From NCBI RefSeq assembly GCF_030167915.1, contig NZ_JARGNB010000008.1:124001-188000 (forward strand): 64,000 nucleotides of DNA, read 5' to 3'. The position numbers were made by a program, and so were the translations under genes. Below the pieces are notes generated by a model that saw nothing but the letters and a program-made list of their open reading frames with translations, had not been told where the DNA came from and ran no database searches. The DNA comes from Aquabacterium humicola (GTDB lineage: Bacteria > Pseudomonadota > Gammaproteobacteria > Burkholderiales > Burkholderiaceae_C). Below, piece by piece: positions 1 to 64,000 of this stretch. Position 1 is the stretch's first letter. Each line of letters starts with the position of its first letter.

Positions 1-2
1 CG

Positions 3-461
3 GACCTCAACGCGCTGTCGGTGATCCAGTACGCGGTCGACGCGCTGATGGTGCGCCACGTGATCGTGGTCGGCCACTCGAACTGCGGCGGCGTGCGTGC
101 GGCGCTGGAGAACCGCCGCGCCGGCCTCGTCGACAACTGGCTGCGCCACGTGCAGGACGTGCGTGACCTGCACGACGGTTTCCTCGCCGGGCTGCACGAA
201 TCGCTGCGCGTCGACGCGCTGGTCGAGCTGAACGTGCTCGAGCAGGCGCGCAACGTCTGCCGCACCACGGTGGTGGCCGATGCCTGGCAGCGCGGCCAGT
301 CGGTCGTCGTGCACGGCTGGGTCTACGGGCTGCACAACGGCCTGCTGGAGGACCTGCACATCACCGCCGCGAGCAACGACGACGTCGGCCTGGCCTACGA
401 CACCGCGCTCGCGCAGCTGAAGCAGCGCTGGCGGCAGCGCCAGGCGCAGCTCACCGCCTGA
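3..461 (+). CDS. can: beta-class carbonic anhydrase, C-terminal part (5' end outside window)
   Basis: Reversible hydration of CO2 to bicarbonate in the cytoplasm. The reading frame is open from base 3 to the stop, so the gene begins before the window. About 152 residues remain. The motif GHSNCGG (around residues 25-31 of the visible part) carries the His and Cys zinc ligands of the beta class, followed by the typical Trp-Leu-Arg segment and a C-terminal helix rich in Gln and Arg. The first zinc Cys and the catalytic Asp-Arg pair lie upstream and cannot be checked. It ends 12 bases before aceK on the same strand and may be co-transcribed with it. The family is clear; the physiological role (bicarbonate for carboxylases, or pH) is inference. 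Confidence 0.9.
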   Translation, partial: DLNALSVIQYAVDALMVRHVIVVGHSNCGGVRAALENRRAGLVDNWLRHVQDVRDLHDGFLAGLHESLRVDALVELNVLEQARNVCRTTVVADAWQRGQSVVVHGWVYGLHNGLLEDLHITAASNDDVGLAYDTALAQLKQRWRQRQAQLTA

Positions 462-473
462 GGACCTGAAGCG

Positions 474-2273
474 ATGCGCGCGCTGTTCCCGCACCGGCTG
501 ACGGATTCACGCGCGTTCGACGTCGCGCTGGCGATCATCGAGGGTTTCGACCGCCACTATCGCCTCTTCACCGAGACCAACCGCGAGGCCAAGGCGCGGT
601 TCGAGGCCGCCGACTGGCACGGCCAGCAGCGTGCGCAGCGCGAGCGCATCGAGTTCTACGACACGCGCGTCGACGAATGCGTCGAACGGCTGCAGACCGA
701 GTTCGACGTCGCGACCTTGTCCGACGACACCTGGGCGCAGACCAAGCTGCACTACATCGGCCTGCTGACGAACCACCAGCAGCCCGAGCTCGCCGAGACC
801 TTCTTCAACTCGGTGACGACGAAGATCCTGCACCGCCGCTACTTCCGCAACGACTTCCTCTTCGTGCGGCCGGCGGTGTCCACCGAGTACATCGAGAACG
901 ACGAGCCGGCGTCGCTCCCGACCTACCGCGCCTACTACCCGACGCGCGACACGCTGCGCGAGACGTTGCTGCGCATCGTCACCAACTTCCAGTTGAAGCG
1001 CGAGTTCGAGGACCTGGGCCGCGACATCGACCAGGTGCTCACCGCGCTGTCGCGCCACACCGGCCAGGTGCGGCTGCGCGCGAACTTCCAGATCCAGGTG
1101 CTGTCGTCGCTGTTCTACAGGAACAAGGGCGCCTACCTCATCGCCCGCATCGTCAACGGCTTCTCAGAGACGCCGATGGTGCTGCCGATCCTGCACAACG
1201 AGCGCGGCCAGCTGGTGATCGACACCGCGCTGTTCACGCAGGACGACCTGCTGATGCTGTTCAGCTTCGCGCGGGCGTACTTCATGGTCGAGATGGCGGT
1301 GCCCAGCGCCTACGTGCAGTTCCTGCGCAGCCTGATGCCGAGGAAGCCTCGTTCGGAGATCTACTCGGCGCTCGGCCTGCAGAAGCAGGGCAAGAACGCC
1401 TTCTACCGCGACTTCCTCTACCACCTGCGCCATTCGAGCGACAAGTTCGGCATCGCGCCCGGCATCAAGGGCATGGTGATGCTGGTGTTCGACCTGCCGT
1501 CGTTCCCCTACGTCTTCAAGGTCATCAAGGACTTCTACCCGCCGCAGAAGGACACCACGCGCGAGCAGATCAAGGCCAAGTACCTGCTGGTGAAGTCGCA
1601 CGACCGCGTCGGCCGCATGGCCGACACGCTGGAGTACACCAGCGTCGCGTTCCCGCGTTCGCGCGTGTCCGACGAACTGGTGGCCGAGCTGATGCACTTC
1701 GCGCCCAGCCAGGTAGAGGAAGACGGCGACGCGCTGATCATCAAGCACCTGTACATCGAGCGGCGCATGATCCCGCTGAACATCTACCTGCACGACGCGA
1801 CCCGCGAGCAGATCGAGCATGCGGTGATCGAGTACGGCAACGCGATCAAGGACCTCGTGGCCGCCAACATCTTCCCCGGCGACATGCTGTGGAAGAACTT
1901 CGGCGTCACGCGGCACGGCAAGGTCGTGTTCTACGACTACGACGAGATCGAGTACCTGACCGACTGCAACTTCCGCAAGGTGCCCGAGCCGCGCACCGAG
2001 GAGGAGGAGATGTCCGGCGAGGTCTGGTACGCGGTCGGCCCGAAGGACATATTCCCCGAGACCTTCGGCCCCTTCCTGCTCGGCAACCAGGCCGTGCGCG
2101 AGGTGTTCATGAAGCACCACGCCGACCTGCTCGACCCGGCCTTCTGGCAAGCCCACAAGGACCGCATCAAGGCCGGGCATGTGCATGATGTGTTTCCCTA
2201 TGAAGCGAACCGCCGCTTCGTCCATCAGCGCCAGGTGCATCCCGCCGCCGCCACGCCGCTGGTGCCTGCCTGA
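474..2273 (+). CDS. aceK: isocitrate dehydrogenase kinase/phosphatase
   Basis: Bifunctional cytoplasmic enzyme that phosphorylates and dephosphorylates isocitrate dehydrogenase and so sets the branch between the TCA cycle and the glyoxylate shunt. At 599 residues it has the full family length. The ATP-binding segment [13 protein letters not shown] lies near residues 301-313, in place of a classical Walker A. The kinase-like catalytic stretch GDMLWKNFG is near residues 469-477 and the metal-binding FYDYDE near 487. A partner isocitrate lyase is not in the window. The ATG follows the carbonic anhydrase stop by 12 bases. The downstream thiolase and acyl-CoA dehydrogenase genes, all feeding acetyl-CoA, fit a role in growth on acetate or fatty acids. 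Confident call. Confidence 0.97.
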
Positions 2274-2310
2274 CCCCCTCTTTCGACCGACCTGATCCAG
2301 GAGCAACGCC

Positions 2311-3489
2311 ATGGCCGATCCCATCGTCATCGTTTCCGCCGCCCGCACGCCGATCGGCGGCCTGCTGGGCGACTTCTCGTCGCTCGCGGCCTGGGAGCTG
2401 GGCGCCGTCGCCATCAAGGCCGCCGTCGAGCGCGCGAAGGTGCCCGGCGATGCCATCGACGAGGTGCTGCTCGGCAACTGCCTGATGGCCGGCCAGGGCC
2501 AGGCGCCCGCGCGCCAGGCCATGCGCCGCGCCGGCCTGCCCGATGCGACGGGCGCGGTGACGCTGTCGAAGATGTGCGGCTCCGGCATGCGCGCGATGAT
2601 GTTCGCGCACGACATGCTCGCGGCCGGCTCGGCCAACGTGATGGTCGCCGGCGGCATGGAGAGCATGACCAACGCGCCGCACCTGATGTTCGCGCGCAAG
2701 GGCGTGAAGTACGGCGCCACGGCCATGTACGACCACATGGCGATGGACGGCCTGGAAGACGCCTACGAGCGCGGCAAGGCGATGGGCGTGTTCGCCGAGG
2801 CCTGCGTCGCGAAGTACCAGTTCACGCGCGAGGCGCAGGACCAGTTCGCGATCGCCTCGACGACGCGCGCGAAGCAAGCCAATGAAGACGGCAGCTTCGA
2901 CTGGGAAATTGCGCCGGTCACGCTGCCGGGCAAGGCCGGCGACGTGAGCGTCAACCGCGACGAGCAGCCCTTCAAGGCCAAGCTCGACAAGGTGGCCGGC
3001 TTGAAGCCCGCGTTCAAGAAGGACGGCACGATCACCGCGGCGACCTCGTCGTCGATCTCCGACGGCGCCGCCGCGCTGGTGATGGTGCGCGAGTCCACCG
3101 CCAGGCAGCTCGGCCTGCAGCCGGTGGCGCGCATCGTCTCGCACGCGGTGCACGCGCAGGCGCCCGAGTGGTTCTCGACCGCACCCGCCGGTGCGATCGA
3201 GAAGGTGCTCAAGAAGGCCGGCTGGGATGCCAAGAGCGTCAACCTGTGGGAGGTCAACGAGGCCTTCGCCGCGGTGACGATGGCCGCGATGGCCGAGTAC
3301 AAGCTGCCGCACGAGATCGTCAACGTGCACGGCGGAGCGGTGGCGCTGGGCCATCCGATCGGCGCGTCGGGCGCGCGCATCGTCGTCACGCTGCTGGGCG
3401 CGCTGAGGAAGCGCGGCCTCAAGCGCGGCGTCGCGTCGCTGTGCATCGGCGGCGGCGAAGCCACCGCGATGGCGGTCGAGCTGTTCTGA
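2311..3489 (+). CDS. acetyl-CoA C-acetyltransferase (thiolase)
   Basis: Condenses two acetyl-CoA to acetoacetyl-CoA or cleaves 3-ketoacyl-CoA. The protein has 392 residues, the usual thiolase length. The nucleophile is Cys89 in SKMCGSG, with His348 in GHPIGASG and Cys378 in CIGGG, at the positions known for biosynthetic thiolases of the PhaA/AtoB type. The start ATG has a purine-rich AGGAG about 8 bases upstream. It lies 37 bases after aceK and 12 bases before an SDR gene, consistent with one transcription unit. Whether the physiological direction is synthesis (ketone or PHA precursor) or degradation cannot be read from the sequence. Confidence 0.95.
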   Translation: MADPIVIVSAARTPIGGLLGDFSSLAAWELGAVAIKAAVERAKVPGDAIDEVLLGNCLMAGQGQAPARQAMRRAGLPDATGAVTLSKMCGSGMRAMMFAHDMLAAGSANVMVAGGMESMTNAPHLMFARKGVKYGATAMYDHMAMDGLEDAYERGKAMGVFAEACVAKYQFTREAQDQFAIASTTRAKQANEDGSFDWEIAPVTLPGKAGDVSVNRDEQPFKAKLDKVAGLKPAFKKDGTITAATSSSISDGAAALVMVRESTARQLGLQPVARIVSHAVHAQAPEWFSTAPAGAIEKVLKKAGWDAKSVNLWEVNEAFAAVTMAAMAEYKLPHEIVNVHGGAVALGHPIGASGARIVVTLLGALRKRGLKRGVASLCIGGGEATAMAVELF

Positions 3490-3501
3490 CGGTCGGACCC
3501 C

Positions 3502-4170
3502 GTGGCTGACGTGCTCGTCATCGGCGCCTCGCGCGGCATAGGCGCGGAGCTGGTGCGCCAGCACCACGCAGCCGGCGACCGCGTGGTTGCCACGGCGCGC
3601 GACGACGCGGGCCTCGCGCGCACCGCCGCGCTCGGCGCGACGGCGCTGCGGCTGGACGTGACCGACAGCGCCGGTGCCGCGGACTTCGGCCGGCGGATCG
3701 ACGGCGAAGCCTTCCACACCGTGTGGTTCGTCGCCGGCGTCTACGGCCCGCGCACGACCGGCCTGCAGCCGCCGACCGAGGCCGAGTTCGACGCCGTGAT
3801 GCACACCAACGTGCTGGCCGCGATGCGCCTCCTGCCCACGCTGGCCCAGGCCCTGGCGCCGGTCGGCCGCATCGCGGTGCTGTCGTCGCGCATGGGCTCG
3901 ATGGGCCTGCGCAGCAACGCCAACGGCTGGCTCTACCGCGCGTCGAAGGCGGCGCTGAACTCGGTGGTGACGGACGCCTCGCTGGCGCTCGATGGCCGCG
4001 CCGTTTGCGTGGCATTGCACCCGGGCTGGGTGCGCACCGACATGGGCGGAGAGGGCGCCGACCTGGCCGTCGAACGCAGCGTTGCCGAATTGCGCGCGAC
4101 CGTCGCCGGCCTGACGCTCGCCGACAGCGGCAGCTTCCTCAACCACGATGGCCAGCACCTCGACTGGTGA
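3502..4170 (+). CDS. short-chain dehydrogenase/reductase family oxidoreductase
   Basis: A 222-residue Rossmann-fold oxidoreductase of the classical SDR type. The N-terminal cofactor motif GASRGIG is at residues 8-14. The catalytic set is Ser near residue 131 (LSSR), Tyr145 and Lys149 in YRASK. The start is GTG, 12 bases after the thiolase stop; no upstream ATG in frame would keep the Rossmann motif at the N terminus. The substrate is unknown. Position between thiolase and acyl-CoA dehydrogenase suggests an acyl-CoA or ketone substrate, but many SDRs of this length act on unrelated carbonyls. Confidence 0.88.
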   Translation: MADVLVIGASRGIGAELVRQHHAAGDRVVATARDDAGLARTAALGATALRLDVTDSAGAADFGRRIDGEAFHTVWFVAGVYGPRTTGLQPPTEAEFDAVMHTNVLAAMRLLPTLAQALAPVGRIAVLSSRMGSMGLRSNANGWLYRASKAALNSVVTDASLALDGRAVCVALHPGWVRTDMGGEGADLAVERSVAELRATVAGLTLADSGSFLNHDGQHLDW

Positions 4171-4207
4171 GCGGGTCGATCGACACCAAGACTTCCGGAG
4201 ACTTTCG

Positions 4208-5338
4208 ATGTTGTTGAGCGACGACCACCGCGCCGTGCAGGACGCCGTGCGCGAGTTCGTGCAGGCCGAGATCGCCCCGAAGGCGGCGGCCTGGGACAAG
4301 AGCCACCACTTCCCGGCCGCGGAGCTCAAGGGCCTGGCCGCGCTCGGCTGCTACGGCGTCGCGGTGCCGACCGACTACGACGGCGCGGGGCTGGACTACC
4401 TGTCGCTGGCGCTGATCCTCGAGGAGATCGCTGCCGGCGACGGCGCCACCAGCACGGTGGTCAGCGTCAACAACTGCCCCGTCTGCTCGATCCTGATGGC
4501 CTTCGCCAACGAGGACCAGAAGCAGCGCTATCTCAAACCGCTGGCGCGCGGCGACATGCTGGGCGCGTTCTGCCTCACCGAGCCGCATGTCGGCTCGCAG
4601 GCCGACGGGCTGCGCACGACGGCCGTGCGTGACGGCGACCACTACGTGCTCAACGGCGTCAAGCAGTTCATCACCAGCGGCAAGAACGGCGACGTCGCGA
4701 TCGTGATGGCGGTGACTGACAAGGCCGCCGGCAAGAAGGGCATCAGCGCCTTCATCGTCGAGACGCGCACGCCAGGCTACTCGGTCGCGCGCATCGAGGA
4801 CAAGATGGGCCAGCATGCCAGCGATACCGCGCAGATCAACTTCGACAACTGCCGCGTGCCGGCCGCGAACCTGCTGGGTGAAGAAGGCATGGGGCTGAAG
4901 ATCGCGCTGTCGGGGCTGGAGGGCGGGCGCATCGGCATCGCCAGCCAGTCGGTCGGCATGGCGCGCGCGGCCTTCGACGCGGCGCTGGCCTACAGCAAGG
5001 AGCGCACCGCCTTCGGCCAGCCGATCTTTTCGCACCAGGCGATCCAGTTCAAGCTGGCCGAGATGGCGACCAAGATCGAGGCCGCGCGCCAGCTGATCTG
5101 GCATGCCGCGAGCCTGAAGGACGCCGGTCGGCCGTGCCTGAAGGAAGCGGCGATGGCCAAGCTCAACGCCAGCGAGATGGCCGAGCAGGTGTGCTCCGCC
5201 GCGATCCAGGTCTTCGGCGGCTACGGCTACGTCAGCGACTTCCCGGTCGAGCGCATCTACCGCGACGTGCGCGTGACGCAGATCTACGAAGGCACGTCCG
5301 AGGTGCAGAAGATCCTGATCGGGCGCGCGCTGGCCTGA
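4208..5338 (+). CDS. acyl-CoA dehydrogenase
   Basis: FAD-dependent alpha-beta desaturation of acyl-CoA, passing electrons to ETF. From the ATG at 4208 the protein has 376 residues; this start is preferred to upstream in-frame codons because it follows a purine-rich stretch and gives the standard N terminus MLLSDD. The catalytic base is Glu361 in YEGTSE, the position found in short- and medium-chain enzymes. The FAD-contact segments CLTEPHVGS near residue 122 and FGGYGYV near residue 337 are present. It is the last gene of the aceK-thiolase-SDR series and is followed by a repeat element, so the transcript probably ends there. Short-chain or branched-chain substrate is likely but not proven. 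Confidence 0.94.
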   Translation: MLLSDDHRAVQDAVREFVQAEIAPKAAAWDKSHHFPAAELKGLAALGCYGVAVPTDYDGAGLDYLSLALILEEIAAGDGATSTVVSVNNCPVCSILMAFANEDQKQRYLKPLARGDMLGAFCLTEPHVGSQADGLRTTAVRDGDHYVLNGVKQFITSGKNGDVAIVMAVTDKAAGKKGISAFIVETRTPGYSVARIEDKMGQHASDTAQINFDNCRVPAANLLGEEGMGLKIALSGLEGGRIGIASQSVGMARAAFDAALAYSKERTAFGQPIFSHQAIQFKLAEMATKIEAARQLIWHAASLKDAGRPCLKEAAMAKLNASEMAEQVCSAAIQVFGGYGYVSDFPVERIYRDVRVTQIYEGTSEVQKILIGRALA

Positions 5339-5383
5339 AGCGCGCAGACGGTCATGGAGCCGAGCCAATACTGTTCGCGTTGT

Positions 5384-5770
5384 CCGTTTTCGGCCCTGAG
5401 CGGCCGTTGGCCGCCCAGGGCCCGAGGGCCCTATCGCCCCGCTCCCCCACGCCCCCTCCGAGAGGGGGCTCCAGCATGTCGGCAGCTCCCCCAGCCCCCT
5501 CCGGGAGGGGGCTCCAGCTCGAATGTCGAGTCGGCCAGCTGGCCGACCGACACCTTCGGAGTCTCTCGCGCCGCCCGCACGCGCCGCGCTCCGCACGAGG
5601 CGCCGGCCGAAGGCCGGCTCGTCGAACATGCTGGAGCCCTCCTCTTGGAGGGGGGCTCGGGGGGAGCTGTCGCACATGCTGGAGCCCCCTCTCGGAGGGG
5701 GCGCGGGGGAGCGGTGCAAGCAGGGCCTCCGGCCCTGGGGCGGCCAACGGCCGCTCAGGGCCGAAAACGG
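5384..5770. repeat. large imperfect inverted repeat (arms about 135-141 bp, loop about 111 bp)
   Basis: Fills most of the 571-base gap between the acyl-CoA dehydrogenase and the methyltransferase. Left arm 5384-5518 and right arm 5630-5770 are near reverse complements. The outer 32 bases (beginning CCGTTTTCGG) match exactly, and inner blocks of the type CCTCCGAGAGGGGGCTCCAGC occur on both sides with a few indels. The spacer 5519-5629 holds a perfect 18-base palindrome at 5530-5547 and a 7-bp stem with a GAA loop at 5602-5618. No transposase is present. It may be a non-autonomous palindromic element or a long terminator-like structure. Apparent reading frames through it are low-complexity and not accepted as genes. 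Confidence 0.85.
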
Positions 5771-5851
5771 CCAAAGCGAGGGCAAACGCCTGGTGCCCTT
5801 GCGCCACGTCGGCTTCCAGGCCCCCTGACGTTCGCTCCGCCGTCGTCCGGC

Positions 5852-5879
5852 TTGACACCGCCCGCCGTCGGCCTATCGT
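5852..5879 (+). promoter_or_regulatory. sigma-70-like promoter for the methyltransferase gene
   Basis: A perfect -35 hexamer TTGACA (5852-5857), a 16-base spacer and the -10-like TATCGT (5874-5879) lie about 30 bases upstream of the ATG at 5910. It sits just outside the right arm of the inverted repeat, so the methyltransferase probably has its own promoter independent of the aceK operon. Only four of six -10 bases match the consensus. Confidence 0.5.
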
Positions 5880-5909
5880 TGCCGCGCATCCGGACCTCGG
5901 AGGTGCACG

Positions 5910-6857
5910 ATGACGACCACGGAATCCGGCCTGCCGCAGCTGCGCGGCGGCCTGTTCCTCAGCGACGGCGGGCTGGAGACGACGCTGGTCTTCCAGCGCG
6001 GCATCCCGCTGCCGCACTTCGCGGCCTTCGTGCTGCTGGGTGACCCGACCGGCCGGCAGGTGCTGGCCGAGTACTTCAAGCCCTACCTTGCGCTCGCCGC
6101 GCGCACGCCGGGCGCCGGCTTCGTGCTCGAGACGCCGACCTGGCGCGCGAATGCCGACTGGGGTGCGAAGCTGGGCTTCGACGCGGCGGGCCTGGCGGCG
6201 GTGAACCGCGACGCCGCCACCTTCGTGCGCCAGCTGCAGAAGACCTGGGCCCCGCGCATCGAGGGCGAGGTGGTCACCGCCGGCGTCATCGGCCCGCGCG
6301 GCGACGGCTACGTCGCCGAAGAACCCGGCAGCATCGACGAGGCCGCGCGCTACCACCAGCCGCAGGCCGAGGCGCTGCGCGAAGGCGGCGTCGAGATGCT
6401 GATCGCGGTGACGATGACCGGCAGCGCCGAGGCCTGCGGCGTCGCGCGCGCGGCCGCGGCGGTCGGGCTGCCCTGCGTCGTGTCCTTCACGCTGGAGACC
6501 GACGGGCGCCTGCCCAGCGGCGAGACGCTCGGCGAGGCGATCGTGCGCGTCGATGGCGACGGCCACCCGCCGGCCTACTTCCAGCTCAACTGCGCGCACC
6601 CGAGCCACTTCGAGAACGTGCTCGCCGACGGGGCCGCCTGGCGCGAGCGCATCCGCGGGTTGCGCGCGAACGCGTCGACCAAGAGCCACGCCGAGCTCGA
6701 CGCGTCGACCGCGATCGACAGCGGCGATCCGGAGGACCTGGGTCGGCGCTACCTGCGCCTGCGCGCGCCGCTGTCGCGGCTCAACGTGCTGGGCGGCTGC
6801 TGCGGCACCGATGAACGCCACCTGCGCGCGATCGCGCGGGCGTGGACGTCGGGCTGA
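5910..6857 (+). CDS. homocysteine S-methyltransferase family protein
   Basis: Zinc-dependent transfer of a methyl group to a thiol, typically S-methylmethionine or SAM to homocysteine. It has 315 residues, one TIM-barrel domain. The three zinc ligands of the family are visible: Cys228 in LNCAH, and Cys297-Cys298 in GGCCGTD. The N-terminal segment SDGGLETTL is the usual first strand. The start ATG follows CGGAGGTGCACG, a good Shine-Dalgarno. Its stop abuts the stop of the convergent diguanylate cyclase with no spacer. It resembles the stand-alone MmuM type, not cobalamin-dependent MetH, because no B12 or folate domain follows. The methyl donor is unknown. Confidence 0.9.
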   Translation: MTTTESGLPQLRGGLFLSDGGLETTLVFQRGIPLPHFAAFVLLGDPTGRQVLAEYFKPYLALAARTPGAGFVLETPTWRANADWGAKLGFDAAGLAAVNRDAATFVRQLQKTWAPRIEGEVVTAGVIGPRGDGYVAEEPGSIDEAARYHQPQAEALREGGVEMLIAVTMTGSAEACGVARAAAAVGLPCVVSFTLETDGRLPSGETLGEAIVRVDGDGHPPAYFQLNCAHPSHFENVLADGAAWRERIRGLRANASTKSHAELDASTAIDSGDPEDLGRRYLRLRAPLSRLNVLGGCCGTDERHLRAIARAWTSG

Positions 6858-8003
6858 TCAGTCGGCGACCTCGACGCGGTTGCGCCCCGCTTCCTTCGCG
6901 CGGAAGAGCGCCGCGTCGGCGCGCGCGATCAGGCTTTCCGGGTCCTTGTCGACCGAATGGGCGAGCGCGACGCCGACGCTGATCGTCGTGCCCAGCGCCT
7001 CGGCGCGCACCAGCACGCGAAGGCGTTCGGCCAGCGCGGTCGCCTGCTGCGGCTCGGTGTCGGGCAGCAGCAGCAGGAACTCCTCGCCGCCGACGCGGCC
7101 GACGATGTCCTCGGCGCGCACGTGGTTCTGCAGCAGGTTCGACAGGTGCACCAGCACGCTGTCGCCGGCCGCCTGGCCCAGCGTGTCGTTGATCTTCTTG
7201 AAGTGGTCGAGGTCGATCGCCACCACGGCCAGCGGCGACTGCGTGCGGCGGTGGCGCTGCCACTGGCGCTTCAGCGCCTCGGTCATCGCACGCCGGTTGT
7301 GCAGCCCGGTCAGCGCGTCGCGCACGGAGGCTTCGCGCAGCGTCGAGACGAGCCGCTGCACCAGCATCACGATGAACATGAAGCTCAGCATCGCGCAGCC
7401 GGTCAGGTAGGTGCCCATCAGCTCCAGGTTGCTCGGCACGCCGCGCAGCATCTCGATCGGCTCGGCCCATTGCACCGTCTGGATCAGGCCCAGCAGCATC
7501 AGCGTGACGGCGATCACCCCGCCCGGCACCACGATGGCCAGCATCGACGGCCGCCCGAACTCGGTGGCCGCGGCCTCGCGGATGGTGATCATCGTGCGCA
7601 TCACCGTGTAGGCCTGCGCGGCATACGACAGCACGATGCGCAGCGTCGACCAGTGCTCGGCCGGCCCCGCGGCGACGATCAGCGCGATCACCGGCGCCAG
7701 CATCGCGAGCTGCTCGCGGTCGTGGCGCTCCACCTTCATGAACAGCTCGGTGCCACGGCGCATCATCGCGAAGCTGACGATGCCGACGATGTTCGCGCCG
7801 TTGTAGAAGACCCAGTGGCGCGGCTCGCCGCGGCCGCTGGCCAGCGCGAGGCCCAGGCCCAGCAGCGCGAAGAACAGGCCCCAGTGCAGCAGCGCACGCC
7901 GCGCATCGCGCATCAGCATGCTGACCAGCGCCCAGAGCAGCCCGTACAGCCCCATCTGGACGGCAACCAGCCACTGCAGCGGTGCGAGATCGGTCTCGGT
8001 CAT
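6858..8003 (-). CDS. membrane-bound diguanylate cyclase (GGDEF)
   Basis: Makes the second messenger c-di-GMP from two GTP. It has 381 residues. The first ~190 form about six hydrophobic segments with no recognisable ligand-binding motif; residues ~215-375 are a GGDEF domain. The signature is GGEEF at 305-309, an accepted active variant. RAED sits exactly five residues before it, matching the RxxD inhibitory site, so product inhibition is expected. No EAL domain follows. The gene is convergent with and touches the methyltransferase. The divergent neighbour at 8146 is unrelated, and the input signal is unknown. Confidence 0.93.
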   Translation of the reverse strand: MTETDLAPLQWLVAVQMGLYGLLWALVSMLMRDARRALLHWGLFFALLGLGLALASGRGEPRHWVFYNGANIVGIVSFAMMRRGTELFMKVERHDREQLAMLAPVIALIVAAGPAEHWSTLRIVLSYAAQAYTVMRTMITIREAAATEFGRPSMLAIVVPGGVIAVTLMLLGLIQTVQWAEPIEMLRGVPSNLELMGTYLTGCAMLSFMFIVMLVQRLVSTLREASVRDALTGLHNRRAMTEALKRQWQRHRRTQSPLAVVAIDLDHFKKINDTLGQAAGDSVLVHLSNLLQNHVRAEDIVGRVGGEEFLLLLPDTEPQQATALAERLRVLVRAEALGTTISVGVALAHSVDKDPESLIARADAALFRAKEAGRNRVEVAD

Positions 8004-8145
8004 CGGGCGGCGGTGAACGGGCGGTGTTGCGGCATGGGGGGATGATTGTCGACGGAGTCCAGGGGGGATTTCGGCCCGCGGCGCGGCCAGCCCACAGCGG
8101 CGTTACCGATGGACACGCTTCGCCGCACGCGATACGGTGCCGCGC

Positions 8146-8754
8146 ATGCGCTCCCCTTCGATCGATTTCTACTTCGACTTCTCGTCACCGTACTCCTACA
8201 TCGCCAACGAGTGGATCGACGCGCTGGCGGCTCGTCACGGACGCACGGTGCGCCGGCACGCCATCCTGCTGGGGGTGACCTTCCAGGCGGCGGAGCTGAA
8301 GAGCCCGGTGTCCTACCCGATCAAGCGCGAGTACAGCCTGCGCGACTTCGCCCGCTCGGCGCGCTACGAGGGCGTGCCCTTCGTGATGCCCGATCCATTC
8401 CCGATCCCGACGCACAACGCGGCGCGAGTGTACTGGTGGCTGCATGACACGCGCGGCGCGGCCGACGCCGCGCAATGGACACGCAGTGCCTTTCGCGCCT
8501 TCTTCGTGCGCGGGATCCCGTTGAACGACGCGCCCGCCCTCAAGGCCCTGGCGGCCGATTCCGGCCTCGATGCCGACGCGGCCGAGGCCGCGTGGAACGA
8601 CCCGGCCTGGAAGGAGCGCCTGAAGCGCGCCAACGAGCAGGCCATTGCCGCCGGGGTGTTCGGCGCACCGTTCTTCATCGTCGACGGCGAGCCCTTCTGG
8701 GGCAACGACCGCAAGCCGCAGATCGAGCGCGTGCTGACCAGCGGCCCGTTCTGA
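8146..8754 (+). CDS. 2-hydroxychromene-2-carboxylate isomerase family protein (DsbA fold)
   Basis: A 202-residue thioredoxin-fold protein of the DsbA/GST-kappa group. It has no CxxC; the N-terminal segment FDFSSPYSYIA carries the Ser that contacts glutathione in this family. The C-terminal stretch GVFGAPFF is the cis-Pro region. Known members isomerise 2-hydroxychromene-2-carboxylate in naphthalene catabolism, but most chromosomal homologues have no such pathway nearby and none is seen here. ATG at 8146 is preferred to a GTG three codons upstream because it directly precedes the beta strand. A glutathione-dependent isomerase or transferase is the safest statement. Confidence 0.85.
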   Translation: MRSPSIDFYFDFSSPYSYIANEWIDALAARHGRTVRRHAILLGVTFQAAELKSPVSYPIKREYSLRDFARSARYEGVPFVMPDPFPIPTHNAARVYWWLHDTRGAADAAQWTRSAFRAFFVRGIPLNDAPALKALAADSGLDADAAEAAWNDPAWKERLKRANEQAIAAGVFGAPFFIVDGEPFWGNDRKPQIERVLTSGPF

Positions 8755-8797
8755 GCCCGTTCTGAGCCCGCTCTGAAGCGCCCGGCGAGAATGCCGG

Positions 8798-9958
8798 ATG
8801 GCCGACCCGACCCCGCGCATCCACTGGACCGACGCCGACGGCCAGCCGCAGTCCGCGCGCTGGATTTCGCTGGCGCGCCACCCGGCGCCGACAGCGGTCG
8901 AGTTGGCCGACGACCGGCTCGATGCCAACGCGGCCTACAAGCTGATCGAGCAGGGAACCGGCCTGCTGTGGCAGGGCGATTTCCACAACGCGCGCCAGCT
9001 GCTGCAGGCGCTCGGCCGGCGGTTGGAGCGCCGGCTGTCGCGCAATGCGAAGCCGCCGGCCACGCCGGCCGAGGCCTTCGCGGCGCAGCGCACGCTGCAG
9101 GCGCAGCGCGCGCAGCTCCTGGGGCGGCTGTTGTTGCCGGTGAACGCCGACCACCGCCTCCCGCTGCGCCGCGCGCCCGACGTGCGCGCGGCCGCGGCCG
9201 AAGCCTTCGGCGACGTGGGTGAGGCCTACGTGATCTCGCTGCGCGAGCTGCAGGGCGCCATCGGCGCGCATGAATGGCGCAAGAAGGGCGTGCCGGTGCC
9301 GGCGCTGCGCGGCGCGATCCATCCGCACCACGGCGTGTTCTCGCCGGTGCGCGGCGAGTATGTCGAGCTGGTCGCGCGCGCGCCGCTGCCCGCGGCGGCG
9401 AAGTCGGCCGGCGCCTTCGACATCGGCACCGGCACCGGCGTGCTGGCCGCGGTGCTGGCGCGGCGCGGCGTGAAGCCGATCATCGCCACCGATCTCGATG
9501 AACGCGCGCTCGCCTGTGCGGCGGACAATGTCGAGCGGCTCGGTGTCGGGGATCGCATCACGCTGCAACGCGCGGACCTGTTCCCGGACGGCCGCGCGGG
9601 CCTCGTCGTCTGCAACCCGCCCTGGGTGCCGTCGCCGCCGAGCTCCGGCTTGGAAGCGGCGGTCTACGACCCCGACAGCCGCATGTTGCGCGGCTTCCTC
9701 GCCGGCCTCGCGCAGCACCTCGTCGCCGGCGGCGAAGGCTGGCTGATCCTGTCGGACCTCGCCGAGCACCTCGGCCTGCGGCCACGCGCGCAGCTGCTCG
9801 GCTGGATCGCCGATGGCGGCCTCGCGGTGGCCGACCGCATCGACACCCGGCCGACACACAAGCGCGCGCTCGATGCGGCCGACCCGCTGCACGCAGCGCG
9901 CTCGGCCGAGGTCACGTCGCTGTGGCGGCTGGTACCGGCCACGGCCGTCGCGCGCTGA
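8798..9958 (+). CDS. class I SAM-dependent methyltransferase
   Basis: A 386-residue protein. The N-terminal ~200 residues are of unknown fold; a Rossmann methyltransferase domain follows. Motif I is DIGTGTGVL (from residue 208) and the acidic end of strand 2 is TDLDERAL. NPPW at 273-276 is the NPPY-type motif of enzymes that methylate an amide or amine nitrogen (HemK/PrmC, RlmG, N6-adenine types). The long N-terminal domain and the late motif match protein- or rRNA-modifying enzymes better than small-molecule ones. The substrate cannot be assigned. It is 43 bases downstream of the isomerase gene on the same strand. Confidence 0.85.
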   Translation: MADPTPRIHWTDADGQPQSARWISLARHPAPTAVELADDRLDANAAYKLIEQGTGLLWQGDFHNARQLLQALGRRLERRLSRNAKPPATPAEAFAAQRTLQAQRAQLLGRLLLPVNADHRLPLRRAPDVRAAAAEAFGDVGEAYVISLRELQGAIGAHEWRKKGVPVPALRGAIHPHHGVFSPVRGEYVELVARAPLPAAAKSAGAFDIGTGTGVLAAVLARRGVKPIIATDLDERALACAADNVERLGVGDRITLQRADLFPDGRAGLVVCNPPWVPSPPSSGLEAAVYDPDSRMLRGFLAGLAQHLVAGGEGWLILSDLAEHLGLRPRAQLLGWIADGGLAVADRIDTRPTHKRALDAADPLHAARSAEVTSLWRLVPATAVAR

Positions 9959-10065
9959 CCCTAGGCCGCGTCGCTGGACCGTTAGGCCTTACAAGCCGTC
10001 ACGCCGCCGTCACCGGCGCCGCGCAAGATCGTCGGCTTTCATCCGAACGATCCGAGGAGGCCCCG

Positions 10066-11262
10066 ATGACCCGTTGGCTGCGACCCCTGCCCGCCCTGAT
10101 GCTCTGTGCCGGCCTGCTGGCCGCCTGCAGCAGCGACGATCCCGATCCCTGGCCGACGCTCGACGGACAGCAGCCGCTGGTCGTCGGCCACCGCGGCGCT
10201 TCCGGATACCTGCCCGAGCACACGCTGGAGTCCTACCAGCGCGCGATCGACCTCGGCGCTGACGCCATCGAGCCCGACCTGATCGCCACCAAGGACGGCG
10301 TGCTGATCGCCCGCCACGACCCGAACCTGGCCTACAGCACCAACGTCGCCAGCATCGCGAAGTTCGCCGACCGCAAGCGCACCGACTATCTCGTCGACGG
10401 CGAAAAGCAGACCGGCTGGTTCGCCCAGGACTTCACCTTGGCCGAGATCCGCGAGCTCGGCGCGATCGCCACCGACGCCGAGCGGCCGCAGCAGTACAAC
10501 GGCCAGTTCAAGGTGCCGACCTTCCAGGAGATCATCGAGCTCGCGAAAGCGCAGAGCACGCGCCTGGGCCGCACGATCGCGATCTACCCCGAGAGCAAGA
10601 ACCCGACCTTCCACCGCGACCTGAACCTCGCGCTCGAGCCGAAGATCGTTGCGATGCTCGTCGCCGCCGGCTGGAACAGCAAGACCGCGCCGGTCTTCGT
10701 GCAGAGCTTCGAGCCCAGCAGCCTGAAGCAGATGCGCGCGCTGGGCCTGAATGTGCGCATGGTGCAGCTGATCGATGCCGACTGGTACGACTACAAGACC
10801 GGGGGCCTGAGCTACGCCGCGCCCTGGGACCGGCCCTACGACTGGACCAAGGCGGGCGATACGCGGCTGTACAGCGCGATGGTCACGCCGGCGGGCCTGG
10901 CCGAGATCAAGACCTACGCCGACGGCATCGGCCCGTGGAAGCCCTACATCATCCCGATGAAGGGCGAGTTCGATGCCGCCGGCAACATGCGCGACCTCAA
11001 CGGCGACGGCGTCGCCGACCTGCGCGATGCGCGGTCGCAGGCCCCGACCACGCTGGTCGCCGACGCCCATCGCGCCGGCCTCTTCGTGCACCCGTACACC
11101 TTCCGCAACGAGAGCAAGCGCCTGGCCTTCGACCATGCCGGCGACCCGAAGGCCGAATACCTGCAGTACTTCCGCCTCGGCGTCGACGGCCTGTTCTCGG
11201 ACTTCCCGGACACCGCGATCGCGGCGCGCGCCACGGTCGCGAAGGACCTCGGCTACCGCTAA
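10066..11262 (+). CDS. glycerophosphodiester phosphodiesterase, lipoprotein (GlpQ-like)
   Basis: Hydrolyses glycerophosphodiesters from phospholipids to glycerol 3-phosphate and an alcohol. The ATG at 10066 gives 398 residues and a lipoprotein signal peptide with lipobox LLAAC near residue 21, so it is probably anchored in an envelope membrane and faces the periplasm. This start is chosen over in-frame upstream codons for that reason and because GAGGAGG precedes it. The catalytic core shows HRGASG (His42), an E-x-D pair in AIEPDL near 70, and His in ARHDP near 84. A calcium-loop-like DLNGDGVAD occurs near residue 310. Its length suits the periplasmic GlpQ class more than the cytoplasmic UgpQ. 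Confidence 0.93.
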   Translation: MTRWLRPLPALMLCAGLLAACSSDDPDPWPTLDGQQPLVVGHRGASGYLPEHTLESYQRAIDLGADAIEPDLIATKDGVLIARHDPNLAYSTNVASIAKFADRKRTDYLVDGEKQTGWFAQDFTLAEIRELGAIATDAERPQQYNGQFKVPTFQEIIELAKAQSTRLGRTIAIYPESKNPTFHRDLNLALEPKIVAMLVAAGWNSKTAPVFVQSFEPSSLKQMRALGLNVRMVQLIDADWYDYKTGGLSYAAPWDRPYDWTKAGDTRLYSAMVTPAGLAEIKTYADGIGPWKPYIIPMKGEFDAAGNMRDLNGDGVADLRDARSQAPTTLVADAHRAGLFVHPYTFRNESKRLAFDHAGDPKAEYLQYFRLGVDGLFSDFPDTAIAARATVAKDLGYR

Positions 11263-11265
11263 CGC

Positions 11266-12264
11266 CTATTGAACGCGTGCGGCGGCGGCCGGCCGCTGCC
11301 GCACCGATGCCGGGCTGGCGCCGGTGATGCGCTTGAAGACCTTCGCGAAGGCCGCGCGGTCCTCGTAACCGACGGCCCAGGCCACGGCCTCGACCGTCTG
11401 CTGCGGGTCGGCCAGCAGCGCCTCGGCGGCGCTGATGCGCACGCGCTGCAGGTAGTCGATCGGCGTCAAGCCGGTGGCCGACTTGAAGCGCCGCAGCAGG
11501 CTGCGCGGCGAGCAGTGCACCTGCTCGGCCATCACGCCCAAGCTCAGCGGCTCGGCGTGGCGGGCATCGATCCAGCGCTGCAGCCGGCCGATCGCCGCGT
11601 CGTCGTGGTCGGGCGCCGGCAACCGCGGCGCATGGCGGCGCTGCGAGCCGCGCAGCGCGTCGTCGAACACCAGCTCGTTGGCCACGCGCCGCGCCAGCGC
11701 ATCGCCGCCGGCCAGGCGCACGAGGTGCAGGCAGAGGTCGATGCCGGCGTAGGCGCCGCCGGAGCAGGCGACGTCGCCGTCGTGCGTCACCAGCTGGTCG
11801 ATCTGCAGCTTCGCGCCCGGATAGCGGCGCCGGAACGGCGCTTCGAGCGACCAGTGCGTCGTCGCCCGCCGGCCGTCGAGCAGCCCCGCCTCGCCGAGCA
11901 CGAAGGCGGCGCTGCAGATGCTGGCGAAGCGCGGCAGCAGCGCGGCGCCGCGGCGCGGCCGGCGCGAGGCCAGCCACTGAATCCACGGCGCCAGCGCCTG
12001 CAAGGTCGCCGGCTCGGGCAGGCCGATCGCCGGCACCAGCAGCAGGTCGGGCGCGGCCGCCTCGTCCAGCGCAGCGTCGACGTCGAGGCGGCCGAGCGCG
12101 GAGGCCACCGGCCGGCCGTCGACCGACAGCCGCTGCAGCTTGGCCAGCGGCTTGCCGCCGCTGGCGTGGCCGGCATGGCGGTTGGCCAGCCGCAGCACGT
12201 CCAGCGCCATGGCCAGGCTGGACGGCACGGTGTGCGGGGTGATCGCGAGCGCAATGGTCGGCAT
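11266..12264 (-). CDS. GlxA-family transcriptional regulator (DJ-1/PfpI domain plus AraC HTH)
   Basis: A DNA-binding regulator of 332 residues from the ATG at 12264. The first ~170 residues have the DJ-1/PfpI amidotransferase-like fold, which in this family senses a ligand and is not an enzyme. Residues ~220-325 hold the two helix-turn-helix motifs of AraC, including the AFAKVFKRITG segment of the second. The in-frame region upstream of 12264 lacks hydrophobic core character and would overlap the divergent gene. It faces the NTF2 gene at 12362 with 97 bases between starts, so control of that gene is plausible. Ligand and targets are unknown. Confidence 0.9.
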   Translation of the reverse strand: MPTIALAITPHTVPSSLAMALDVLRLANRHAGHASGGKPLAKLQRLSVDGRPVASALGRLDVDAALDEAAAPDLLLVPAIGLPEPATLQALAPWIQWLASRRPRRGAALLPRFASICSAAFVLGEAGLLDGRRATTHWSLEAPFRRRYPGAKLQIDQLVTHDGDVACSGGAYAGIDLCLHLVRLAGGDALARRVANELVFDDALRGSQRRHAPRLPAPDHDDAAIGRLQRWIDARHAEPLSLGVMAEQVHCSPRSLLRRFKSATGLTPIDYLQRVRISAAEALLADPQQTVEAVAWAVGYEDRAAFAKVFKRITGASPASVRQRPAAAARVQ

Positions 12265-12361
12265 GGCGGGATTGGACACGCAATTGTCGATCTCGCCAAC
12301 AGCCGATCCGGCCCGGCGGGCGAACAATGCGGTCCGTCGCCTGCCGCTGGAGCCCTTCTTC

Positions 12362-12835
12362 ATGTCCGCCGAAACTGCGCTGCTCGATCGTTTCTACACC
12401 GCCTTCGCCCGTCGCGATGCCGAGGGCATGGCCGCTTGCTACCACCCGCAGGCGCGTTTCTCCGACCCGGTGTTCCCGGCGCTCGAAGGCAGCGCACCCG
12501 GCGACATGTGGCGCATGCTGATGTCACGCTCGACGGACCTCACGCTGGAGGCGGGCGGCCGCAGCGCGGCCAACGGCGAAGGCCGCGCCGACTGCGTCGC
12601 GGTCTACACCTTCACCGCCACCGGCCGGCCGGTGCGCAACCCGATTTCGTCGACCTTCCGCTTCCGCGACGGCCTGATCGTCGAGCAGCGCGACCGCTTC
12701 GACTTCTGGGCCTGGTCGCGCCAGGCGCTGGGCCTGCCCGGCCTGCTGCTGGGCTGGACGCCGCTGCTGCGAGGCAAGGTGCAGCGCCAGGCCGCGCAGG
12801 GGCTGGCGGCGTTCCGCCGCAAGCTCGGGCGCTGA
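12362..12835 (+). CDS. nuclear transport factor 2-like (SnoaL-type) protein
   Basis: A 157-residue alpha+beta barrel protein. The N-terminal helix LDRFYTAFARRD, the ACYHP turn and the strands FSDPVFP and DRFDFWAW are typical of the NTF2-like superfamily, which covers isomerases, hydrolases and non-enzymatic binding proteins. No catalytic set can be assigned. The C-terminal 30 residues are basic and extend beyond the usual fold. It is divergent from the GlxA-type regulator and 94 bases upstream of a DinB gene on the same strand. The ATG at 12362 is chosen because it begins the first helix directly. Confidence 0.85.
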   Translation: MSAETALLDRFYTAFARRDAEGMAACYHPQARFSDPVFPALEGSAPGDMWRMLMSRSTDLTLEAGGRSAANGEGRADCVAVYTFTATGRPVRNPISSTFRFRDGLIVEQRDRFDFWAWSRQALGLPGLLLGWTPLLRGKVQRQAAQGLAAFRRKLGR

Positions 12836-12929
12836 AAACGCTGCCGGGCGCCGGGTCAAACCGCCTCGGCCGCGGGCGGGGGCGGGTGGCGGCCGGATAC
12901 TTGCCGATCCTCCTTGACCGCCGCACCGC

Positions 12930-13514
12930 ATGGCCCTCGACCTGCTGCACTACCTGCGCATCCAGGCGCACGCCAACCGCCTCGCGAACCACCGGCAGCT
13001 GACCGCGATGGCGCCGCTGACGCGCGACGAGCTGCATGCGCCGCGCACCAGCTTCTTCCCCAGCCTGATCGAGACGCTGAACCACATCCTGATGGTCGAC
13101 GTCTACTACATCGCCGCGCTGCATGGCGAGGCCGACATGGTCGCGCAGGCCGACGCGGTGCCCCGGCACGAGACGCTGGCGACGCTGGCCCCCGCGCAGG
13201 CCGCGGCCGATGCGCGGCTGATCGGCTTCTGCGACCGGCTCGATGCCGCCGGCCTCGACGCCGAAGTCCGCATGCAGCGCCGCGACCATGTGCAGCGCGA
13301 CCGCGCCGGCCATGTGCTGGCGCACCTGCTGAACCACCAGGTGCACCACCGCGGCCAGGTGCACGCGATGCTCGCCGGCACGCGCATCGCGCCGCCGCAG
13401 CTCGACGAGTTCATGATGCCGAGCGAAGCGCACCTGCGGCGGCCCGACATGGCCGCGCTCGGGTGGCTGGAGCGGGACGTCTACGGCGAGCTGCTGCCAC
13501 CGTCGCCCGCGTGA
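12930..13514 (+). CDS. DinB family protein (putative metal-dependent)
   Basis: A four-helix bundle protein of 194 residues. The metal-binding histidine pattern of the DinB/YfiT group is visible: His in ETLNHILMVD near residue 51, and a pair in LLNHQVHHRGQ near residue 136. Family members are thiol transferases or have no known function. Despite the name, the Bacillus gene's DNA-damage induction does not imply SOS control here, and no LexA box was seen. It lies 62 bases before the reductase gene. The function is unassigned. Confidence 0.86.
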   Translation: MALDLLHYLRIQAHANRLANHRQLTAMAPLTRDELHAPRTSFFPSLIETLNHILMVDVYYIAALHGEADMVAQADAVPRHETLATLAPAQAAADARLIGFCDRLDAAGLDAEVRMQRRDHVQRDRAGHVLAHLLNHQVHHRGQVHAMLAGTRIAPPQLDEFMMPSEAHLRRPDMAALGWLERDVYGELLPPSPA

Positions 13515-13576
13515 CAAGCCGGCAAGGGCGCGCCGCCTAGCATCCCGGCTCGACTTCGATCCTGCAGGAGACCCGC

Positions 13577-14623
13577 ATGTCCGCCACCCTCGCTTCGCTC
13601 GTGAACCACCAGGTTCGCCTCGCTGCCCGCCCCACGGCCAAGACCGGCCCCGAGCACTGGCAGTTCACCGAGGAGGCCGTGACCGAGCCGGCCGACGGCG
13701 GCGTGCTGGTCAAGACGCTGGCGCTGTCGCTCGACCCGGCGATGCGCGGCTGGCTGAACGAGGGCAAGAGCTACATCCCGCCGGTGGGCATCGGCGAGGT
13801 GATGCGCGCCGGCGGCATCGGCCGCGTGATCGCATCGAAGCACCCCGGCTTCGCGGTCGGCGACATCGTCACCGGCGGCCCCGGCGTGCAGGAATACGCC
13901 AGCTACACGCCCGAGCAGGTCAAGCGCTCGGGCCTGGCGAAGATCGACCTGCGCCTGGGCTCGGTCACCCAATGGCTCAACGTGCTCGGCATGCCCGGCA
14001 TGACCGCCTACTTCGGTCTGCTCGAGGTGGGCGAGCCGAAGCCGGGCGACACCGTCGTCGTCTCGGGCGCGGCGGGCGCGGTCGGCCAGACCGTCGGCCA
14101 GCTCGCGAAGCTGAAGGGCTGCCGCGCGGTGGGCATCGCCGGCGGGCCGGCGAAGTGCGAATGGGTGGTCAAGGAGCTCGGCTTCGATGCCTGCATCGAC
14201 TACAAGGCCGGCCCGGTGAAGGACGGCCTGAAGGAGCACTGCCCGAAGGGCATCGACGTCTACTTCGACAACGTCGGCGGCGACATCCTCGACGCCGCGC
14301 TGGCGCGGCTGAACCGCCATGCGCGCATCGTGATCTGCGGCGCGATCAGCCAGTACAACAACGAAGGCGGCGTGATGCAGGGGCCGAAGAACTACCTGTC
14401 GCTGCTGGTCAACCGCGCGCGCATGCAGGGCATGGTGGTGTTCGACTACGCCGACCGCTTTGGGCTGGCGATCGCCGAGATGGCCGGGTACCTCAAGGAC
14501 GGCCGCATGAAGAGCAAGGAAGACGTCGTCGAGGGCGGCGTGAAGGTCTTCCCCGAGACCTTGAACAAGCTCTTCAGCGGCGAGAACTTCGGCAAGCTGG
14601 TGCTGAAGGTCGCCGACGAGTGA
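13577..14623 (+). CDS. NADP-dependent oxidoreductase, zinc-independent MDR (curcumin/prostaglandin reductase type)
   Basis: A 348-residue medium-chain reductase that reduces alpha,beta-unsaturated ketones with NADPH. The N-terminal domain has the LDPAMRGWL segment of the leukotriene B4 dehydrogenase/CurA branch and lacks the cysteine ligands of zinc alcohol dehydrogenases. The Rossmann motif SGAAGAVG lies near residues 166-173, and YFDNVGG is at about 228. CAGGAGACCCGC before the ATG is a strong ribosome site. It is convergent with the DUF72 gene, 19 bases apart. The natural substrate is unknown; quinone or enal detoxification is typical. Confidence 0.92.
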   Translation: MSATLASLVNHQVRLAARPTAKTGPEHWQFTEEAVTEPADGGVLVKTLALSLDPAMRGWLNEGKSYIPPVGIGEVMRAGGIGRVIASKHPGFAVGDIVTGGPGVQEYASYTPEQVKRSGLAKIDLRLGSVTQWLNVLGMPGMTAYFGLLEVGEPKPGDTVVVSGAAGAVGQTVGQLAKLKGCRAVGIAGGPAKCEWVVKELGFDACIDYKAGPVKDGLKEHCPKGIDVYFDNVGGDILDAALARLNRHARIVICGAISQYNNEGGVMQGPKNYLSLLVNRARMQGMVVFDYADRFGLAIAEMAGYLKDGRMKSKEDVVEGGVKVFPETLNKLFSGENFGKLVLKVADE

Positions 14624-14642
14624 GCGGCCGCCCGCGCCGTCC

Positions 14643-15395
14643 CTAACCCGGATTCGGCGCGGCCTGTGCCATCAGCGTCATCAGCGCCTGCGCGTAGCCG
14701 GGCGCGGTCGGCTCGTGCATGAAGTAGGCGTACGACTCGCCCCAGCCGGTGGCCGCGATGCGCTCGGCCCAGGCCGCGAGCTCGGCGTCGCCGTAGTGCT
14801 CCAGCCGCAGCCGCAGGTAGCCGAAATCGGCGGTGCGCTCGAGCGGCGGCGGGGCGTTGTCCTCCCTCTCGGACAGCACCAGCGCCGCACCGGCAGCGTT
14901 CAGCGCGGCGTACACCGCGTCGTCGAACCAGCTCGGCTCGCGGAACTCGAAGGCCGCGCGGTGGCCTTCGGGCAGCAGCGCGAGGAAGTCGGTCAACCGC
15001 GGCAAGTCGCGCTTGAGGTTCGGCGGCAGCTGGAACAGCACCGGCCCGCGACGCTCACCCAGCGACTGCAGGTTGCGGTACAGGTAGTCGACCGACTCGG
15101 CGACCTGCTCGGCCTTCAGCCGCCCGTCGTGCGTGATGCGGCGCGACGCCTTGACCGCGAAGCGGAAGTGCGGCGGCACCACCTCGGTCCAGTGCTCGAG
15201 CATCTCGCGCTTGGGCATGCGGTAGAAGGTGTTGTTGATCTCCACCGTCGGCAGCCGCTCGGCGTAGAAGCCGAGCATCGCATCGGCCGCCAGCTTCTCG
15301 GGGTAGAAGCTGCCGCACCATTCCTTGTACGAGAAGCCGCTGGCACCGGCCAGCAGGCGCGGCGCGGCGGGCGGCGTGGGGACGGATGAGCTCAT
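14643..15395 (-). CDS. DUF72 domain-containing protein (YecE-like)
   Basis: A 250-residue TIM-barrel protein of the widespread DUF72 family. The start GASGFSYKEWCGSFYP, the TVEINNTFYRMP strand and the segment EFREPSWF are family signatures; biochemical activity is not established. The ATG at 15395 is chosen because upstream in-frame codons only add low-complexity Ala/Arg sequence and run through the porin terminator. It is convergent with the reductase gene. Confidence 0.9.
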   Translation of the reverse strand: MSSSVPTPPAAPRLLAGASGFSYKEWCGSFYPEKLAADAMLGFYAERLPTVEINNTFYRMPKREMLEHWTEVVPPHFRFAVKASRRITHDGRLKAEQVAESVDYLYRNLQSLGERRGPVLFQLPPNLKRDLPRLTDFLALLPEGHRAAFEFREPSWFDDAVYAALNAAGAALVLSEREDNAPPPLERTADFGYLRLRLEHYGDAELAAWAERIAATGWGESYAYFMHEPTAPGYAQALMTLMAQAAPNPG

Positions 15396-15482
15396 CGGCG
15401 CGGCTTTCGCGCGGGGTCGATGCCGCGCGCGTCCGATGATAGGCGCGGTGTTCAGCGCGTGGGGCGCGCCGGCGCCGGACGC

Positions 15483-15513
15483 AAAAAAGGCGTCGCGCAG
15501 CCCGCGCGACGCC
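15483..15513 (-). terminator. Rho-independent terminator, leftward (porin transcript)
   Basis: Perfect 10-bp stem (15489-15498 with 15504-15513), loop AGCCC, then six A on the plus strand, which read as six U in a leftward transcript. It is the only textbook intrinsic terminator noted in the window. It lies 252 bases beyond the porin stop codon and 88 bases before the DUF72 start. Confidence 0.85.
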
Positions 15514-15553
15514 GAGGCCGATGCAGCCGCCCTGAGGTTCGCTGCCGCACCGG

Positions 15554-15588
15554 GCGGCGCCGCGGGCCCGTCCAATCCGCGGCGCCGC
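15554..15588. repeat. 11-bp GC-rich inverted repeat
   Basis: Arms 15554-15564 and 15578-15588 are perfect complements around a 13-base loop. It lies between the porin terminator and the shared repeat element, so a porin transcript would cross it. Function is unknown; it may add to 3' end folding. Confidence 0.6.
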
Positions 15589-15607
15589 GCTCTGCCCCCT
15601 CCTCGAG

Positions 15608-15757
15608 GTCATGAGGCCCCCAAGTCGCTTCGCTCCTGCCCCCCGAGGGGGTGAGCCCGGACGAGAACAGTCCAGTGGACTGTTCTCGCCTGGCGAACGG
15701 CTGGTCCGCAAGGACCAGCGCGGCCTGCAGGGCGACAGCCGCCTTGGGGCGGCCCGG
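15608..15757. repeat. composite intergenic repeat, copy B, with three perfect hairpins
   Basis: Shares the block GTCGCTTCGCTCCTGCCCC and the GCCGCC-TTGG-GGCGGC hairpin with the reverse complement of the copy at 32386-32455. Compared with that copy it carries about 75 extra bases holding two more hairpins: 15662-15688 (perfect 13-bp arms around one base) and 15700-15719 (8-bp stem, GCAA loop). The third hairpin is at 15738-15753. The element begins 7 bases beyond the porin stop codon and separates the porin from its terminator. No coding potential. Confidence 0.8.
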
Positions 15758-15764
15758 CGGCGGC

Positions 15765-16730
15765 TCAGAACGCGTGGAACATGCCCAGCGCGTAGCCCGT
15801 CTTGTTGGTGCCGGCGGGCGCCTTGCTGTCGTTGGCGACGACCGCGAAGACGTTGGTGCGCTTCGAGAGGTGGTACTTGTAGCCCAGCGACACCAGCTGC
15901 TCGACGCGCGTGCCGCCCTGGTCCTGCAGGTCGACCGAGCCGATCAGCTCGTGCAGGCCCAGCGGGATCGTGAAGCCGCCGATCAGGTTCTTGCGCTTGA
16001 CCTTGGCCGCGTCCTGCCCGCTGCCGTAGCCGAAGTAGAGCTTGGCGACCTCGAGGTCGTAGGTGGCGGCGAACGAGGTCCAGCGCGAGTCGCTGTCGCC
16101 GTCGTTCGACACCTCGTGGCCGAGACCCACGAACACCGGCCCGGCGCCGTAGCTGAGGCCCACGTTCGCCGGCCGCTTCTTGTCGCCGCTGCCGACCGTC
16201 TCGGCCGAGACCTGGGCGCCGAACGAGAAGCCGCCGACCGAGTGCTCGTAGCTGATCGCGTTGTTGACCCAGAACGCGCCGAGGCAACCGCCGCGGAAGG
16301 CCGGCCCGCAGCCGACCGTGCCGTAGGTGCCTTCGCCCAGCGTGCCCATGCCGAAGGGGTCGGACGCGAACTGCGACTTCAGGAAGGCCTGCGACCACCA
16401 GCGGCCGAGCTTGAGCGAGCCGGCGGCGTCGCTGCTCAGCCCGACCCAGGAGCCGCCCTTCCAGAAGGTGGCGCCGCCGCCGACGGTGCCGTCGTCCGGA
16501 TTGAGGCGGTGCTCCAGGTAGAACGAGGCCTTCAGGCCGTCCCCCAGGTCTTCGGTGCCTTTGAAGCCGAGCCGGCTGCCACCCATGTCGAACAGCTTCG
16601 TGCCCGGCTTGTCCTGTGTCTGCCGGCCGGCCTGCAGCTCGAGGAAGCCGAAGGCAGTCACCGAGGACTGGGCCCAGGCCCCGCCCGTGCAAGCCAGCGC
16701 GGCCAGCCCCGCGACCACGTACTTCTTCAT
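15765..16730 (-). CDS. Gram-negative porin
   Basis: An outer-membrane beta-barrel channel for small hydrophilic solutes. From the ATG at 16730 it has 321 residues: a signal peptide with cleavage after AWA (residue 20), then SSVTAFGFLE, the first strand typical of trimeric betaproteobacterial porins, alternating strands throughout, and a C-terminal Phe (MFHAF) that serves as the barrel assembly signal. Longer starts would put 32 charged residues ahead of the signal peptide. AGGAGACTTTCGAC precedes the ATG. The gene is divergent from the chemoreceptor gene, with an AT-rich region between. Specificity cannot be read. Confidence 0.95.
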   Translation of the reverse strand: MKKYVVAGLAALACTGGAWAQSSVTAFGFLELQAGRQTQDKPGTKLFDMGGSRLGFKGTEDLGDGLKASFYLEHRLNPDDGTVGGGATFWKGGSWVGLSSDAAGSLKLGRWWSQAFLKSQFASDPFGMGTLGEGTYGTVGCGPAFRGGCLGAFWVNNAISYEHSVGGFSFGAQVSAETVGSGDKKRPANVGLSYGAGPVFVGLGHEVSNDGDSDSRWTSFAATYDLEVAKLYFGYGSGQDAAKVKRKNLIGGFTIPLGLHELIGSVDLQDQGGTRVEQLVSLGYKYHLSKRTNVFAVVANDSKAPAGTNKTGYALGMFHAF

Positions 16731-16938
16731 GTCGAAAGTCTCCTGATGATTGGATTCAAGGTGGAGGCGTCGGCCTGTGTTCGGACAAAGACCTTGCCGT
16801 GTCAACGTGTTACGGTGACGATGCAATATTAAATCAATCTAAGACGATCAACTAAAGAAAATTCACATCAAGCCGAAATGCCCCTCAGCCAGCGGTACGG
16901 GGCATGGGGTTCCCGGGCGTGGGGCGAAGGAGACAGCC
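16731..16938. promoter_or_regulatory. divergent control region, porin and chemoreceptor
   Basis: A 208-base gap between divergent starts. The part 16825-16880 is strikingly AT-rich for this genome (for example AATATTAAATCAATC) and is the likely promoter zone, mainly for the porin. No hexamer pair with good spacing stands out on either strand, so exact promoters are not assigned. Confidence 0.5.
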
Positions 16939-19005
16939 ATGAACCGTTCCACCGGACTGCCGCCTGATGCGGCCACCCTGCCGCCCGACGCGGACAACCA
17001 GCGGCCCGCCGCCGCCACCGTCACCGGCGCGGCCACGCGCGGCAGCGTTGCGCGCCGCATCTCGCTGCTCGGCGGCGCCTTCCTGCTGCTGGTGCTGGCC
17101 GGCATCTGCGCGGTGATGACGGCCATGCTCAGCAAGCGTGCGCAGGAGCGCACCGTGTCGTGGGTCGACGCCAAGGTCGAGGCGGTCGCGCAGGCGATGG
17201 ATGCCTACGACCAGACCGCCAAGCTGCTGGTCGAGCGCTTCTTCAAGGTTTTCGGCGACCAGTTCGGCAAGGCCTTCACGCTCGACGAGGCCGGCGGCCG
17301 GCTGACGCAGCTGGGCATCGCGCTGAACGATTACCACAACCCCTGCGACAAGTTCAGCGACTTCACCGGCGGCGCGGCCGCGGTGCTGATGAAGCGCGGC
17401 AACGGCTTCGTCGCGATCAGCGCGTCGCTGAAGAACGCCAAGGGTGAACGCGCGGTCGGCATGGCGGTCGATGCCGCGCACCCGGCGCATGCGGCGCTGC
17501 TGCGCGGCCAGCCGTGGAGCGGGCGCCTGAGCCTGTACGGCCGGCCCTTCATCGCCCGGTTGCAGCCGGTGCGCGACCTGCAGGAGCGCATCGTCGGCGC
17601 GCTCTTCGTTGCCTTCGACCTGAGCGAGTTCGATCGCTCGCTGGAGCAGATGGTCGCCGGCGTGCGGTTCTTCGACTCGGGCGGCGTCTACGTGATCGAT
17701 GCGCGCGGCGATGAAGCCTCGCAGGCGACGCTGATGCTGCCGCCGGCGCAGCGCGGGCGCACCTTGGCCGAGGTGGCCGGTGCGGGCGCGCCGCAGCTGC
17801 TGGCGGCGCTGCGTGCGAGCCGGCCGGGCGTCGAGCTCGAATCAGCCGCGGGCGTGCTGGCCCCAGGCGCGAGTGACCGCTTTGCCGTCGTGCGGCCGAG
17901 CGCCGGCACCGGCTGGCTGGTGGTCGGCGAGGTCTCGTCCGGCGAGGTGATGCGCCAGCAATGGGCGACGCTCGCGCCCTTCCTCGCGCTGTTCGCGCTC
18001 GCCGCGGTGGCGCTGTGCGCGGGCCAGTTCGTGATGATGCGGCGCTGGGTCGGCCAACCGCTGAAGGTGCTGACCGGCACGCTGGAGCGCGTGGCCGGCG
18101 GCGACCTGTCGCAGCCGGTGCCCGTCGGCCGCGACGACGAGATCGGCCAGATGATGCGTGGCGTCGAGCAGCTGCGGCAGCGCTTCATCGGCATGCTCGG
18201 CGCGGTGCGCGCGTCGGCCGAGACCATCGCGCTGGCATCCAGCGAGATCGCCTGCGGCAACCACGACCTGAGCCGGCGCACCGAAGAAGCCGCCGCGCGC
18301 CTGCAGCAGACCACCGCGTCGATGGAGCAGGTGCACGGCAATGTGCGCGACACCGCCGAGGCCACGCGCTGCGCCGATGCGCTGGCCAGCAGCGCGTCGG
18401 AAGCGGCCGAGCGCGGCGGCGCGGCGATGCGCGACGTGGTGCAGAAGATGGCCGGCATCTGCGCCAGCAGCAAGCGCATCACCGAGATCACCGGCGTCAT
18501 CGACACCATCGCCTTCCAGACCAACATCCTGGCGCTCAACGCTGCGGTCGAGGCGGCGCGCGCCGGCGACAGCGGCCGCGGCTTCGCGGTCGTCGCGTCG
18601 GAGGTGCGCAGCCTCGCGCAGCGCTCGGCCGCCGCGGCACGCGAGATCAAGCAGCTGATCGCCGGCAGCGTCGCCGAGGTCGAGGGCGGCGCCGTGCTGG
18701 CGGACACCGCGAGCCGGCGCGTGCAGGAGATCCTGGCCGGCGTGCGCCGCGTCAACCAGACGCTGGGCGAGATCAGCGCCAGCACGCGCGACCAGTCCGA
18801 CGGCCTCGGCCACATCAACGAGTCGGTGGCCACGCTGGACCGCATGACGCAGCAGAACGCCGCGCTGGTGGAGCAGTCGGCCGCAGCCGCCGAGAGCATG
18901 AAGGGGCAGGCGGCGGCGCTGGTCGGCGCGATCGCGCAGTTCAGGCTGGCGCCGGAAGAAGTGGATGCGGCCGCCGCCGCGGCCGCCGCGCTGCAGGCGG
19001 CCTGA
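16939..19005 (+). CDS. methyl-accepting chemotaxis protein with periplasmic Cache sensor
   Basis: A transmembrane chemoreceptor of 688 residues feeding CheA/CheW. Order: a ~35-residue cytoplasmic tail, TM1 at ~41-64, a periplasmic region of ~280 residues resembling the Cache3-Cache2 type, TM2 at ~346-368, HAMP at ~368-420, and a signalling domain to ~660. The conserved hairpin tip around DTIAFQTNILALNAAVEAAR is at ~521-540. No C-terminal pentapeptide for CheR/CheB docking is seen; the tail is polyalanine. It is an isolated receptor without che genes nearby and is convergent with dhaK. Ligand unknown; small organic acids are common for this sensor class. Confidence 0.94.
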   Translation: MNRSTGLPPDAATLPPDADNQRPAAATVTGAATRGSVARRISLLGGAFLLLVLAGICAVMTAMLSKRAQERTVSWVDAKVEAVAQAMDAYDQTAKLLVERFFKVFGDQFGKAFTLDEAGGRLTQLGIALNDYHNPCDKFSDFTGGAAAVLMKRGNGFVAISASLKNAKGERAVGMAVDAAHPAHAALLRGQPWSGRLSLYGRPFIARLQPVRDLQERIVGALFVAFDLSEFDRSLEQMVAGVRFFDSGGVYVIDARGDEASQATLMLPPAQRGRTLAEVAGAGAPQLLAALRASRPGVELESAAGVLAPGASDRFAVVRPSAGTGWLVVGEVSSGEVMRQQWATLAPFLALFALAAVALCAGQFVMMRRWVGQPLKVLTGTLERVAGGDLSQPVPVGRDDEIGQMMRGVEQLRQRFIGMLGAVRASAETIALASSEIACGNHDLSRRTEEAAARLQQTTASMEQVHGNVRDTAEATRCADALASSASEAAERGGAAMRDVVQKMAGICASSKRITEITGVIDTIAFQTNILALNAAVEAARAGDSGRGFAVVASEVRSLAQRSAAAAREIKQLIAGSVAEVEGGAVLADTASRRVQEILAGVRRVNQTLGEISASTRDQSDGLGHINESVATLDRMTQQNAALVEQSAAAAESMKGQAAALVGAIAQFRLAPEEVDAAAAAAAALQAA

Positions 19006-19014
19006 GAGGCCGCC
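18996..19014 (+). terminator. hairpin at the chemoreceptor 3' end
   Basis: Perfect 8-bp stem (18996-19003 with 19007-19014) around GAG. The stem includes the first base of the TGA stop codon. There is no U-tract, so it may be a weak or factor-assisted terminator between the convergent chemoreceptor and dhaK genes. Confidence 0.45.
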
Positions 19015-19029
19015 GGCTTCAGTGCGGCG

Positions 19030-20013
19030 TCACCAGCGCAGCGAGGCGGTGTGCACCGGCGCGTCCCACAGCCGCAGCAGCTCGTCGTCGAGCGCGGTGA
19101 CGGTCAGCGACGCGCCGGCCATCTCGAGCGAGGTGGTGTGGTTGCCGACCAGCCAGCGCTTGACGACAAAGCCGAGCTCGCGCAGCCGCAGCGTCGCGAT
19201 GCGGTTCAGCAGGTACAGCTCGATCAGCGGCGTGCCGCCCAGGCCGTTGACGTGCAGCAGCAGCTCGCGGCCGCGCTGCAGCGCCAGGTCCTTCAGGATC
19301 GGCTCCAGCAGCATCGTGACGATGGTGTCGGCCGATTCGATCGTGCGGCGCTGGCGGCCGGGCTCGCCGTGGATGCCGACGCCGAGCTCCATCTCCGACG
19401 GCCCGATCTCGAAGGTGGGGGCGGCGGCCTCGGGCACGGTGCAGCTGGTCAGCGCCACGCCCATCGACGCGGTGCAGCTGTTGACGCGCGTGCCGAGCGC
19501 CTTGCACTCGAAGAGATCGGCGCCGGATTCGGCCGCCGCGCCGATCATCTTCTCGACCACCAGCGTGCCCGCGACCCCGCGCCGGCCGGTGCTGCGCGGC
19601 GAGCGGTCGACCGCGACGTCGTCGTCGATCAGCAGCGTCGCGCAGTCCATGTCGAGCATGTCGGCCGCGACCTGGAAGCTGGCGCAGTCGCCGGCGTAGT
19701 TCTTGACCAGCAGCAGCACGCCCTGGCCGCATTCGACGCGGCGAGCGGCCGCGACGATCTGGTCCGGTGCCGGCGCGGTGAAGACTTCGCCCGGACAGGC
19801 CGCGTCGAGCATGCCGGGGCCGACGTAGCCCGAGTGCAGCGGCTCGTGGCCGGAGCCGCCGCCGGAAACCAGCGCGACGCGGCCCTGCTTCGGCGTGCGG
19901 CGGCAGACGAACAGCGGCGATTCGTTCAGCGCCAGCAGGTCCTCGTGCGCCATCACCAGGCCGGCGAGGCTGTCGGGCACCAGGTCCTCGGGCGAGTTGA
20001 CGAACTTCTTCAT
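19030..20013 (-). CDS. dhaK: dihydroxyacetone kinase subunit DhaK, first paralogue
   Basis: Substrate-binding subunit of a dihydroxyacetone-type kinase. At 327 residues it is the length of the stand-alone DhaK domain. The key residues keep E. coli numbering: His56 in GSGHEPLH, Asp109 in KNYAGD, and the substrate-linking His at 215 in GIHGEPG. It ends WDAPVHTASLRW exactly like the second copy at 28013, so the two are related by duplication or exchange. No DhaL accompanies it; it lies 62 bases downstream of the LacI-type regulator, probably in one unit with it. It may share the DhaL of the rightward operon or act on a different ketose. Confidence 0.92.
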   Translation of the reverse strand: MKKFVNSPEDLVPDSLAGLVMAHEDLLALNESPLFVCRRTPKQGRVALVSGGGSGHEPLHSGYVGPGMLDAACPGEVFTAPAPDQIVAAARRVECGQGVLLLVKNYAGDCASFQVAADMLDMDCATLLIDDDVAVDRSPRSTGRRGVAGTLVVEKMIGAAAESGADLFECKALGTRVNSCTASMGVALTSCTVPEAAAPTFEIGPSEMELGVGIHGEPGRQRRTIESADTIVTMLLEPILKDLALQRGRELLLHVNGLGGTPLIELYLLNRIATLRLRELGFVVKRWLVGNHTTSLEMAGASLTVTALDDELLRLWDAPVHTASLRW

Positions 20014-20075
20014 CGCGGGGTTCGTTCAGCGGGCGTGCATGGGCGCCCCAATTCTGGGCGCGCCGCGCCCGTTCG

Positions 20076-21113
20076 TCACGCGAGATTTTCCGCGGTGAGG
20101 ATCTCGACGCGCGGGTTGTTGATCGCCAGCGCGCCGCGCACGCCGTCGCACAGCGCGCGCAGCACGCGCGCGGCCGCGGTCACCGCGTACTGCACGTCCT
20201 GGTGCAGCAGGTAGCTCACCGCGCCGGACAGCAGCATCGAGCGGTGCACCTCGAGCAGGTCGTGGGCGATGAACACCAGGTCGTCGTGGCCGTAGCCGTG
20301 CTCGGCGAGCGCGCGCGCGACGCCGAAGCTGCAGGGGCCCACGTTGTACAGCGCGCGCAGGCGCCCGCCGGTGGCCGCCGGCGCGAGCACGACCCGGGCG
20401 TACTCGTAGGCTTCGTCCTCCGACTCGGGCAGCTCGAACAGCCGCAGCGCCTGGGCCTGCGGGAAACGTTCCTCGAGCACCTGCTGGAAGCCGATGCGGC
20501 GGTCGATCTCGGCCGCGTAGCGCGTGACCGGCGACAGCAGCGCGCAAGGCGCCGGCTCTTGCCGCCCGAGCGAACGGCCGACCAGCAGCCCGGCGGTGCG
20601 CCCGGCGGCGCGGTTGTCGGCGCCGATGGCGGTCTCGCGCAGCGAGCCCGGCACGTCGGAGAACAGCGTCACCACGTGCACTCCCGCGCGCACCAGCTCG
20701 TTGATCGCCAGCTTCACCGGCGGCACGTCGGGCGCCAGCAGCGCCACGCCGTCGAGGTCCGACAGCTTGGCCAGCTCGGCGGCGAAGGCCACGCCGTCGG
20801 CCGCCGGCAGCCGGTGCGTCACCTCGGTGATGTGCTGGTGGCGGAACTCGCCGGCGGCCTGCGCGACGACACGGTCGACGAGGTCGAAGAAGCCCAGCCG
20901 CGCGGCCGGCAGCACGAAGGCGAAGCGGTAGTTCGAGGTCGAGCGCGGCCGTCCGCGCATCGGCGTGCCGCCACCGAGCGAGGCGATCGCCTCGCGCACC
21001 TTGCGCACGGTGACCGGGTTGACGCCGGGCCGGTTGTTCAGCACCCGATCGACCGTGGCGGTGCTGACGCCCGCTGTCTCGGCGATCTTGATGATGGTGA
21101 CCGGATTCGTCAT
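20076..21113 (-). CDS. LacI-family transcriptional regulator
   Basis: Repressor-type regulator of 345 residues. The N-terminal helix-turn-helix IIKIAETAGVSTATVDRVLNN (residues 6-26) has the usual hinge helix after it. A periplasmic-binding-protein-like ligand domain follows from ~residue 60, which in this subfamily binds sugars or polyols. It lies between the first dhaK and the divergent ABC operon, so control of both is the natural inference. Effector unknown. Start ATG at 21113; the 388-base region upstream holds candidate operators. Confidence 0.93.
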   Translation of the reverse strand: MTNPVTIIKIAETAGVSTATVDRVLNNRPGVNPVTVRKVREAIASLGGGTPMRGRPRSTSNYRFAFVLPAARLGFFDLVDRVVAQAAGEFRHQHITEVTHRLPAADGVAFAAELAKLSDLDGVALLAPDVPPVKLAINELVRAGVHVVTLFSDVPGSLRETAIGADNRAAGRTAGLLVGRSLGRQEPAPCALLSPVTRYAAEIDRRIGFQQVLEERFPQAQALRLFELPESEDEAYEYARVVLAPAATGGRLRALYNVGPCSFGVARALAEHGYGHDDLVFIAHDLLEVHRSMLLSGAVSYLLHQDVQYAVTAAARVLRALCDGVRGALAINNPRVEILTAENLA

Positions 21114-21500
21114 GGGGCCGGGGCGGCGCTGCTGCCTGGAAGTAAATCGATCGAAGTGTCGCCGAATCGCCCGGTGCGGCCAAGGGCGCGCCGGTCAAAC
21201 CCCTGCTTCCCCGAGTCCGTGGTCGGCGCGCGCAACCCTGGCGTCGGGCGACGCCGCCGCCTGCACGCCGACAACATCAAGCCATCAATGTCGATTCCAT
21301 CACGTCATCACATCAGCTGATTGATCGCTTTAGGGTTTTCATTGAGTGATTTATTTAATGTCGATCCTAGACTGTGTCACAAGGTCACCGGCTGGTTAGC
21401 CAGTCGGGGTCCCCAGCCGGGGCGGTCGTCGACCGCGCCCGATTGCTCCCCAGCCCGCGGCCATCACGCCGCGACGTGACACAGGAACAGGAGACCGAGG
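21114..21500. promoter_or_regulatory. divergent control region, LacI regulator and ABC operon
   Basis: A 387-base gap without a gene. The right half, 21270-21375, is AT-rich relative to the genome and is the likely promoter zone for the rightward operon. Candidate operators: the palindrome TCGATCGA (21147-21154), the 10-base palindrome ATCAGCTGAT (21312-21321), and two direct copies of AATGTCGAT about 70 bases apart. None has been shown to bind the LacI-type protein. No clear -35/-10 pair could be fixed. Confidence 0.55.
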
Positions 21501-22832
21501 ATGAGCTTCAACAAGAGCCTCGCCATCACCGCGAGTGCGTTTGCCGCCGCCGCGCTGATGAGCAGCGCCGCGCAGGCACAGCAGAAACAGCTCACGCTGT
21601 GCTGGGCGGCCTGGGACCCGGCCAATGCACTGGTCGAGCTGTCGAAGGACTTCACCGCGAAGACCGGCATCGCGATGAAGTACGAGTTCGTGCCCTGGCC
21701 GAACTTCGCGCAGCGCATGCTCAACGAGCTGAACTCCAAGGGCAAGCTGTGCGACCTGCTGATCGGCGACAGCCAGTGGATCGGCTCGGCCGCCACCGAG
21801 GGCCACTACGTCAAGCTCAACGAGTTCTTCGACAAGAACGGCATCAAGATGTCGGACTTCGCGCCGGCCACCGTCGAGGGCTACTCGACCTGGCCCAAGG
21901 GCACGAAGAACTACTACGCGCTGCCGGCGATGGGCGACGCGGTGGCCTTCACCTACCGCAAGGACTGGTTCGGCCGCCCCGAGCTGAAGGCCGAGTTCAA
22001 GCAGAAGTACGGCCGTGACCTGGCCCCGCCCAAGACCTGGGACGAGTTCAAGGAAGTCGGTCAGTTCTTCCAGAACCGCACCATCGACGGCAAGAAGGTC
22101 TACGGCGCGGCGCTCTACACCGAGCGCGGCTCCGAAGGCATCACGATGGGCGTGACGAACACCATGTACGCCTACGGCATGGACTACATGAACCCGAAGA
22201 AGCCGTATGACCTGAAAGGCTTCATCAACGGCCCCGGCGCCGTCAAGGGTCTGCAGGTCTACAAGGAGCTGTACGACACCGTCACGCCTCCGGGGCACTC
22301 GAACGCCTACATGGGCGAAAACCTCGACTCGTACCGCTCGGGTCAGGTCGCGATGCAGATGAACTTCATCGCGTTCTTCCCCGGCATCTCGAAGGACCCG
22401 CAAGTCGGCGGCGAGAAGACGGGCTTCTTCGCGATTCCCAAGGGCACCGCGAGCCACGCGCAGCTCGGCGGCCAGGGCATCTCGGTCGTCAAGTACTCCG
22501 ACAAGCAGGACATGGCGCTCGAGTACATGAAGTGGTTCGCGCAGCCGGCCATCCAGGAGGGGTGGTGGAAGGGCGGCGGCTTCACTTGCCTGAACTCGAT
22601 CCTGAACCAGCCGGGCTTTGCGAAGAGCACGTCGTACGCCCAGGTGTTCCAGGACTCGATGAAGATGGTGAAGGACTTCCCGGCTGATCCGTCGTACGCG
22701 CAGCTGCTGCTGGCGATGCAGAACCGCGTGCACGACTACGTCGTCGCCGGCAAGGGCACGCCGCAGGCCGCTCTCGACGCGCTCGAGAAGGACTGGGTCC
22801 AGATCTTCAAGGAAGACGGCAAGATCAAGTAA
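21501..22832 (+). CDS. ABC transporter solute-binding protein (family 1, carbohydrate/polyol type)
   Basis: Periplasmic binding protein of 443 residues that delivers a solute to the permeases encoded next. It has a Sec signal peptide with cleavage after AQA (residue 26). The mature protein has the extended two-domain fold of family 1 binding proteins, with GDSQWIGS near residue 93 and YYALPAMGD near 138. AGGAGACCGAGG precedes the ATG. It is the first gene of an operon that also encodes DhaL and DhaK, so a small polyol or ketose ligand is inferred; the sequence alone does not give the ligand. Confidence 0.92.
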   Translation: MSFNKSLAITASAFAAAALMSSAAQAQQKQLTLCWAAWDPANALVELSKDFTAKTGIAMKYEFVPWPNFAQRMLNELNSKGKLCDLLIGDSQWIGSAATEGHYVKLNEFFDKNGIKMSDFAPATVEGYSTWPKGTKNYYALPAMGDAVAFTYRKDWFGRPELKAEFKQKYGRDLAPPKTWDEFKEVGQFFQNRTIDGKKVYGAALYTERGSEGITMGVTNTMYAYGMDYMNPKKPYDLKGFINGPGAVKGLQVYKELYDTVTPPGHSNAYMGENLDSYRSGQVAMQMNFIAFFPGISKDPQVGGEKTGFFAIPKGTASHAQLGGQGISVVKYSDKQDMALEYMKWFAQPAIQEGWWKGGGFTCLNSILNQPGFAKSTSYAQVFQDSMKMVKDFPADPSYAQLLLAMQNRVHDYVVAGKGTPQAALDALEKDWVQIFKEDGKIK

Positions 22833-22895
22833 CAGACCCACGGGTGACCGTGCCTGGCGCCAAGCCGGCATGGTCACCCCAGCTTGAAAGCTGTT

Positions 22896-23837
22896 ATGAG
22901 CTACGTTCACACCGGGCCTGCAACCTTGGTCGCCAAGCAATCCCGACTCTTCTCGGCGAACGGCCTTTCCGACCGTGCCATGGCCTGGCTCTTCATCGGC
23001 CCGACCATCCTGCTGCTGCTGGCCTTCAACATATTCCCGTTGCTGTGGACGATCTACCTCTCGTTCACCGGCTACCGCGCCAACCGGCCCAACGCCGACA
23101 CCGTCTGGCTGGGCATCGCCAACTACCAGCGCGTCCTCAACGATGAAGCCATCTGGGAGAACATGCGCGCCACCGCGCACTTCCTGGTTTGGTCGATCCT
23201 GCTGCAGCTGCTGCTCGGCTTCGCCCTCGCGCTGCTGCTCAACCGCAAGTTCCGTTCGCACAGCTTCTGGAGCACCGCGATCCTGCTGCCGATGATGCTC
23301 GCGCCGGCGGTGGTCGGTACCTTCTGGAAGTTCTTCTTCGAGCCGCAATACGGCATCTTCAACTACATCGTCAACTTCTTCGGCGGGCCCGGCAACTTCA
23401 CGATGCTGGGTGACACGCAGCTCTCGCCCTGGGCCATCGTGCTGGTGGACACCTGGATGTGGACGCCCTACGTGATGCTGCTGCTGCTGGCCGGCCTGCG
23501 CTCGATCCCGTCCTATCTCTACGAGGCCGCTGAAATCGACCGCGCCTCGGCATGGACCACCTTCTGGCGCATCACGCTGCCGATGGTGATGCCCTTCATC
23601 ATCCTGGCGCTGCTGTTTCGCGTTATCGAGAACTTCAAGATGTTCGACCTGGTGGACCAGCTGACCAACGGCGGCCCCGGCTCGGTGACCGAACTGGCCT
23701 CGATCAAGCTCAAGCGCGAGGCCTTCGAGAAGTGGCGCACCGGCTACGCCTCGGCGCTCGCCATCATCATGTTCGTGTCGATCTACGGTCTGTCGATGGT
23801 CGCGGTGAACTTCCTGAACAAGGTGAAGCAGCGATGA
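22896..23837 (+). CDS. ABC transporter permease 1 (MalF type)
   Basis: Inner-membrane permease of 313 residues with six predicted membrane segments. The EAA loop that contacts the ATPase reads YEAAEIDRASAWTTF, near residues 208-222. ATG at 22896 is preferred over a TTG four codons earlier. Its stop overlaps the start of permease 2 (ATGA), indicating translational coupling. Confidence 0.93.
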   Translation: MSYVHTGPATLVAKQSRLFSANGLSDRAMAWLFIGPTILLLLAFNIFPLLWTIYLSFTGYRANRPNADTVWLGIANYQRVLNDEAIWENMRATAHFLVWSILLQLLLGFALALLLNRKFRSHSFWSTAILLPMMLAPAVVGTFWKFFFEPQYGIFNYIVNFFGGPGNFTMLGDTQLSPWAIVLVDTWMWTPYVMLLLLAGLRSIPSYLYEAAEIDRASAWTTFWRITLPMVMPFIILALLFRVIENFKMFDLVDQLTNGGPGSVTELASIKLKREAFEKWRTGYASALAIIMFVSIYGLSMVAVNFLNKVKQR

Positions 23838-24781
23838 GAGCCGTCCCTCACAGCCCGCTCGAGCCGAGCGCGCGTTCCAAGTGGTTCGCCGGCATCGTCG
23901 TCATCACCTACGCGGTGATCTCGCTGATCCCGCTGGTGTGGATCTTCATGACCGGCTTTCGCACCCCGAACGACGCGATTGCCTACCCGCCGAAGATCGT
24001 CGCCGAGCAGTCGCTGATCGGCTACGTCAACCTGTTCACGACACGTTCGCGGATCGGGGCCGAGGAGATGGCGGCGCTGCCGCCGCCCGCGACCTGGTAC
24101 GAGAAGCTCGTGCGCGAGCAGCAGATGATCCTCGCCGGCCCGTCGCGCTTCATCGACCGCTACAGCAACTCGCTGCTGATCGGCTTCGGCTCGACGCTGC
24201 TGTCGGTGGTGCTGGGCACGCTCGCGGCCTATGCCTTCTCGCGCTTTCGGGTGCCGGCCAAGGACGACTTGCTGTTCTTCATCCTCTCGACCCGGATGAT
24301 GCCGCCGATCGCGATCGCCATTCCGGTCTACCTGATGTTCCGCAGCGTCGGCTTGAGCGACACGCACCTCGGCCTGATCCTGATGTACACGGTGGTGAAT
24401 CTCTCGCTCTCGGTGTGGCTGCTGCAGGGCTTCATGGACGAGATCCCGCGCGAGTACGAAGAGGCCGCGATGGTCGACGGCTACACCCGCTGGCAGGCCT
24501 TCCTGAAGGTGGTGCTGCCGCAGGCGGCGACCGGCATCGCGACGACCGCCATCTTCTGCCTGATCTTCGCGTGGAACGAGTACGCGTTCGCCCTCCTGCT
24601 GACGAGCGGCACCGCGCAGACCTCGCCCCCGTTCATCCCGACCATCATCGGCGAGGGCGGCCTCGACTGGCCCGCGATGGCCGCCGGCACGACGCTGTTC
24701 CTGCTGCCGGTGCTGCTGTTCACCGTGCTGCTGCGCAAGCACCTGCTGCGCGGCGTGACCTTCGGAGCGATCCGCAAATGA
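23834..24781 (+). CDS. ABC transporter permease 2 (MalG type)
   Basis: Inner-membrane permease of 315 residues. The EAA loop reads YEEAAMVDGYTRWQAF, about residues 206-221. A ~55-residue hydrophilic stretch (around residues 60-115) between the first and second membrane segments contains the acidic/proline-rich EEMAALPPPATW and is longer than in typical MalG proteins. The gene starts inside the stop of permease 1 and ends inside the start of the next small gene (ATGA overlaps at both ends), so the membrane components are tightly coupled. Confidence 0.93.
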   Translation: MRAVPHSPLEPSARSKWFAGIVVITYAVISLIPLVWIFMTGFRTPNDAIAYPPKIVAEQSLIGYVNLFTTRSRIGAEEMAALPPPATWYEKLVREQQMILAGPSRFIDRYSNSLLIGFGSTLLSVVLGTLAAYAFSRFRVPAKDDLLFFILSTRMMPPIAIAIPVYLMFRSVGLSDTHLGLILMYTVVNLSLSVWLLQGFMDEIPREYEEAAMVDGYTRWQAFLKVVLPQAATGIATTAIFCLIFAWNEYAFALLLTSGTAQTSPPFIPTIIGEGGLDWPAMAAGTTLFLLPVLLFTVLLRKHLLRGVTFGAIRK

Positions 24782-24951
24782 GACGCTACTTCCGCCGCGC
24801 GCCGTGGGAACACGGCACCACCGGGCTGATCGGCCTGGGCCTCGCGATGTTGATGCAGCCATGGTCGATCGACGTCTACAGCTACGGCTTCACCGTGCTG
24901 CTGGCCGGCGTGATCGGCTACACGATCGCCGGCAAGCTGCCCCAGGCCTGA
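24778..24951 (+). CDS. 57-residue membrane protein of the ABC operon (GlpU/DUF2160-like)
   Basis: A very small integral membrane protein with a basic N terminus (MRRYFRRAPWEH) and two hydrophobic segments at ~15-28 and ~36-52. It overlaps the permease 2 stop by four bases and precedes the first ATPase by 11 bases, so it is almost certainly translated. Its place between permeases and ATPase genes recalls the small DUF2160 protein (GlpU) of glycerol-type ABC operons in rhizobia; that family link is from memory and is tentative. It may stabilise or tune the permease pair. Confidence 0.75.
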   Translation: MRRYFRRAPWEHGTTGLIGLGLAMLMQPWSIDVYSYGFTVLLAGVIGYTIAGKLPQA

Positions 24952-24962
24952 AGAGACTCACC

Positions 24963-26069
24963 ATGGCTGAAATCCGAATCCAGAACCTGCAGAAGCGCTT
25001 CGCCGACTTCACCGCGGTGAAGAACTCCTCGCTGGTGCTCGAAGACGGCAAGTTCGTCGTGCTGCTGGGCCCGTCGGGCTGCGGCAAGACGACAACCTTG
25101 CGCATGATCGCCGGGCTCGAGTTCCCGACCGACGGGACGATCACCTTGGACGGCAGCGACGTCACCTACCTGCGGCCGCGCGAGCGCGACATCGCGATGG
25201 TGTTCCAGCTCTTCGCGCTGTACCCGCACATGGGCGTGCGCGACAACCTGGAGTTCCCGCTGCGCAACGAGGGCGTGCCGCGCGCCGAGATCGATCGCCG
25301 CATCAACGAGGTCGCGAGCATCCTGCGCATCGAGCACCTGCTCGGCTCGCGCGTCGGCGGCCTGTCCGGCGGCGATCGCCAGCGCGTCGCGCTGGGCCGC
25401 GCGATCGTGCGCCAGCCCAAGGCCTTCCTGATGGACGAGCCGCTGGGCACGCTGGACGCCGAGTTCCGCGAGCTGATGTGCGTCGAGCTGCGCAAGCTGC
25501 ACGAGCGACTGCGCACCACCACCGTCTTCGTCACGCACGACCAGAACGAGGCGATGGCGCTGGCCGATCACATCGTCGTGATGAACAACGGCGAGATCCT
25601 GCAGGCCGACGACCCGCACGGCATCTACAACTTCCCGTCCTGCGTCTTCGTCGCACGCTTCATCGGCCGCCCGCCGATGAACCTGCTGCAGGTGCGCGGC
25701 GGCGTCAGCGGCGGCGACGACCGTGTGCAGGTCGACGGCCAGCACATTGCCGTGCCGCCGCTGCAGGGCGACGCGCCGGGCGCGCTGCTCGGCGTGCGTC
25801 CCGAGCATGTGCGCCTGCAGCCGGCGGGCGAGGGGCTCGGCGGCCGCGTCGAGCATGTCGAGTACTTCGGCTCGCACTGGATCGCCGGGATCCGCACCGA
25901 TGCCGGCCCGCTGAAGGTGCTGGCCGACAAGGGCGTGCGACCCGCCGAAGGCGACGCCGTCGGCCTGGCCTTCGACACCCCGCGGCTGGTGATGTTCGAC
26001 ACCGCCACCGAGCGCCTCCTGCCCAGCGCCACCACCTCCGCCCACCGACCGAGCATGCGCCATGGCTAG
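24963..26069 (+). CDS. ABC transporter ATPase 1
   Basis: ATP-binding subunit of 368 residues with an N-terminal ATPase (~1-235) and a C-terminal regulatory OB-type domain. Walker A is GPSGCGKT at 36-43, the Q-loop lies in AMVFQLFAL, the Walker B region is FLMDEPLG and the H-loop is VTHD. The signature reads LSGGD (134-138) rather than LSGGQ. Its stop overlaps the start of ATPase 2 by eight bases. Presence of two distinct ATPases suggests a heterodimer, as in the glycerol transporter GlpST type. Confidence 0.94.
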   Translation: MAEIRIQNLQKRFADFTAVKNSSLVLEDGKFVVLLGPSGCGKTTTLRMIAGLEFPTDGTITLDGSDVTYLRPRERDIAMVFQLFALYPHMGVRDNLEFPLRNEGVPRAEIDRRINEVASILRIEHLLGSRVGGLSGGDRQRVALGRAIVRQPKAFLMDEPLGTLDAEFRELMCVELRKLHERLRTTTVFVTHDQNEAMALADHIVVMNNGEILQADDPHGIYNFPSCVFVARFIGRPPMNLLQVRGGVSGGDDRVQVDGQHIAVPPLQGDAPGALLGVRPEHVRLQPAGEGLGGRVEHVEYFGSHWIAGIRTDAGPLKVLADKGVRPAEGDAVGLAFDTPRLVMFDTATERLLPSATTSAHRPSMRHG

Positions 26070-27081
26070 CATCTGCCTGCACGACATCACCAAGCGTTTC
26101 GGCGACATCACCGCCGTGCACGAGCTGCGGCTGGACATCGCCGACGGCGAGTTCTTCGTGCTGCTGGGCCCCAGCGGCGCCGGCAAGACAACGACGCTGC
26201 GGCTGATCGCCGGCCTCGAGACGCCCGACGCCGGCCGGGTGCTGATGAACGGCACCGACATGAGCGCCGCCCCGCCGGCGCAGCGCGACTGCGCGTTCGT
26301 CTTCCAGCAGTACTCGCTGTACCCGCACCTGAGCGTGTACGACAACATGGCCTTCCCGCTGCGGGCGCCGATGCGCCGCATGGACGAGGCCGACATCCGC
26401 CGCCGCGTCGAGCGCGTGGCCGCGACGCTGCACATCGAGAGCAAGCTGCAGCGCAAGGCCACCGCGCTGTCCGGCGGCGAGATGCAGCGCGTGGCGATCG
26501 GCCGTGCGCTGGTGCGCGAGCCGAGCGTCTACCTGATGGACGAGCCGCTGTCGTCGCTCGACGCGGGCCTGCGCGAGGAGCTGCGCGTGGAGCTCAAGCG
26601 CCTGCAGCGCGCCAGCGGTGCCACGGTGGTCTACGTCACGCACGACCAGGTCGAGGCGACGACGCTGGCCGACCGCATCGCGATCCTCGAGCACGGGCGC
26701 GTGGTGCAGGTCGGCACGCCGCTCGAGGTCTACGACGAGCCGCGCTCGCTGGAGGTCGCGCAGCGCCTGGGCACACCGGCGGTCAACGTGCTGCCGGCGG
26801 CGTGGTTCGCCGGCCGTGTCGACCCGCAGGCGCGCCATGTCGCGATCCGTCCCGAGGACGTGATGCTGGCGCCGGACGGCGATCCGGCGCACGCCTTCGC
26901 GGTCATCGAATGTTCGCTGGTCAAGCACCTCGTGGTCGCCGAGCGCTCCGGCGTCGAGGTGCGTGCCCGCACGATGCTCGACCAGGGCCTGGCACCCGGC
27001 GCGCGCGTGCAGCTGACGTTCCCGCCCGAGCGTTGCCTGTTCTTCGACGCCGCCGGGCAGCGCCTGGCCGACGCGCGCTGA
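26062..27081 (+). CDS. ABC transporter ATPase 2
   Basis: Second ATP-binding subunit, 339 residues, same domain order as ATPase 1. Walker A is GPSGAGKT at 36-43, the signature is LSGGE (136-140), Walker B lies in VYLMDEPL and the H-loop in VTHDQ. It differs from ATPase 1 over much of its length, so it is an old paralogue rather than a recent copy. Translation is coupled to ATPase 1 by overlap. It probably pairs with ATPase 1 on the two permeases. Confidence 0.94.
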   Translation: MASICLHDITKRFGDITAVHELRLDIADGEFFVLLGPSGAGKTTTLRLIAGLETPDAGRVLMNGTDMSAAPPAQRDCAFVFQQYSLYPHLSVYDNMAFPLRAPMRRMDEADIRRRVERVAATLHIESKLQRKATALSGGEMQRVAIGRALVREPSVYLMDEPLSSLDAGLREELRVELKRLQRASGATVVYVTHDQVEATTLADRIAILEHGRVVQVGTPLEVYDEPRSLEVAQRLGTPAVNVLPAAWFAGRVDPQARHVAIRPEDVMLAPDGDPAHAFAVIECSLVKHLVVAERSGVEVRARTMLDQGLAPGARVQLTFPPERCLFFDAAGQRLADAR

Positions 27082-27114
27082 GGGCCCCTGCCGTCACCTG
27101 CCGAGGAGACCGCC

Positions 27115-27339
27115 ATGAACGAATCCCGCCTGCTGAACGACGCCCCGCGGCGCTTCCAGCTGTGCTTCCGCTCGCTGTTCCAGCCCGGCCGCGCCTACGT
27201 CTTCCCCTGCGATGCCGCAGGACAGGTCGACCTGGATGCGCTCAGCGAACGTGCCCGCAACAACTACCTCTACGCCCGCGCAGTCCGGGGCCGCGAGTTC
27301 ACGCAGCCGGACGTGCAGGCGGTCCGCGCCGCGGCCTGA
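27115..27339 (+). CDS. unrecognised 74-residue protein
   Basis: No family is recognised. It begins with GAGGAGACCGCC before its ATG, a strong ribosome site, and sits in the same direction between ATPase 2 (33 bases before) and DhaL (23 bases after), so it is probably real. It has no signal peptide or membrane segment. The middle is rich in Phe and Cys (RRFQLCFRSLFQPGRAYVF) and the C-terminal half reads like an amphipathic helix (DALSERARNNYLYARAVRGREF). It could be a small cytoplasmic partner of the kinase or transporter. Confidence 0.7.
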   Translation: MNESRLLNDAPRRFQLCFRSLFQPGRAYVFPCDAAGQVDLDALSERARNNYLYARAVRGREFTQPDVQAVRAAA

Positions 27340-27351
27340 CCCCACCAAGAC

Positions 27352-27357
27352 AAGGAG
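27352..27357 (+). promoter_or_regulatory. Shine-Dalgarno that selects a TTG start for dhaL
   Basis: AAGGAG lies 5 bases before TTG at 27363, optimal spacing. The first in-frame ATG is at 27375, 17 bases away, which is too far. The TTG start also keeps the usual length of the DhaL N terminus. Confidence 0.7.
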
Positions 27358-27362
27358 CCACC

Positions 27363-28016
27363 TTGAACACCCCGATGATCATCGATGCGCTCGCCAGCGT
27401 GCAGCGCGCCATCCTGGCCAACGAAGCGCAGATCGAGTCGCTCGATCGCGCGATCGGCGACGGCGACCACTTCATCAACGTACGCCGCGGCTGCGAGGTG
27501 CTGGTCGTGATGGCGCCCGAGCTGCGCGACATGCCGCCGGGGCTGGCGCTGCACAAGATCGGCATGAAGCTGCTCGGCACCATCGGCGGCGCCTCGGGCC
27601 CGCTGATCTCGAGCTTCTTCATGGCCATGGGCAAGACGCTCGAAGGCCTGGACGAGCCCGACCGGCGCCAGTTCGCCGCCGCCTTCGCCGCCGGCGTCGA
27701 GGCGATCAAGACCCGCGGCAAGGCCGACGTCGGCGAGAAGACCATGCTCGACGTGCTGATCCCGGCGTCGCGCCTGCTGCTGAAGCTGGCCGACGAGGAC
27801 GTGCCGCTGCTGCAGCTGTGCGCGCAGATGGTCGAGGAAGCCGAAAGCAACATGCTCGCCACGCGCGACATGATCGCCAGCAAGGGCCGCGCGTCCTTCC
27901 TCGGCGAACGCGCGCTCGGCCACATCGACCCCGGCTGCAAGACCTGCCAGGTGGCGATCGCCGCGGTCTGCGAGTCGGTGCTCGAACAGGTCGCCCCGTC
28001 GTCGGAGGCCGCATGA
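27363..28016 (+). CDS. dhaL: dihydroxyacetone kinase subunit DhaL (nucleotide-binding)
   Basis: Nucleotide-binding subunit of 217 residues. The metal-binding aspartates are Asp28, Asp33 and Asp35 in LDRAIGDGDH; GGASGP near 76, the EKTMLD turn near 122 and KGRASFLGERALGHIDPG near 172 complete the fold. In PTS-type systems DhaL keeps a bound ADP that DhaM re-phosphorylates. No DhaM gene is in the window, so either DhaM or another donor is encoded elsewhere, or this DhaL exchanges ATP as the fused kinases do. CKTC after the DPG motif is unusual. Its TGA overlaps the dhaK start. Confidence 0.93.
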   Translation: MNTPMIIDALASVQRAILANEAQIESLDRAIGDGDHFINVRRGCEVLVVMAPELRDMPPGLALHKIGMKLLGTIGGASGPLISSFFMAMGKTLEGLDEPDRRQFAAAFAAGVEAIKTRGKADVGEKTMLDVLIPASRLLLKLADEDVPLLQLCAQMVEEAESNMLATRDMIASKGRASFLGERALGHIDPGCKTCQVAIAAVCESVLEQVAPSSEAA

Positions 28017-28996
28017 AGAAGTTCATCAACGACCTCCAGTCGGTCATGCGCGAGTCGATCGGCGGCATGGTCGCGGCGCATCCGCAGCTGCTGCGCGCCG
28101 AGTTCGAACCGACCTTCATCGCCCGCGCCGAGCGCGCGACGAACAAGGTGGCGCTGATCTCGGGCGGCGGCTCGGGGCACGAGCCGCTGCATGCCGGTTA
28201 TGTCGGCCGCGGCATGCTCGACGCGGCCTGCGCCGGCCAGGTCTTCACCTCGCCGACGCCGGACCAGATGCTGGCCGCCGCGGCCGCGGTGCACTCCGGC
28301 CGCGGCGTGCTGCTGATCGTCAAGAACTACTCGGGTGACCTGATGAACTTCCAGATTGCCAGCGAGATGATGGATCTCGAGAACGCGACGGTGCTGGTCA
28401 ACGACGACGTCGCGGTCGAGAACTCCACCCACACCACCGGCCGCCGCGGCGTCGCCGGCACGGTGATCGTCGAGAAGATGGTCGGCGCCGCCGCCGAGGC
28501 CGGCGCGAACCTGCTCGAATGCAAGGCCATCGGCGACCGCGTGAACGCCGCGACGGCGTCGATGGGCGTCGCGTTCACCAGTTGCACGGTGCCGGCCGCC
28601 GGCCGCACCACCTTCGACATCGGCGAGGACGAGATGGAGGTCGGCGTCGGCATCCACGGCGAGCCCGGGCGCCGGCGCGAGAAGGTCAAGCCGGCCGGGC
28701 TGATCGTCGACGAGCTGCTGCAATCGATCCTCGCCGACCTGAAGCCGGCCCCGGGCCGCGAGCTGCTGCTGCATGTCAACGGCTTCGGCGGCACGCCGCT
28801 GATGGAGCTGTACCTGCTGTTCCACAACGCGGCCGAACGGCTGGGCGCCCAGGGGCTGAAGGTCGTGCGTTCGCTGGTCGGCAACCACACCACGGCGCTG
28901 GAGATGGCCGGCGCGTCGCTCACCGTCACGCTGCTCGACGACGAGCTGAAGTCGCTGTGGGATGCGCCGGTGCACACGGCGTCCCTGCGCTGGTGA
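28013..28996 (+). CDS. dhaK: dihydroxyacetone kinase subunit DhaK, second paralogue
   Basis: Substrate-binding subunit of 327 residues, the same length as the first DhaK. His56 (GSGHEPLH), Asp109 (KNYSGD) and the hemiaminal-forming His215 (GIHGEPG) are all present, so it should be able to bind a short ketose or aldose. It overlaps dhaL by four bases, so the two should be made in step. It also ends in WDAPVHTASLRW. The partner for catalysis is DhaL. Product would be dihydroxyacetone phosphate, or a tetrulose phosphate if the transported solute is a C4 polyol. Confidence 0.94.
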   Translation: MKKFINDLQSVMRESIGGMVAAHPQLLRAEFEPTFIARAERATNKVALISGGGSGHEPLHAGYVGRGMLDAACAGQVFTSPTPDQMLAAAAAVHSGRGVLLIVKNYSGDLMNFQIASEMMDLENATVLVNDDVAVENSTHTTGRRGVAGTVIVEKMVGAAAEAGANLLECKAIGDRVNAATASMGVAFTSCTVPAAGRTTFDIGEDEMEVGVGIHGEPGRRREKVKPAGLIVDELLQSILADLKPAPGRELLLHVNGFGGTPLMELYLLFHNAAERLGAQGLKVVRSLVGNHTTALEMAGASLTVTLLDDELKSLWDAPVHTASLRW

Positions 28997-29003
28997 GGCC
29001 ACC

Positions 29004-30143
29004 ATGCGGCGCCGTGCCCTGGTTCTCGGCCTGCCTGGTGCAGTCGCGATGGCAGCGGCGCTGCCACGCGGCGTGCGCGCACGCAGTGCTCCAACACCGA
29101 TCCGTCTCGGCCAGTCGGCGCCGCTGACGGGCCCGCTGGCGCGCATCGGCAGCGAATGCCGCGATGCGGCGCGCGCGGTCTTCGCCGACTGCAATGCGCA
29201 AGGCGGCATCGACGGCCGCCCGATCGAGCTCGTCACGCTGGACGACGAGGACCGCGCCGAGCGCACTGCGGTCAACGTCAAGCTGCTCGCGTCGCAGCAC
29301 CAGGTGGTCGGGCTGTTCGGCTTCGTCGGCGCCGGTGCGCACCGCGCCGGCGCACGCGGCGCGGCCGACGAGGGCCTGCCCTACATCGCCGCCTTCAGCG
29401 GTTCGCAGGAGCTGCGCTCGGGGCTGCTGCCCGGGGTCTTCAACCTGCGCGCGGGCCACGTCGACGAGGTGGACTACATCGCGCGCCACACGCGGCAGGT
29501 CGGCATCCGGCGCGTCTCGCTGGTGGCCGAGTACAACTCGCAGGGCTGGGAGCTGCGCGATGCGCTGCTGGCGGCCTTCGAGTCGCGCGGCGACAGCGTC
29601 GCGTCGATCAGCAGCGTCGACCATGAAGGCAGCGCCTACAGCCTGCCGGGCGCGGTGTTCTCGGTGCTCGCCGGGCAGCCGCAGGCGATCCTGCTCGGCG
29701 CCGACCACGTGGCCAGCGCCCGCTTCGTCGATGCCGTGCGCGCTGCCGGTTTCACCGGGCTCTTCTACACGCTGTCGACGGTCGGCGGCTCGGCGCTGAT
29801 GGAGCGCCTGGGGCCGCAGGCGGCCGGCGTCTCGGTGACGCAGGTCGTGCCCTTCCCGTGGACCACCGCGTCTTCGCTGGGCCGCCACTTCCAGGGCTTC
29901 TGCCAGCGCCACCGCCTCGAGCCCTCGTTCGCCGGCATGGAGGCCTACCTCGCGGCCCAGCTGGTGATCGACGCGCTGCGCCGCGCGCGCGAGTCGACGC
30001 CGCAGTCGCTGGCCGCGGCGCTGGAAGCGCTGCCGCCGCGCGACTTCGGCGGATTCGTCGGCGCGTTCTACGCCAAGTCGCGGCGCACCGCGGCGCAGGT
30101 CGACCTGACGGTGTTCTCGCGCACCGGCAAGTTCGTGAAGTGA
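29004..30143 (+). CDS. periplasmic binding protein, branched-chain amino-acid type (Peripla_BP_6)
   Basis: A 379-residue binding protein beginning seven bases after dhaK. The N terminus MRRRALVLGLPGAVAMAAALP is a signal sequence with a double-Arg start; GQSAPLTGPLARIG opens the fold. This is a different superfamily from the operon's first binding protein and no matching LivH/LivM permeases are present. It may feed ligand information to the downstream kinase, or be an extra receptor for the transporter, but neither is shown. ATG at 29004 is chosen because it starts the signal peptide. Confidence 0.88.
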   Translation: MRRRALVLGLPGAVAMAAALPRGVRARSAPTPIRLGQSAPLTGPLARIGSECRDAARAVFADCNAQGGIDGRPIELVTLDDEDRAERTAVNVKLLASQHQVVGLFGFVGAGAHRAGARGAADEGLPYIAAFSGSQELRSGLLPGVFNLRAGHVDEVDYIARHTRQVGIRRVSLVAEYNSQGWELRDALLAAFESRGDSVASISSVDHEGSAYSLPGAVFSVLAGQPQAILLGADHVASARFVDAVRAAGFTGLFYTLSTVGGSALMERLGPQAAGVSVTQVVPFPWTTASSLGRHFQGFCQRHRLEPSFAGMEAYLAAQLVIDALRRARESTPQSLAAALEALPPRDFGGFVGAFYAKSRRTAAQVDLTVFSRTGKFVK

Positions 30144-30150
30144 GCGGCCC

Positions 30151-30963
30151 GTGGCCCGGCTCGTCATCGGCAACTGGAAGATGAACGGCACGCCGGCGCT
30201 GCTGCGCGCGTTCGCCGCCGCCGCGCTGCGCGAGCCGCCGCGCTGCGAGGCCGCGCTGTGCGTGCCGCACCCGCTGCTGGCGGCCGCGCGCACCGCCTTC
30301 GGCACGACCGCGCTGCGCTGGGGCGCGCAGGACTGCTCGGCCGAGCTCGACGGCGCGTTCACCGGCGAGGTCAGCGCCCGCCTGCTGGCCGACCTCGACA
30401 CGCGCTACGTGATCCTCGGCCATCCGGAGCGCCGGCTCGGCCATGGCGAGACCGACGGCCAGATCGCCGCGAAGGCGCAGCGCGCGCTCGCCGTCGGGCT
30501 GACGCCGGTGGTCTGCATCGGCGAGACCGCCGAGGAGCGCGACGGCGAGCAGACCAGCGCGGTGCTGCGGCGCCAGCTGCTGCAACTGGCGCGCCTGCTC
30601 GGGCGCCGGCTGGCCGCGGTGGTGCTGGCCTATGCGCCGCCGTGGGCGGCCAGCCGGCACGGCTGCGGCGACTGCGTCGCGCCCGGGCTGCTCGAGGACA
30701 CCTTCGCCGCCATCGCCGAACTGCTGGCCTTCCATGCGGGGCTGTCGGCGGCATCGGTGCGCGTGATCTACGGCGGCAGCGTCGATGCGCGCAATGCCGG
30801 CGCGCTGCTGTCGCTGCCCGGCATCGGGGGCGTGCTGGTCGGCGCGGCCTCGCTGCGCCCGGCCGACTTCATCGAGATCTGCAAGGCCGCTGCCCGCTGC
30901 GGGGACCCCCCAGTGCGGGCCGCGAGCCTGTGGCCAGTCATTGCCACGAGCGCCAGGGAGTGA
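30151..30963 (+). CDS. triosephosphate isomerase homologue lacking the catalytic glutamate
   Basis: A 270-residue TIM-barrel protein, starting GTG seven bases after the previous stop. It keeps Lys10 (GNWKMNG), His91 and Glu93 (GHPERR), the CIGE turn and the phosphate loops YGGSV and LVGAASL. The family's catalytic base, the Glu of AYEPVWAIGTG, is replaced by Ala162 in AYAPPWAAS, and the mobile loop 6 (IGTGK) is replaced by SRHGCGDC. Normal isomerase activity is therefore unlikely. The rest of the barrel is intact, so this is not a decayed gene. Possible roles: a sugar-phosphate isomerase with different chemistry, a binding protein, or a dead regulator. A housekeeping tpiA is presumably elsewhere. 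Confidence 0.88.
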   Translation: MARLVIGNWKMNGTPALLRAFAAAALREPPRCEAALCVPHPLLAAARTAFGTTALRWGAQDCSAELDGAFTGEVSARLLADLDTRYVILGHPERRLGHGETDGQIAAKAQRALAVGLTPVVCIGETAEERDGEQTSAVLRRQLLQLARLLGRRLAAVVLAYAPPWAASRHGCGDCVAPGLLEDTFAAIAELLAFHAGLSAASVRVIYGGSVDARNAGALLSLPGIGGVLVGAASLRPADFIEICKAAARCGDPPVRAASLWPVIATSARE

Positions 30964-31006
30964 CCGCCGGCGGCTCGACCCCAGCGCCGGCCCTCAGGAG
31001 ACCGTC

Positions 31007-32380
31007 ATGTGCATTCCGGTCAACGACGACAAGCTGCTGCGATCGCGCGTCGAGGCGCGCATCGAGGCCCCGGCACCGGACATCGGCGGGGACGCTGCGA
31101 GCGAGGGTCCGGCCCTCGGCATCGAGTTGGGCGCCGGCCCGGCCGTCGCGGCGCCGGCGTTGATGCTGGCCACCGCGCTGCGCGAGCGTGCCGCGCTGCG
31201 CCAGCGCTTGCGCGATGCCGCGCTGCTGACCGAACGGCTGGAGGACGTCGCGCGCGCCTCCGGCGACTGGATCTGGGAAACCGACGAGCGGCACCGCTAC
31301 ACCTGGGTGCACGACGCGCTGCCGCCGGCGCCCGGCGTGCGGCCGCCGCGCGTCGGCGAGCCGATCCCGGCCGGGCTGGTCGTCGACTGGCTCGGCGAGC
31401 CCGAGGCGCCGCGGCGCGACCTGCATGCGGTGCTGCAGCGCGGCGAGGCCATCGTGCGGCTGGTGACGCGCGAGCGGGCCCCCGACGGCGTGCGCTACGT
31501 CTCGCGCAGCGCGGTGCCGCTGCGGCGCGCGGACGGCTCTTTCCGGGGTTATCGCGGCTCGGCGCGCGACGTCACGCAGAGCCTGGACGCGAAGGCCCGG
31601 CTGTGGCGGCGCGACGAGCTGCTGCGCCGCGCGAAGGATGCCGCCGAGGCGCGCAGCGCTGCCAAGTCGATGCTGGTGTCCAAGGTCGGCCACGAGCTGC
31701 GCACGCCGCTGAACGCGATCGTCGGCCTGGCGCAGCTGGTGCAGGCGCGCATCGGCGAGCAGGGCGGCGATGCCGGGCGCCGCGCGGTCGACGAATGGGT
31801 CGCGCAGATCGCACGCGCCGGCTGGCACATGGTCGACGTGCTGGACCTGCTGATGGAGATCGGCCGTGCCGGCGCGGCCGGCGCCGCGCTGCAGAGCGAG
31901 CCGGTCGACGCCGCCGACGCGGTGCGCGACGCGCTGAAGGTGGTCGAAGGCGATGCGCGCGCGCGCGCGATTTCGGTGCAGCTCGATGCGCCGATGCCGG
32001 CCTGGGTGCTCGGCGACCGCCGCGCGCTGCGCCAGGTGGCGATCAACCTGCTCAGCAACGCCGTCAAGTACAACCGCGAGCAGGGCGCGGTGCGGCTGCG
32101 CGTGGCCACCGGCGAGCAGGTGTGCATCGAGGTGCAGGACACCGGGCGCGGCATGACCGAACCGCAGCTCGCGCGCCTGTTCCGCCCCTTCGACCGGCTG
32201 GGCGTCGACGACGGCGACGTCAAGGGGCACGGCCTCGGCCTCTCGATCTGCCACGAGCTGGTCTCGGCGATGGGCGGCCGCATCGAGGTGCACAGCGCCG
32301 TCGACCGCGGTACCCGCTTCGCGGTGATGCTGCCGGCCCTGCCGCGCGGCCACGGCGCGCTGCGCCTGGCGACCGCCTGA
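31007..32380 (+). CDS. soluble sensor histidine kinase with PAS domain
   Basis: A 457-residue kinase without membrane segments. A ~90-residue N-terminal region leads by a coiled coil to a PAS domain (~85-200, with GDWIWETD), then HisKA with phospho-acceptor His229 in GHELRTP and an HATPase domain (N-box NLLSNAVKYN, G1 DTGRGM, G2 GHGLGL). It starts 43 bases after the isomerase homologue and is the last gene of the rightward run. No response regulator is adjacent in the same direction; the convergent hybrid kinase carries a receiver domain. A role as sensor for the upstream uptake genes is possible. Confidence 0.9.
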   Translation: MCIPVNDDKLLRSRVEARIEAPAPDIGGDAASEGPALGIELGAGPAVAAPALMLATALRERAALRQRLRDAALLTERLEDVARASGDWIWETDERHRYTWVHDALPPAPGVRPPRVGEPIPAGLVVDWLGEPEAPRRDLHAVLQRGEAIVRLVTRERAPDGVRYVSRSAVPLRRADGSFRGYRGSARDVTQSLDAKARLWRRDELLRRAKDAAEARSAAKSMLVSKVGHELRTPLNAIVGLAQLVQARIGEQGGDAGRRAVDEWVAQIARAGWHMVDVLDLLMEIGRAGAAGAALQSEPVDAADAVRDALKVVEGDARARAISVQLDAPMPAWVLGDRRALRQVAINLLSNAVKYNREQGAVRLRVATGEQVCIEVQDTGRGMTEPQLARLFRPFDRLGVDDGDVKGHGLGLSICHELVSAMGGRIEVHSAVDRGTRFAVMLPALPRGHGALRLATA

Positions 32381-32385
32381 GCCAC

Positions 32386-32455
32386 CGCAGGGCCGCCCCA
32401 AGGCGGCTCGTGCCTCCTCCGGGGGCAGGAGCGAAGCGACATGGGGACCTCATGA
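32386..32455. repeat. intergenic repeat, copy C
   Basis: Between the convergent kinase genes. Its reverse complement matches copy B at 15608-15757: the block GTCGCTTCGCTCCTGCCCC and the GCCGCC-TTGG-GGCGGC hairpin are shared, while the two inner hairpins of copy B are missing. It may act as a bidirectional terminator. Confidence 0.75.
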
Positions 32456-32462
32456 CGGCGCT

Positions 32463-34649
32463 TCAGGCCCGCCGCGCCCGCACCGCGCGCACCGCTTCGG
32501 CGAAGGCGGCCGCATCGAAGGGCTTCTGCAGGAAGGCGTCGAAGCCGGCCTCCTCGGCCAGGCGGCGGGTGGCCGGGTCGCCGTAGCCGGTCAGCGCCAG
32601 CAGCACGGTGTCGCGCAGCGCGGGCAGCTCGCGCAGCCGGCGCGCGACCTGCAGCCCGTCGGTACCCGGCAGACCCAGGTCGACCAGCGCCACTTCCGGC
32701 GCCTGCTGCCGGGCCAGCACGATGCCGGCCTCGCCGTCGCTCGCGCAGCTGACGACGTGGCCGGCCGAGCGCAGCACCGCGGCCACCATCTCCTGGCTGT
32801 CGAGGTTGTCCTCGACCAGCACGATGCGCTGCGGCGGCAGGATCGGCGCAGCGCTGGCCGGCGCGTCGCTGCGCGCGCCGTCGGAGGCCAGCGCCGGCAG
32901 CCGGACGACGAAGCGTGCGCCGCGGCCGGGCCCGGCGCTGTGGGCCTCGACGCGGCCACCGTGCAGCTCGACCAGCCCGCGCACCACCGTCAGCCCGAGG
33001 CCCAGCCCGCCCTGAGAGCGGTCGAGCGTGCGCTCGGCCTGCGAGAAGGGGTCGAAGACGTGCGGCAGCAGCTCGGCCGCGATGCCGCTGCCGTCGTCCT
33101 CGATCGTCAGCACGGCCTCGGTGCCGTCGTGCGCGACACGCAGCCGCACCGCGCGGCCGTCGGGCGTGTACTTCGCGGCGTTGTCGAGCAGGTTGGCGAT
33201 CACCTGCTCCAGGCGCGTCTTGTCGCCCGACACCGGCGCCGGCGCGAGATCGATCTGCAGCCGCAGGTGCTGCGTCCGGCCGGCCGCCGAGAAGGCCTCG
33301 ATCACCCGGCGCGCGCAGGCGGCCAGGTCGACAGGCCGGCGGTCCAGCGTGACCTTGCCGGTGGTCAGCCGCGCGGCGTCGAGCATCTCGTTGATCAGCG
33401 TCGTCATGTGCCCGGTCTGGCGCGAGAGCACCTCGCGGGCGCGGCGCTGCACGTCCGGCGTCGTGCGCTCGAGCTCCAGCAGCGTGATCGCCGAGCGGAT
33501 CGCGCTGAGCGGGTTGCGCAGCTCGTGCGCGAGCATCGCGAGGAACTCGTCCTTCGCGCGGCTGGCGCGCTCGGCTTCCGCGCGGGCGCGGGCCTCGTTG
33601 CCGAGCGTGGCCTGCATCAGCCGGCGCACCTCCTCGGCCTCGGCCAGCGCCAGCGGCGGGGTGGGTGCGGCGTGGCCGGTCGCGGCATCGGCCAGCCGCT
33701 GCATCGATTGCGTGAGCCGCCGGCTCAGCACCACCGCCAGCAGCACCGCGCAGCCGACCGCGACCAGCACGCCCACCAGGGTCAGCGACGCGGGCACCAT
33801 CACGCCCGCGTCGACCCGTTCGGACGGCACGCCGGTGCCGAGGATCCAGCCGCTGGTGCGCAGCCGGCTGAACGCCGCGTAGAAGGTCTGCTCCTCCATG
33901 CCCCGCGCGACGAAGCGGCCCTGGTCCCGGCCGATGGTGTGCTGCCAGAAGTCCGGATGCGAGGCCTTGCCCACCCACTGTTCGTTGTTCAGCGTGCGCG
34001 CGATGATGCGGCTGCTGCGGTCGCTCAGCGTCAGCGTCGCACCTTCGACGATCGGGTGCCTGCGCAGCAGCGCGAGCCAGGCCTGCTGCGCGATGGTCAC
34101 CGACACGACGAGGCGCTGCGGCCCGCGGCGCAGCGGCACCGCGATGACGGTGACGTAGCGCCCGGGGCCAGCCGGCAGCAGGTCGGAGAACACCGGCTCG
34201 TCGCCGTCGGCCGCCGCGGCGCGCTGCGCGGTGTCCGCCGCCGGGTCGGGGCCGCCGCCGTCCTGGCGCGCCTGCGCGAGGACCGTGCCGTCCGCGCTGC
34301 GCAGCGTGATCGCCTCCCACAGCGGATTGCCCTGCAGCAGGCGGGCCAGGCGCGGGTCGTGGCCGGGCTCGGCGCCGTCGCCACCGCCGCTGCCGTTGGG
34401 GGTCAGCGGCGCGGTCGGGACCTGAACCGGCGCGCCGGCCGGCGCATCGCCGAACGTGCGCAGCACCCGCACGGTGGCGGTGATCTCCGTGTCCAGCGCC
34501 AGGCGCAACGCGCTGACGCGTTCGCCGACCAGGCGCAACTCCGCGTCGCGTTGCACATGCTGCAGCGCGACCAGCGAAACGATGGCCAGGCAGGCGATCG
34601 GCGCGACGACCGCGGCAATCGTCAGGGCGAGCTGATGGCGGATGCGCAT
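32463..34649 (-). CDS. hybrid sensor histidine kinase with periplasmic sensor and C-terminal receiver
   Basis: A 728-residue membrane kinase. Order: TM1 at ~9-30, a periplasmic region of ~240 residues resembling a dCache sensor, TM2 near 280-300, HAMP-like linker, HisKA with His375 in LAHELRNP, HATPase (NLLDNAAKY, GSGIAAE, GLGLGL), and a receiver domain whose phospho-acceptor is Asp657 in LVDLGLPG, with Lys in LQKPF. ATG at 34649 starts the TM1 signal anchor; upstream in-frame codons run through the next gene region. It lies downstream of the cyanase operon but behind strong hairpins, so it is probably separate. Output partner unknown. Confidence 0.92.
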   Translation of the reverse strand: MRIRHQLALTIAAVVAPIACLAIVSLVALQHVQRDAELRLVGERVSALRLALDTEITATVRVLRTFGDAPAGAPVQVPTAPLTPNGSGGGDGAEPGHDPRLARLLQGNPLWEAITLRSADGTVLAQARQDGGGPDPAADTAQRAAAADGDEPVFSDLLPAGPGRYVTVIAVPLRRGPQRLVVSVTIAQQAWLALLRRHPIVEGATLTLSDRSSRIIARTLNNEQWVGKASHPDFWQHTIGRDQGRFVARGMEEQTFYAAFSRLRTSGWILGTGVPSERVDAGVMVPASLTLVGVLVAVGCAVLLAVVLSRRLTQSMQRLADAATGHAAPTPPLALAEAEEVRRLMQATLGNEARARAEAERASRAKDEFLAMLAHELRNPLSAIRSAITLLELERTTPDVQRRAREVLSRQTGHMTTLINEMLDAARLTTGKVTLDRRPVDLAACARRVIEAFSAAGRTQHLRLQIDLAPAPVSGDKTRLEQVIANLLDNAAKYTPDGRAVRLRVAHDGTEAVLTIEDDGSGIAAELLPHVFDPFSQAERTLDRSQGGLGLGLTVVRGLVELHGGRVEAHSAGPGRGARFVVRLPALASDGARSDAPASAAPILPPQRIVLVEDNLDSQEMVAAVLRSAGHVVSCASDGEAGIVLARQQAPEVALVDLGLPGTDGLQVARRLRELPALRDTVLLALTGYGDPATRRLAEEAGFDAFLQKPFDAAAFAEAVRAVRARRA

Positions 34650-34661
34650 GGGTCGACGGTA

Positions 34662-34682
34662 GCAGGCACGCCGCGTGCCTGC
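34662..34682 (-). terminator. hairpin after the cyanase operon
   Basis: Perfect 9-bp stem (34662-34670 with 34674-34682) around CCG. A second GC-rich inverted repeat lies between it and the DUF1348 stop. Neither has a U-tract. Together they fill the gap between the end of the cyanase operon and the hybrid kinase start. Confidence 0.5.
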
Positions 34683-34744
34683 ACCGCGCCTTGCCCCGCC
34701 GCCGGCGCCGCCGATCCCCGGCGGCGGTGCCGCCGGCCGTGGCG

Positions 34745-35212
34745 CTACAGCCCCAGCGCGTCCAGGCCCGGATGCTCGTCCGGCCGGCGGCCGATCGGCC
34801 AGCGGTACAGACGCTCGCTTTCGGCGATAGGCCGGTCGTTGATGCTGGCGTGGCGCTCGCGCATCAGACCGGCGGCGTCGAACGCCCAGTTCTCGTTGCC
34901 GTACGAGCGATACCACTGGCCGGCATCGTCGTGCCACTCGTAGGCGAAGCGCACGGCGAGCCGGTCGGCGCCGAAGGCCCACAGGGCCTTGATCAGTCGG
35001 TAGTCGAGCTCGCGGTCCCACTTGCGGCGCAGGAAGGCGCGCACCTGCTCGCGGCCGACCGGGAACTCCGCCCGGTTGCGCCAGCGCGTGTCCTCGGTGT
35101 AGACCTGCACGACGCGGTCCGGGTCGCGCGTATTCCAGGCGTCCTCGGCCGCGCGCACCTTCAGCCGCGCGGTCTCGTCGGTGAACGGCGGGATCAGCGG
35201 CGGCGGCGCCAT
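34745..35212 (-). CDS. DUF1348/NTF2-like protein, coupled to cyanase
   Basis: A 155-residue protein of the NTF2-like superfamily. Features of the DUF1348 group are [39 protein letters not shown] and [10 protein letters not shown]. No catalytic function is established for the group. Its ATG shares one base with the cyanase stop (TGATG), so the two are translationally coupled. A role linked to cyanate, carbamate or a cyanate-releasing compound is a guilt-by-association inference only. Confidence 0.87.
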
Positions 35213-35655
35213 CAGTACGTCTTGTAGGGCAGGAACTTGCCCGACATCGTGATGCTGACGCGGTCGCCCTTCGGATCGGGCTCGCGCTGCAGGTCCATCT
35301 TGAAGTCGATCGCGCTCATGATGCCGTCGCCGAACTCCTCGTGGATCAGCTCCTTGAAGGTCATGCCGTAGACGCTGACCAGCTCGTAGAAGCGGTAGAT
35401 CAGCGGATCGGTGGGCACGGCGGTCGGCAGCGAGCCCTTGTACGGCACGACCATCAGCCAGCGCTTCTCCTCGGCGCTCAGGCCGAACAGCTCGGCGACG
35501 ATGCCGGCCTGCTCCTCGTTCAGCGTCATCTGGCCCAGGCAGGCGGCGGTCACCCATTCCTTGCTCAGGCCGACCTTCGCGGCGACGTCGGCCCACTTCA
35601 GGCCTTTCGCGACGCGGGTGGCGATGATCTTCTCGGTGACGTCCAGTCGGTTCAT
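35212..35655 (-). CDS. cynS: cyanate hydratase (cyanase)
   Basis: Converts cyanate and bicarbonate to carbamate and CO2; carbamate decays to ammonia and CO2. It has 147 residues, against 156 in E. coli, shorter at the N terminus. The catalytic residues are Arg88, Glu91 (YRFYELV) and Ser114 (MSAIDF), each offset by eight from E. coli Arg96, Glu99 and Ser122. The N-terminal helices resemble a helix-turn-helix, as known for this decameric enzyme. Its start overlaps the stop of the upstream ATPase gene. The operon context, transport then hydrolysis, supports use of cyanate as nitrogen source or its detoxification. Confidence 0.96.
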
Positions 35656-36617
35656 GCACTTCTCCTCGGATGGAAGGGGATCACTTCGGCGTCGTCGCCG
35701 GCGGGCGTGCCGCCGGGGTCGGCCGCGTCGGCGGCGTTGCCCGTGTCGCTGCCCTCGTCCAGGCCGGGGCGCACGCTCGGTGGCAGCTCGGGTGCGCGGC
35801 CGTGCGACAGCTGCTGGCTGCGCGCGACGAGGAAGTCGACCAGGTGGTTGCGGATGCGGTAGTACTGCGGATCGTGGTGCAGGGTCGCGCGCCGGCGGTC
35901 CCGCGGCATCGTGTTGATCACGATCTCGCCGATGCGCGCCTGCGGCCCATTGCTCATCAGCAGGATGCGGTCGGCGAGCAGGATGGCCTCGTCGACGTCG
36001 TGCGTGATCATGAACACCGTCTGGTGCGTCTCGGCGCAGATGCGCAGCAGCTCGTCCTGGATCGTGCCGCGCGTCAGCGCGTCGAGCGCCCCGAACGGCT
36101 CGTCGAGCAGCAGCATGCGCGGCTGGATGGCGAACGCGCGCGCGATGCCCACGCGCTGCTTCATGCCGCCGGACAGCGCCTGCGGCTTCTTGTCGATCGC
36201 CTCGGCCAGGCCGACCAGCGCGACATAACGCTCGACATGCGCGTCCACTTCGACGCGCGTCCAGTCGGGCCACTTGCTGCGCACCGCGAAGGCGATGTTG
36301 CGGCGCACGCTCAGCCACGGCATCAGCGCATGGCCCTGGAACACGACGCCGCGCTCGAGCCCCGGGCCGGCCACTTCGCGCCGGTCCATGAAGACGTGGC
36401 CGGCGCTCGCCGTCTCCAGCCCGGCCAGCACGTTGAGGATCGTCGTCTTGCCGCAGCCGCTGTGGCCGATGATGCAGACGAACTCGCCTTCGCGGATCTG
36501 GAAGTTGACACGGTCGAAGACCGGCGCGGCAGCGCCCGGGTAGGTCTTGCCGAGCTGCTCGACCTGCAGGAACGGCGCCGCATCGCTATCAGGGCGATTG
36601 TTGCGATCAGTCGGCAT
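35652..36617 (-). CDS. ABC transporter ATPase, nitrate/cyanate type (NrtD/CynD-like)
   Basis: ATP-binding subunit of 321 residues. Walker A GHSGCGKT (~residues 50-57), signature LSGGMKQR, Walker B LLLDEPFG and H-loop ITHD are intact. The sequence [14 protein letters not shown] is typical of the nitrate/taurine/cyanate branch. A ~55-residue acidic, proline-rich C-terminal tail is longer than usual. It overlaps the cynS start by four bases and the permease stop by 11 bases. Substrate assignment to cyanate comes from cynS; nitrate cannot be excluded. Confidence 0.93.
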
Positions 36618-37500
36618 AGGTCACCGCCTTCTGCAGCCGCGCGAACATCGCATCCAGCAGCATGCCGACGATGCCGATGACGAGGATCGCGAAGATCACG
36701 TTCGGCAGCGACAGGTTGTTCCACTCGTTCCACACGAAGTAGCCGATGCCGGTGCCGCCGACCAGCATCTCGGCGGCGACGATCACCAGCCAGGCGATGC
36801 CCATGCTGATGCGCATGCCGGTCAGGATGGTCGGGGCGGCGGCGGGCAGGATCACCTCGAACGCGCGGCGCAGCGGCTTGACCTCCAGCGTGCGCGCGAC
36901 GTTGAGCCACTCGCGCCGCACGCCGGCGACGCCGAAGGCGGTGTTGATCAGCATCGGCCACACCGAGCAGATGAAGATCACGAAGATGCCGCTGATCGAC
37001 GAGTCCTTGATCGTGTAGAGCGCCAGCGGCATCCAGGCCAGCGGCGAGATCGGCTTGAGCACCTGGATGAACGGATCGAGCGCGCGGTAGGCCAGCGGGC
37101 TCATGCCGATCACGAAGCCGAGCGGGATCGCCACCGCCGCGGCGATCAGGTAGCCGAGTGCGACGCGGCCGAGCGAGTAGGCCAGCTGCAGCCCCACGCC
37201 CTTGTCGTTCGGGCCGTTGTCGAAGAACGGGTCGGCGAGCTGGCGGGCCACCGTCGCGGCCATCTGGCCGAGCGTCGGGAAGCCGGACTTCTTCACCTCG
37301 CCGCCGGTGCCGCTGTCGCCCGCGCCGGCCGCCGGGTCCTTGCCCATCAGCTTCGCGTACTCGATCTGCTCGGCGGTGAGCGCCGGGCCGGGGGCCTTCG
37401 GCAGTGCCGCCGGTTGCAGCGTGGCCAGGTGCCACACGCCGAGCAGCAGCGCCAGCAGCAGCAGCGACAGCAGCGCCGCCTTGAATCGAACCTGCTTCAT
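36607..37500 (-). CDS. ABC transporter permease, nitrate/cyanate type (NrtB/CynB-like)
   Basis: Inner-membrane permease of 297 residues with about six membrane segments. The first is at the N terminus, followed by a ~65-residue hydrophilic stretch. The EAA-like loop is in VARTLEVKPLRRAFEVILPAA. The family hallmark PISPLAWMPLALYTIKD is present near residue 150. It follows the binding-protein gene after 127 bases that contain repeat copy D, so the internal gap is unusual for an operon. Confidence 0.93.
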   Translation of the reverse strand: MKQVRFKAALLSLLLLALLLGVWHLATLQPAALPKAPGPALTAEQIEYAKLMGKDPAAGAGDSGTGGEVKKSGFPTLGQMAATVARQLADPFFDNGPNDKGVGLQLAYSLGRVALGYLIAAAVAIPLGFVIGMSPLAYRALDPFIQVLKPISPLAWMPLALYTIKDSSISGIFVIFICSVWPMLINTAFGVAGVRREWLNVARTLEVKPLRRAFEVILPAAAPTILTGMRISMGIAWLVIVAAEMLVGGTGIGYFVWNEWNNLSLPNVIFAILVIGIVGMLLDAMFARLQKAVTYAD

Positions 37501-37627
37501 TGCGAACCTCCGGGCTGCGCCCTCCGGTATTCGCCCTTGGGGCGGCCCGGCGGGCGGATGTCGCCCCCTTGGCGCTCTGCGCCGTCCCCCCAGGGGGGAA
37601 TTCGCCCTTCGGAACGGCCGGGCGGGC
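37501..37627. repeat. intergenic repeat D inside the cyanate operon
   Basis: Two imperfect direct copies of a ~27-base unit starting ATTCGCCCTT (37529-37555 and 37600-37627). Between them are a TCCCCCC-A-GGGGGGA palindrome and a GGCGC-TCT-GCGCC hairpin. The CTTGGGGCGGCCCGGCGG part matches repeat copy B. It separates the binding-protein and permease genes and may attenuate or process the message. Confidence 0.7.
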
Positions 37628-39058
37628 TCATGCCGCCGAGCGCCGGATCGCGAAGCTGTCGGCGTAGGCCGCGGCCTTGTCCGGATCGAAGGGCTTGCCC
37701 ATCACGCTGAACTTCGGATAGCCGCCGTCCTTCGACTCGGCCACCTTCATGTCCAGCGCCTTCATGTGCTTTCGCGCGTCGGTCAGCAGGAAGACCTTCT
37801 CGGCGATCTGCTTGTAGTTGACCTCGCCCTTCAGGTAGCCCCAGCGCTTCATCTGCGTCAGGATCCACACCGCCATGCTCTGCCAGGGGATCGGGTCGAA
37901 GTCGGCGCGGTCGGGCACGTTCTGCACCTTGCCCAGCCCGTCGGCGAACTTGCCGGTCAGCACCTGCGCGATCACCGTCTCGGGCTGGTTCAGGTACGCC
38001 TGCGGCGCGATGACCTTGGCGATCAGCTCGCGGTTCTTGGCCTCGCGCGCCATCGCCGCGGCGGTCAGCACCGCGCGGTACAGCGCGGCGAAGCTGTTCG
38101 GGTGCTTGGCGATGAACTCCGCCGAGGTGCCGAACGCGCAGCAGGGATGGCCGGGCCAGAGCTCCTTGGTCAGCAGGTGCAGGAAGCCGACCTCCTCGAA
38201 CACCGCGCGCTGGTTGAACGGGTCGGGGCCGAGGTAGCCGTCGATGTTGCCGGCGCGCAGGTTGGCCACCATCTCCGGCGGCGGCACGACGCGGATCTGG
38301 ATGTCGCGGTCCGGATCGAGCCCGTGTTCCGCCACGTAGTAGCGCAGCAGGAAGTTGTGCATCGAGTACTCGAAGGGCACCGCGAACTTGAAGCCCTTCC
38401 AGTCCTTCGGGTCGCGCTTGTCCTTGTGCTTGACGTGCAGCGTGATCGCCTGGCCGTTGGTGTTCTGGATCGTCGCCACGTGCATCGGCTGCGCGGTCGA
38501 GCCCAGGCCCAGCGTGATCGCCAGCGGCATCGGCGACAGGAAGTGCGTGGCGTCGTACTCCTTGTTCAGCATCTTGTCGCGGATCAGCGCCCAGCCCGCG
38601 GTCTTGACGACCTCGACGTTCAGGCCCTGCTTAGCGTAGAAGCCCAGCGGGTGGGCCATGATCAGCGGCGTCGCGCAGGTGATCGGGATGAAGCCGATCT
38701 TCAGGTCCTTCTTCTCCGGCACGAGCGCCTTGTCCTGCGCCAGCGCCTGCAGCGGCGCGATCGGCAGCACCGAGGCGATCGCCGCCATCGCGGTGGGCCG
38801 GCCGACGGCGCGCAGGAAGCGCCGCCGCAGCGCATCGTGCGGGAACAGCGCCTTGATCAGGGAGGCCTCGACGAAGGCGTTCGACTCGGCTTCGAACGCG
38901 GCGCTCTCGCTGCGGCGGCGCAGCTCGGTGGTCGCCGCCTGCGCGCCATCATCAGCCGTCTGCGCGGCGTGCTCGGCCGCCGATTGGTGCCGGCCGCAGG
39001 CACAGCCCAGGCGCAAGGGACGGTCGGCGTCGTAGGGGTCCAGGTCGTGCGGGCTCAT
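37628..39058 (-). CDS. ABC transporter substrate-binding protein, CmpA/NrtA family, with Tat-like signal
   Basis: Binding protein of 476 residues for nitrate, bicarbonate or, here by context, cyanate. The twin-arginine segment RRRFLRAVG with a hydrophobic stretch and ALA cleavage site begins only near residue 78. The ~77 residues before it are soluble and include CACGRHQSAAEH near residue 19, a Cys/His cluster that looks metal-binding. Mature-domain motifs include FIPITCATPLIMAHPLGFYAKQG. The ATG at 39058 is chosen because the frame upstream has no other good start. First gene of the cyanate operon. Confidence 0.9.
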   Translation of the reverse strand: MSPHDLDPYDADRPLRLGCACGRHQSAAEHAAQTADDGAQAATTELRRRSESAAFEAESNAFVEASLIKALFPHDALRRRFLRAVGRPTAMAAIASVLPIAPLQALAQDKALVPEKKDLKIGFIPITCATPLIMAHPLGFYAKQGLNVEVVKTAGWALIRDKMLNKEYDATHFLSPMPLAITLGLGSTAQPMHVATIQNTNGQAITLHVKHKDKRDPKDWKGFKFAVPFEYSMHNFLLRYYVAEHGLDPDRDIQIRVVPPPEMVANLRAGNIDGYLGPDPFNQRAVFEEVGFLHLLTKELWPGHPCCAFGTSAEFIAKHPNSFAALYRAVLTAAAMAREAKNRELIAKVIAPQAYLNQPETVIAQVLTGKFADGLGKVQNVPDRADFDPIPWQSMAVWILTQMKRWGYLKGEVNYKQIAEKVFLLTDARKHMKALDMKVAESKDGGYPKFSVMGKPFDPDKAAAYADSFAIRRSAA

Positions 39059-39138
39059 CGGGTTCCTCGGCAGCGCAGCTTGGTGCCGATGCTAGGAAGC
39101 GCGACCTTCACGCGCGATCGTTGTGCGCGGGCTTGTCG

Positions 39139-39156
39139 TGTAGGGGTGGCACTACA
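39139..39156. promoter_or_regulatory. TGTAG-N8-CTACA dyad upstream of the cyanate operon
   Basis: An 18-base perfect dyad with 5-base arms, 81 bases upstream of the binding-protein start and directly downstream of the response-regulator gene. NarL/LuxR-type regulators bind short inverted heptamers of this kind, and such a regulator is encoded next to it. Candidate operator only. Confidence 0.45.
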
Positions 39157-39201
39157 GGCCGGCGGCCGGCGGCAGCCGCGCCCCGCGGCGAGGTACGCCC
39201 T

Positions 39202-39888
39202 TCAGACCTGCAGCAGGTCCTGCCGCACCGCGTACAGCGCCAGCTCGACGTCGTTGCGCACGCCGGTCTTCTCGAGCAGGCGGGCGCGGTAGGTGCTGAC
39301 GGTGTTGGGCGACAGCACCAGCTGCTCGGCAATCTCGCCGACGCTCTTGCCGGCGGCGAGCAGGCGGAACACCTGGTACTCGCGGTGCGACAGCCGCTCG
39401 TGCAGCGGCGCCTCGTCGTTGCCCTGGCCCTTCTTCAGCCCCGAGCCGGCGCCCACCGCGCCGGCCAGCTGCTCGGCCACGCTGGGCGTGATGAAGAGCT
39501 GGCCGCGCGCGACCTTGCGGATCGCCTCGATCATCTGCTCGCTGTCGGCGCTCTTGTTCAGGTAGCCGGCGGCGCCGAGCTTCAGGCTGCGCACAGCGTA
39601 CTGGCGGTCCGGGTAGGTGCTGAGCATCAGCACCGGCAGCTTCGGGAACTCGGCCTTCAGCGTCTTCAGCACGTCCAGCCCGTCGCGCTGCGGCATCGCG
39701 ATGTCGAGGAGCACGACGTGCGGCAGCCGGCCCTCGGCGGCGCCGGCGCGCACCAGCGCCATCGCCTCGGGGCCGTTGCCGGCCTCGCCGGCCAGCGTGA
39801 TGTCGCCGGCGTCGGCCAGGATCTGCTTGATGCCCTGGCGCACGATCAGGTGGTCGTCGCAGATCAGCACCCGGATCGTCTCGGCCAT
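39202..39888 (-). CDS. NarL/LuxR-family response regulator
   Basis: A 228-residue two-component regulator. The receiver domain has acidic pair DD at 11-12, phospho-acceptor Asp in LLDIAMPQRDG near residue 62, and Lys in YLNKSAD near 113. A GerE/LuxR helix-turn-helix follows (LSHREYQVFRLLAAGKSVG, then LSPNTVSTYRARLLEK) at ~160-220. Its ATG shares a base with the stop of the histidine kinase gene, so the pair is coupled. The cyanate operon starts 144 bases downstream in the same direction and is the obvious candidate target. Confidence 0.95.
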   Translation of the reverse strand: MAETIRVLICDDHLIVRQGIKQILADAGDITLAGEAGNGPEAMALVRAGAAEGRLPHVVLLDIAMPQRDGLDVLKTLKAEFPKLPVLMLSTYPDRQYAVRSLKLGAAGYLNKSADSEQMIEAIRKVARGQLFITPSVAEQLAGAVGAGSGLKKGQGNDEAPLHERLSHREYQVFRLLAAGKSVGEIAEQLVLSPNTVSTYRARLLEKTGVRNDVELALYAVRQDLLQV

Positions 39889-41036
39889 CACGGTCCTCCC
39901 AGCGGCATCACCAGCCGCACCACGGTGCCGGCACCCGGCGCGCTGTCGATCACCAGCCGGCCGCCGAAGTGCGCGGCCCGCTCGCGCATGCCCATCACGC
40001 CGTAGCTGCGCGCATCGTCCAGCACCGCCGGGGTGGTGCCGATGCCGTCGTCGCGCACCTCGAGGTACAGCACCGGGTCGGGCGGTGCGTCGACGTCGAG
40101 CCGGATCGCGACGTGCCGCGCCTTCGCGTGCCGCGCGACGTTCGACAGCACTTCCTGGAAGATGCGGAACACGGCGATCGCCAGGCCGCCCTCGGGCGGC
40201 GCGACGCCGGCGCTGACGTGCAGCTGCACGCTGCCGTCGATCTCGTCGGCGGCGCCCTGCAGCCACTCCTGCGCCTGCCATTCGAGCGCCGCCCACAGGC
40301 CCTGGTGGTCGAGGATGCTCGGACGCAGGTCGGTGATGATGCGGCCGACCTTGTCGACCGCGGTGTCGATCAGCCCGCCCATGCGCTGGCACTTGGCGGC
40401 CAGCTCGTTGCGCGCGGCCTCGTCGCGGCGTCCGACGCGGCGCTCCATCCAGTTGACGTCCATCTTCAGCGCCACCAGCAGGCTGCCGAGCTCGTCGTGG
40501 ATCTCGCGCGCGATGCGCTTGCGCTCGGTCTCGCGCACGGTCTCGAGGTGGTTGGCCAGCTCGCGCAGCTCGCGCGTGCGCTCGGCGACGCGGCGTTCGA
40601 GCTCGTCGTTGGTGCGTTGCAGCAGCGTCTGCGCGGCCTTGCGCTCGCTGATGTCGACGAAGGTGACGACCGCGCCGCGCACCTCGCCGGCGTCGAGGAT
40701 CGGGTAGCTCGAGTACTCGGCCGAGAAGGCGCTGCCGTCGGCCCGCCACAGCACTTCGTCGTCGATGCGGCAGGGCAGGCCGCGGCGGAAGGCGTTGAAG
40801 ATCGGGCAATCGCACTCGGGGTAGTGCGCGCCGTCGGGCCGGCTGTGGTGGATCAGCGCATGCATGTTGCGGCCGAGCACCTCTTCGGTGCGCCAGCCCA
40901 GCATCTGGGCGCCCGCCCGGTTCACGAAGGTGCACCGGCCTTCCAGGTCGATGCCGAAGACGCCTTCGCCGGTCGACTCCAGCAGCAGGGTCAGGCGATC
41001 GATGCCATCGGGCATCGCGTCGGCGGCGGGGCGCAT
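39888..41036 (-). CDS. NarX-like sensor histidine kinase with PAS domain, soluble
   Basis: A 382-residue kinase without membrane segments. A PAS domain (~10-135) with the short Cys motif CDCPIF is followed by a coiled coil, the HisKA_3 phospho-acceptor in AREIHDELGSLL near residue 180, and an HATPase domain with a degenerate N-box and DDGIG, ending MRERAAHFGG. This is the NarX/UhpB class that phosphorylates NarL-type regulators such as its partner. With no periplasmic part it should sense a cytoplasmic signal; the Cys pair in PAS could bind a metal or respond to redox. It lies 63 bases after the SulP transporter gene. Confidence 0.93.
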   Translation of the reverse strand: MRPAADAMPDGIDRLTLLLESTGEGVFGIDLEGRCTFVNRAGAQMLGWRTEEVLGRNMHALIHHSRPDGAHYPECDCPIFNAFRRGLPCRIDDEVLWRADGSAFSAEYSSYPILDAGEVRGAVVTFVDISERKAAQTLLQRTNDELERRVAERTRELRELANHLETVRETERKRIAREIHDELGSLLVALKMDVNWMERRVGRRDEAARNELAAKCQRMGGLIDTAVDKVGRIITDLRPSILDHQGLWAALEWQAQEWLQGAADEIDGSVQLHVSAGVAPPEGGLAIAVFRIFQEVLSNVARHAKARHVAIRLDVDAPPDPVLYLEVRDDGIGTTPAVLDDARSYGVMGMRERAAHFGGRLVIDSAPGAGTVVRLVMPLGGP

Positions 41037-41099
41037 GGGCGGCCTGCGCGCAAGGCGCGTGCCACCGGTGCGCGCGTTCGCGCCGGCGCCCGCCGGCTA

Positions 41100-42917
41100 T
41101 CAGATCATCGGCGCCAGCGGCGCGCCGGGGCGCTGGCCGCACTCGTCGAACAGCCGCACCGTGCATTGCGCGCACACCGCGTCGTCGAGGCGCTTCAGCA
41201 CGATGTGCCGCAGCGCGCTGTGCTTGTCGGCGAAGACGTTGCCCACGCCCAGCCGCTCGTCGAAGCCGGTGCGGCGCCACATCGTGATCACCTGCGGCCG
41301 CGGGCGGTGGAAGTAGAGGTCGCCGTGCGCCTCGCGGCGGCGGATGCGCTCGTCGTCCCACAGGTCGGCGCCGGCGAGGTCGATCGCGTTCATGCTCTTG
41401 GCCATCACCAGCAAGTGGCGCTGCTCCGGCTGCTCGCGGCGCAGCGCGCGCAGGTGCTCGGCGACGTGCGGCACCGCGCCGAACCACACCGAGCCTTCCA
41501 TGCGCAGCAGCTTCAGCTGCGGGCATTCCGGGCGCGCGCCCGGCGGGTGGTCGTCGACGATGACGAACGGGCGCTCGACGCCGGGGCGGTCGAAGCCCAT
41601 CGTGCGCAGCGCCGGCCGCGCGCTGCGGTAGAGCCACGCCACCAGCGACAGCATCACGCCGGCCAGGATCGCGATCTCCAGCCGCAGGGTCAGCGTGGCC
41701 ACCAGCGTCGCGGCGGCGATGCCGAACTCGCGGCGGTCGAGCCGCCACAACCGGCGCCACGCGCTGCGGTCGACCAGTGCCGCAGCCACCAGCAGCAGCA
41801 GCGCGCCGACGCCCGCCAGCGGCACCCAGGCCAGCAGCGGCGCGCCCAGCGCGACCAGCGCCAGCAGCCACAGCGCGGCACTGGCGCCGGCCAGCGGCGT
41901 GCGCGCGCCGGCTTCGAGGTTCGGCAGCGAGCGGTTCAGCGAACCGCAGGCGACGAAACAGCCGGCGAAGGCGCCGACGGTGTTCGCCAGCCCCTGGCCG
42001 AAACACTCGCGGTTCGCATCCAGCGGGTGGCCGCTGCGGGCGGCGAGCAGCTTGGCGATCGAGATCGACTGGCCGAGCGCAATGATCGTCAGCGCGAGGG
42101 CCATCGGCAGCAGCTGGGCGAGCAGGGCCGGGTCCAGCGGCGGCCAGTGCAGGCCCAGCCAGGCGGCCGGCGGCGTGCCCAGGCGCGCGACGCGGCTGCC
42201 CGCGAGGCCGCCCTGGCGCTCGATCAGCCAGGTCGCGCCGATGGCCAGCAGCAGCGCCAGCAGCACGTGCGGCCCGCGCCGCCACAGCCGGCGCATCAGC
42301 AGCGCGGTGGCCAGCGTGGCGCCGGCCACCGCCAGCGCGGCCGGCGAGACCCCGGCCTGCAAGGCCTGCAGCGGCGTGGCCCGTCCGCTGCCGCCGAGCA
42401 CCTGGCCCAGCGCCGACCAGGCGATCAGCAGCGCCGCGCCGCCGGTGAAGCCGAGCATCACCGACGGCGAGATGAAGTTGGCCACCGCGCCCAGCCGCGT
42501 GACTGCCAGCAGCAGCTGCATCAGCCCGACCAGCAGCGTCAGCCCCACCGCCAGCGCGGCGGTGCGCGCCGGATCGCCGCCGGCACCACTGGCCAGAGGC
42601 AGCAGCATCGCGCCCAGCGCCAGCGAGGTGGCATTGGTCGGCCCCGACAGCACCAGCCGGCTCGATCCGGCCAGCGCAGCGACCAGGCAGGGCAGTACCG
42701 CGGTGGCCAGGCCCATCGCCGGCGGCACGCCGACCAGCGCGGCGAACGCGATGGCCTGCGGCAGCACCAGCACCGCGCCCAGCAGCCCGGCCAGCAGGTC
42801 GGTGCGCAGCGTGCGGGGGGTCAGTTCCTGCACCCAGGGGCCCAGCCACGACCCCAACGTTATGGCGAGCAGGGCGCGGGCTGCGTCGGCGCGGGGGGTC
42901 GGCATCGTGCGATTCAT
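41100..42917 (-). CDS. SulP-family anion transporter with STAS domain
   Basis: Membrane transporter of 605 residues from the ATG at 42917 (an ATG at 42905 is also possible). About 10-12 membrane segments, with the SulP signatures LLAGLLGAVLVLPQAIAFA and SGPTNATSLALGAM, then a C-terminal STAS domain (~470-590) with a few added residues containing CAQC. Family members move sulfate, bicarbonate or other anions. Upstream of a cyanase operon, bicarbonate would make sense because cyanase consumes it, but the sequence does not decide. Sodium or proton coupling unknown. Confidence 0.92.
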   Translation of the reverse strand: MNRTMPTPRADAARALLAITLGSWLGPWVQELTPRTLRTDLLAGLLGAVLVLPQAIAFAALVGVPPAMGLATAVLPCLVAALAGSSRLVLSGPTNATSLALGAMLLPLASGAGGDPARTAALAVGLTLLVGLMQLLLAVTRLGAVANFISPSVMLGFTGGAALLIAWSALGQVLGGSGRATPLQALQAGVSPAALAVAGATLATALLMRRLWRRGPHVLLALLLAIGATWLIERQGGLAGSRVARLGTPPAAWLGLHWPPLDPALLAQLLPMALALTIIALGQSISIAKLLAARSGHPLDANRECFGQGLANTVGAFAGCFVACGSLNRSLPNLEAGARTPLAGASAALWLLALVALGAPLLAWVPLAGVGALLLLVAAALVDRSAWRRLWRLDRREFGIAAATLVATLTLRLEIAILAGVMLSLVAWLYRSARPALRTMGFDRPGVERPFVIVDDHPPGARPECPQLKLLRMEGSVWFGAVPHVAEHLRALRREQPEQRHLLVMAKSMNAIDLAGADLWDDERIRRREAHGDLYFHRPRPQVITMWRRTGFDERLGVGNVFADKHSALRHIVLKRLDDAVCAQCTVRLFDECGQRPGAPLAPMI

Positions 42918-43054
42918 TCTAGAAAGCCCGCAGTCGCGGCGCGCATGGCGGCGGTCAGAATGGCCGCGCGCCGCGCATGCCGCCGGCCCGGCGAGCCGCC
43001 TCGGCAGCACCGGGCGTGCAGCTTGCCCGGTGATGCCCGCGACTTCCGGAGCCG

Positions 43055-44650
43055 ATGCCGATGAGCCGATTTTTCGCCCGCACGTGCAGCGTGATGTTCG
43101 GCCTGCTGTGGCTCGTCGCCGGGCCGCTCGCCACGGCGTCGACGCTGCGCATCGCCAGCGCCTTCGACCCGCAGACCATGGACCCGCATGCGCTGGCGCT
43201 GCTGTACCACTCGCGCATCGCCTTCCAGGTGCACGACTGCCTGGTCGGCCGCGACGAGCAGTTCAAGCTCGAGCCGGCGCTGGCCGAGTCCTGGCAGGCC
43301 ACCGGCCCGACCAGCTGGCGCTTCAAGCTGCGCCCGGGCGTCAAGTTCCACGACGGAACGCCCTTCACCGCCGACGACGCGGTGTTCTCCATCGAGCGGG
43401 CGCTGGGCCAGACATCGCAGCGCGCGTTCAGCCTGAAGGGCCTGCAGTCGGTGAAGAAGGTCGACGAGCTGACGATCGACTTCCACCTCGCGACGCCCGA
43501 CGCGGTGTGGCCCGAGAAGCTGTGGCTGGTGGCGATGATGAGCAAGGCCTGGGCGCAGAAGCACGGCGTCGAGAAGGCGCAGGACTTCAACGGCAAGCAG
43601 GAAACCCACGCCGTGCGCAACGCGATGGGCACCGGCCCGTACCGCCTCGAGGCCTACCAGCCCGATGTCAAGCTGGTGCTCAAGCGCCACGCCGGCTACT
43701 GGGGCGCGGCGGACAAGCGCATGGGCAATGTCGAGCAGGTCAGCTTCGTCGCCATCAAGAGCGACGCGACGCGCCTGGCCGCGCTGGCGTCCGGCGAGAT
43801 CGACCTCGTGCTCGACCCGCCGTTCCAGGACGTCGGCCGGCTCAAGTCCGAAGGCAAGCTGCGGGTCGAGTCGGTCACCGACATCGGCACGCAGTACTTC
43901 ACCTTCGACCAGGCGCGCGACGAGCTGCTGCACGGCGACGTCAAGGACCGCAACCCGTTCAAGGACAAGCGCGTGCGCCAGGCCATCGCGCATGCGCTGA
44001 ACGTCGAGCTGATCGTGCAGAAGGTGCTGCGCGGGCAGGCCACGCCGACCGGCTCGTTCATCTCGCCGCTGGTCGACGGCTACGTCGCCGACATCGACAA
44101 GCGCATTCCCTACGACCCGGCGAAGGCCCGGGCGCTGCTGGCGCAGGCCGGCTACCCGAAGGGCTTCGGTGTGACGCTGGACTGCGTCAACGTCGCCTAC
44201 CGCGAGGCCGTGTGCCAGGCGGCCACCGCGATGCTCAACCAGGTCGGCATCCGCGCGACGCTGCGCGCGTCGCCGACCAACCAGTTCTTCCCCAAGCTGA
44301 GCCAGGCCAGCGCCAGCTTCGTCGAGTTCGGCTGGACCCCGGCGATCGACCCCTGGGCGACCTTGAACGCGCTGTTCCGCACCTGGGACGGCGCCGGCGC
44401 CGGCACCTTCAACGCCGGCCGCTACAGCAACCCGAAGCTCGACGAGCTGATCGACTCGGTGCGCACGGAACCGGACCTCACCAAGCGGCGCGCGCGCGTC
44501 GGCGTCGCGCTGCGCATGATCAGCGACGAGCTGCCCTACATCCCGCTGTACCGGCGCTCGCTGAACTGGGCGATGGCGAAGTCGGTGAAGGTGGTGCAGT
44601 GGCCGAACGACGCGATCGAGCTGCGCTTCGTGCGCATGTCGCAGCCCTGA
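43055..44650 (+). CDS. ABC transporter substrate-binding protein, peptide type (SBP_bac_5)
   Basis: A 531-residue periplasmic binding protein of the DppA/OppA family with a signal peptide ending near ATA (residue ~28). Family signatures are ALAESWQATGPTSWRFKLRPGVKFHDGTPFTADD and ALAHALN-type helices. No permease or ATPase genes of the matching class are adjacent, so it is an orphan receptor. The ligand could be a peptide, nickel, or other. It is divergent from the SulP gene, with 137 bases between the starts and no recognisable promoter there. Confidence 0.92.
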   Translation: MPMSRFFARTCSVMFGLLWLVAGPLATASTLRIASAFDPQTMDPHALALLYHSRIAFQVHDCLVGRDEQFKLEPALAESWQATGPTSWRFKLRPGVKFHDGTPFTADDAVFSIERALGQTSQRAFSLKGLQSVKKVDELTIDFHLATPDAVWPEKLWLVAMMSKAWAQKHGVEKAQDFNGKQETHAVRNAMGTGPYRLEAYQPDVKLVLKRHAGYWGAADKRMGNVEQVSFVAIKSDATRLAALASGEIDLVLDPPFQDVGRLKSEGKLRVESVTDIGTQYFTFDQARDELLHGDVKDRNPFKDKRVRQAIAHALNVELIVQKVLRGQATPTGSFISPLVDGYVADIDKRIPYDPAKARALLAQAGYPKGFGVTLDCVNVAYREAVCQAATAMLNQVGIRATLRASPTNQFFPKLSQASASFVEFGWTPAIDPWATLNALFRTWDGAGAGTFNAGRYSNPKLDELIDSVRTEPDLTKRRARVGVALRMISDELPYIPLYRRSLNWAMAKSVKVVQWPNDAIELRFVRMSQP

Positions 44651-44688
44651 TCGCGCGAACGCCGAGGGGGGCGTGACGCGGTGCGGCG

Positions 44689-45090
44689 CTACAGCGCGCC
44701 GCCCGCCGCATACAGCAGCGCGGCGCCGATGCCCAGCACGATCAGCAGCCACAGCGCGACGACCAGCAGCGCGCCCCACAGCCACTTCGGCAGCTTCTCC
44801 TGGCTGGCCTCGGCCTCGGCCAGCCGCGCCTGCCACAGGTGCGGCGGCGTGAACCTTACCGCCAGCGCGATGCCCAGCGGCAGCAGCAGCAGGTCGTCGA
44901 GCAGCCCGAGCACGGGGATGAAATCCGGGATCAGGTCGATCGGGCTCAGCGCGTAGGCCAGCACCAGCAGCGCGATGAACTTCGGCAGCCGCGGCGTGTC
45001 GCGGTGCCGCATCAGCTTCCACAGCGCGAGCAGGCGCACGCGCAGGTGCACGGTGTTGAGGCGGCGGGTCCAGCGGGTGAGGGCGCTCAT
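44689..45090 (-). CDS. DUF1232 (YkvA family) membrane protein
   Basis: A 133-residue protein with the DUF1232 core YALSPIDLIPDFIPVLGLLDD at residues ~46-66 and a strong C-terminal membrane segment at ~108-130. The family is widespread and uncharacterised. It is convergent with the peptide-binding protein gene (38 bases) and divergent from the gene at 45284; the 193-base gap between starts shows no clear promoter. Confidence 0.87.
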   Translation of the reverse strand: MSALTRWTRRLNTVHLRVRLLALWKLMRHRDTPRLPKFIALLVLAYALSPIDLIPDFIPVLGLLDDLLLLPLGIALAVRFTPPHLWQARLAEAEASQEKLPKWLWGALLVVALWLLIVLGIGAALLYAAGGAL

Positions 45091-45283
45091 GTCGCGGCAA
45101 GGATAGGCCAGCGGCGCGCGGGCGCCGCGCCAGGCGCCTCGACGGGACTCCGACGCTCTCCCCCTAGTTCCACATTGGCGCGACGCCCGCTGCCGGGCCT
45201 AATCTTCAAAGCAACCGGACGATTTGCTGTACGGGCGACGTGCGCCTGACGCCTTGTCGAAATAAGGGGCGCGGGGGAGTCAC

Positions 45284-46042
45284 ATGCCAACAGTCAATCG
45301 TGTCGATGTGTCGCAATCATTGCGCGATGCATCGCCTGGTCATCGCCGCCAGGCCTTGGCGCTGGTCACGGTGCTGCTGATCGCTGCGGCGATGCCGGCG
45401 CTCGGGGAACCCTGGGTCCAGACCGCGGACGTGCCGGCAGGCGACGCCGCCGTCGCCGCGCCGGCCACGGCGGCCAAGCCGTCCATGCCCGACGACGACG
45501 CGGCACCGGCCACCGCCCAGGCCATCGGCGTCCTGCTCGGCGCGGCGCCACCGGCGGCCGCCACGCCCGTCGACGGTCCGCTCGACGAGCTGCCGCTGGA
45601 GGGCCTGCAGCGCCTCGTGCTGGCGGAAGGGCAGCGGCTCGGTGCGCCGGTGGACCCTGCGCTGTTCGCGCCGCGGCCGCCGTCCGCCAGCGATGCGCCG
45701 CTGCTGGTCGACATGGCGATCGACGTGCTGAACCAGGCACCGAACCGCGACCTGCTGAAGGCGCTCGCCGCGCCGCTGCCGTGGCCGCTGCTGCTGGGGG
45801 TGCTCGTGGCGATCGCGGCGGGCGTCCTGGTGGCGCAGCGGCGGCGCCATGCGCATCGGCGGCGCCGCGAGTACCGCCACGGGCACCACCACTGGCGCCA
45901 ACACGAGCATCACGCCGCCCCGGACCAGGCGCATGCATCCGAGCCGCCCCGCGGTCAGCCCGGCCACCCCGGCCATCGCCGCAGCCGTCGCCTGCGGCTG
46001 CGTGCGCCGCTGACGCCGGGCGTGCAGCCGCCGCGGATCTGA
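45284..46042 (+). CDS. hypothetical membrane protein with His/Arg-rich tail
   Basis: No family recognised. A 252-residue protein with a hydrophobic segment at ~27-42 (LALVTVLLIAAAMPALG, possible signal peptide), a ~120-residue Ala/Pro/Asp-rich region, a membrane segment at ~168-186 and a C-terminal tail of alternating Arg and His (for example RRHAHRRRREYRHGHHHWRQ). The tail could bind metal ions or nucleic acid, or reflect biased composition. GGGGGAG precedes the ATG. Followed by a perfect hairpin. Reality of the gene is supported by start site and codon pattern but not by homology. Confidence 0.6.
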   Translation: MPTVNRVDVSQSLRDASPGHRRQALALVTVLLIAAAMPALGEPWVQTADVPAGDAAVAAPATAAKPSMPDDDAAPATAQAIGVLLGAAPPAAATPVDGPLDELPLEGLQRLVLAEGQRLGAPVDPALFAPRPPSASDAPLLVDMAIDVLNQAPNRDLLKALAAPLPWPLLLGVLVAIAAGVLVAQRRRHAHRRRREYRHGHHHWRQHEHHAAPDQAHASEPPRGQPGHPGHRRSRRLRLRAPLTPGVQPPRI

Positions 46043-46077
46043 CAGCCTAGGGACGCGGCCTCCCCTGCAATGACGAT

Positions 46078-46099
46078 GGCGCCCGCCCACGCGGGCGCC
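46078..46099 (+). terminator. 9-bp perfect hairpin between hypothetical and metallopeptidase genes
   Basis: Stem 46078-46086 with 46091-46099, loop CCAC. No U-tract follows. It lies 35 bases after the hypothetical gene and 48 bases before the metallopeptidase ATG, so it is either a terminator for the former or a leader structure of the latter. Confidence 0.45.
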
Positions 46100-46147
46100 T
46101 AGTGTTGAGGCTGCCAGGCGCCGTGGCGCGCCCGGGAGGATCCCACC

Positions 46148-48451
46148 ATGTCGACCCCTTTCAGCGGCAAGCCCTTCACCTTCACGCAGCCGGACGGCAG
46201 CACGATCCGCCTGCGCGGCTGGGGCGACCAGCACTACGCGGTGTTCGAGACCGAGGATGGCTTCACCGTCACCCGCAACCCGCAGACCGGCTTCTACGAG
46301 ATCGCGCGCCTGTCGGCCGACGGCGATCGGCTGGAGCCCGCGCCGGGACCGCGCGGCCACCTCGACGGCGCCGCGGCCGCGGTGCCGCGCGGCCTGCGCA
46401 TCCGCCGCGACGCCGCGCATGCGCGTGGCATCGAGGGCACGCTGCGCCTGGGCGGCCGGCGCTGCGACCAGCGCCGCGAGGAGCGCAAGGCCCAGCGCCG
46501 CGCGATGCGTGCGCTGGCCGCGGCGGGCGGCCCGGTGTTCGCGCCGCCGCAGCGCGCGACGGTGGGCGACTTCACCGGCCTGTGCCTGTTGATCGACTTC
46601 GCCGACGAGCCCGGCGCGATCCCGCGCGAGGAGGTCGACCGCTTCTGCAACCAGCCCGGCTATGCCGGCTTCGGCAACCGCGGCTCGGTGCGCGACTACT
46701 TCCTCGACAACTCGCTCGGCCGCTGCCGCTACAGCAACATCGTCGCGCCCTACTACCGCGCGTTGCAGCCGAAGTCCTTCTACACCGACCCGGCGATCGA
46801 GCAGGGCGTTCGGGCGCGGCAGCTGATCGTCGAGGCGCTGAACCACCTGAAGGCGCAGGGCTTCGACTTCTCGATGCTGACGCCCGATTCGGCGGGCCTG
46901 GTCTACGCGCTGAACGTCTACTACGCCGGCGAGGTCGTCAACAACTGGGCCGAGGGCCTGTGGCCGCATGCCTGGCACCTGGCCACCGCGGTGCCGCTGG
47001 CGCCCGGGCGCGCGGCCTTCGACTACCAGTTCACCGACATGAGCCAGCAGCTGACGCTCGGCACCTTCTGCCACGAGAACGGCCACATGCTGTGCGACTA
47101 CCCGGACCTGTACGACTACGGCTACGAGTCCAGCGGCGTCGGCGCCTATTGCCTGATGTGTGCGGGTGGCAACGCCGACGAGCGCAACCCGCCGCAGATC
47201 TCGGCCTACCTGAAGCGCCTGTCGGGCTGGGCCGGCAGCGTCACGAACCTCGAGCATGGCCAGCAGCTGGCGCTGGCCGCCGGCACAAATCACTTCGCGA
47301 TGTACGCGAAGAACGCCGACGAGTACTTCCTGGTCGAGAACCGGGCGAAGGCCGGCCGCGATGCCGCGCTGCCGGACGCCGGCCTCGCGATCTGGCACGT
47401 CGATGAGACCGGCGACAACAGCAACGAGCAGATGACGCCGGCCAGCCACTACGAGCTGTCGCTGGAGCAGGCCGACGGCGCGTTCGCGCTCGAACGCCAG
47501 CGCGGCGGGCTCGGCGACGCCACCGACCTGTTCGGCCAGGGCAGCCAGCGCTTCGCCGATGCCACCGTGCCGTCGAGCAAGTGGTGGGACGGCAGCACCT
47601 CGAAGCTGGACATCCACACGATCTCGGCGCCCGGCGCCCAGGTGAGCTTCCGCGTCGCGCTCGGCGACGCCGTCGTGCCGCCGCCGCAGGGCCTGCTCAA
47701 GGTCTCGACGCCGGACCGCGCGATCCCCGACAACCAGGGCACCGGCATCACCGACATCATCGAGGTCGCCGAGTCGCTGGTCTTCGCCGGGCTGACGATC
47801 GGCGTCGACATCAGCCACTCCTACCGCGGCGACCTGCGCGTGCGGCTGATGGCGCCGTGGGGCGAAACCCTCGTGCTGCATCCGAAGGGCGTGGGCGGCA
47901 GCGCCGACGACCTGAAGCTGCTATTCGACGAGGCGACCCTGCCGGCGCTGGCCGCGTGGCGCGGCCGCAATGCTCAGGGCGCCTGGCGGCTGACGGTGCA
48001 GGACCTCGCGCCGGCGGACACCGGCCGGCTCAACCGCTGGTCGCTGGCGTTCACGCCGGCCGTGCTGCCGGCCGGCCCGGTGATCCTGCAGGAAGCGCCC
48101 GGCACGCACATTCCGGACGACGACGCGGTGGGCATCCAGCGCAGCCTGCACACCGACGCCGCCGGCGCGGTGGGCGCGGTGGAACTGGCGCTGGACATCG
48201 CCCACAGCTTCATCGGCGACCTGCGCGTGCTGCTGCGCTCGCCGGCGGGCACGGAGGTGATGCTGCACGAAGGCAGCGGCGGCGCCACCGACAACATCGT
48301 CAAGACCTACACCGCGGCGACGACGCCGGCGCTCGCCGCGCTGGCTGGCCAGCCGATGGCCGGCGACTGGGTGCTGCGCATCGCCGACCTCGCGAAGCTG
48401 GACGTCGGCAAGCTCAACGCGTGGAAGCTGGTGCTGAAGCCGTCGGCCTGA
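46148..48451 (+). CDS. M6-type metallopeptidase with two C-terminal P-domains
   Basis: A 767-residue zinc peptidase. HENGH at 309-313 within CHENGHMLCDYPDLYDYGYE is the M6 (immune inhibitor A-like) active site. An N-terminal ~130 residues may act as propeptide. After the peptidase domain come two tandem P-domains (proprotein convertase type, ~515-640 and ~645-767), each with a DISHSYRGDL or DIAHSFIGDL strand and a final LNRWSLAF-type motif. No Sec or Tat signal peptide is visible at the N terminus, odd for a family of secreted enzymes. AGGAGGATCCCACC before the ATG is a strong ribosome site, which argues the start is right. Confidence 0.9.
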   Translation: MSTPFSGKPFTFTQPDGSTIRLRGWGDQHYAVFETEDGFTVTRNPQTGFYEIARLSADGDRLEPAPGPRGHLDGAAAAVPRGLRIRRDAAHARGIEGTLRLGGRRCDQRREERKAQRRAMRALAAAGGPVFAPPQRATVGDFTGLCLLIDFADEPGAIPREEVDRFCNQPGYAGFGNRGSVRDYFLDNSLGRCRYSNIVAPYYRALQPKSFYTDPAIEQGVRARQLIVEALNHLKAQGFDFSMLTPDSAGLVYALNVYYAGEVVNNWAEGLWPHAWHLATAVPLAPGRAAFDYQFTDMSQQLTLGTFCHENGHMLCDYPDLYDYGYESSGVGAYCLMCAGGNADERNPPQISAYLKRLSGWAGSVTNLEHGQQLALAAGTNHFAMYAKNADEYFLVENRAKAGRDAALPDAGLAIWHVDETGDNSNEQMTPASHYELSLEQADGAFALERQRGGLGDATDLFGQGSQRFADATVPSSKWWDGSTSKLDIHTISAPGAQVSFRVALGDAVVPPPQGLLKVSTPDRAIPDNQGTGITDIIEVAESLVFAGLTIGVDISHSYRGDLRVRLMAPWGETLVLHPKGVGGSADDLKLLFDEATLPALAAWRGRNAQGAWRLTVQDLAPADTGRLNRWSLAFTPAVLPAGPVILQEAPGTHIPDDDAVGIQRSLHTDAAGAVGAVELALDIAHSFIGDLRVLLRSPAGTEVMLHEGSGGATDNIVKTYTAATTPALAALAGQPMAGDWVLRIADLAKLDVGKLNAWKLVLKPSA

Positions 48452-48550
48452 GGTTCGCGATGCCGGGGACGCGGGGGTGACGGCCGCGCTGTCAGAATTC
48501 CGCGGTCCCCACTGTCCTCGATCAGCGCGCCGGCCGCGCCCCGTCATCGC

Positions 48551-49885
48551 ATGAATCACGACCGCGGCCCCAACGCCGAATGGCGCGCGCGCAGCCTGCG
48601 TGCGGTGTGGCACCCCTGCACGCAGATGAAGCTGCACGAACAAGGCCAGCCGCTGCTGCCGGTCGCGCGCGCGGAGGGCGCGTGGCTCTTCGACCACGAA
48701 GGCCGGCGGGTCCTGGATGGTCTCAGCTCATGGTGGGTCAACCTCTTCGGCCACAACCACCCGGCCATCCGCGACGCGCTGGTCGAGCAGTTGCACACGC
48801 TGGACCATGTGATGCTGGCCGGCTGCACGCATGCGCCGGTGGTCGAGCTGTCCGAGCGCCTGGGCGCATTGACCGGCCTGGGTCACGCGTTCTACGGCAG
48901 CGACGGGGCGTCGGCCACCGAGATCGCGCTGAAGATGAGCGCGCACCACTGGCGCAACCGCGGGCGGCCGGGCAAGTGCCGCTTCGTCGGGCTGGCCGGG
49001 GGCTACCACGGCGAGACCGTCGGCGCGCTGGCGGTCACCGACATCGCGCTGTTCCGCGAAGCCTATGCCCCGCTGGTGCGGCTGGCGGCGACGGTGGCGA
49101 GTCCCGATGCACGCGGGGCCGAGCCTGGCGAGACCGCGCGCGACGTCGCGCTGCGCGCGGCCGCGGTGCTGGAAACCTGGCTCGACGAGCACCATGCCGA
49201 CACCGCCGCGCTGATCGTCGAGCCCTTGATCCAGTGCGCCGCCGGCATGGCCATGCATCACCCCGAGTACCTGCGCCGGGCGCGCGCCCTGTGCGATCGC
49301 TACGAAGTGCACCTGGTGGTCGACGAGATCGCCACCGGCTTCGGCCGCACCGGCACGCTGTTCGCGCACCAGCAGGCCGGCATCCGCCCGGACCTGATCT
49401 GCCTGTCCAAGGGCCTCACCGGCGGCACGCTGCCCTTGTCGGCCGTGCTGTGCACCGACGCGGTCTACGAGGCCTTCTACGACGATCACGTCGCGCGCGG
49501 CTTCCTGCACTCGCATTCCTACACCGGCAACCCGCTCGCCTGCCGCGCGGCGCTGGCGGTGCTGGACCTCTTCGAATCGACGCAGGCGCTGGAGCGCAAC
49601 GTGCAGACCGCGCAACGCCTCGATGCCGCCTTCGCGCCGTTGAACGCGCATGCGCGCGTGCGCCATGCGCGGCGCCTGGGCATGGTGTGGGCCTGGGACG
49701 TCGCCGATGCACCGGCCGACTTCTCGCGCCGCTACCACCGCCACGCGCTGGAGCACGGCCTGCTGCTGCGGCCGATCGGCGCGACGATGTACGCGATGCC
49801 GCCGTACGTGATCGACGACGAGGGCATCGAGCACCTCGCGCGCGGCTCGCTGGCGGCGCTCGACGCGACGCTGGCCGAAAGCTGA
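48551..49885 (+). CDS. bioA: adenosylmethionine-8-amino-7-oxononanoate aminotransferase
   Basis: PLP-dependent third-last step of biotin synthesis, using SAM as amino donor to form 7,8-diaminopelargonate. It has 444 residues. The SWWVNLFGHNHP segment near residue 58 and WHPCTQMK at the N terminus are BioA-specific. The PLP Lys is in LICLSKGL near residue 287. It is followed after four bases by bioD and then overlapping bioF. No BirA-type or BioR-type operator was recognised upstream. Confidence 0.96.
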   Translation: MNHDRGPNAEWRARSLRAVWHPCTQMKLHEQGQPLLPVARAEGAWLFDHEGRRVLDGLSSWWVNLFGHNHPAIRDALVEQLHTLDHVMLAGCTHAPVVELSERLGALTGLGHAFYGSDGASATEIALKMSAHHWRNRGRPGKCRFVGLAGGYHGETVGALAVTDIALFREAYAPLVRLAATVASPDARGAEPGETARDVALRAAAVLETWLDEHHADTAALIVEPLIQCAAGMAMHHPEYLRRARALCDRYEVHLVVDEIATGFGRTGTLFAHQQAGIRPDLICLSKGLTGGTLPLSAVLCTDAVYEAFYDDHVARGFLHSHSYTGNPLACRAALAVLDLFESTQALERNVQTAQRLDAAFAPLNAHARVRHARRLGMVWAWDVADAPADFSRRYHRHALEHGLLLRPIGATMYAMPPYVIDDEGIEHLARGSLAALDATLAES

Positions 49886-49889
49886 GGCG

Positions 49890-50597
49890 ATGACGGCCCG
49901 CGGACTCTTCGTCGTCGGCACCGACACCGGTGTCGGCAAGACGCTGGTCGCGGCCGGCCTGCTGCGCGCGTTCGCGCGCCGGCGCGCGCGGGTGGTCGGC
50001 ATGAAGCCGGTGGCCGCCGGCGCGATCCCGCATCCCGGCATTGCGGGCGACGGCTGGGCCAGCGAGGACGCGCTGGCGCTGCGGGCCGCGTCGACGATCA
50101 CCGTGCCCGCGGCGCTGGACAACCCGGTGCTGCTGCCCGAGCCGCTGTCGCCGCACCTGGCGGCCGAACGGGCCGGCCGGCGCATCGAGCTCGACGCGCT
50201 GATCGCGAGTTATCACGCGCTGGCCGCGCAGGCCGACGTGGTGGTCGTCGAAGGGGCCGGTGGCCTGCTGGTGCCGCTGTCCGACACGGCCACCGGCGGT
50301 GACCTGGCCGTCGCGCTCGGCCTGCCGCTGCTGCTGGTGGTCGGCATGCGCCTGGGCTGCCTGAACCACGCGCTGCTGACCGCCGAGGCCATCGCCGCGC
50401 GCGGCCTGGTGCTCGCCGGCTGGGTTGCCAACCGGATCGACCCGGACATGCTGTGCGGCGATGAGAACGTCGCGACCTTGCGCCGCCGCCTGCCCGCGCC
50501 GCTGTGGGCCGACGTGCCCCATCGGCCGGACGGTGCGCCCGCCGCCCGCCCCCTGCCACTCGACGAGACCCAGATCGATGACTTCCTGGCTCGATGA
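49890..50597 (+). CDS. bioD: dethiobiotin synthase
   Basis: ATP-dependent closure of the ureido ring from 7,8-diaminopelargonate and CO2. It has 235 residues. P-loop GTDTGVGKT at residues 9-17, Lys in GMKPVAAG near 40, and [11 protein letters not shown] near 118. It starts four bases after bioA and its end overlaps bioF by 20 bases in another frame. Confidence 0.96.
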
Positions 50598-51798
50598 CTT
50601 CGACACCCGCCTGGCCGAGCTCGATGCCGCCGGCCTGCGCCGCCGCCGCCGCGTAGTGCAGCCGGCGGCGCCGGCCGAGGCCAGCAGCACGCGGCTGATC
50701 GTCGACGGCGAAGAACTGCTGGCGTTCTGCAGCAACGACTACCTGGGGCTCGCCGGGCATCCGGCGCTGGTCGACGCGCTGTGCGCGGGCGCGCGCGAGG
50801 CAGGCGTCGGCTCGGGCGCGTCGCCGCTGGTCAGCGGCCATTCGGTCGCCAACGCCGAACTGGAGCGGGAGCTCGCGGCCTTCACCGGCCTGCCGCGCGC
50901 GCTGTACTTCTACGCCGGGTACGGCACCAACATCGGCATCGTGCCGGCGCTGGTCGGCGCCGGCGACGCGCTGCATTCGGACGCGCTGAACCATGCCTGC
51001 CTGATCGACGGCGCGCGGCTCGCCCGCGCGAGCATCCACCGCTACCCGCATGCCGACCTCGCTGCGCTGGACGCGGCGCTGGCCGCGAAGCCCGCGCGCC
51101 GGCAGCTGGTGATCAGCGACGCGGTGTTCAGCATGGACGGCGACGTCGCCGACCTGCGTGCGCTCCTCGCGCTGTGCGAGCGCCACGATGCGCTGCTGCT
51201 GATCGACGATGCGCACGGCTTCGGCGTGCTGGGCCCGCAGGGGCGCGGCGCGCTCGCGGCGGCGGGACTCACCGGCGCGGCCGCCTCGCGCCGCGTGCTC
51301 TACATGGCCACGCTCGGCAAGGCGCTCGGGGTGGCCGGCGCGTTCGTCGCCGGCGACGAGACGCTGATCGAGTGGCTGCTGCAGAAGACCCGCAGCTACA
51401 TCTTCGCCACCGCCGCGCCGGCGCCGCTGGCGCAGGCCCTGCGCGCGAGCCTGAGGCTCGCCGAGGCCGAGGACTGGCGGCGCGAGCGGCTGCGCTCGCT
51501 GATCGCGCGCCTGAAGAACGGCCTCGCCGGCCTGCCGTGGTCGCTCACCGAGTCGCCGACGCCGATCCAGCCGCTGGTGATCGGCGGCAACCGCGAGGCG
51601 CTGGCGGTGATGGAGGCCTTGCGCGAACGCGGCCTCTGGGTGCCGGCGATCCGCCCGCCGACGGTGCCCGAGGGCAGCGCGCGGCTGCGCATCACCTTGA
51701 GCGCGGTGCACCGCGACGAGGACGTCGACCGGCTCGCCGAGGCGCTGCACACCATCGCGCGCAGCCCCGCGCTGCGCGGCCGCGGCCTGCCCGCCTGA
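50578..51798 (+). CDS. bioF: 8-amino-7-oxononanoate synthase
   Basis: PLP enzyme joining pimeloyl-thioester and L-alanine. It has 406 residues from the ATG at 50578. Signatures: [23 protein letters not shown], the [10 protein letters not shown] strand, and PLP Lys in MATLGKALG near residue 247. The start lies inside bioD, giving a 20-base overlap. The order A-D-F leaves bioB and the pimeloyl-supplying genes outside this cluster. A hairpin formed across its stop codon ends the unit. Confidence 0.96.
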
Positions 51799-51808
51799 GA
51801 TCAGGCGG
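51791..51808. terminator. bidirectional hairpin between bioF and PAS gene
   Basis: CCGCCTGA and TCAGGCGG form an 8-bp inverted repeat with GA between; the left arm contains the bioF stop codon. The convergent PAS gene ends 18 bases further on. No U-tract. Confidence 0.5.
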
Positions 51809-51825
51809 CGCAGCGGGGGTCCGGA

Positions 51826-52440
51826 TCAGCGGTTCGGCGCGCGGGCCGGCGCCCGGTCGTCCGGGCCGGCGTCCATCCAGGCGACCAGGAAGGCCCGGCT
51901 GGCCGGGTCGGCGGCCACCGTCGCGTAGACCGCACGCGGCGCTTCCCCGTTCCGCGTCAGCCGCAGCGCGCGGGGCGCGGGGCGGCCCTCGCTCGCGGGC
52001 GTCAGCGCGGCGCGCAGCGCGAGGGCACTGTCAGGCGCGAGGAAGGCGTACAGCGACTGCCCGAGCAAGCCGTCGCGCTCGCCGCCCAGCAGCGCGGCGC
52101 CGGTCAGGTTGAGCTCGAGCAGCGCACCGCCGGCATCGATGGTGAAGCAGCCGACCGGCGCCGACTCGTACAGCTGGATCTGCCGGCTCAGCGCCGCCTC
52201 CAGCTCCGAGCGCGCGCCCCGCAATTCCTCCGTCTGCAGGTCGAGCTCGACCTGGTGCACCTGCAGTTCGTGCAGCAGGGCGAGCGCGTCGGCCGCCGTC
52301 GACGGCGACGAGGCCAGCTCGTAGAGCACGGCCAGGGCCTGCGACGCGCTGCCGTGCGCGTTCCGGCCATCGCCGGTCAGCCGGGAAACGGCGCGCTCGC
52401 GCAGGTCCGGCGGAGCCGCTGTTGGAGGAGTCTTCGGCAT
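51826..52440 (-). CDS. PAS-domain protein, stand-alone
   Basis: A 204-residue protein. An N-terminal ~40 residues and a coiled coil (HELQVHQVELDLQTEELRGA near 60-80) precede one PAS domain (~90-190), whose start is LYESAPVGCFTIDAGG. There is no output domain. The HELQVHQ coiled-coil pattern recurs in chemoreceptor- and CheBR-associated PAS proteins. It lies 44 bases downstream of the CheB-CheR fusion on the same strand and is probably its partner. ATG at 52440 follows TGGAGGAG-like purines. Confidence 0.85.
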   Translation of the reverse strand: MPKTPPTAAPPDLRERAVSRLTGDGRNAHGSASQALAVLYELASSPSTAADALALLHELQVHQVELDLQTEELRGARSELEAALSRQIQLYESAPVGCFTIDAGGALLELNLTGAALLGGERDGLLGQSLYAFLAPDSALALRAALTPASEGRPAPRALRLTRNGEAPRAVYATVAADPASRAFLVAWMDAGPDDRAPARAPNR

Positions 52441-52484
52441 GGGCGTGGTCTCGCTCGGCGCCAGGGCGCCGGCCGATGCCGACT

Positions 52485-55046
<2,562 letters not shown>

Positions 55047-55159
55047 GCGCGAGTATGGGACCCAAACCGCGCCGCCCAGGTCGGGCGCACCGATGCGACG
55101 GACCAGCGAGCTGGCCTCGACCCCCATGGCAGCAGAGGGGTTGGGCCGGAAAGCGCCGC

Positions 55160-55177
55160 GACTGATCAAAATCAGTC
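55160..55177. promoter_or_regulatory. FNR/Crp-like palindrome in the divergent promoter
   Basis: GACTGAT-CAAA-ATCAGTC, perfect 7-base arms with a 4-base spacer, the architecture of FNR-family sites (TTGAT-N4-ATCAA). It is 58 bases upstream of the Crp/Fnr-family gene and 113 bases upstream of the CheB-CheR fusion, so it could serve autoregulation and the divergent gene. Confidence 0.6.
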
Positions 55178-55235
55178 AGCCCGCGCTGGCCGGCGGTACA
55201 AGGACGCAGGCCTGACCGGTTCCAGGGAGACTGCC

Positions 55236-56018
55236 ATGACCATGACCGCCGACGTGCAGGGGAACCGCCTGCTCGCTGCGCTGCCGCAGGCCGACCGCGA
55301 GCGCTGGCTGGCCCGGCTGGAACCGGTCATGCTGCGCCGCGACCAGGTCCTGTACGACGCGGGTGTCGCGCCGTCCCACGCCTACTTTCCGACCACGGCC
55401 ATCGTCTCGCTGATGTACATCGAGGCCGATGGCGCGTCGACCGAAACCGCCGTCGTCGGTCGCGAGGGCCTGGTCGGCGCGGCGCTGCTGCTCGGCGGCG
55501 AATCGACGTGCGGCCGGGCCGTCGTGCGCCGTGCCGGCGAAGGGTTCCGGATCGGTGCGCAGGCGATCAGCGAAGAGTTCACCCGCAGCGCCGACGTCAC
55601 CCGGCTGCTGCTGCGCGGCCTGCAGGCGCAGATCACCCAGACCGCCCAGACCAGCGTGTGCAACCGCCACCACACCATCGGCCAGCAGCTCTGCCGCTGC
55701 CTGCTGATGACGCACGACCGCAGCGTCAGCGACACGCTCGACCTGACGCAGGAAACCCTGGGCACCCTGATCGGCGTGCGCCGCGAAAGCGTGACGCAGG
55801 CGGCGCTGCAGCTGCAGGACGCGGGCCTGATCCGGTATGGCCGCGGGCACATCCGCATCCTGGACCGGGCCGGCCTGGAGCGCGCGGCCTGCGAGTGTTA
55901 TGAAGTGGTCCGGCGCGAGTACGACCGGCTGCTGCCACCGCCGCGGCGAGCGCCCGCGCCGCCCACCGACACCATGGCGGCCGAGCCGCGGCGCGCCCGC
56001 GGGCGCGTTCACGCCTGA
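55236..56018 (+). CDS. Crp/Fnr-family transcriptional regulator
   Basis: A 260-residue regulator. A cyclic-nucleotide-binding-type beta barrel (~25-140) is followed by a winged helix (~155-225) with LTQETLGTLIGVRRESVTQAALQL as recognition region. There is no N-terminal Cys cluster of the [4Fe-4S] FNR type; isolated Cys residues occur. A basic ~25-residue C-terminal tail is unusual. CAGGGAGACTGCC precedes the ATG at 55236. It is divergent from the CheB-CheR fusion across the FNR-like palindrome and 34 bases upstream of the VIT1/CCC1 gene, its likely co-transcribed partner. The signal is unknown. Confidence 0.9.
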   Translation: MTMTADVQGNRLLAALPQADRERWLARLEPVMLRRDQVLYDAGVAPSHAYFPTTAIVSLMYIEADGASTETAVVGREGLVGAALLLGGESTCGRAVVRRAGEGFRIGAQAISEEFTRSADVTRLLLRGLQAQITQTAQTSVCNRHHTIGQQLCRCLLMTHDRSVSDTLDLTQETLGTLIGVRRESVTQAALQLQDAGLIRYGRGHIRILDRAGLERAACECYEVVRREYDRLLPPPRRAPAPPTDTMAAEPRRARGRVHA

Positions 56019-56052
56019 GCGTGCGCAGCCGCGCGGGCCGCCACCGTCACCG

Positions 56053-56754
56053 ATGCGATCGACCCTCCATCATTTCGAACGCCACCGCACCGACCGGATC
56101 GGCTGGCTGCGGGCCGCGGTGCTCGGCGCCAACGACGGCATCGTCTCGACGGCCAGCCTCGTCCTGGGGGTGGTGGCGGCCGGTGCCAGCCACGACAACA
56201 TCCTGGTGACCGGTGTCGCGGGCCTGGTCGCCGGCGCGATGTCGATGGCCGCCGGCGAATACGTCTCGGTGCATTCGCAGGCCGACACCGAGAAGGCCGA
56301 CCTGTCGCGTGAGCGCACCGAGCTCGACAGGGACCCGGACGCCGAGCTGCGCGAGCTGTCGGCCATCTACGTCGCCCGCGGCCTCGACCCCGCGCTCGCG
56401 GCGCAGGTGGCGGGCCAGCTGATGGCGCATGACGCGCTCGGCGCGCACGCGCGCGACGAGCTCGGGATCTCCGAGACGCTCAGCGCGCGCCCGCTGCAGG
56501 CCGCGCTGGCCTCCGCCGCCAGCTTTGCGGTCGGTGCCGCCCTGCCGCTGGGGGTGACGGCCCTCGTGCGCGGGCCGGGCCTGCAGGCCTGGGTGTCGGT
56601 CACCTCGCTCGGGTTCCTGGCGCTGCTGGGGGCGGTGGCCGCCAAGGCCGGCAATGCCGGGGTGCTGGCGAGCGCGTCCCGCGTCACCTTCTGGGGTGCG
56701 CTGGCAATGGCCGTCACCGCCGGCGCGGGGATGCTGTTCGGCGCGGTGGCGTAG
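56053..56754 (+). CDS. VIT1/CCC1-family membrane protein (putative Fe/Mn transporter)
   Basis: A 233-residue membrane protein with about five hydrophobic segments. LRAAVLGANDGIVSTASLVLGV at residues ~19-40 and MSMAAGEYVSVHSQAD near 67-82 are the family signatures; the latter contains Glu and Ser used in metal handling. Eukaryotic members load iron or manganese into vacuoles; bacterial ones are proposed exporters. The cytoplasmic helical insert around 85-140 carries many acidic residues, as in the metal-binding domain of plant VIT1. It follows the Crp/Fnr gene by 34 bases. Confidence 0.9.
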   Translation: MRSTLHHFERHRTDRIGWLRAAVLGANDGIVSTASLVLGVVAAGASHDNILVTGVAGLVAGAMSMAAGEYVSVHSQADTEKADLSRERTELDRDPDAELRELSAIYVARGLDPALAAQVAGQLMAHDALGAHARDELGISETLSARPLQAALASAASFAVGAALPLGVTALVRGPGLQAWVSVTSLGFLALLGAVAAKAGNAGVLASASRVTFWGALAMAVTAGAGMLFGAVA

Positions 56755-56886
56755 CTTGCGCCGGCGCAAGAACGACCCGCGGGTGACGCCTGCGGGCCGC
56801 AGCTGTGTTCGCCACCGCACAGGCGCCGGACGGCGGTGCGGTCATATTGCGCCGAAGGGCACCCTGGGGTGCTGCACGGAGGTCCC

Positions 56887-57702
56887 ATGCGATCGCTCCC
56901 GTTGGACGACAGGCGAAGCGGCGGCGCATTCAGCGTGCTGCATCGACCCCTCCCGTCGGAGGCTGCTGAACCGGAGAGCGCGCGCGCGCCGTCGGTCGAC
57001 ATCCTCTCGCTGGTGGCGCACGAGCTGCGCAATGGCTTGCTGCCGCTGCGTCTGGCCGCGGCGCAGATCGACGCCGCCCGGGTCGACGCCAAGCGCCTGA
57101 CCCGATTGCGCTTCACCATCGAGCAGCAGGTCGACCACCTGTCGGGGCTGATCGGCGACCTGCTGGACGTCTCGCGCGCCAGGAACGGCAAGCTTCGGCT
57201 GGCGTGCCGCCCGCTGGACGTGGCCACCATCCTGGCGCGCTGCGTGGCGGACTGCCGGCCCCGCATGGCCGCCCATGCGCAGCACCTGGAGGTGCGGGTG
57301 CCGGCCGGGCCGCTGCCCCTCAGCGGCGATCCGGAGCGGCTGGTGCAGGTCTTCGACAACCTGCTCGACAACGCGTGCAAGTACACCCCGCCCGGCGGCC
57401 GCATCGTGCTCTGCGCGGCCCTGATGCCCGACGGCGTCGAGGTGAGCGTCTGCGACGACGGCATCGGCATCGCGGCGGAGGCCCTCGGCCGCGTCTTCGA
57501 GCCGTTCGTGCAGGTGGACACGGCCGTCGGCTTCAACGGCGCCGGACTCGGCATCGGCCTGTCGGTGGTGCGCGAGCTGGTGCAGGCGCACGGCGGCCAG
57601 GTCATTGCGCGCAGCGCCGGACCCGGGCTGGGCAGCTGCTTCACGATCACGCTCCCGTTCGCAGGCCCGCCGCGGACGGTCGCACAGGAGGAATCGAGAT
57701 GA
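56887..57702 (+). CDS. sensor histidine kinase core without sensor domain
   Basis: A 271-residue soluble kinase with a ~40-residue N terminus, HisKA with His in LVAHELRNGLLPL near residue 45, and HATPase (N-box NLLDNACKYTP, G1 DDGIGIA, G2 GAGLGIGL). It lacks any sensor or membrane segment, so input must come from a partner, possibly the PAS or CheB-CheR proteins nearby. GGAGGTCCC precedes the ATG. It overlaps the small membrane protein gene by four bases (ATGA). Confidence 0.88.
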   Translation: MRSLPLDDRRSGGAFSVLHRPLPSEAAEPESARAPSVDILSLVAHELRNGLLPLRLAAAQIDAARVDAKRLTRLRFTIEQQVDHLSGLIGDLLDVSRARNGKLRLACRPLDVATILARCVADCRPRMAAHAQHLEVRVPAGPLPLSGDPERLVQVFDNLLDNACKYTPPGGRIVLCAALMPDGVEVSVCDDGIGIAAEALGRVFEPFVQVDTAVGFNGAGLGIGLSVVRELVQAHGGQVIARSAGPGLGSCFTITLPFAGPPRTVAQEESR

Positions 57703-57920
57703 ACGGCATCCGGATCGTGGCCATCGTGTTGATCGTCGCCGGCGCGCTGGGGCTGGCCTACGGCAGCTTCAGCTACACCAAGGACACCCACAAGGCCAAG
57801 CTCGGGCCGATCGAGTTGTCGGTGAAGGAGCGCGAGACCGTCAACGTGCCGGTGTGGGCGGGCGTCGGGGCCATCGTGATCGGCGGCCTGCTGCTCGTCT
57901 TCGGCGACCGCAAGCGTTGA
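57699..57920 (+). CDS. small two-TM membrane protein (DUF3185-like)
   Basis: A 73-residue protein with membrane segments at ~4-24 and ~50-68, separated by a basic/acidic loop with KDTHKAKLGPIELSVKER. AGGAGGAATCGAG precedes the ATG, which overlaps the kinase stop. Proteins of this layout are common in stress-related clusters near CsbD; the family assignment is tentative and function unknown. Confidence 0.82.
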   Translation: MNGIRIVAIVLIVAGALGLAYGSFSYTKDTHKAKLGPIELSVKERETVNVPVWAGVGAIVIGGLLLVFGDRKR

Positions 57921-57930
57921 GCAGTCTCCC

Positions 57931-58650
57931 TCAGGGCCGGACGGCCATCTCGGTGCGACCTTGGCCCGCGCCGGCGCGGTCGGCCGGCGGGCGCAGGCGC
58001 AGTGAAACCACGGCGAACGATGCGCCCAGGAGAGCGCCGGCCAGCACGTCGAGAACCACGTGCTGGCGAATCGCCACGGTCGACCAGACGATGGCCAGGA
58101 CCCACGCGAGGTTGATGCCGCGCAGCGTGAGCGGGGCCGCGGACGCCTTCAGGACCTGGTCGATCCACGCCGCCGTGAACAGCGCGAACGCGACGTGCAT
58201 CGACGGGCACGCGTTGCCCGCGGCATCCATGCCTCTGAGCAGCCGCAGCGCGGACCCGCCCGCGAGCTCGGCCGCCTGCGGCGGCACGACGGTCGGCCAG
58301 CAGAGGAAGATGCCCAGGCCGGTCACGCCGAGGCCCGCCGCCCAGAGGGCGTAGGACCGCAGCTGGCGCAGCGTCGGCAGCAGGCCCGGCGCGATGCCGA
58401 CATAGAACCACAGCGACACATACGCCACGAGCATCGCGGGCTGGAAGGGGATCAGCGCGTCGAGCGCCGTCAGCGGCATGACCGTCGCCAGGGAGGTCGG
58501 GTGCTGGAGCAGGCGGAAGTAGGCGACGAAGAACACCGCGATGAACGCGGTGATGCAGAACAGCTTCGGCAGGAACAGGCAGCGCAGGCGTCGCGACAAC
58601 GCCGCCCGCCATCGCGGTGCCGGCTCGGCGATGGCGTGGCGGCCGGTCAA
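57931..58650 (-). CDS. PAP2-family membrane phosphatase or transferase
   Basis: An integral membrane protein of about 239 residues with five to six hydrophobic segments. The PAP2 core is recognisable as NACPSMHVAF near residue 155 and IRQHVVLDVLAG near residue 200, which match the PSxH and HxxxD motifs of the inositolphosphotransferase-like branch; the KxxxxxxRP motif is not evident. No in-frame ATG precedes the first membrane segment, so the start is TTG at 58650 (overlapping the CsbD stop) or GTG at 58665. It is co-directional with CsbD. The substrate is probably a lipid phosphate. Confidence 0.8.
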   Translation of the reverse strand: MTGRHAIAEPAPRWRAALSRRLRCLFLPKLFCITAFIAVFFVAYFRLLQHPTSLATVMPLTALDALIPFQPAMLVAYVSLWFYVGIAPGLLPTLRQLRSYALWAAGLGVTGLGIFLCWPTVVPPQAAELAGGSALRLLRGMDAAGNACPSMHVAFALFTAAWIDQVLKASAAPLTLRGINLAWVLAIVWSTVAIRQHVVLDVLAGALLGASFAVVSLRLRPPADRAGAGQGRTEMAVRP

Positions 58651-58868
58651 CGCTTCGTGAACCACGAATCGGTGGCCTTGTTTTCCCACGCGGCCAGCTG
58701 CTTCTCGACCTCTTCCTTGGCCAGGCCGTAGCGCTCCTGGATCTTGCCGGCGAGCTGTTCGCGGTGCCCGGCCACGACATCGATGTCGTCGTCGGTCAGC
58801 TTGCCCCATTCCGACTTCACCTTGCCCGTGACCTGCTTCCAGTTCCCCTTGATGCGATCCCAGTTCAT
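58647..58868 (-). CDS. CsbD-family stress protein
   Basis: A 73-residue hydrophilic protein with the CsbD signature MNWDRIKGNWKQVTGKVKSEWG at its start and DDDIDVVAGHREQLAGKIQ in the middle. Family members are induced by general stress; the molecular role is unknown. The ATG at 58868 is fixed by the family N terminus. It ends where the PAP2 gene begins. The 166-base gap upstream, to the pabB end, shows no clear promoter hexamers. Confidence 0.93.
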   Translation of the reverse strand: MNWDRIKGNWKQVTGKVKSEWGKLTDDDIDVVAGHREQLAGKIQERYGLAKEEVEKQLAAWENKATDSWFTKR

Positions 58869-59034
58869 GACATGCGTCCTTCGCGTCGGTGGATGGGCAC
58901 GGCGCCCACGTCCGCCCGCGAGGCCGCCGCGAGGGTGCATGGCGGCGCGGGCACTGCCGTGCATTGGGACGCAGCGCGGGCGATCGTTCTGTGCGCAAGC
59001 GAACGCAGCACGCGTCCCGATGGACGCCGCGCCG

Positions 59035-60822
59035 TCAAACGTCTGAGGCGATCTCGCGCATCGCCGCGTGCGCGGACCAGGGCCACGCCGGCGTCACCGG
59101 CAGCCAGCCGCGCAGGCTGTTGACGAAGGCGAGCGCCCGCGCCTGCGGCAGCTCATCCAAGCGCACCACTGCTTCGCGGACCCGGCCGCCGCGCAGCGCC
59201 GCGGCGCGGCCGATGCCGTCGAGCAGGCCGCAGCGCAGCGGCGGCGTGACCCACGTGCCGTCGGCGCGCTGCACGCAGACGTTGCCGCGGGTGAACTCGG
59301 TGAGCTCGCCGGCGTCGTTCCACAGCAGCGTGTCGAAGACGTCGGCCTCGCGCGGCGCGAAGCGCTCGTAGTGCGCGCGCCGCGTGGTCTTGAAGCGCAC
59401 GAACTCGCTGGTCGCGATCGGCGCGTCGGCCAGCTGCACGCGCGGCGGCGGGCCGGCGTGGTCCGCATGCGCGAACGCTTCGAGCGATGGCGTGCCGGCG
59501 ACGTCCAGCAGCAGCCGCACGCGCCATGTGCCCTGGCGGTGCGTGGCGGCGAGCGCATCGAGCGCGGCCTGCACGAGCGCCGCATCGAAGGCGAAGCCGA
59601 AGTGCACCGCCGCGCGCTGAAGCCGCGCGACGTGCGCCGCGCGCTCGCGCCATGCACCGCCCTCGAGCCGCATCGTCTCCAGCAACCGGAACGGCTCGCT
59701 CGCGCGTTCGACGAAGCCACGTTTGGTCGCCCATTCGCGCCACTCGCCGTCGGCGCGCGCATCGGCGGTGATGCCGCTGCCGAGGCCGCAGCTGGCGCGG
59801 TCGCCGGCGAGGCGCACGGTGCGGATCGGCACGTTGAAGGTCGCCGCGCCGCCGGGCTGCACGACACCGACCGCGCCGCAGTACACCCCGCGCGGCCCCG
59901 GCTCCAGGCGGCGGATCAAACGCATCGCCTGCACCTTCGGCGCGCCGGTCACCGAGCCGCAGGGGAACAGCGCGGCGAAGACGTCGGCCAGCGTGATGCC
60001 GGGCCGCGTGCGCGCCTCGACCACCGAGCTCATCTGCCACACCGTCGGCCAGGCCTGCAGCGCGAAGAGCTGCGGCACGCGCACCGAGTGCAGCTCGGCG
60101 ACGTGCGAGAGGTCGTTGCGGATCAGGTCGACGATCATCAGGTTCTCGGCGCGTTCCTTCTCCGATGCGCGCAGCGCCGCGGCGTTGGCCGCGTCCTCGT
60201 CCGCCGTCGCGCCGCGCGCGGCCGTGCCCTTCATCGGCCGCGCTTCCAGGCGGCGATCGGCCCAGTGGAAGAAGAGCTCGGGCGAGGCCGACAGGACCTG
60301 CTCGCCGCCGGCATCGATGAAGGCGGCGAAGGCGCGCGGCTGCGCGCGGCGCAGCGCGTCGAACAGCGCGCGGGCATTCCCTTCGCGCAGCCGGCCATGC
60401 ACGGTGGCGGTGTGGTTGACCTGGTAGAGCGCGCCGGCGGCGATCGCCTCGAGGATCGCGGCGATGTCGGCATCGAAGCGCGCGCGCGGCGGCAGCGTGC
60501 CCCAGTCGATGCGTGCGCCGTCGCCTAGCGGCGCGGGCAGCGGCAGCGCGGTCTCGTGCACGCCGAACCAGGCCAGCGGACCGTCGGCCGGATCGTGCGG
60601 ATGCGTCACCAGCGCGCGGTCGAAGGCCGGCGCGGCTTCGTAGCGCAGGTAGCCGACGCACCAACGGCCCTGCGCGGCCTCGTCCGCCACCGCGTCGAGC
60701 ACGTGGCGCACGTCGCCCAGCCTGTGGGCCGCGTGCACGCGCAGCGGCGCGCCGAACGCGCAGTGCAGCGCCGGATCGGCGAAGTCGATCAAGGCGTGCA
60801 GGGGGGCTTCGGGAGACGGCAT
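59035..60822 (-). CDS. pabB: aminodeoxychorismate synthase component I fused to aminodeoxychorismate lyase (PabB-PabC)
   Basis: A 595-residue fusion giving 4-aminobenzoate for folate synthesis from chorismate and ammonia (with PabA). Residues ~1-360 are the chorismate-binding PabB domain with PMKGTAARG near residue 195, RNDLSHVAE near 235 and CGSVTGAPK near 275. Residues ~375-595 are a PLP fold-type IV lyase (PabC-like) with the PLP Lys in RFKTTRR near 475 and LTEFTRGNVCV. The PabC part lacks a separate start. PabA is not in the window. The gene is 50 bases downstream of the DUF429 gene and in the same direction. Confidence 0.93.
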   Translation of the reverse strand: MPSPEAPLHALIDFADPALHCAFGAPLRVHAAHRLGDVRHVLDAVADEAAQGRWCVGYLRYEAAPAFDRALVTHPHDPADGPLAWFGVHETALPLPAPLGDGARIDWGTLPPRARFDADIAAILEAIAAGALYQVNHTATVHGRLREGNARALFDALRRAQPRAFAAFIDAGGEQVLSASPELFFHWADRRLEARPMKGTAARGATADEDAANAAALRASEKERAENLMIVDLIRNDLSHVAELHSVRVPQLFALQAWPTVWQMSSVVEARTRPGITLADVFAALFPCGSVTGAPKVQAMRLIRRLEPGPRGVYCGAVGVVQPGGAATFNVPIRTVRLAGDRASCGLGSGITADARADGEWREWATKRGFVERASEPFRLLETMRLEGGAWRERAAHVARLQRAAVHFGFAFDAALVQAALDALAATHRQGTWRVRLLLDVAGTPSLEAFAHADHAGPPPRVQLADAPIATSEFVRFKTTRRAHYERFAPREADVFDTLLWNDAGELTEFTRGNVCVQRADGTWVTPPLRCGLLDGIGRAAALRGGRVREAVVRLDELPQARALAFVNSLRGWLPVTPAWPWSAHAAMREIASDV

Positions 60823-60873
60823 GAGGGCGCGCAGTCTAGGGCCTGGCCACGGGGCGGCCGCTGAGCGCGAGGC

Positions 60874-61680
60874 TCAGGCGGAGACGATCCAGCCTTCGAG
60901 CGGATCGACGTTCGCCGGCAGCCCCCAGCCCGGCCGGGCCTGGCCCCAGGCGGCCTGCACCAGGCACAGCGCGGCGTCCAGCGCGTCGCCGCTCGCATCG
61001 TCGATCAGCGCGGCGTGCTGCGCCGGCGTGAGGTTCAGCCGCAGCGCCAGGCGCGTGCGGCCCTGCTCCAGCGCCTCGACGAGGTCCTTGCGCGCGATCA
61101 GCCGCTCGGCGGTCTGCTTGGCCGCCTCGTCGCTCTTGTACGGGCGCCGCCCGATCAGCTCGCGCGCGAGCAGGCCGGGGTAGGCCTCCAGCGCGATGCG
61201 CGGCGCGTCGGCCGCCACGGCCTCGTGCGCCGGGAAGGCGGCGCCGACGCCGCGCAGCAGCGGCACGCCGGCGTGCAGCATCCAGGCCACCGGCGGATTG
61301 ATCCACTTCATCGACGGGCTGGAACCGGCCGGCCCGTCGCAGGCCCGGTGCGCGAACTTGCCGCCCACCGGCCGCGCATCGCAGAAGGCGACGAAGGCCT
61401 CGCGGATCGCCGGCCGCGTCATTCGGGCGTAATGATCGATGCAGGCGGACCAGCCGGTCGGCCAGCCGAGGGTCTCGACCAGCTCGCGCGGCAGCCCGAA
61501 CGGCAGGTCGAAGCCGCCGGTCCACGCGGGCTGCGCATCGAGCCACGCGGCGAACGCGCCATGCGTCGCGAAGCGCTCCAGCCGCTGCAGTTGCACGACC
61601 GCGCCGCGGACGAGGCCGACGGCCACGACCACCGGCTTGCGCTGCGTCGGCGTGCTGGAGAAATCGACGCCGATCAGCAT
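60874..61680 (-). CDS. DUF429 domain-containing protein
   Basis: A 268-residue protein whose N terminus MLIGVDFSSTPTQRKP and the segments GGFDLPFGLP and DALDAALCLVQAAW are typical of the DUF429 family, an RNase H-like fold of unknown biochemical function. Acidic residues near the start (Asp6), mid-chain (Asp58) and end (Asp in GDALDA) are positioned like a metal site, which hints at nuclease activity; this is inference. It lies 13 bases downstream of the diguanylate cyclase gene on the same strand. Confidence 0.87.
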   Translation of the reverse strand: MLIGVDFSSTPTQRKPVVVAVGLVRGAVVQLQRLERFATHGAFAAWLDAQPAWTGGFDLPFGLPRELVETLGWPTGWSACIDHYARMTRPAIREAFVAFCDARPVGGKFAHRACDGPAGSSPSMKWINPPVAWMLHAGVPLLRGVGAAFPAHEAVAADAPRIALEAYPGLLARELIGRRPYKSDEAAKQTAERLIARKDLVEALEQGRTRLALRLNLTPAQHAALIDDASGDALDAALCLVQAAWGQARPGWGLPANVDPLEGWIVSA

Positions 61681-61693
61681 CAGGGCGTGCGGC

Positions 61694-63163
61694 TCAGGAA
61701 TGGCGGCGATCGTTCTCGGCGGTGGCGTGGAAGGCCTTCTTCTGCGCGTACATCAGCTTGTCGGCACGGTGCAGCGCGGCCTCCAGCCGCTCGCCGGGCT
61801 CGGACACCGCGGTGCCGACCGACAGCGCCAGCGGATCGCCGCTGTGAAACTGGTTGTTCAGCTCGACCAGCTCGTGCACCTGCGCCACCAGCGCGTCGGC
61901 CGCATGCTGGTCGCCGCCGGGCACCAGCAGCACGAACTCGTCGCCGCCGATGCGCGCCGCGGTGGCCGGCGCCTCGACCGCCTTGCCCAGCACCTCGCCG
62001 GCGCGGCGCAGCAGCGCGTCGCCGGCGCGGTGGCCGCGCTCGTCGTTGACCTGCTTCAGCCCATTGAGGTCGATCACCACCAGCGCCACCGGCTGCACGC
62101 CCTTGCGCTCCAGCCGGTTCAGCTCGTCGTCGAAGAACGAGCGGTTGCGCAGCTTGGTCAGCGCGTCGTGCTTGCCGAGGAACTCGAGGTAGCTCTCGGC
62201 CTTCTTGCGCGCGGTGATGTCGGTCAGCGACACCTGCACCAGCGACCAGTCGTCCTCGTGCCCCGGCAGCACCGCGAACTGCAGGTGCACGTGCAGCAGC
62301 TCGCCGTCGAGCGCGTAGTTCACCGTCTCGCGCTGCTGGAAGAGCTTGCCCTCCCACAGCTCGATCAGCTGCTCGGTGAAGGGTCGCCGCATCTCGTCGC
62401 GGAAGACGTCGGGCAGGCGCTTGAGCAGCGTGGCCTTGTCGGGCGCGCGGAACATCGAGAGGGTCTGCCGGTTGACGTCGATCACCCGGATCTCGGCCAT
62501 GCAGCGCTCGACGAACTCCGGGTGCACGTCGGTGAAGACGCGGAAGTCGGTGATGCCGCGCTCGCGCAGCTCGTCGATCAGGCGCTTGACGGCGCTGAAG
62601 TCCTCGACCCACAGCGACACCGGCGAGTGCTCGAACAGGCCCTGCGCGTAGCGCTGGCTGCGTTCGAGCGCGCGGCGCGCCTGCTCGCGCGAGGACTGGT
62701 CCTCCAGCGACAGCAGCACGCGGCCCCAGTCCTGCTCATGGCCCGGCAGCACGCGCACCTGCAGCGCGATGTCCAGGCGCCGGCCGTCGAGCGTGTAGTT
62801 CACCGTGTCGCTGGCATAGGCCAGCGCGCCGCTCCACAGCTGCACCAGTTCCTCGACGTGGCGGTCCAGCATGTCGTCGCGGAACACGCGGTCGAGGCCG
62901 CCGAGCAGCTGGTCGAGGTCCTGGGCGCCGAACAGCTCCAGCGTGCGCCGGTTGACCTGCAGCACCTGGATCTCGCGCGTGCATTCGCGCACGCGGGCCC
63001 GGTCGGCGCGCAGGAAGTGGCGCAGGTCCTGCACGCCCTCGGCGCGCCAGCGGTCGAACAGGCGCTTGACGCCGCTGAAGTCCTCCAGCCACAGCGACAC
63101 CGGCGCCAGCTCGAACATCTGCGCCAGGGCCTGGTCGTTCAGCGGGGCAGGGGTGGTGGACAT
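61694..63163 (-). CDS. diguanylate cyclase with duplicated PAS-like modules
   Basis: A 489-residue soluble protein. Two tandem ~145-residue modules each begin FELAPVSLWLEDFS or FEHSPVSLWVEDFS followed by VKRL, and each ends with a PAS-like core (VLPGHEQDW or VLPGHEDDW), so the sensor region arose by internal duplication. The GGDEF domain follows (~320-489) with GGDEF at ~405-409. The RxxD inhibitory site is absent: the residues five positions ahead read EAPA. It should make c-di-GMP without the usual product inhibition. Signal unknown. Confidence 0.92.
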   Translation of the reverse strand: MSTTPAPLNDQALAQMFELAPVSLWLEDFSGVKRLFDRWRAEGVQDLRHFLRADRARVRECTREIQVLQVNRRTLELFGAQDLDQLLGGLDRVFRDDMLDRHVEELVQLWSGALAYASDTVNYTLDGRRLDIALQVRVLPGHEQDWGRVLLSLEDQSSREQARRALERSQRYAQGLFEHSPVSLWVEDFSAVKRLIDELRERGITDFRVFTDVHPEFVERCMAEIRVIDVNRQTLSMFRAPDKATLLKRLPDVFRDEMRRPFTEQLIELWEGKLFQQRETVNYALDGELLHVHLQFAVLPGHEDDWSLVQVSLTDITARKKAESYLEFLGKHDALTKLRNRSFFDDELNRLERKGVQPVALVVIDLNGLKQVNDERGHRAGDALLRRAGEVLGKAVEAPATAARIGGDEFVLLVPGGDQHAADALVAQVHELVELNNQFHSGDPLALSVGTAVSEPGERLEAALHRADKLMYAQKKAFHATAENDRRHS

Positions 63164-63319
63164 GGCGGCGCGCAGCGTGACGGGATCGGGGGCCGTCAGT
63201 CTCGCACGGCGCCGCGCGGCGGGGACGGCTCGCCGGCGTCCGTGGCCGCGGCCGGATCACACCCCCTGTGGCCCATCCGGGCCATGACGGCCGCGCCACC
63301 GCCGAGCACACTGTGCAAC

Positions 63320-63775
63320 ATGAACCCGCTGCCGATCTTCTTCCACCACGCCCATCCGCCGATCAGCACGCGCCTGGCGGCGCCGGACTGGCAGTTGCGC
63401 CTGCCCGTGCGGCCGGCCACGCCGGCGCCCGCGCCGGCGGCCGCCCCGCTGCAGGTGCGCTACTTCCCGCGCGACCGCAGCGTCTTCGTCGATGGCGAGT
63501 ACCTGATCAAGGGTGTCGCCGGCGCGATCTTCTGGAAGCTGGCGCGCCGCCAGGCCGAACGGGCCGAAGCACACTTCACGACGCGCGAGCTGCGCCTGGC
63601 CGCCGGCGAGCTCGGCCTGCCCGAGGTCAAGGACAACGTCGACGTGCGCCTGCTGCTGCTGCAGCGGCGCCTGGCCGAACGCGACGGCCCGCTGCGCATC
63701 GAACGCACCAGCCGCGGACGCTACCGCTTCGAGGTCGGCGGCCGGCGCCTATGCCTGCAGAGCGAAGCCCCCTGA
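63320..63775 (+). CDS. unrecognised protein with winged-helix-like C terminus
   Basis: A 151-residue protein. Residues 1-50 are Pro/Ala-rich linker-like sequence; residues ~50-145 look structured, starting VRYFPRDRSVFVDGEYLIKG and continuing with helices (FWKLARRQAERAEAHF, TTRELRLAAGELG) and a strand pair ending RGRYRFEVGG. The pattern resembles a winged helix of the response-regulator C-terminal type and could bind DNA. No family is assigned. It is divergent from the diguanylate cyclase gene; 156 bases separate the starts. Confidence 0.65.
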   Translation: MNPLPIFFHHAHPPISTRLAAPDWQLRLPVRPATPAPAPAAAPLQVRYFPRDRSVFVDGEYLIKGVAGAIFWKLARRQAERAEAHFTTRELRLAAGELGLPEVKDNVDVRLLLLQRRLAERDGPLRIERTSRGRYRFEVGGRRLCLQSEAP

Positions 63776-63787
63776 CCGGCGATCCGG

Positions 63788-64000
63788 CTACGCCAACGCC
63801 AGCGCGATCACCCCGCCGGCGATGCAGGCCGCGCCCAGCAGCCGCAGGCCGCGGTCGGTTTCGCCGAGCAGCCGGCCGCCGATCAGCGCGGCGAACAGCA
63901 TCGACACCTCGCGCGCCGGCGCCACGTGCGACAGCGGGGCCTGCTGCGCCGCGTACAGCACCAGCACGTAGCCGACCGGGCTGATCGCAGCCAGCAGCAG
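63788..64000 (-). CDS. EamA/DMT-type transporter, C-terminal end (5' part outside window)
   Basis: The last 70 residues of a drug/metabolite-type transporter are encoded leftward; the gene continues beyond base 64000. Three hydrophobic stretches are seen, with YVLVLYAAQQAPLSHVAPARE and the hallmark EVSMLFAALIGGRLLGE followed by a final membrane segment GAACIAGGVIALALA. Substrate unknown. Identification rests on the C-terminal half of the EamA repeat only. Confidence 0.82.
   Translation of the reverse strand: MLLAAISPVGYVLVLYAAQQAPLSHVAPAREVSMLFAALIGGRLLGETDRGLRLLGAACIAGGVIALALA

Follow-up and report, generated by a model that had tools for sequence, protein, structure and literature searches.

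Natural loss of the catalytic glutamate in a triosephosphate isomerase paralog from a dihydroxyacetone kinase operon of Aquabacterium humicola

Background

Triosephosphate isomerase (TIM) is the textbook example of a near-perfect enzyme. Among its laboratory variants, as given in the part of PMC12874384 used here, E165D alone lowers kcat/Km 420-fold, S96P costs 27-fold and acts as a second-site suppressor of the E165D lesion, and deletion of the tip of loop 6 costs about 8 kcal/mol; the terms E165A and E167A do not occur in that part of the article. The residue names Ser96, Glu165, Ile170, Ala176, and Gly232 follow the numbering of the same excerpt. Another member of the family, EryH/TpiA2 of Brucella, uses tetrulose phosphate as its substrate and works with EryI/RpiB, and erythrulose can be phosphorylated by dihydroxyacetone kinase (PMC5992420, in the portion used here). 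Among the literature matches listed, no natural TIM without the catalytic Glu was described in the titles or the openings of the abstracts.

We analyzed a TIM-family paralog encoded beside the dihydroxyacetone kinase genes DhaL and DhaK (together, DhaKL) in Aquabacterium humicola. The window is the whole stretch of DNA that was analyzed, 64,000 nucleotides in length.

Results

A TIM-family protein with an altered active site

The reading frame of the TIM paralog (Table 1) is open, with no frameshift and no stop, and its start codon lies 7 bases past the stop of the upstream gene. A preliminary description made from the letters of this DNA had the coordinates, frame, and residues of the gene right, with Lys10, His91, Glu93, and Ala162 where it had put them, and had correctly assigned the open gene to a DhaL-DhaK operon. 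The genome (7.39 Mb in 44 contigs, with a stated completeness of 100% and contamination of 0.28%) has a second TIM, which is canonical and lies on another contig.

The protein belongs to the TIM family, matching PF00121 over its whole length (220.8 bits against the Pfam cut-off of 20.1, profile positions 2-245 of 245) and solved TIM structures with E values reaching 3e-50. It missed the NCBIfam cut-off of the TIGR00419 equivalog (122.9 vs. 130.6), which was passed by all 4 of its orthologs (154-167) and by the one canonical TIM tried (212.5).

The motifs of the paralog read VARLVIGNWKMNG, GHPERR, AYAPPWAASRHGCGDC, and YGGS. Its general-base Glu (Glu165) is replaced by Ala162, and further substitutions, which the preliminary description had passed over, were identified at S92P (Ser96; GHS to GHP in the family motif GHSERR), V164P (family Val or Leu to Pro, PVW or PLW becoming PPW), I167A (Ile170), A176V, and G232A in loop 8 (VGGASL to VGAASL). 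Because of further changes such as this last one, and contrary to the earlier claim, not every phosphate-binding loop is intact. Loop 6 carries a 9-base (3-residue) in-frame insertion together with substitutions, going from WAI, a 3-residue gap, and GSGN/D to WAASRHGCGD, and the stretch that is AIGTG at normal length reads AASRHGCG. The claim that this loop had been replaced by SRHGCGDC thus holds for the change itself and goes too far as to its extent, the G-x-G being still present as GCG. The spacing from YEP/YAP to YGGS is 46 residues, compared with 40-43 in the 92 other TIMs of our alignment. Asn8, Lys10, His91, Glu93, and YGGS are retained, Lys10 and His91 being the catalytic Lys and His of TIMs.

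Rarity of the glutamate loss

We aligned 93 distinct TIMs, for which 23 loci with a stop in the cut stretch were skipped and 6 duplicates and 10 copies were left out. Glu was present in all 92 other TIMs, and the equivalents of Ile167, Ala176, and Gly232 were Ile, Ala, and Gly in 92/92. Counted over the TIM-bearing loci fetched, with genome repeats included and these skips not applied, 129 of 132 had Glu, and the other 3 had Ala and were all copies of the window. We also scanned Pseudomonadota genomes at the DNA level for the motif AYxP, a hydrophobic residue, and WAIGTG. With x = Glu, the positive control, the motif was identified in 91 of 100 genomes; with x = Ala, Val, or Gly it was found in 0 of 398, and with x from any codon whose first base is not G likewise in 0 of 398, Asp being outside the scan, which is also blind to proteins whose loop has changed too, as that of the window has. 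In this paralog the TIM general base has been lost naturally. The loss is real and rare, and the altered site is one sequence in one genome and one assembly.

The operon and its neighboring genes

The gene order is that of a solute-binding protein, 2 permeases, a small ORF, 2 ATPases, DhaL, DhaK, a second binding protein (SBP2), and TIM, followed by a PAS sensor kinase, with a LacI-family regulator and a second DhaK on the opposite strand upstream of the operon (Table 1). The cluster has one DhaL but two DhaK genes, both of which pass TIGR02363, and a further short ORF lies ahead of DhaL.

Table 1. Positions of the TIM paralog and the surrounding genes, numbered from the first letter of the window
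Feature	Position	Strand	Remarks
Second DhaK	19030..20013	-	TIGR02363 above cut-off
LacI-family regulator	20076..21113	-	
SBP1, extracellular solute-binding protein	21501..22832	+	SBP_bac_1
ABC permease 1	22884..23837	+	
ABC permease 2	23834..24781	+	
Small ORF, 57 aa	24778..24951	+	No Pfam match
ABC transporter ATPase 1	24963..26069	+	Best NCBIfam matches UgpC, MalK, below cut-offs
ABC transporter ATPase 2	26062..27081	+	Best NCBIfam matches UgpC, MalK, below cut-offs
Short ORF, about 74 codons	about 27115..27340	+	Between ATPase 2 and DhaL
DhaL	27375..28016	+	TIGR02365 above cut-off
DhaK, dihydroxyacetone kinase subunit	28013..28996	+	TIGR02363 above cut-off
SBP2, periplasmic binding protein	28962..30143	+	Peripla_BP_6; directly 5' of TIM; part analyzed 29007-30143
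TIM-family paralog	30151..30963	+	GTG start, 270 aa; Ala162 at catalytic Glu
PAS/HisKA/HATPase sensor kinase	31007..32380	+	3' of TIM gene

SBP2 is a lone periplasmic binding protein of the branched-chain-amino-acid type that follows DhaK. At E 1e-80, it occurred in 9 of the 399 family genomes searched, including that of the window, and in all 8 others it adjoins DhaL-DhaK. Protein identity between the operon (21501-30963) and that of Aquabacterium terrae is uneven, at 96-98% for the binding protein and permeases, 88-89% for the ATPases, DhaL, and DhaK, 80% for SBP2, and 69% for TIM, which hints at recombination within the operon or at differing constraint.

Orthologs and distribution of the operon TIM

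Orthologs were sought by a pattern scan of GTDB species genomes with tblastn confirmation (best 80 loci), with TIM as the query against 200 family and 21 genus genomes, and with SBP2 as the query against 399 order and 399 family genomes, the genus of G096 being covered by 5 genomes. Besides the window, the SBP2 search of the 399 order genomes returned just paralogs at 34-37%. Across these searches, of which the pattern scan covers its best 80 loci, we identified 4 syntenic TIM orthologs, in A. terrae (L033 = G143), Rhizobacter MAG_54 (L034), G096, and Betaproteobacteria BP_21 (L035 = G737). With the window TIM, they form a five-member clade (FastTree support 1.0), and all five adjoin DhaL-DhaK-SBP2.

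Glu and Ile are retained in all 4 orthologs, whose loop 6 is 3 residues shorter than that of the window; L035 has Ala at Ser96. Since they sit in the same operon and keep Glu and loop 6, the loss is, as judged from these comparisons, lineage-specific. Ala and a new loop as the mark of all DhaKL-linked TIMs, a conservation that the preliminary description had proposed to look for by alignment, can be rejected, with Glu and the shorter loop in 4/4. At the DNA level, the loop differs from that of A. terrae and G096 by two in-frame insertions (3 + 6 bases) and from that of BP_21 by one of 9, and the small gaps set by the aligner against MAG_54 sum to 9 net. A compensated frameshift is an unlikely origin of the loop, since neither of the remaining frames reads as loop 6.

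No TIM was found within about 19 kb of DhaL-DhaK-SBP2 in 5 family genomes (G035, G113, G132, G164, and G198), each of which has one TIM genome-wide, and a second TIM was present in 2 of 21 genus and 3 of 200 family genomes. Given these TIM-less modules and the rarity of a second TIM, the TIM gene is optional within the module. Behind the TIM-less module of G113 (L142), ORFs were observed at about 11057-14845 on the SBP2-forward strand; by their N-terminal sequences, we take these to be like transketolase and glyceraldehyde-3-phosphate dehydrogenase.

The DhaL-DhaK-SBP2 module is known in 10 genomes, 8 of which were searched for RpiB (PF02502). It was identified in 0 of these 8, MAG_54 and G132 not being among them, and 7 of 14 controls were positive. 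A tetrulose-phosphate route is thus not supported, its partner isomerase RpiB being missing from 8/8 searched genomes.

A homolog of the sensor kinase lies near TIM in A. terrae (68% identity), MAG_54 (62%), and G096 (52%), giving 4 of 5 TIM-bearing operons with the window included (the loci of co-occurrence being the window, L033, L034, and L126), and was not found in BP_21, where TIM is present. In the TIM-less modules, it was identified in 0 of 5, save for a 26% match in one stretch. The co-occurrence is the strongest hint at a joint role of TIM and sensor kinase, a pattern seen equally in the Glu-keeping orthologs, and the 4/5 and 0/5 are not independent events because the ten operons are related.

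Constraint on the paralog

We defined a deeply conserved set of 53 columns, each at least 95% conserved across 88 other TIMs and invariant among the 4 orthologs. The window TIM keeps 49 of these and changes 4, all in the active site (E162A, I167A, A176V, and G232A). At the 109 columns identical in the 4 orthologs, its departures number 4 among 20 active-site columns and 7 among the 89 others (p=0.12 alone), the active-site set being our own choice from known family loops. Leave-one-out departures pooled over the orthologs were 2 of 82 active-site and 59 of 415 other columns, so that the ratio of active-site to other departures is 4:7 in the window vs. 2:59 in the orthologs (Fisher p=0.004), in a comparison that is uneven, with the window set against four sequences and each ortholog against three. 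Outside the active site, the same uneven comparison gave 7/89 vs. 59/415 (p=0.12), and the seven replacements of the window are mostly mild (I/L, V/I, S/T, A/T, G/A, and P/A). Constraint outside the active site appears not visibly relaxed.

For the window branch, a branch codon model refitted on both topologies estimated an omega of 0.184 or 0.172, depending on the topology, vs. 0.066 or 0.073 elsewhere. An omega of 1 on the window branch was rejected (p=7e-5), and the rise over the background is modest (p=0.009 or 0.03 by topology); the A. terrae branch, at 0.20, is similar. Of the marks of a pseudogene (frameshift, stop, and an omega near 1), the paralog has none. Its third-position GC of 0.95 is like that of the other operon genes, and its first- and second-position GC (0.77 and 0.57) are the highest among nine genes compared. 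The earlier statement that the gene had no other sign of decay is therefore sound as to frame, third-position GC, and an omega well below 1, and fails at the further active-site positions lost.

An acceleration specific to TIM was considered and rejected. Replacements unique to the window vs. unique to A. terrae were 37:10 with MAG_54 as the outgroup; BP_21 in that role gave 31:11 (p=0.003) and G096 gave 25:17 (p=0.28). For the eight other operon genes taken together, the ratio with MAG_54 was 114:56, which does not differ significantly from that of TIM (p=0.15). The test is not clean, because the TIM tree groups A. terrae with MAG_54, not with the window (0.869).

Predicted structure

AlphaFold models of the window TIM (pLDDT 86.3) and of its A. 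terrae ortholog (pLDDT 88.0) are both TIM barrels, and the 50 PDB matches listed by Foldseek for the former are TIMs with TM scores of 0.85-0.91 by target length. Over loop 6, the block means of pLDDT are 74 and 65 in the window TIM, with values below 50 at 170-173, and 81 and 87 in the A. terrae ortholog.

Discussion

On balance, we favor the reading that the TIM paralog is a redundant duplicate in the DhaKL/ABC-uptake operon that would have lost isomerase catalysis in this lineage. As the tetrulose route lacks RpiB, the ancestral job of the operon TIM would most simply have been to turn the DHAP produced by DhaKL into glyceraldehyde 3-phosphate. As this step is presumably covered by the canonical housekeeping TIM, the catalytic constraint would have been lifted, and the general base, the residues that position and clamp it (Ser96, Ile170, and the loop-6 hinge), and one Gly of a phosphate loop could then be lost. 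With the carboxylate gone, proton removal from DHAP should fail and isomerase activity should be lost, as the preliminary description had anticipated; the protein may still fold, and perhaps also bind phosphorylated trioses, without any turnover being expected. With an open frame and constraint still visible over the remainder of the protein, the loss is probably recent on an evolutionary time scale.

The same constraint outside the active site would also be expected of a selected pseudoenzyme and counts against decay, and the branch average of omega spans time before the loss, so the codon model would give a recent loss and a kept pseudoenzyme the same appearance. Such a protein would bind DHAP or a similar sugar phosphate, or pair with the canonical TIM, and regulate the operon, for example with the sensor kinase, and we regard it as possible but unlikely. 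It is consistent with the retained Asn8, Lys10, His91, Glu93, YGGS, and deeply conserved columns, with an omega well below 1, with the well-modeled barrel, and with a kinase homolog 3' of TIM in most TIM-bearing operons; since S96P suppresses E165D (PMC12874384, in the part used here), S92P could be compensatory and not decay, which counts against a redundant copy. However, the altered site was found in one sequence, too few to show conservation of the altered state, and stands beside 4 orthologs whose Glu and loop are normal. The changes also reach the lid and one phosphate-binding Gly, both of which grip the dianion, and the lid is modeled at low confidence. The kinase, too, goes equally with the Glu-keeping orthologs, BP_21 has TIM without it, and the ten operons are related. 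More doubtful still is the more specific proposal of a natural TIM pseudoenzyme that keeps the barrel and part of the pocket, with its base discarded and its lid rebuilt, and that may act on behalf of the DhaKL operon and the accompanying sensor kinase, either as a sensor that binds DHAP or as a partner subunit.

A new catalyst, in which His169, Asp174, or a Cys of the inserted loop would transfer the proton, perhaps on tetrulose phosphate, seems improbable. The new loop SRHGCGDC is rich in possible acid-base groups, the tetrulose activity of EryH/TpiA2 and the phosphorylation of erythrulose offer a precedent (PMC5992420, in the portion used here), and S96P suppresses the misplaced base of E165D TIM (excerpt of PMC12874384), but the loop is poorly ordered in the AlphaFold model, RpiB was found in none of the 8 module genomes searched (MAG_54 and G132 not among them) with half of the controls positive, and Glu and loop are unaltered in the operon orthologs. 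Nor is there support for the different sugar-phosphate chemistry proposed earlier as something characteristic of the operon, because the 4 syntenic orthologs are normal in Glu and loop 6 and RpiB is missing in the 8 genomes searched. The binding role that the preliminary description had put forward as an alternative is possible. That the paralog is a working but slow isomerase is hardly credible: Lys10, His91, and Glu93 are kept, but E165D alone costs 420-fold (PMC12874384, in part), and the paralog lacks the carboxylate altogether, besides its changes in loop 6 and the clamp. An error of sequencing or assembly is just as improbable, for although the site comes from one assembly, it would take six residue changes and a 9-base in-frame insertion without a frameshift, in a genome of 44 contigs whose stated completeness is 100% and contamination 0.28%; the preliminary description had rightly held that no single base error would suffice.

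A natural protein in which base, clamp, and lid have been lost jointly makes, with its apparently intact orthologs from the same operon, a clean pair in which one can ask how an enzyme turns into a non-enzyme and what purpose the leftover pocket serves. If the paralog is just a redundant duplicate, the homology-based name triose-phosphate isomerase would mislead.

Comparison with known systems

The window TIM resembles TpiA (PF00121, TIGR00419) in its fold and length, in the Asn, Lys, His, and Glu of loops 1 and 4, and in the YGGS of loop 7, and is unlike it in the replacement of Glu by Ala, Ser96 by Pro, Ile170 by Ala, and Gly232 by Ala, in the 3 residues added to loop 6, and in falling below the TIGR00419 cut-off. 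Its orthologs in DhaKL operons (L033, L034, G096, and L035) share the operon order up to TIM, 53-69% identity, and a single clade, whereas all of them keep Glu, Ile, and the shorter loop. EryH/TpiA2, compared here by description and not by sequence, is likewise a second TIM-family copy with a link to dihydroxyacetone kinase (PMC5992420, in the portion used here), but differs in its partner EryI/RpiB, which is missing in 8 of 8 searched genomes. The laboratory TIM variants (E165D, S96P, and the loop-6 deletion; PMC12874384, in the part used here) share some positions with the changes in the window TIM, which, unlike them, is natural and carries several changes together.
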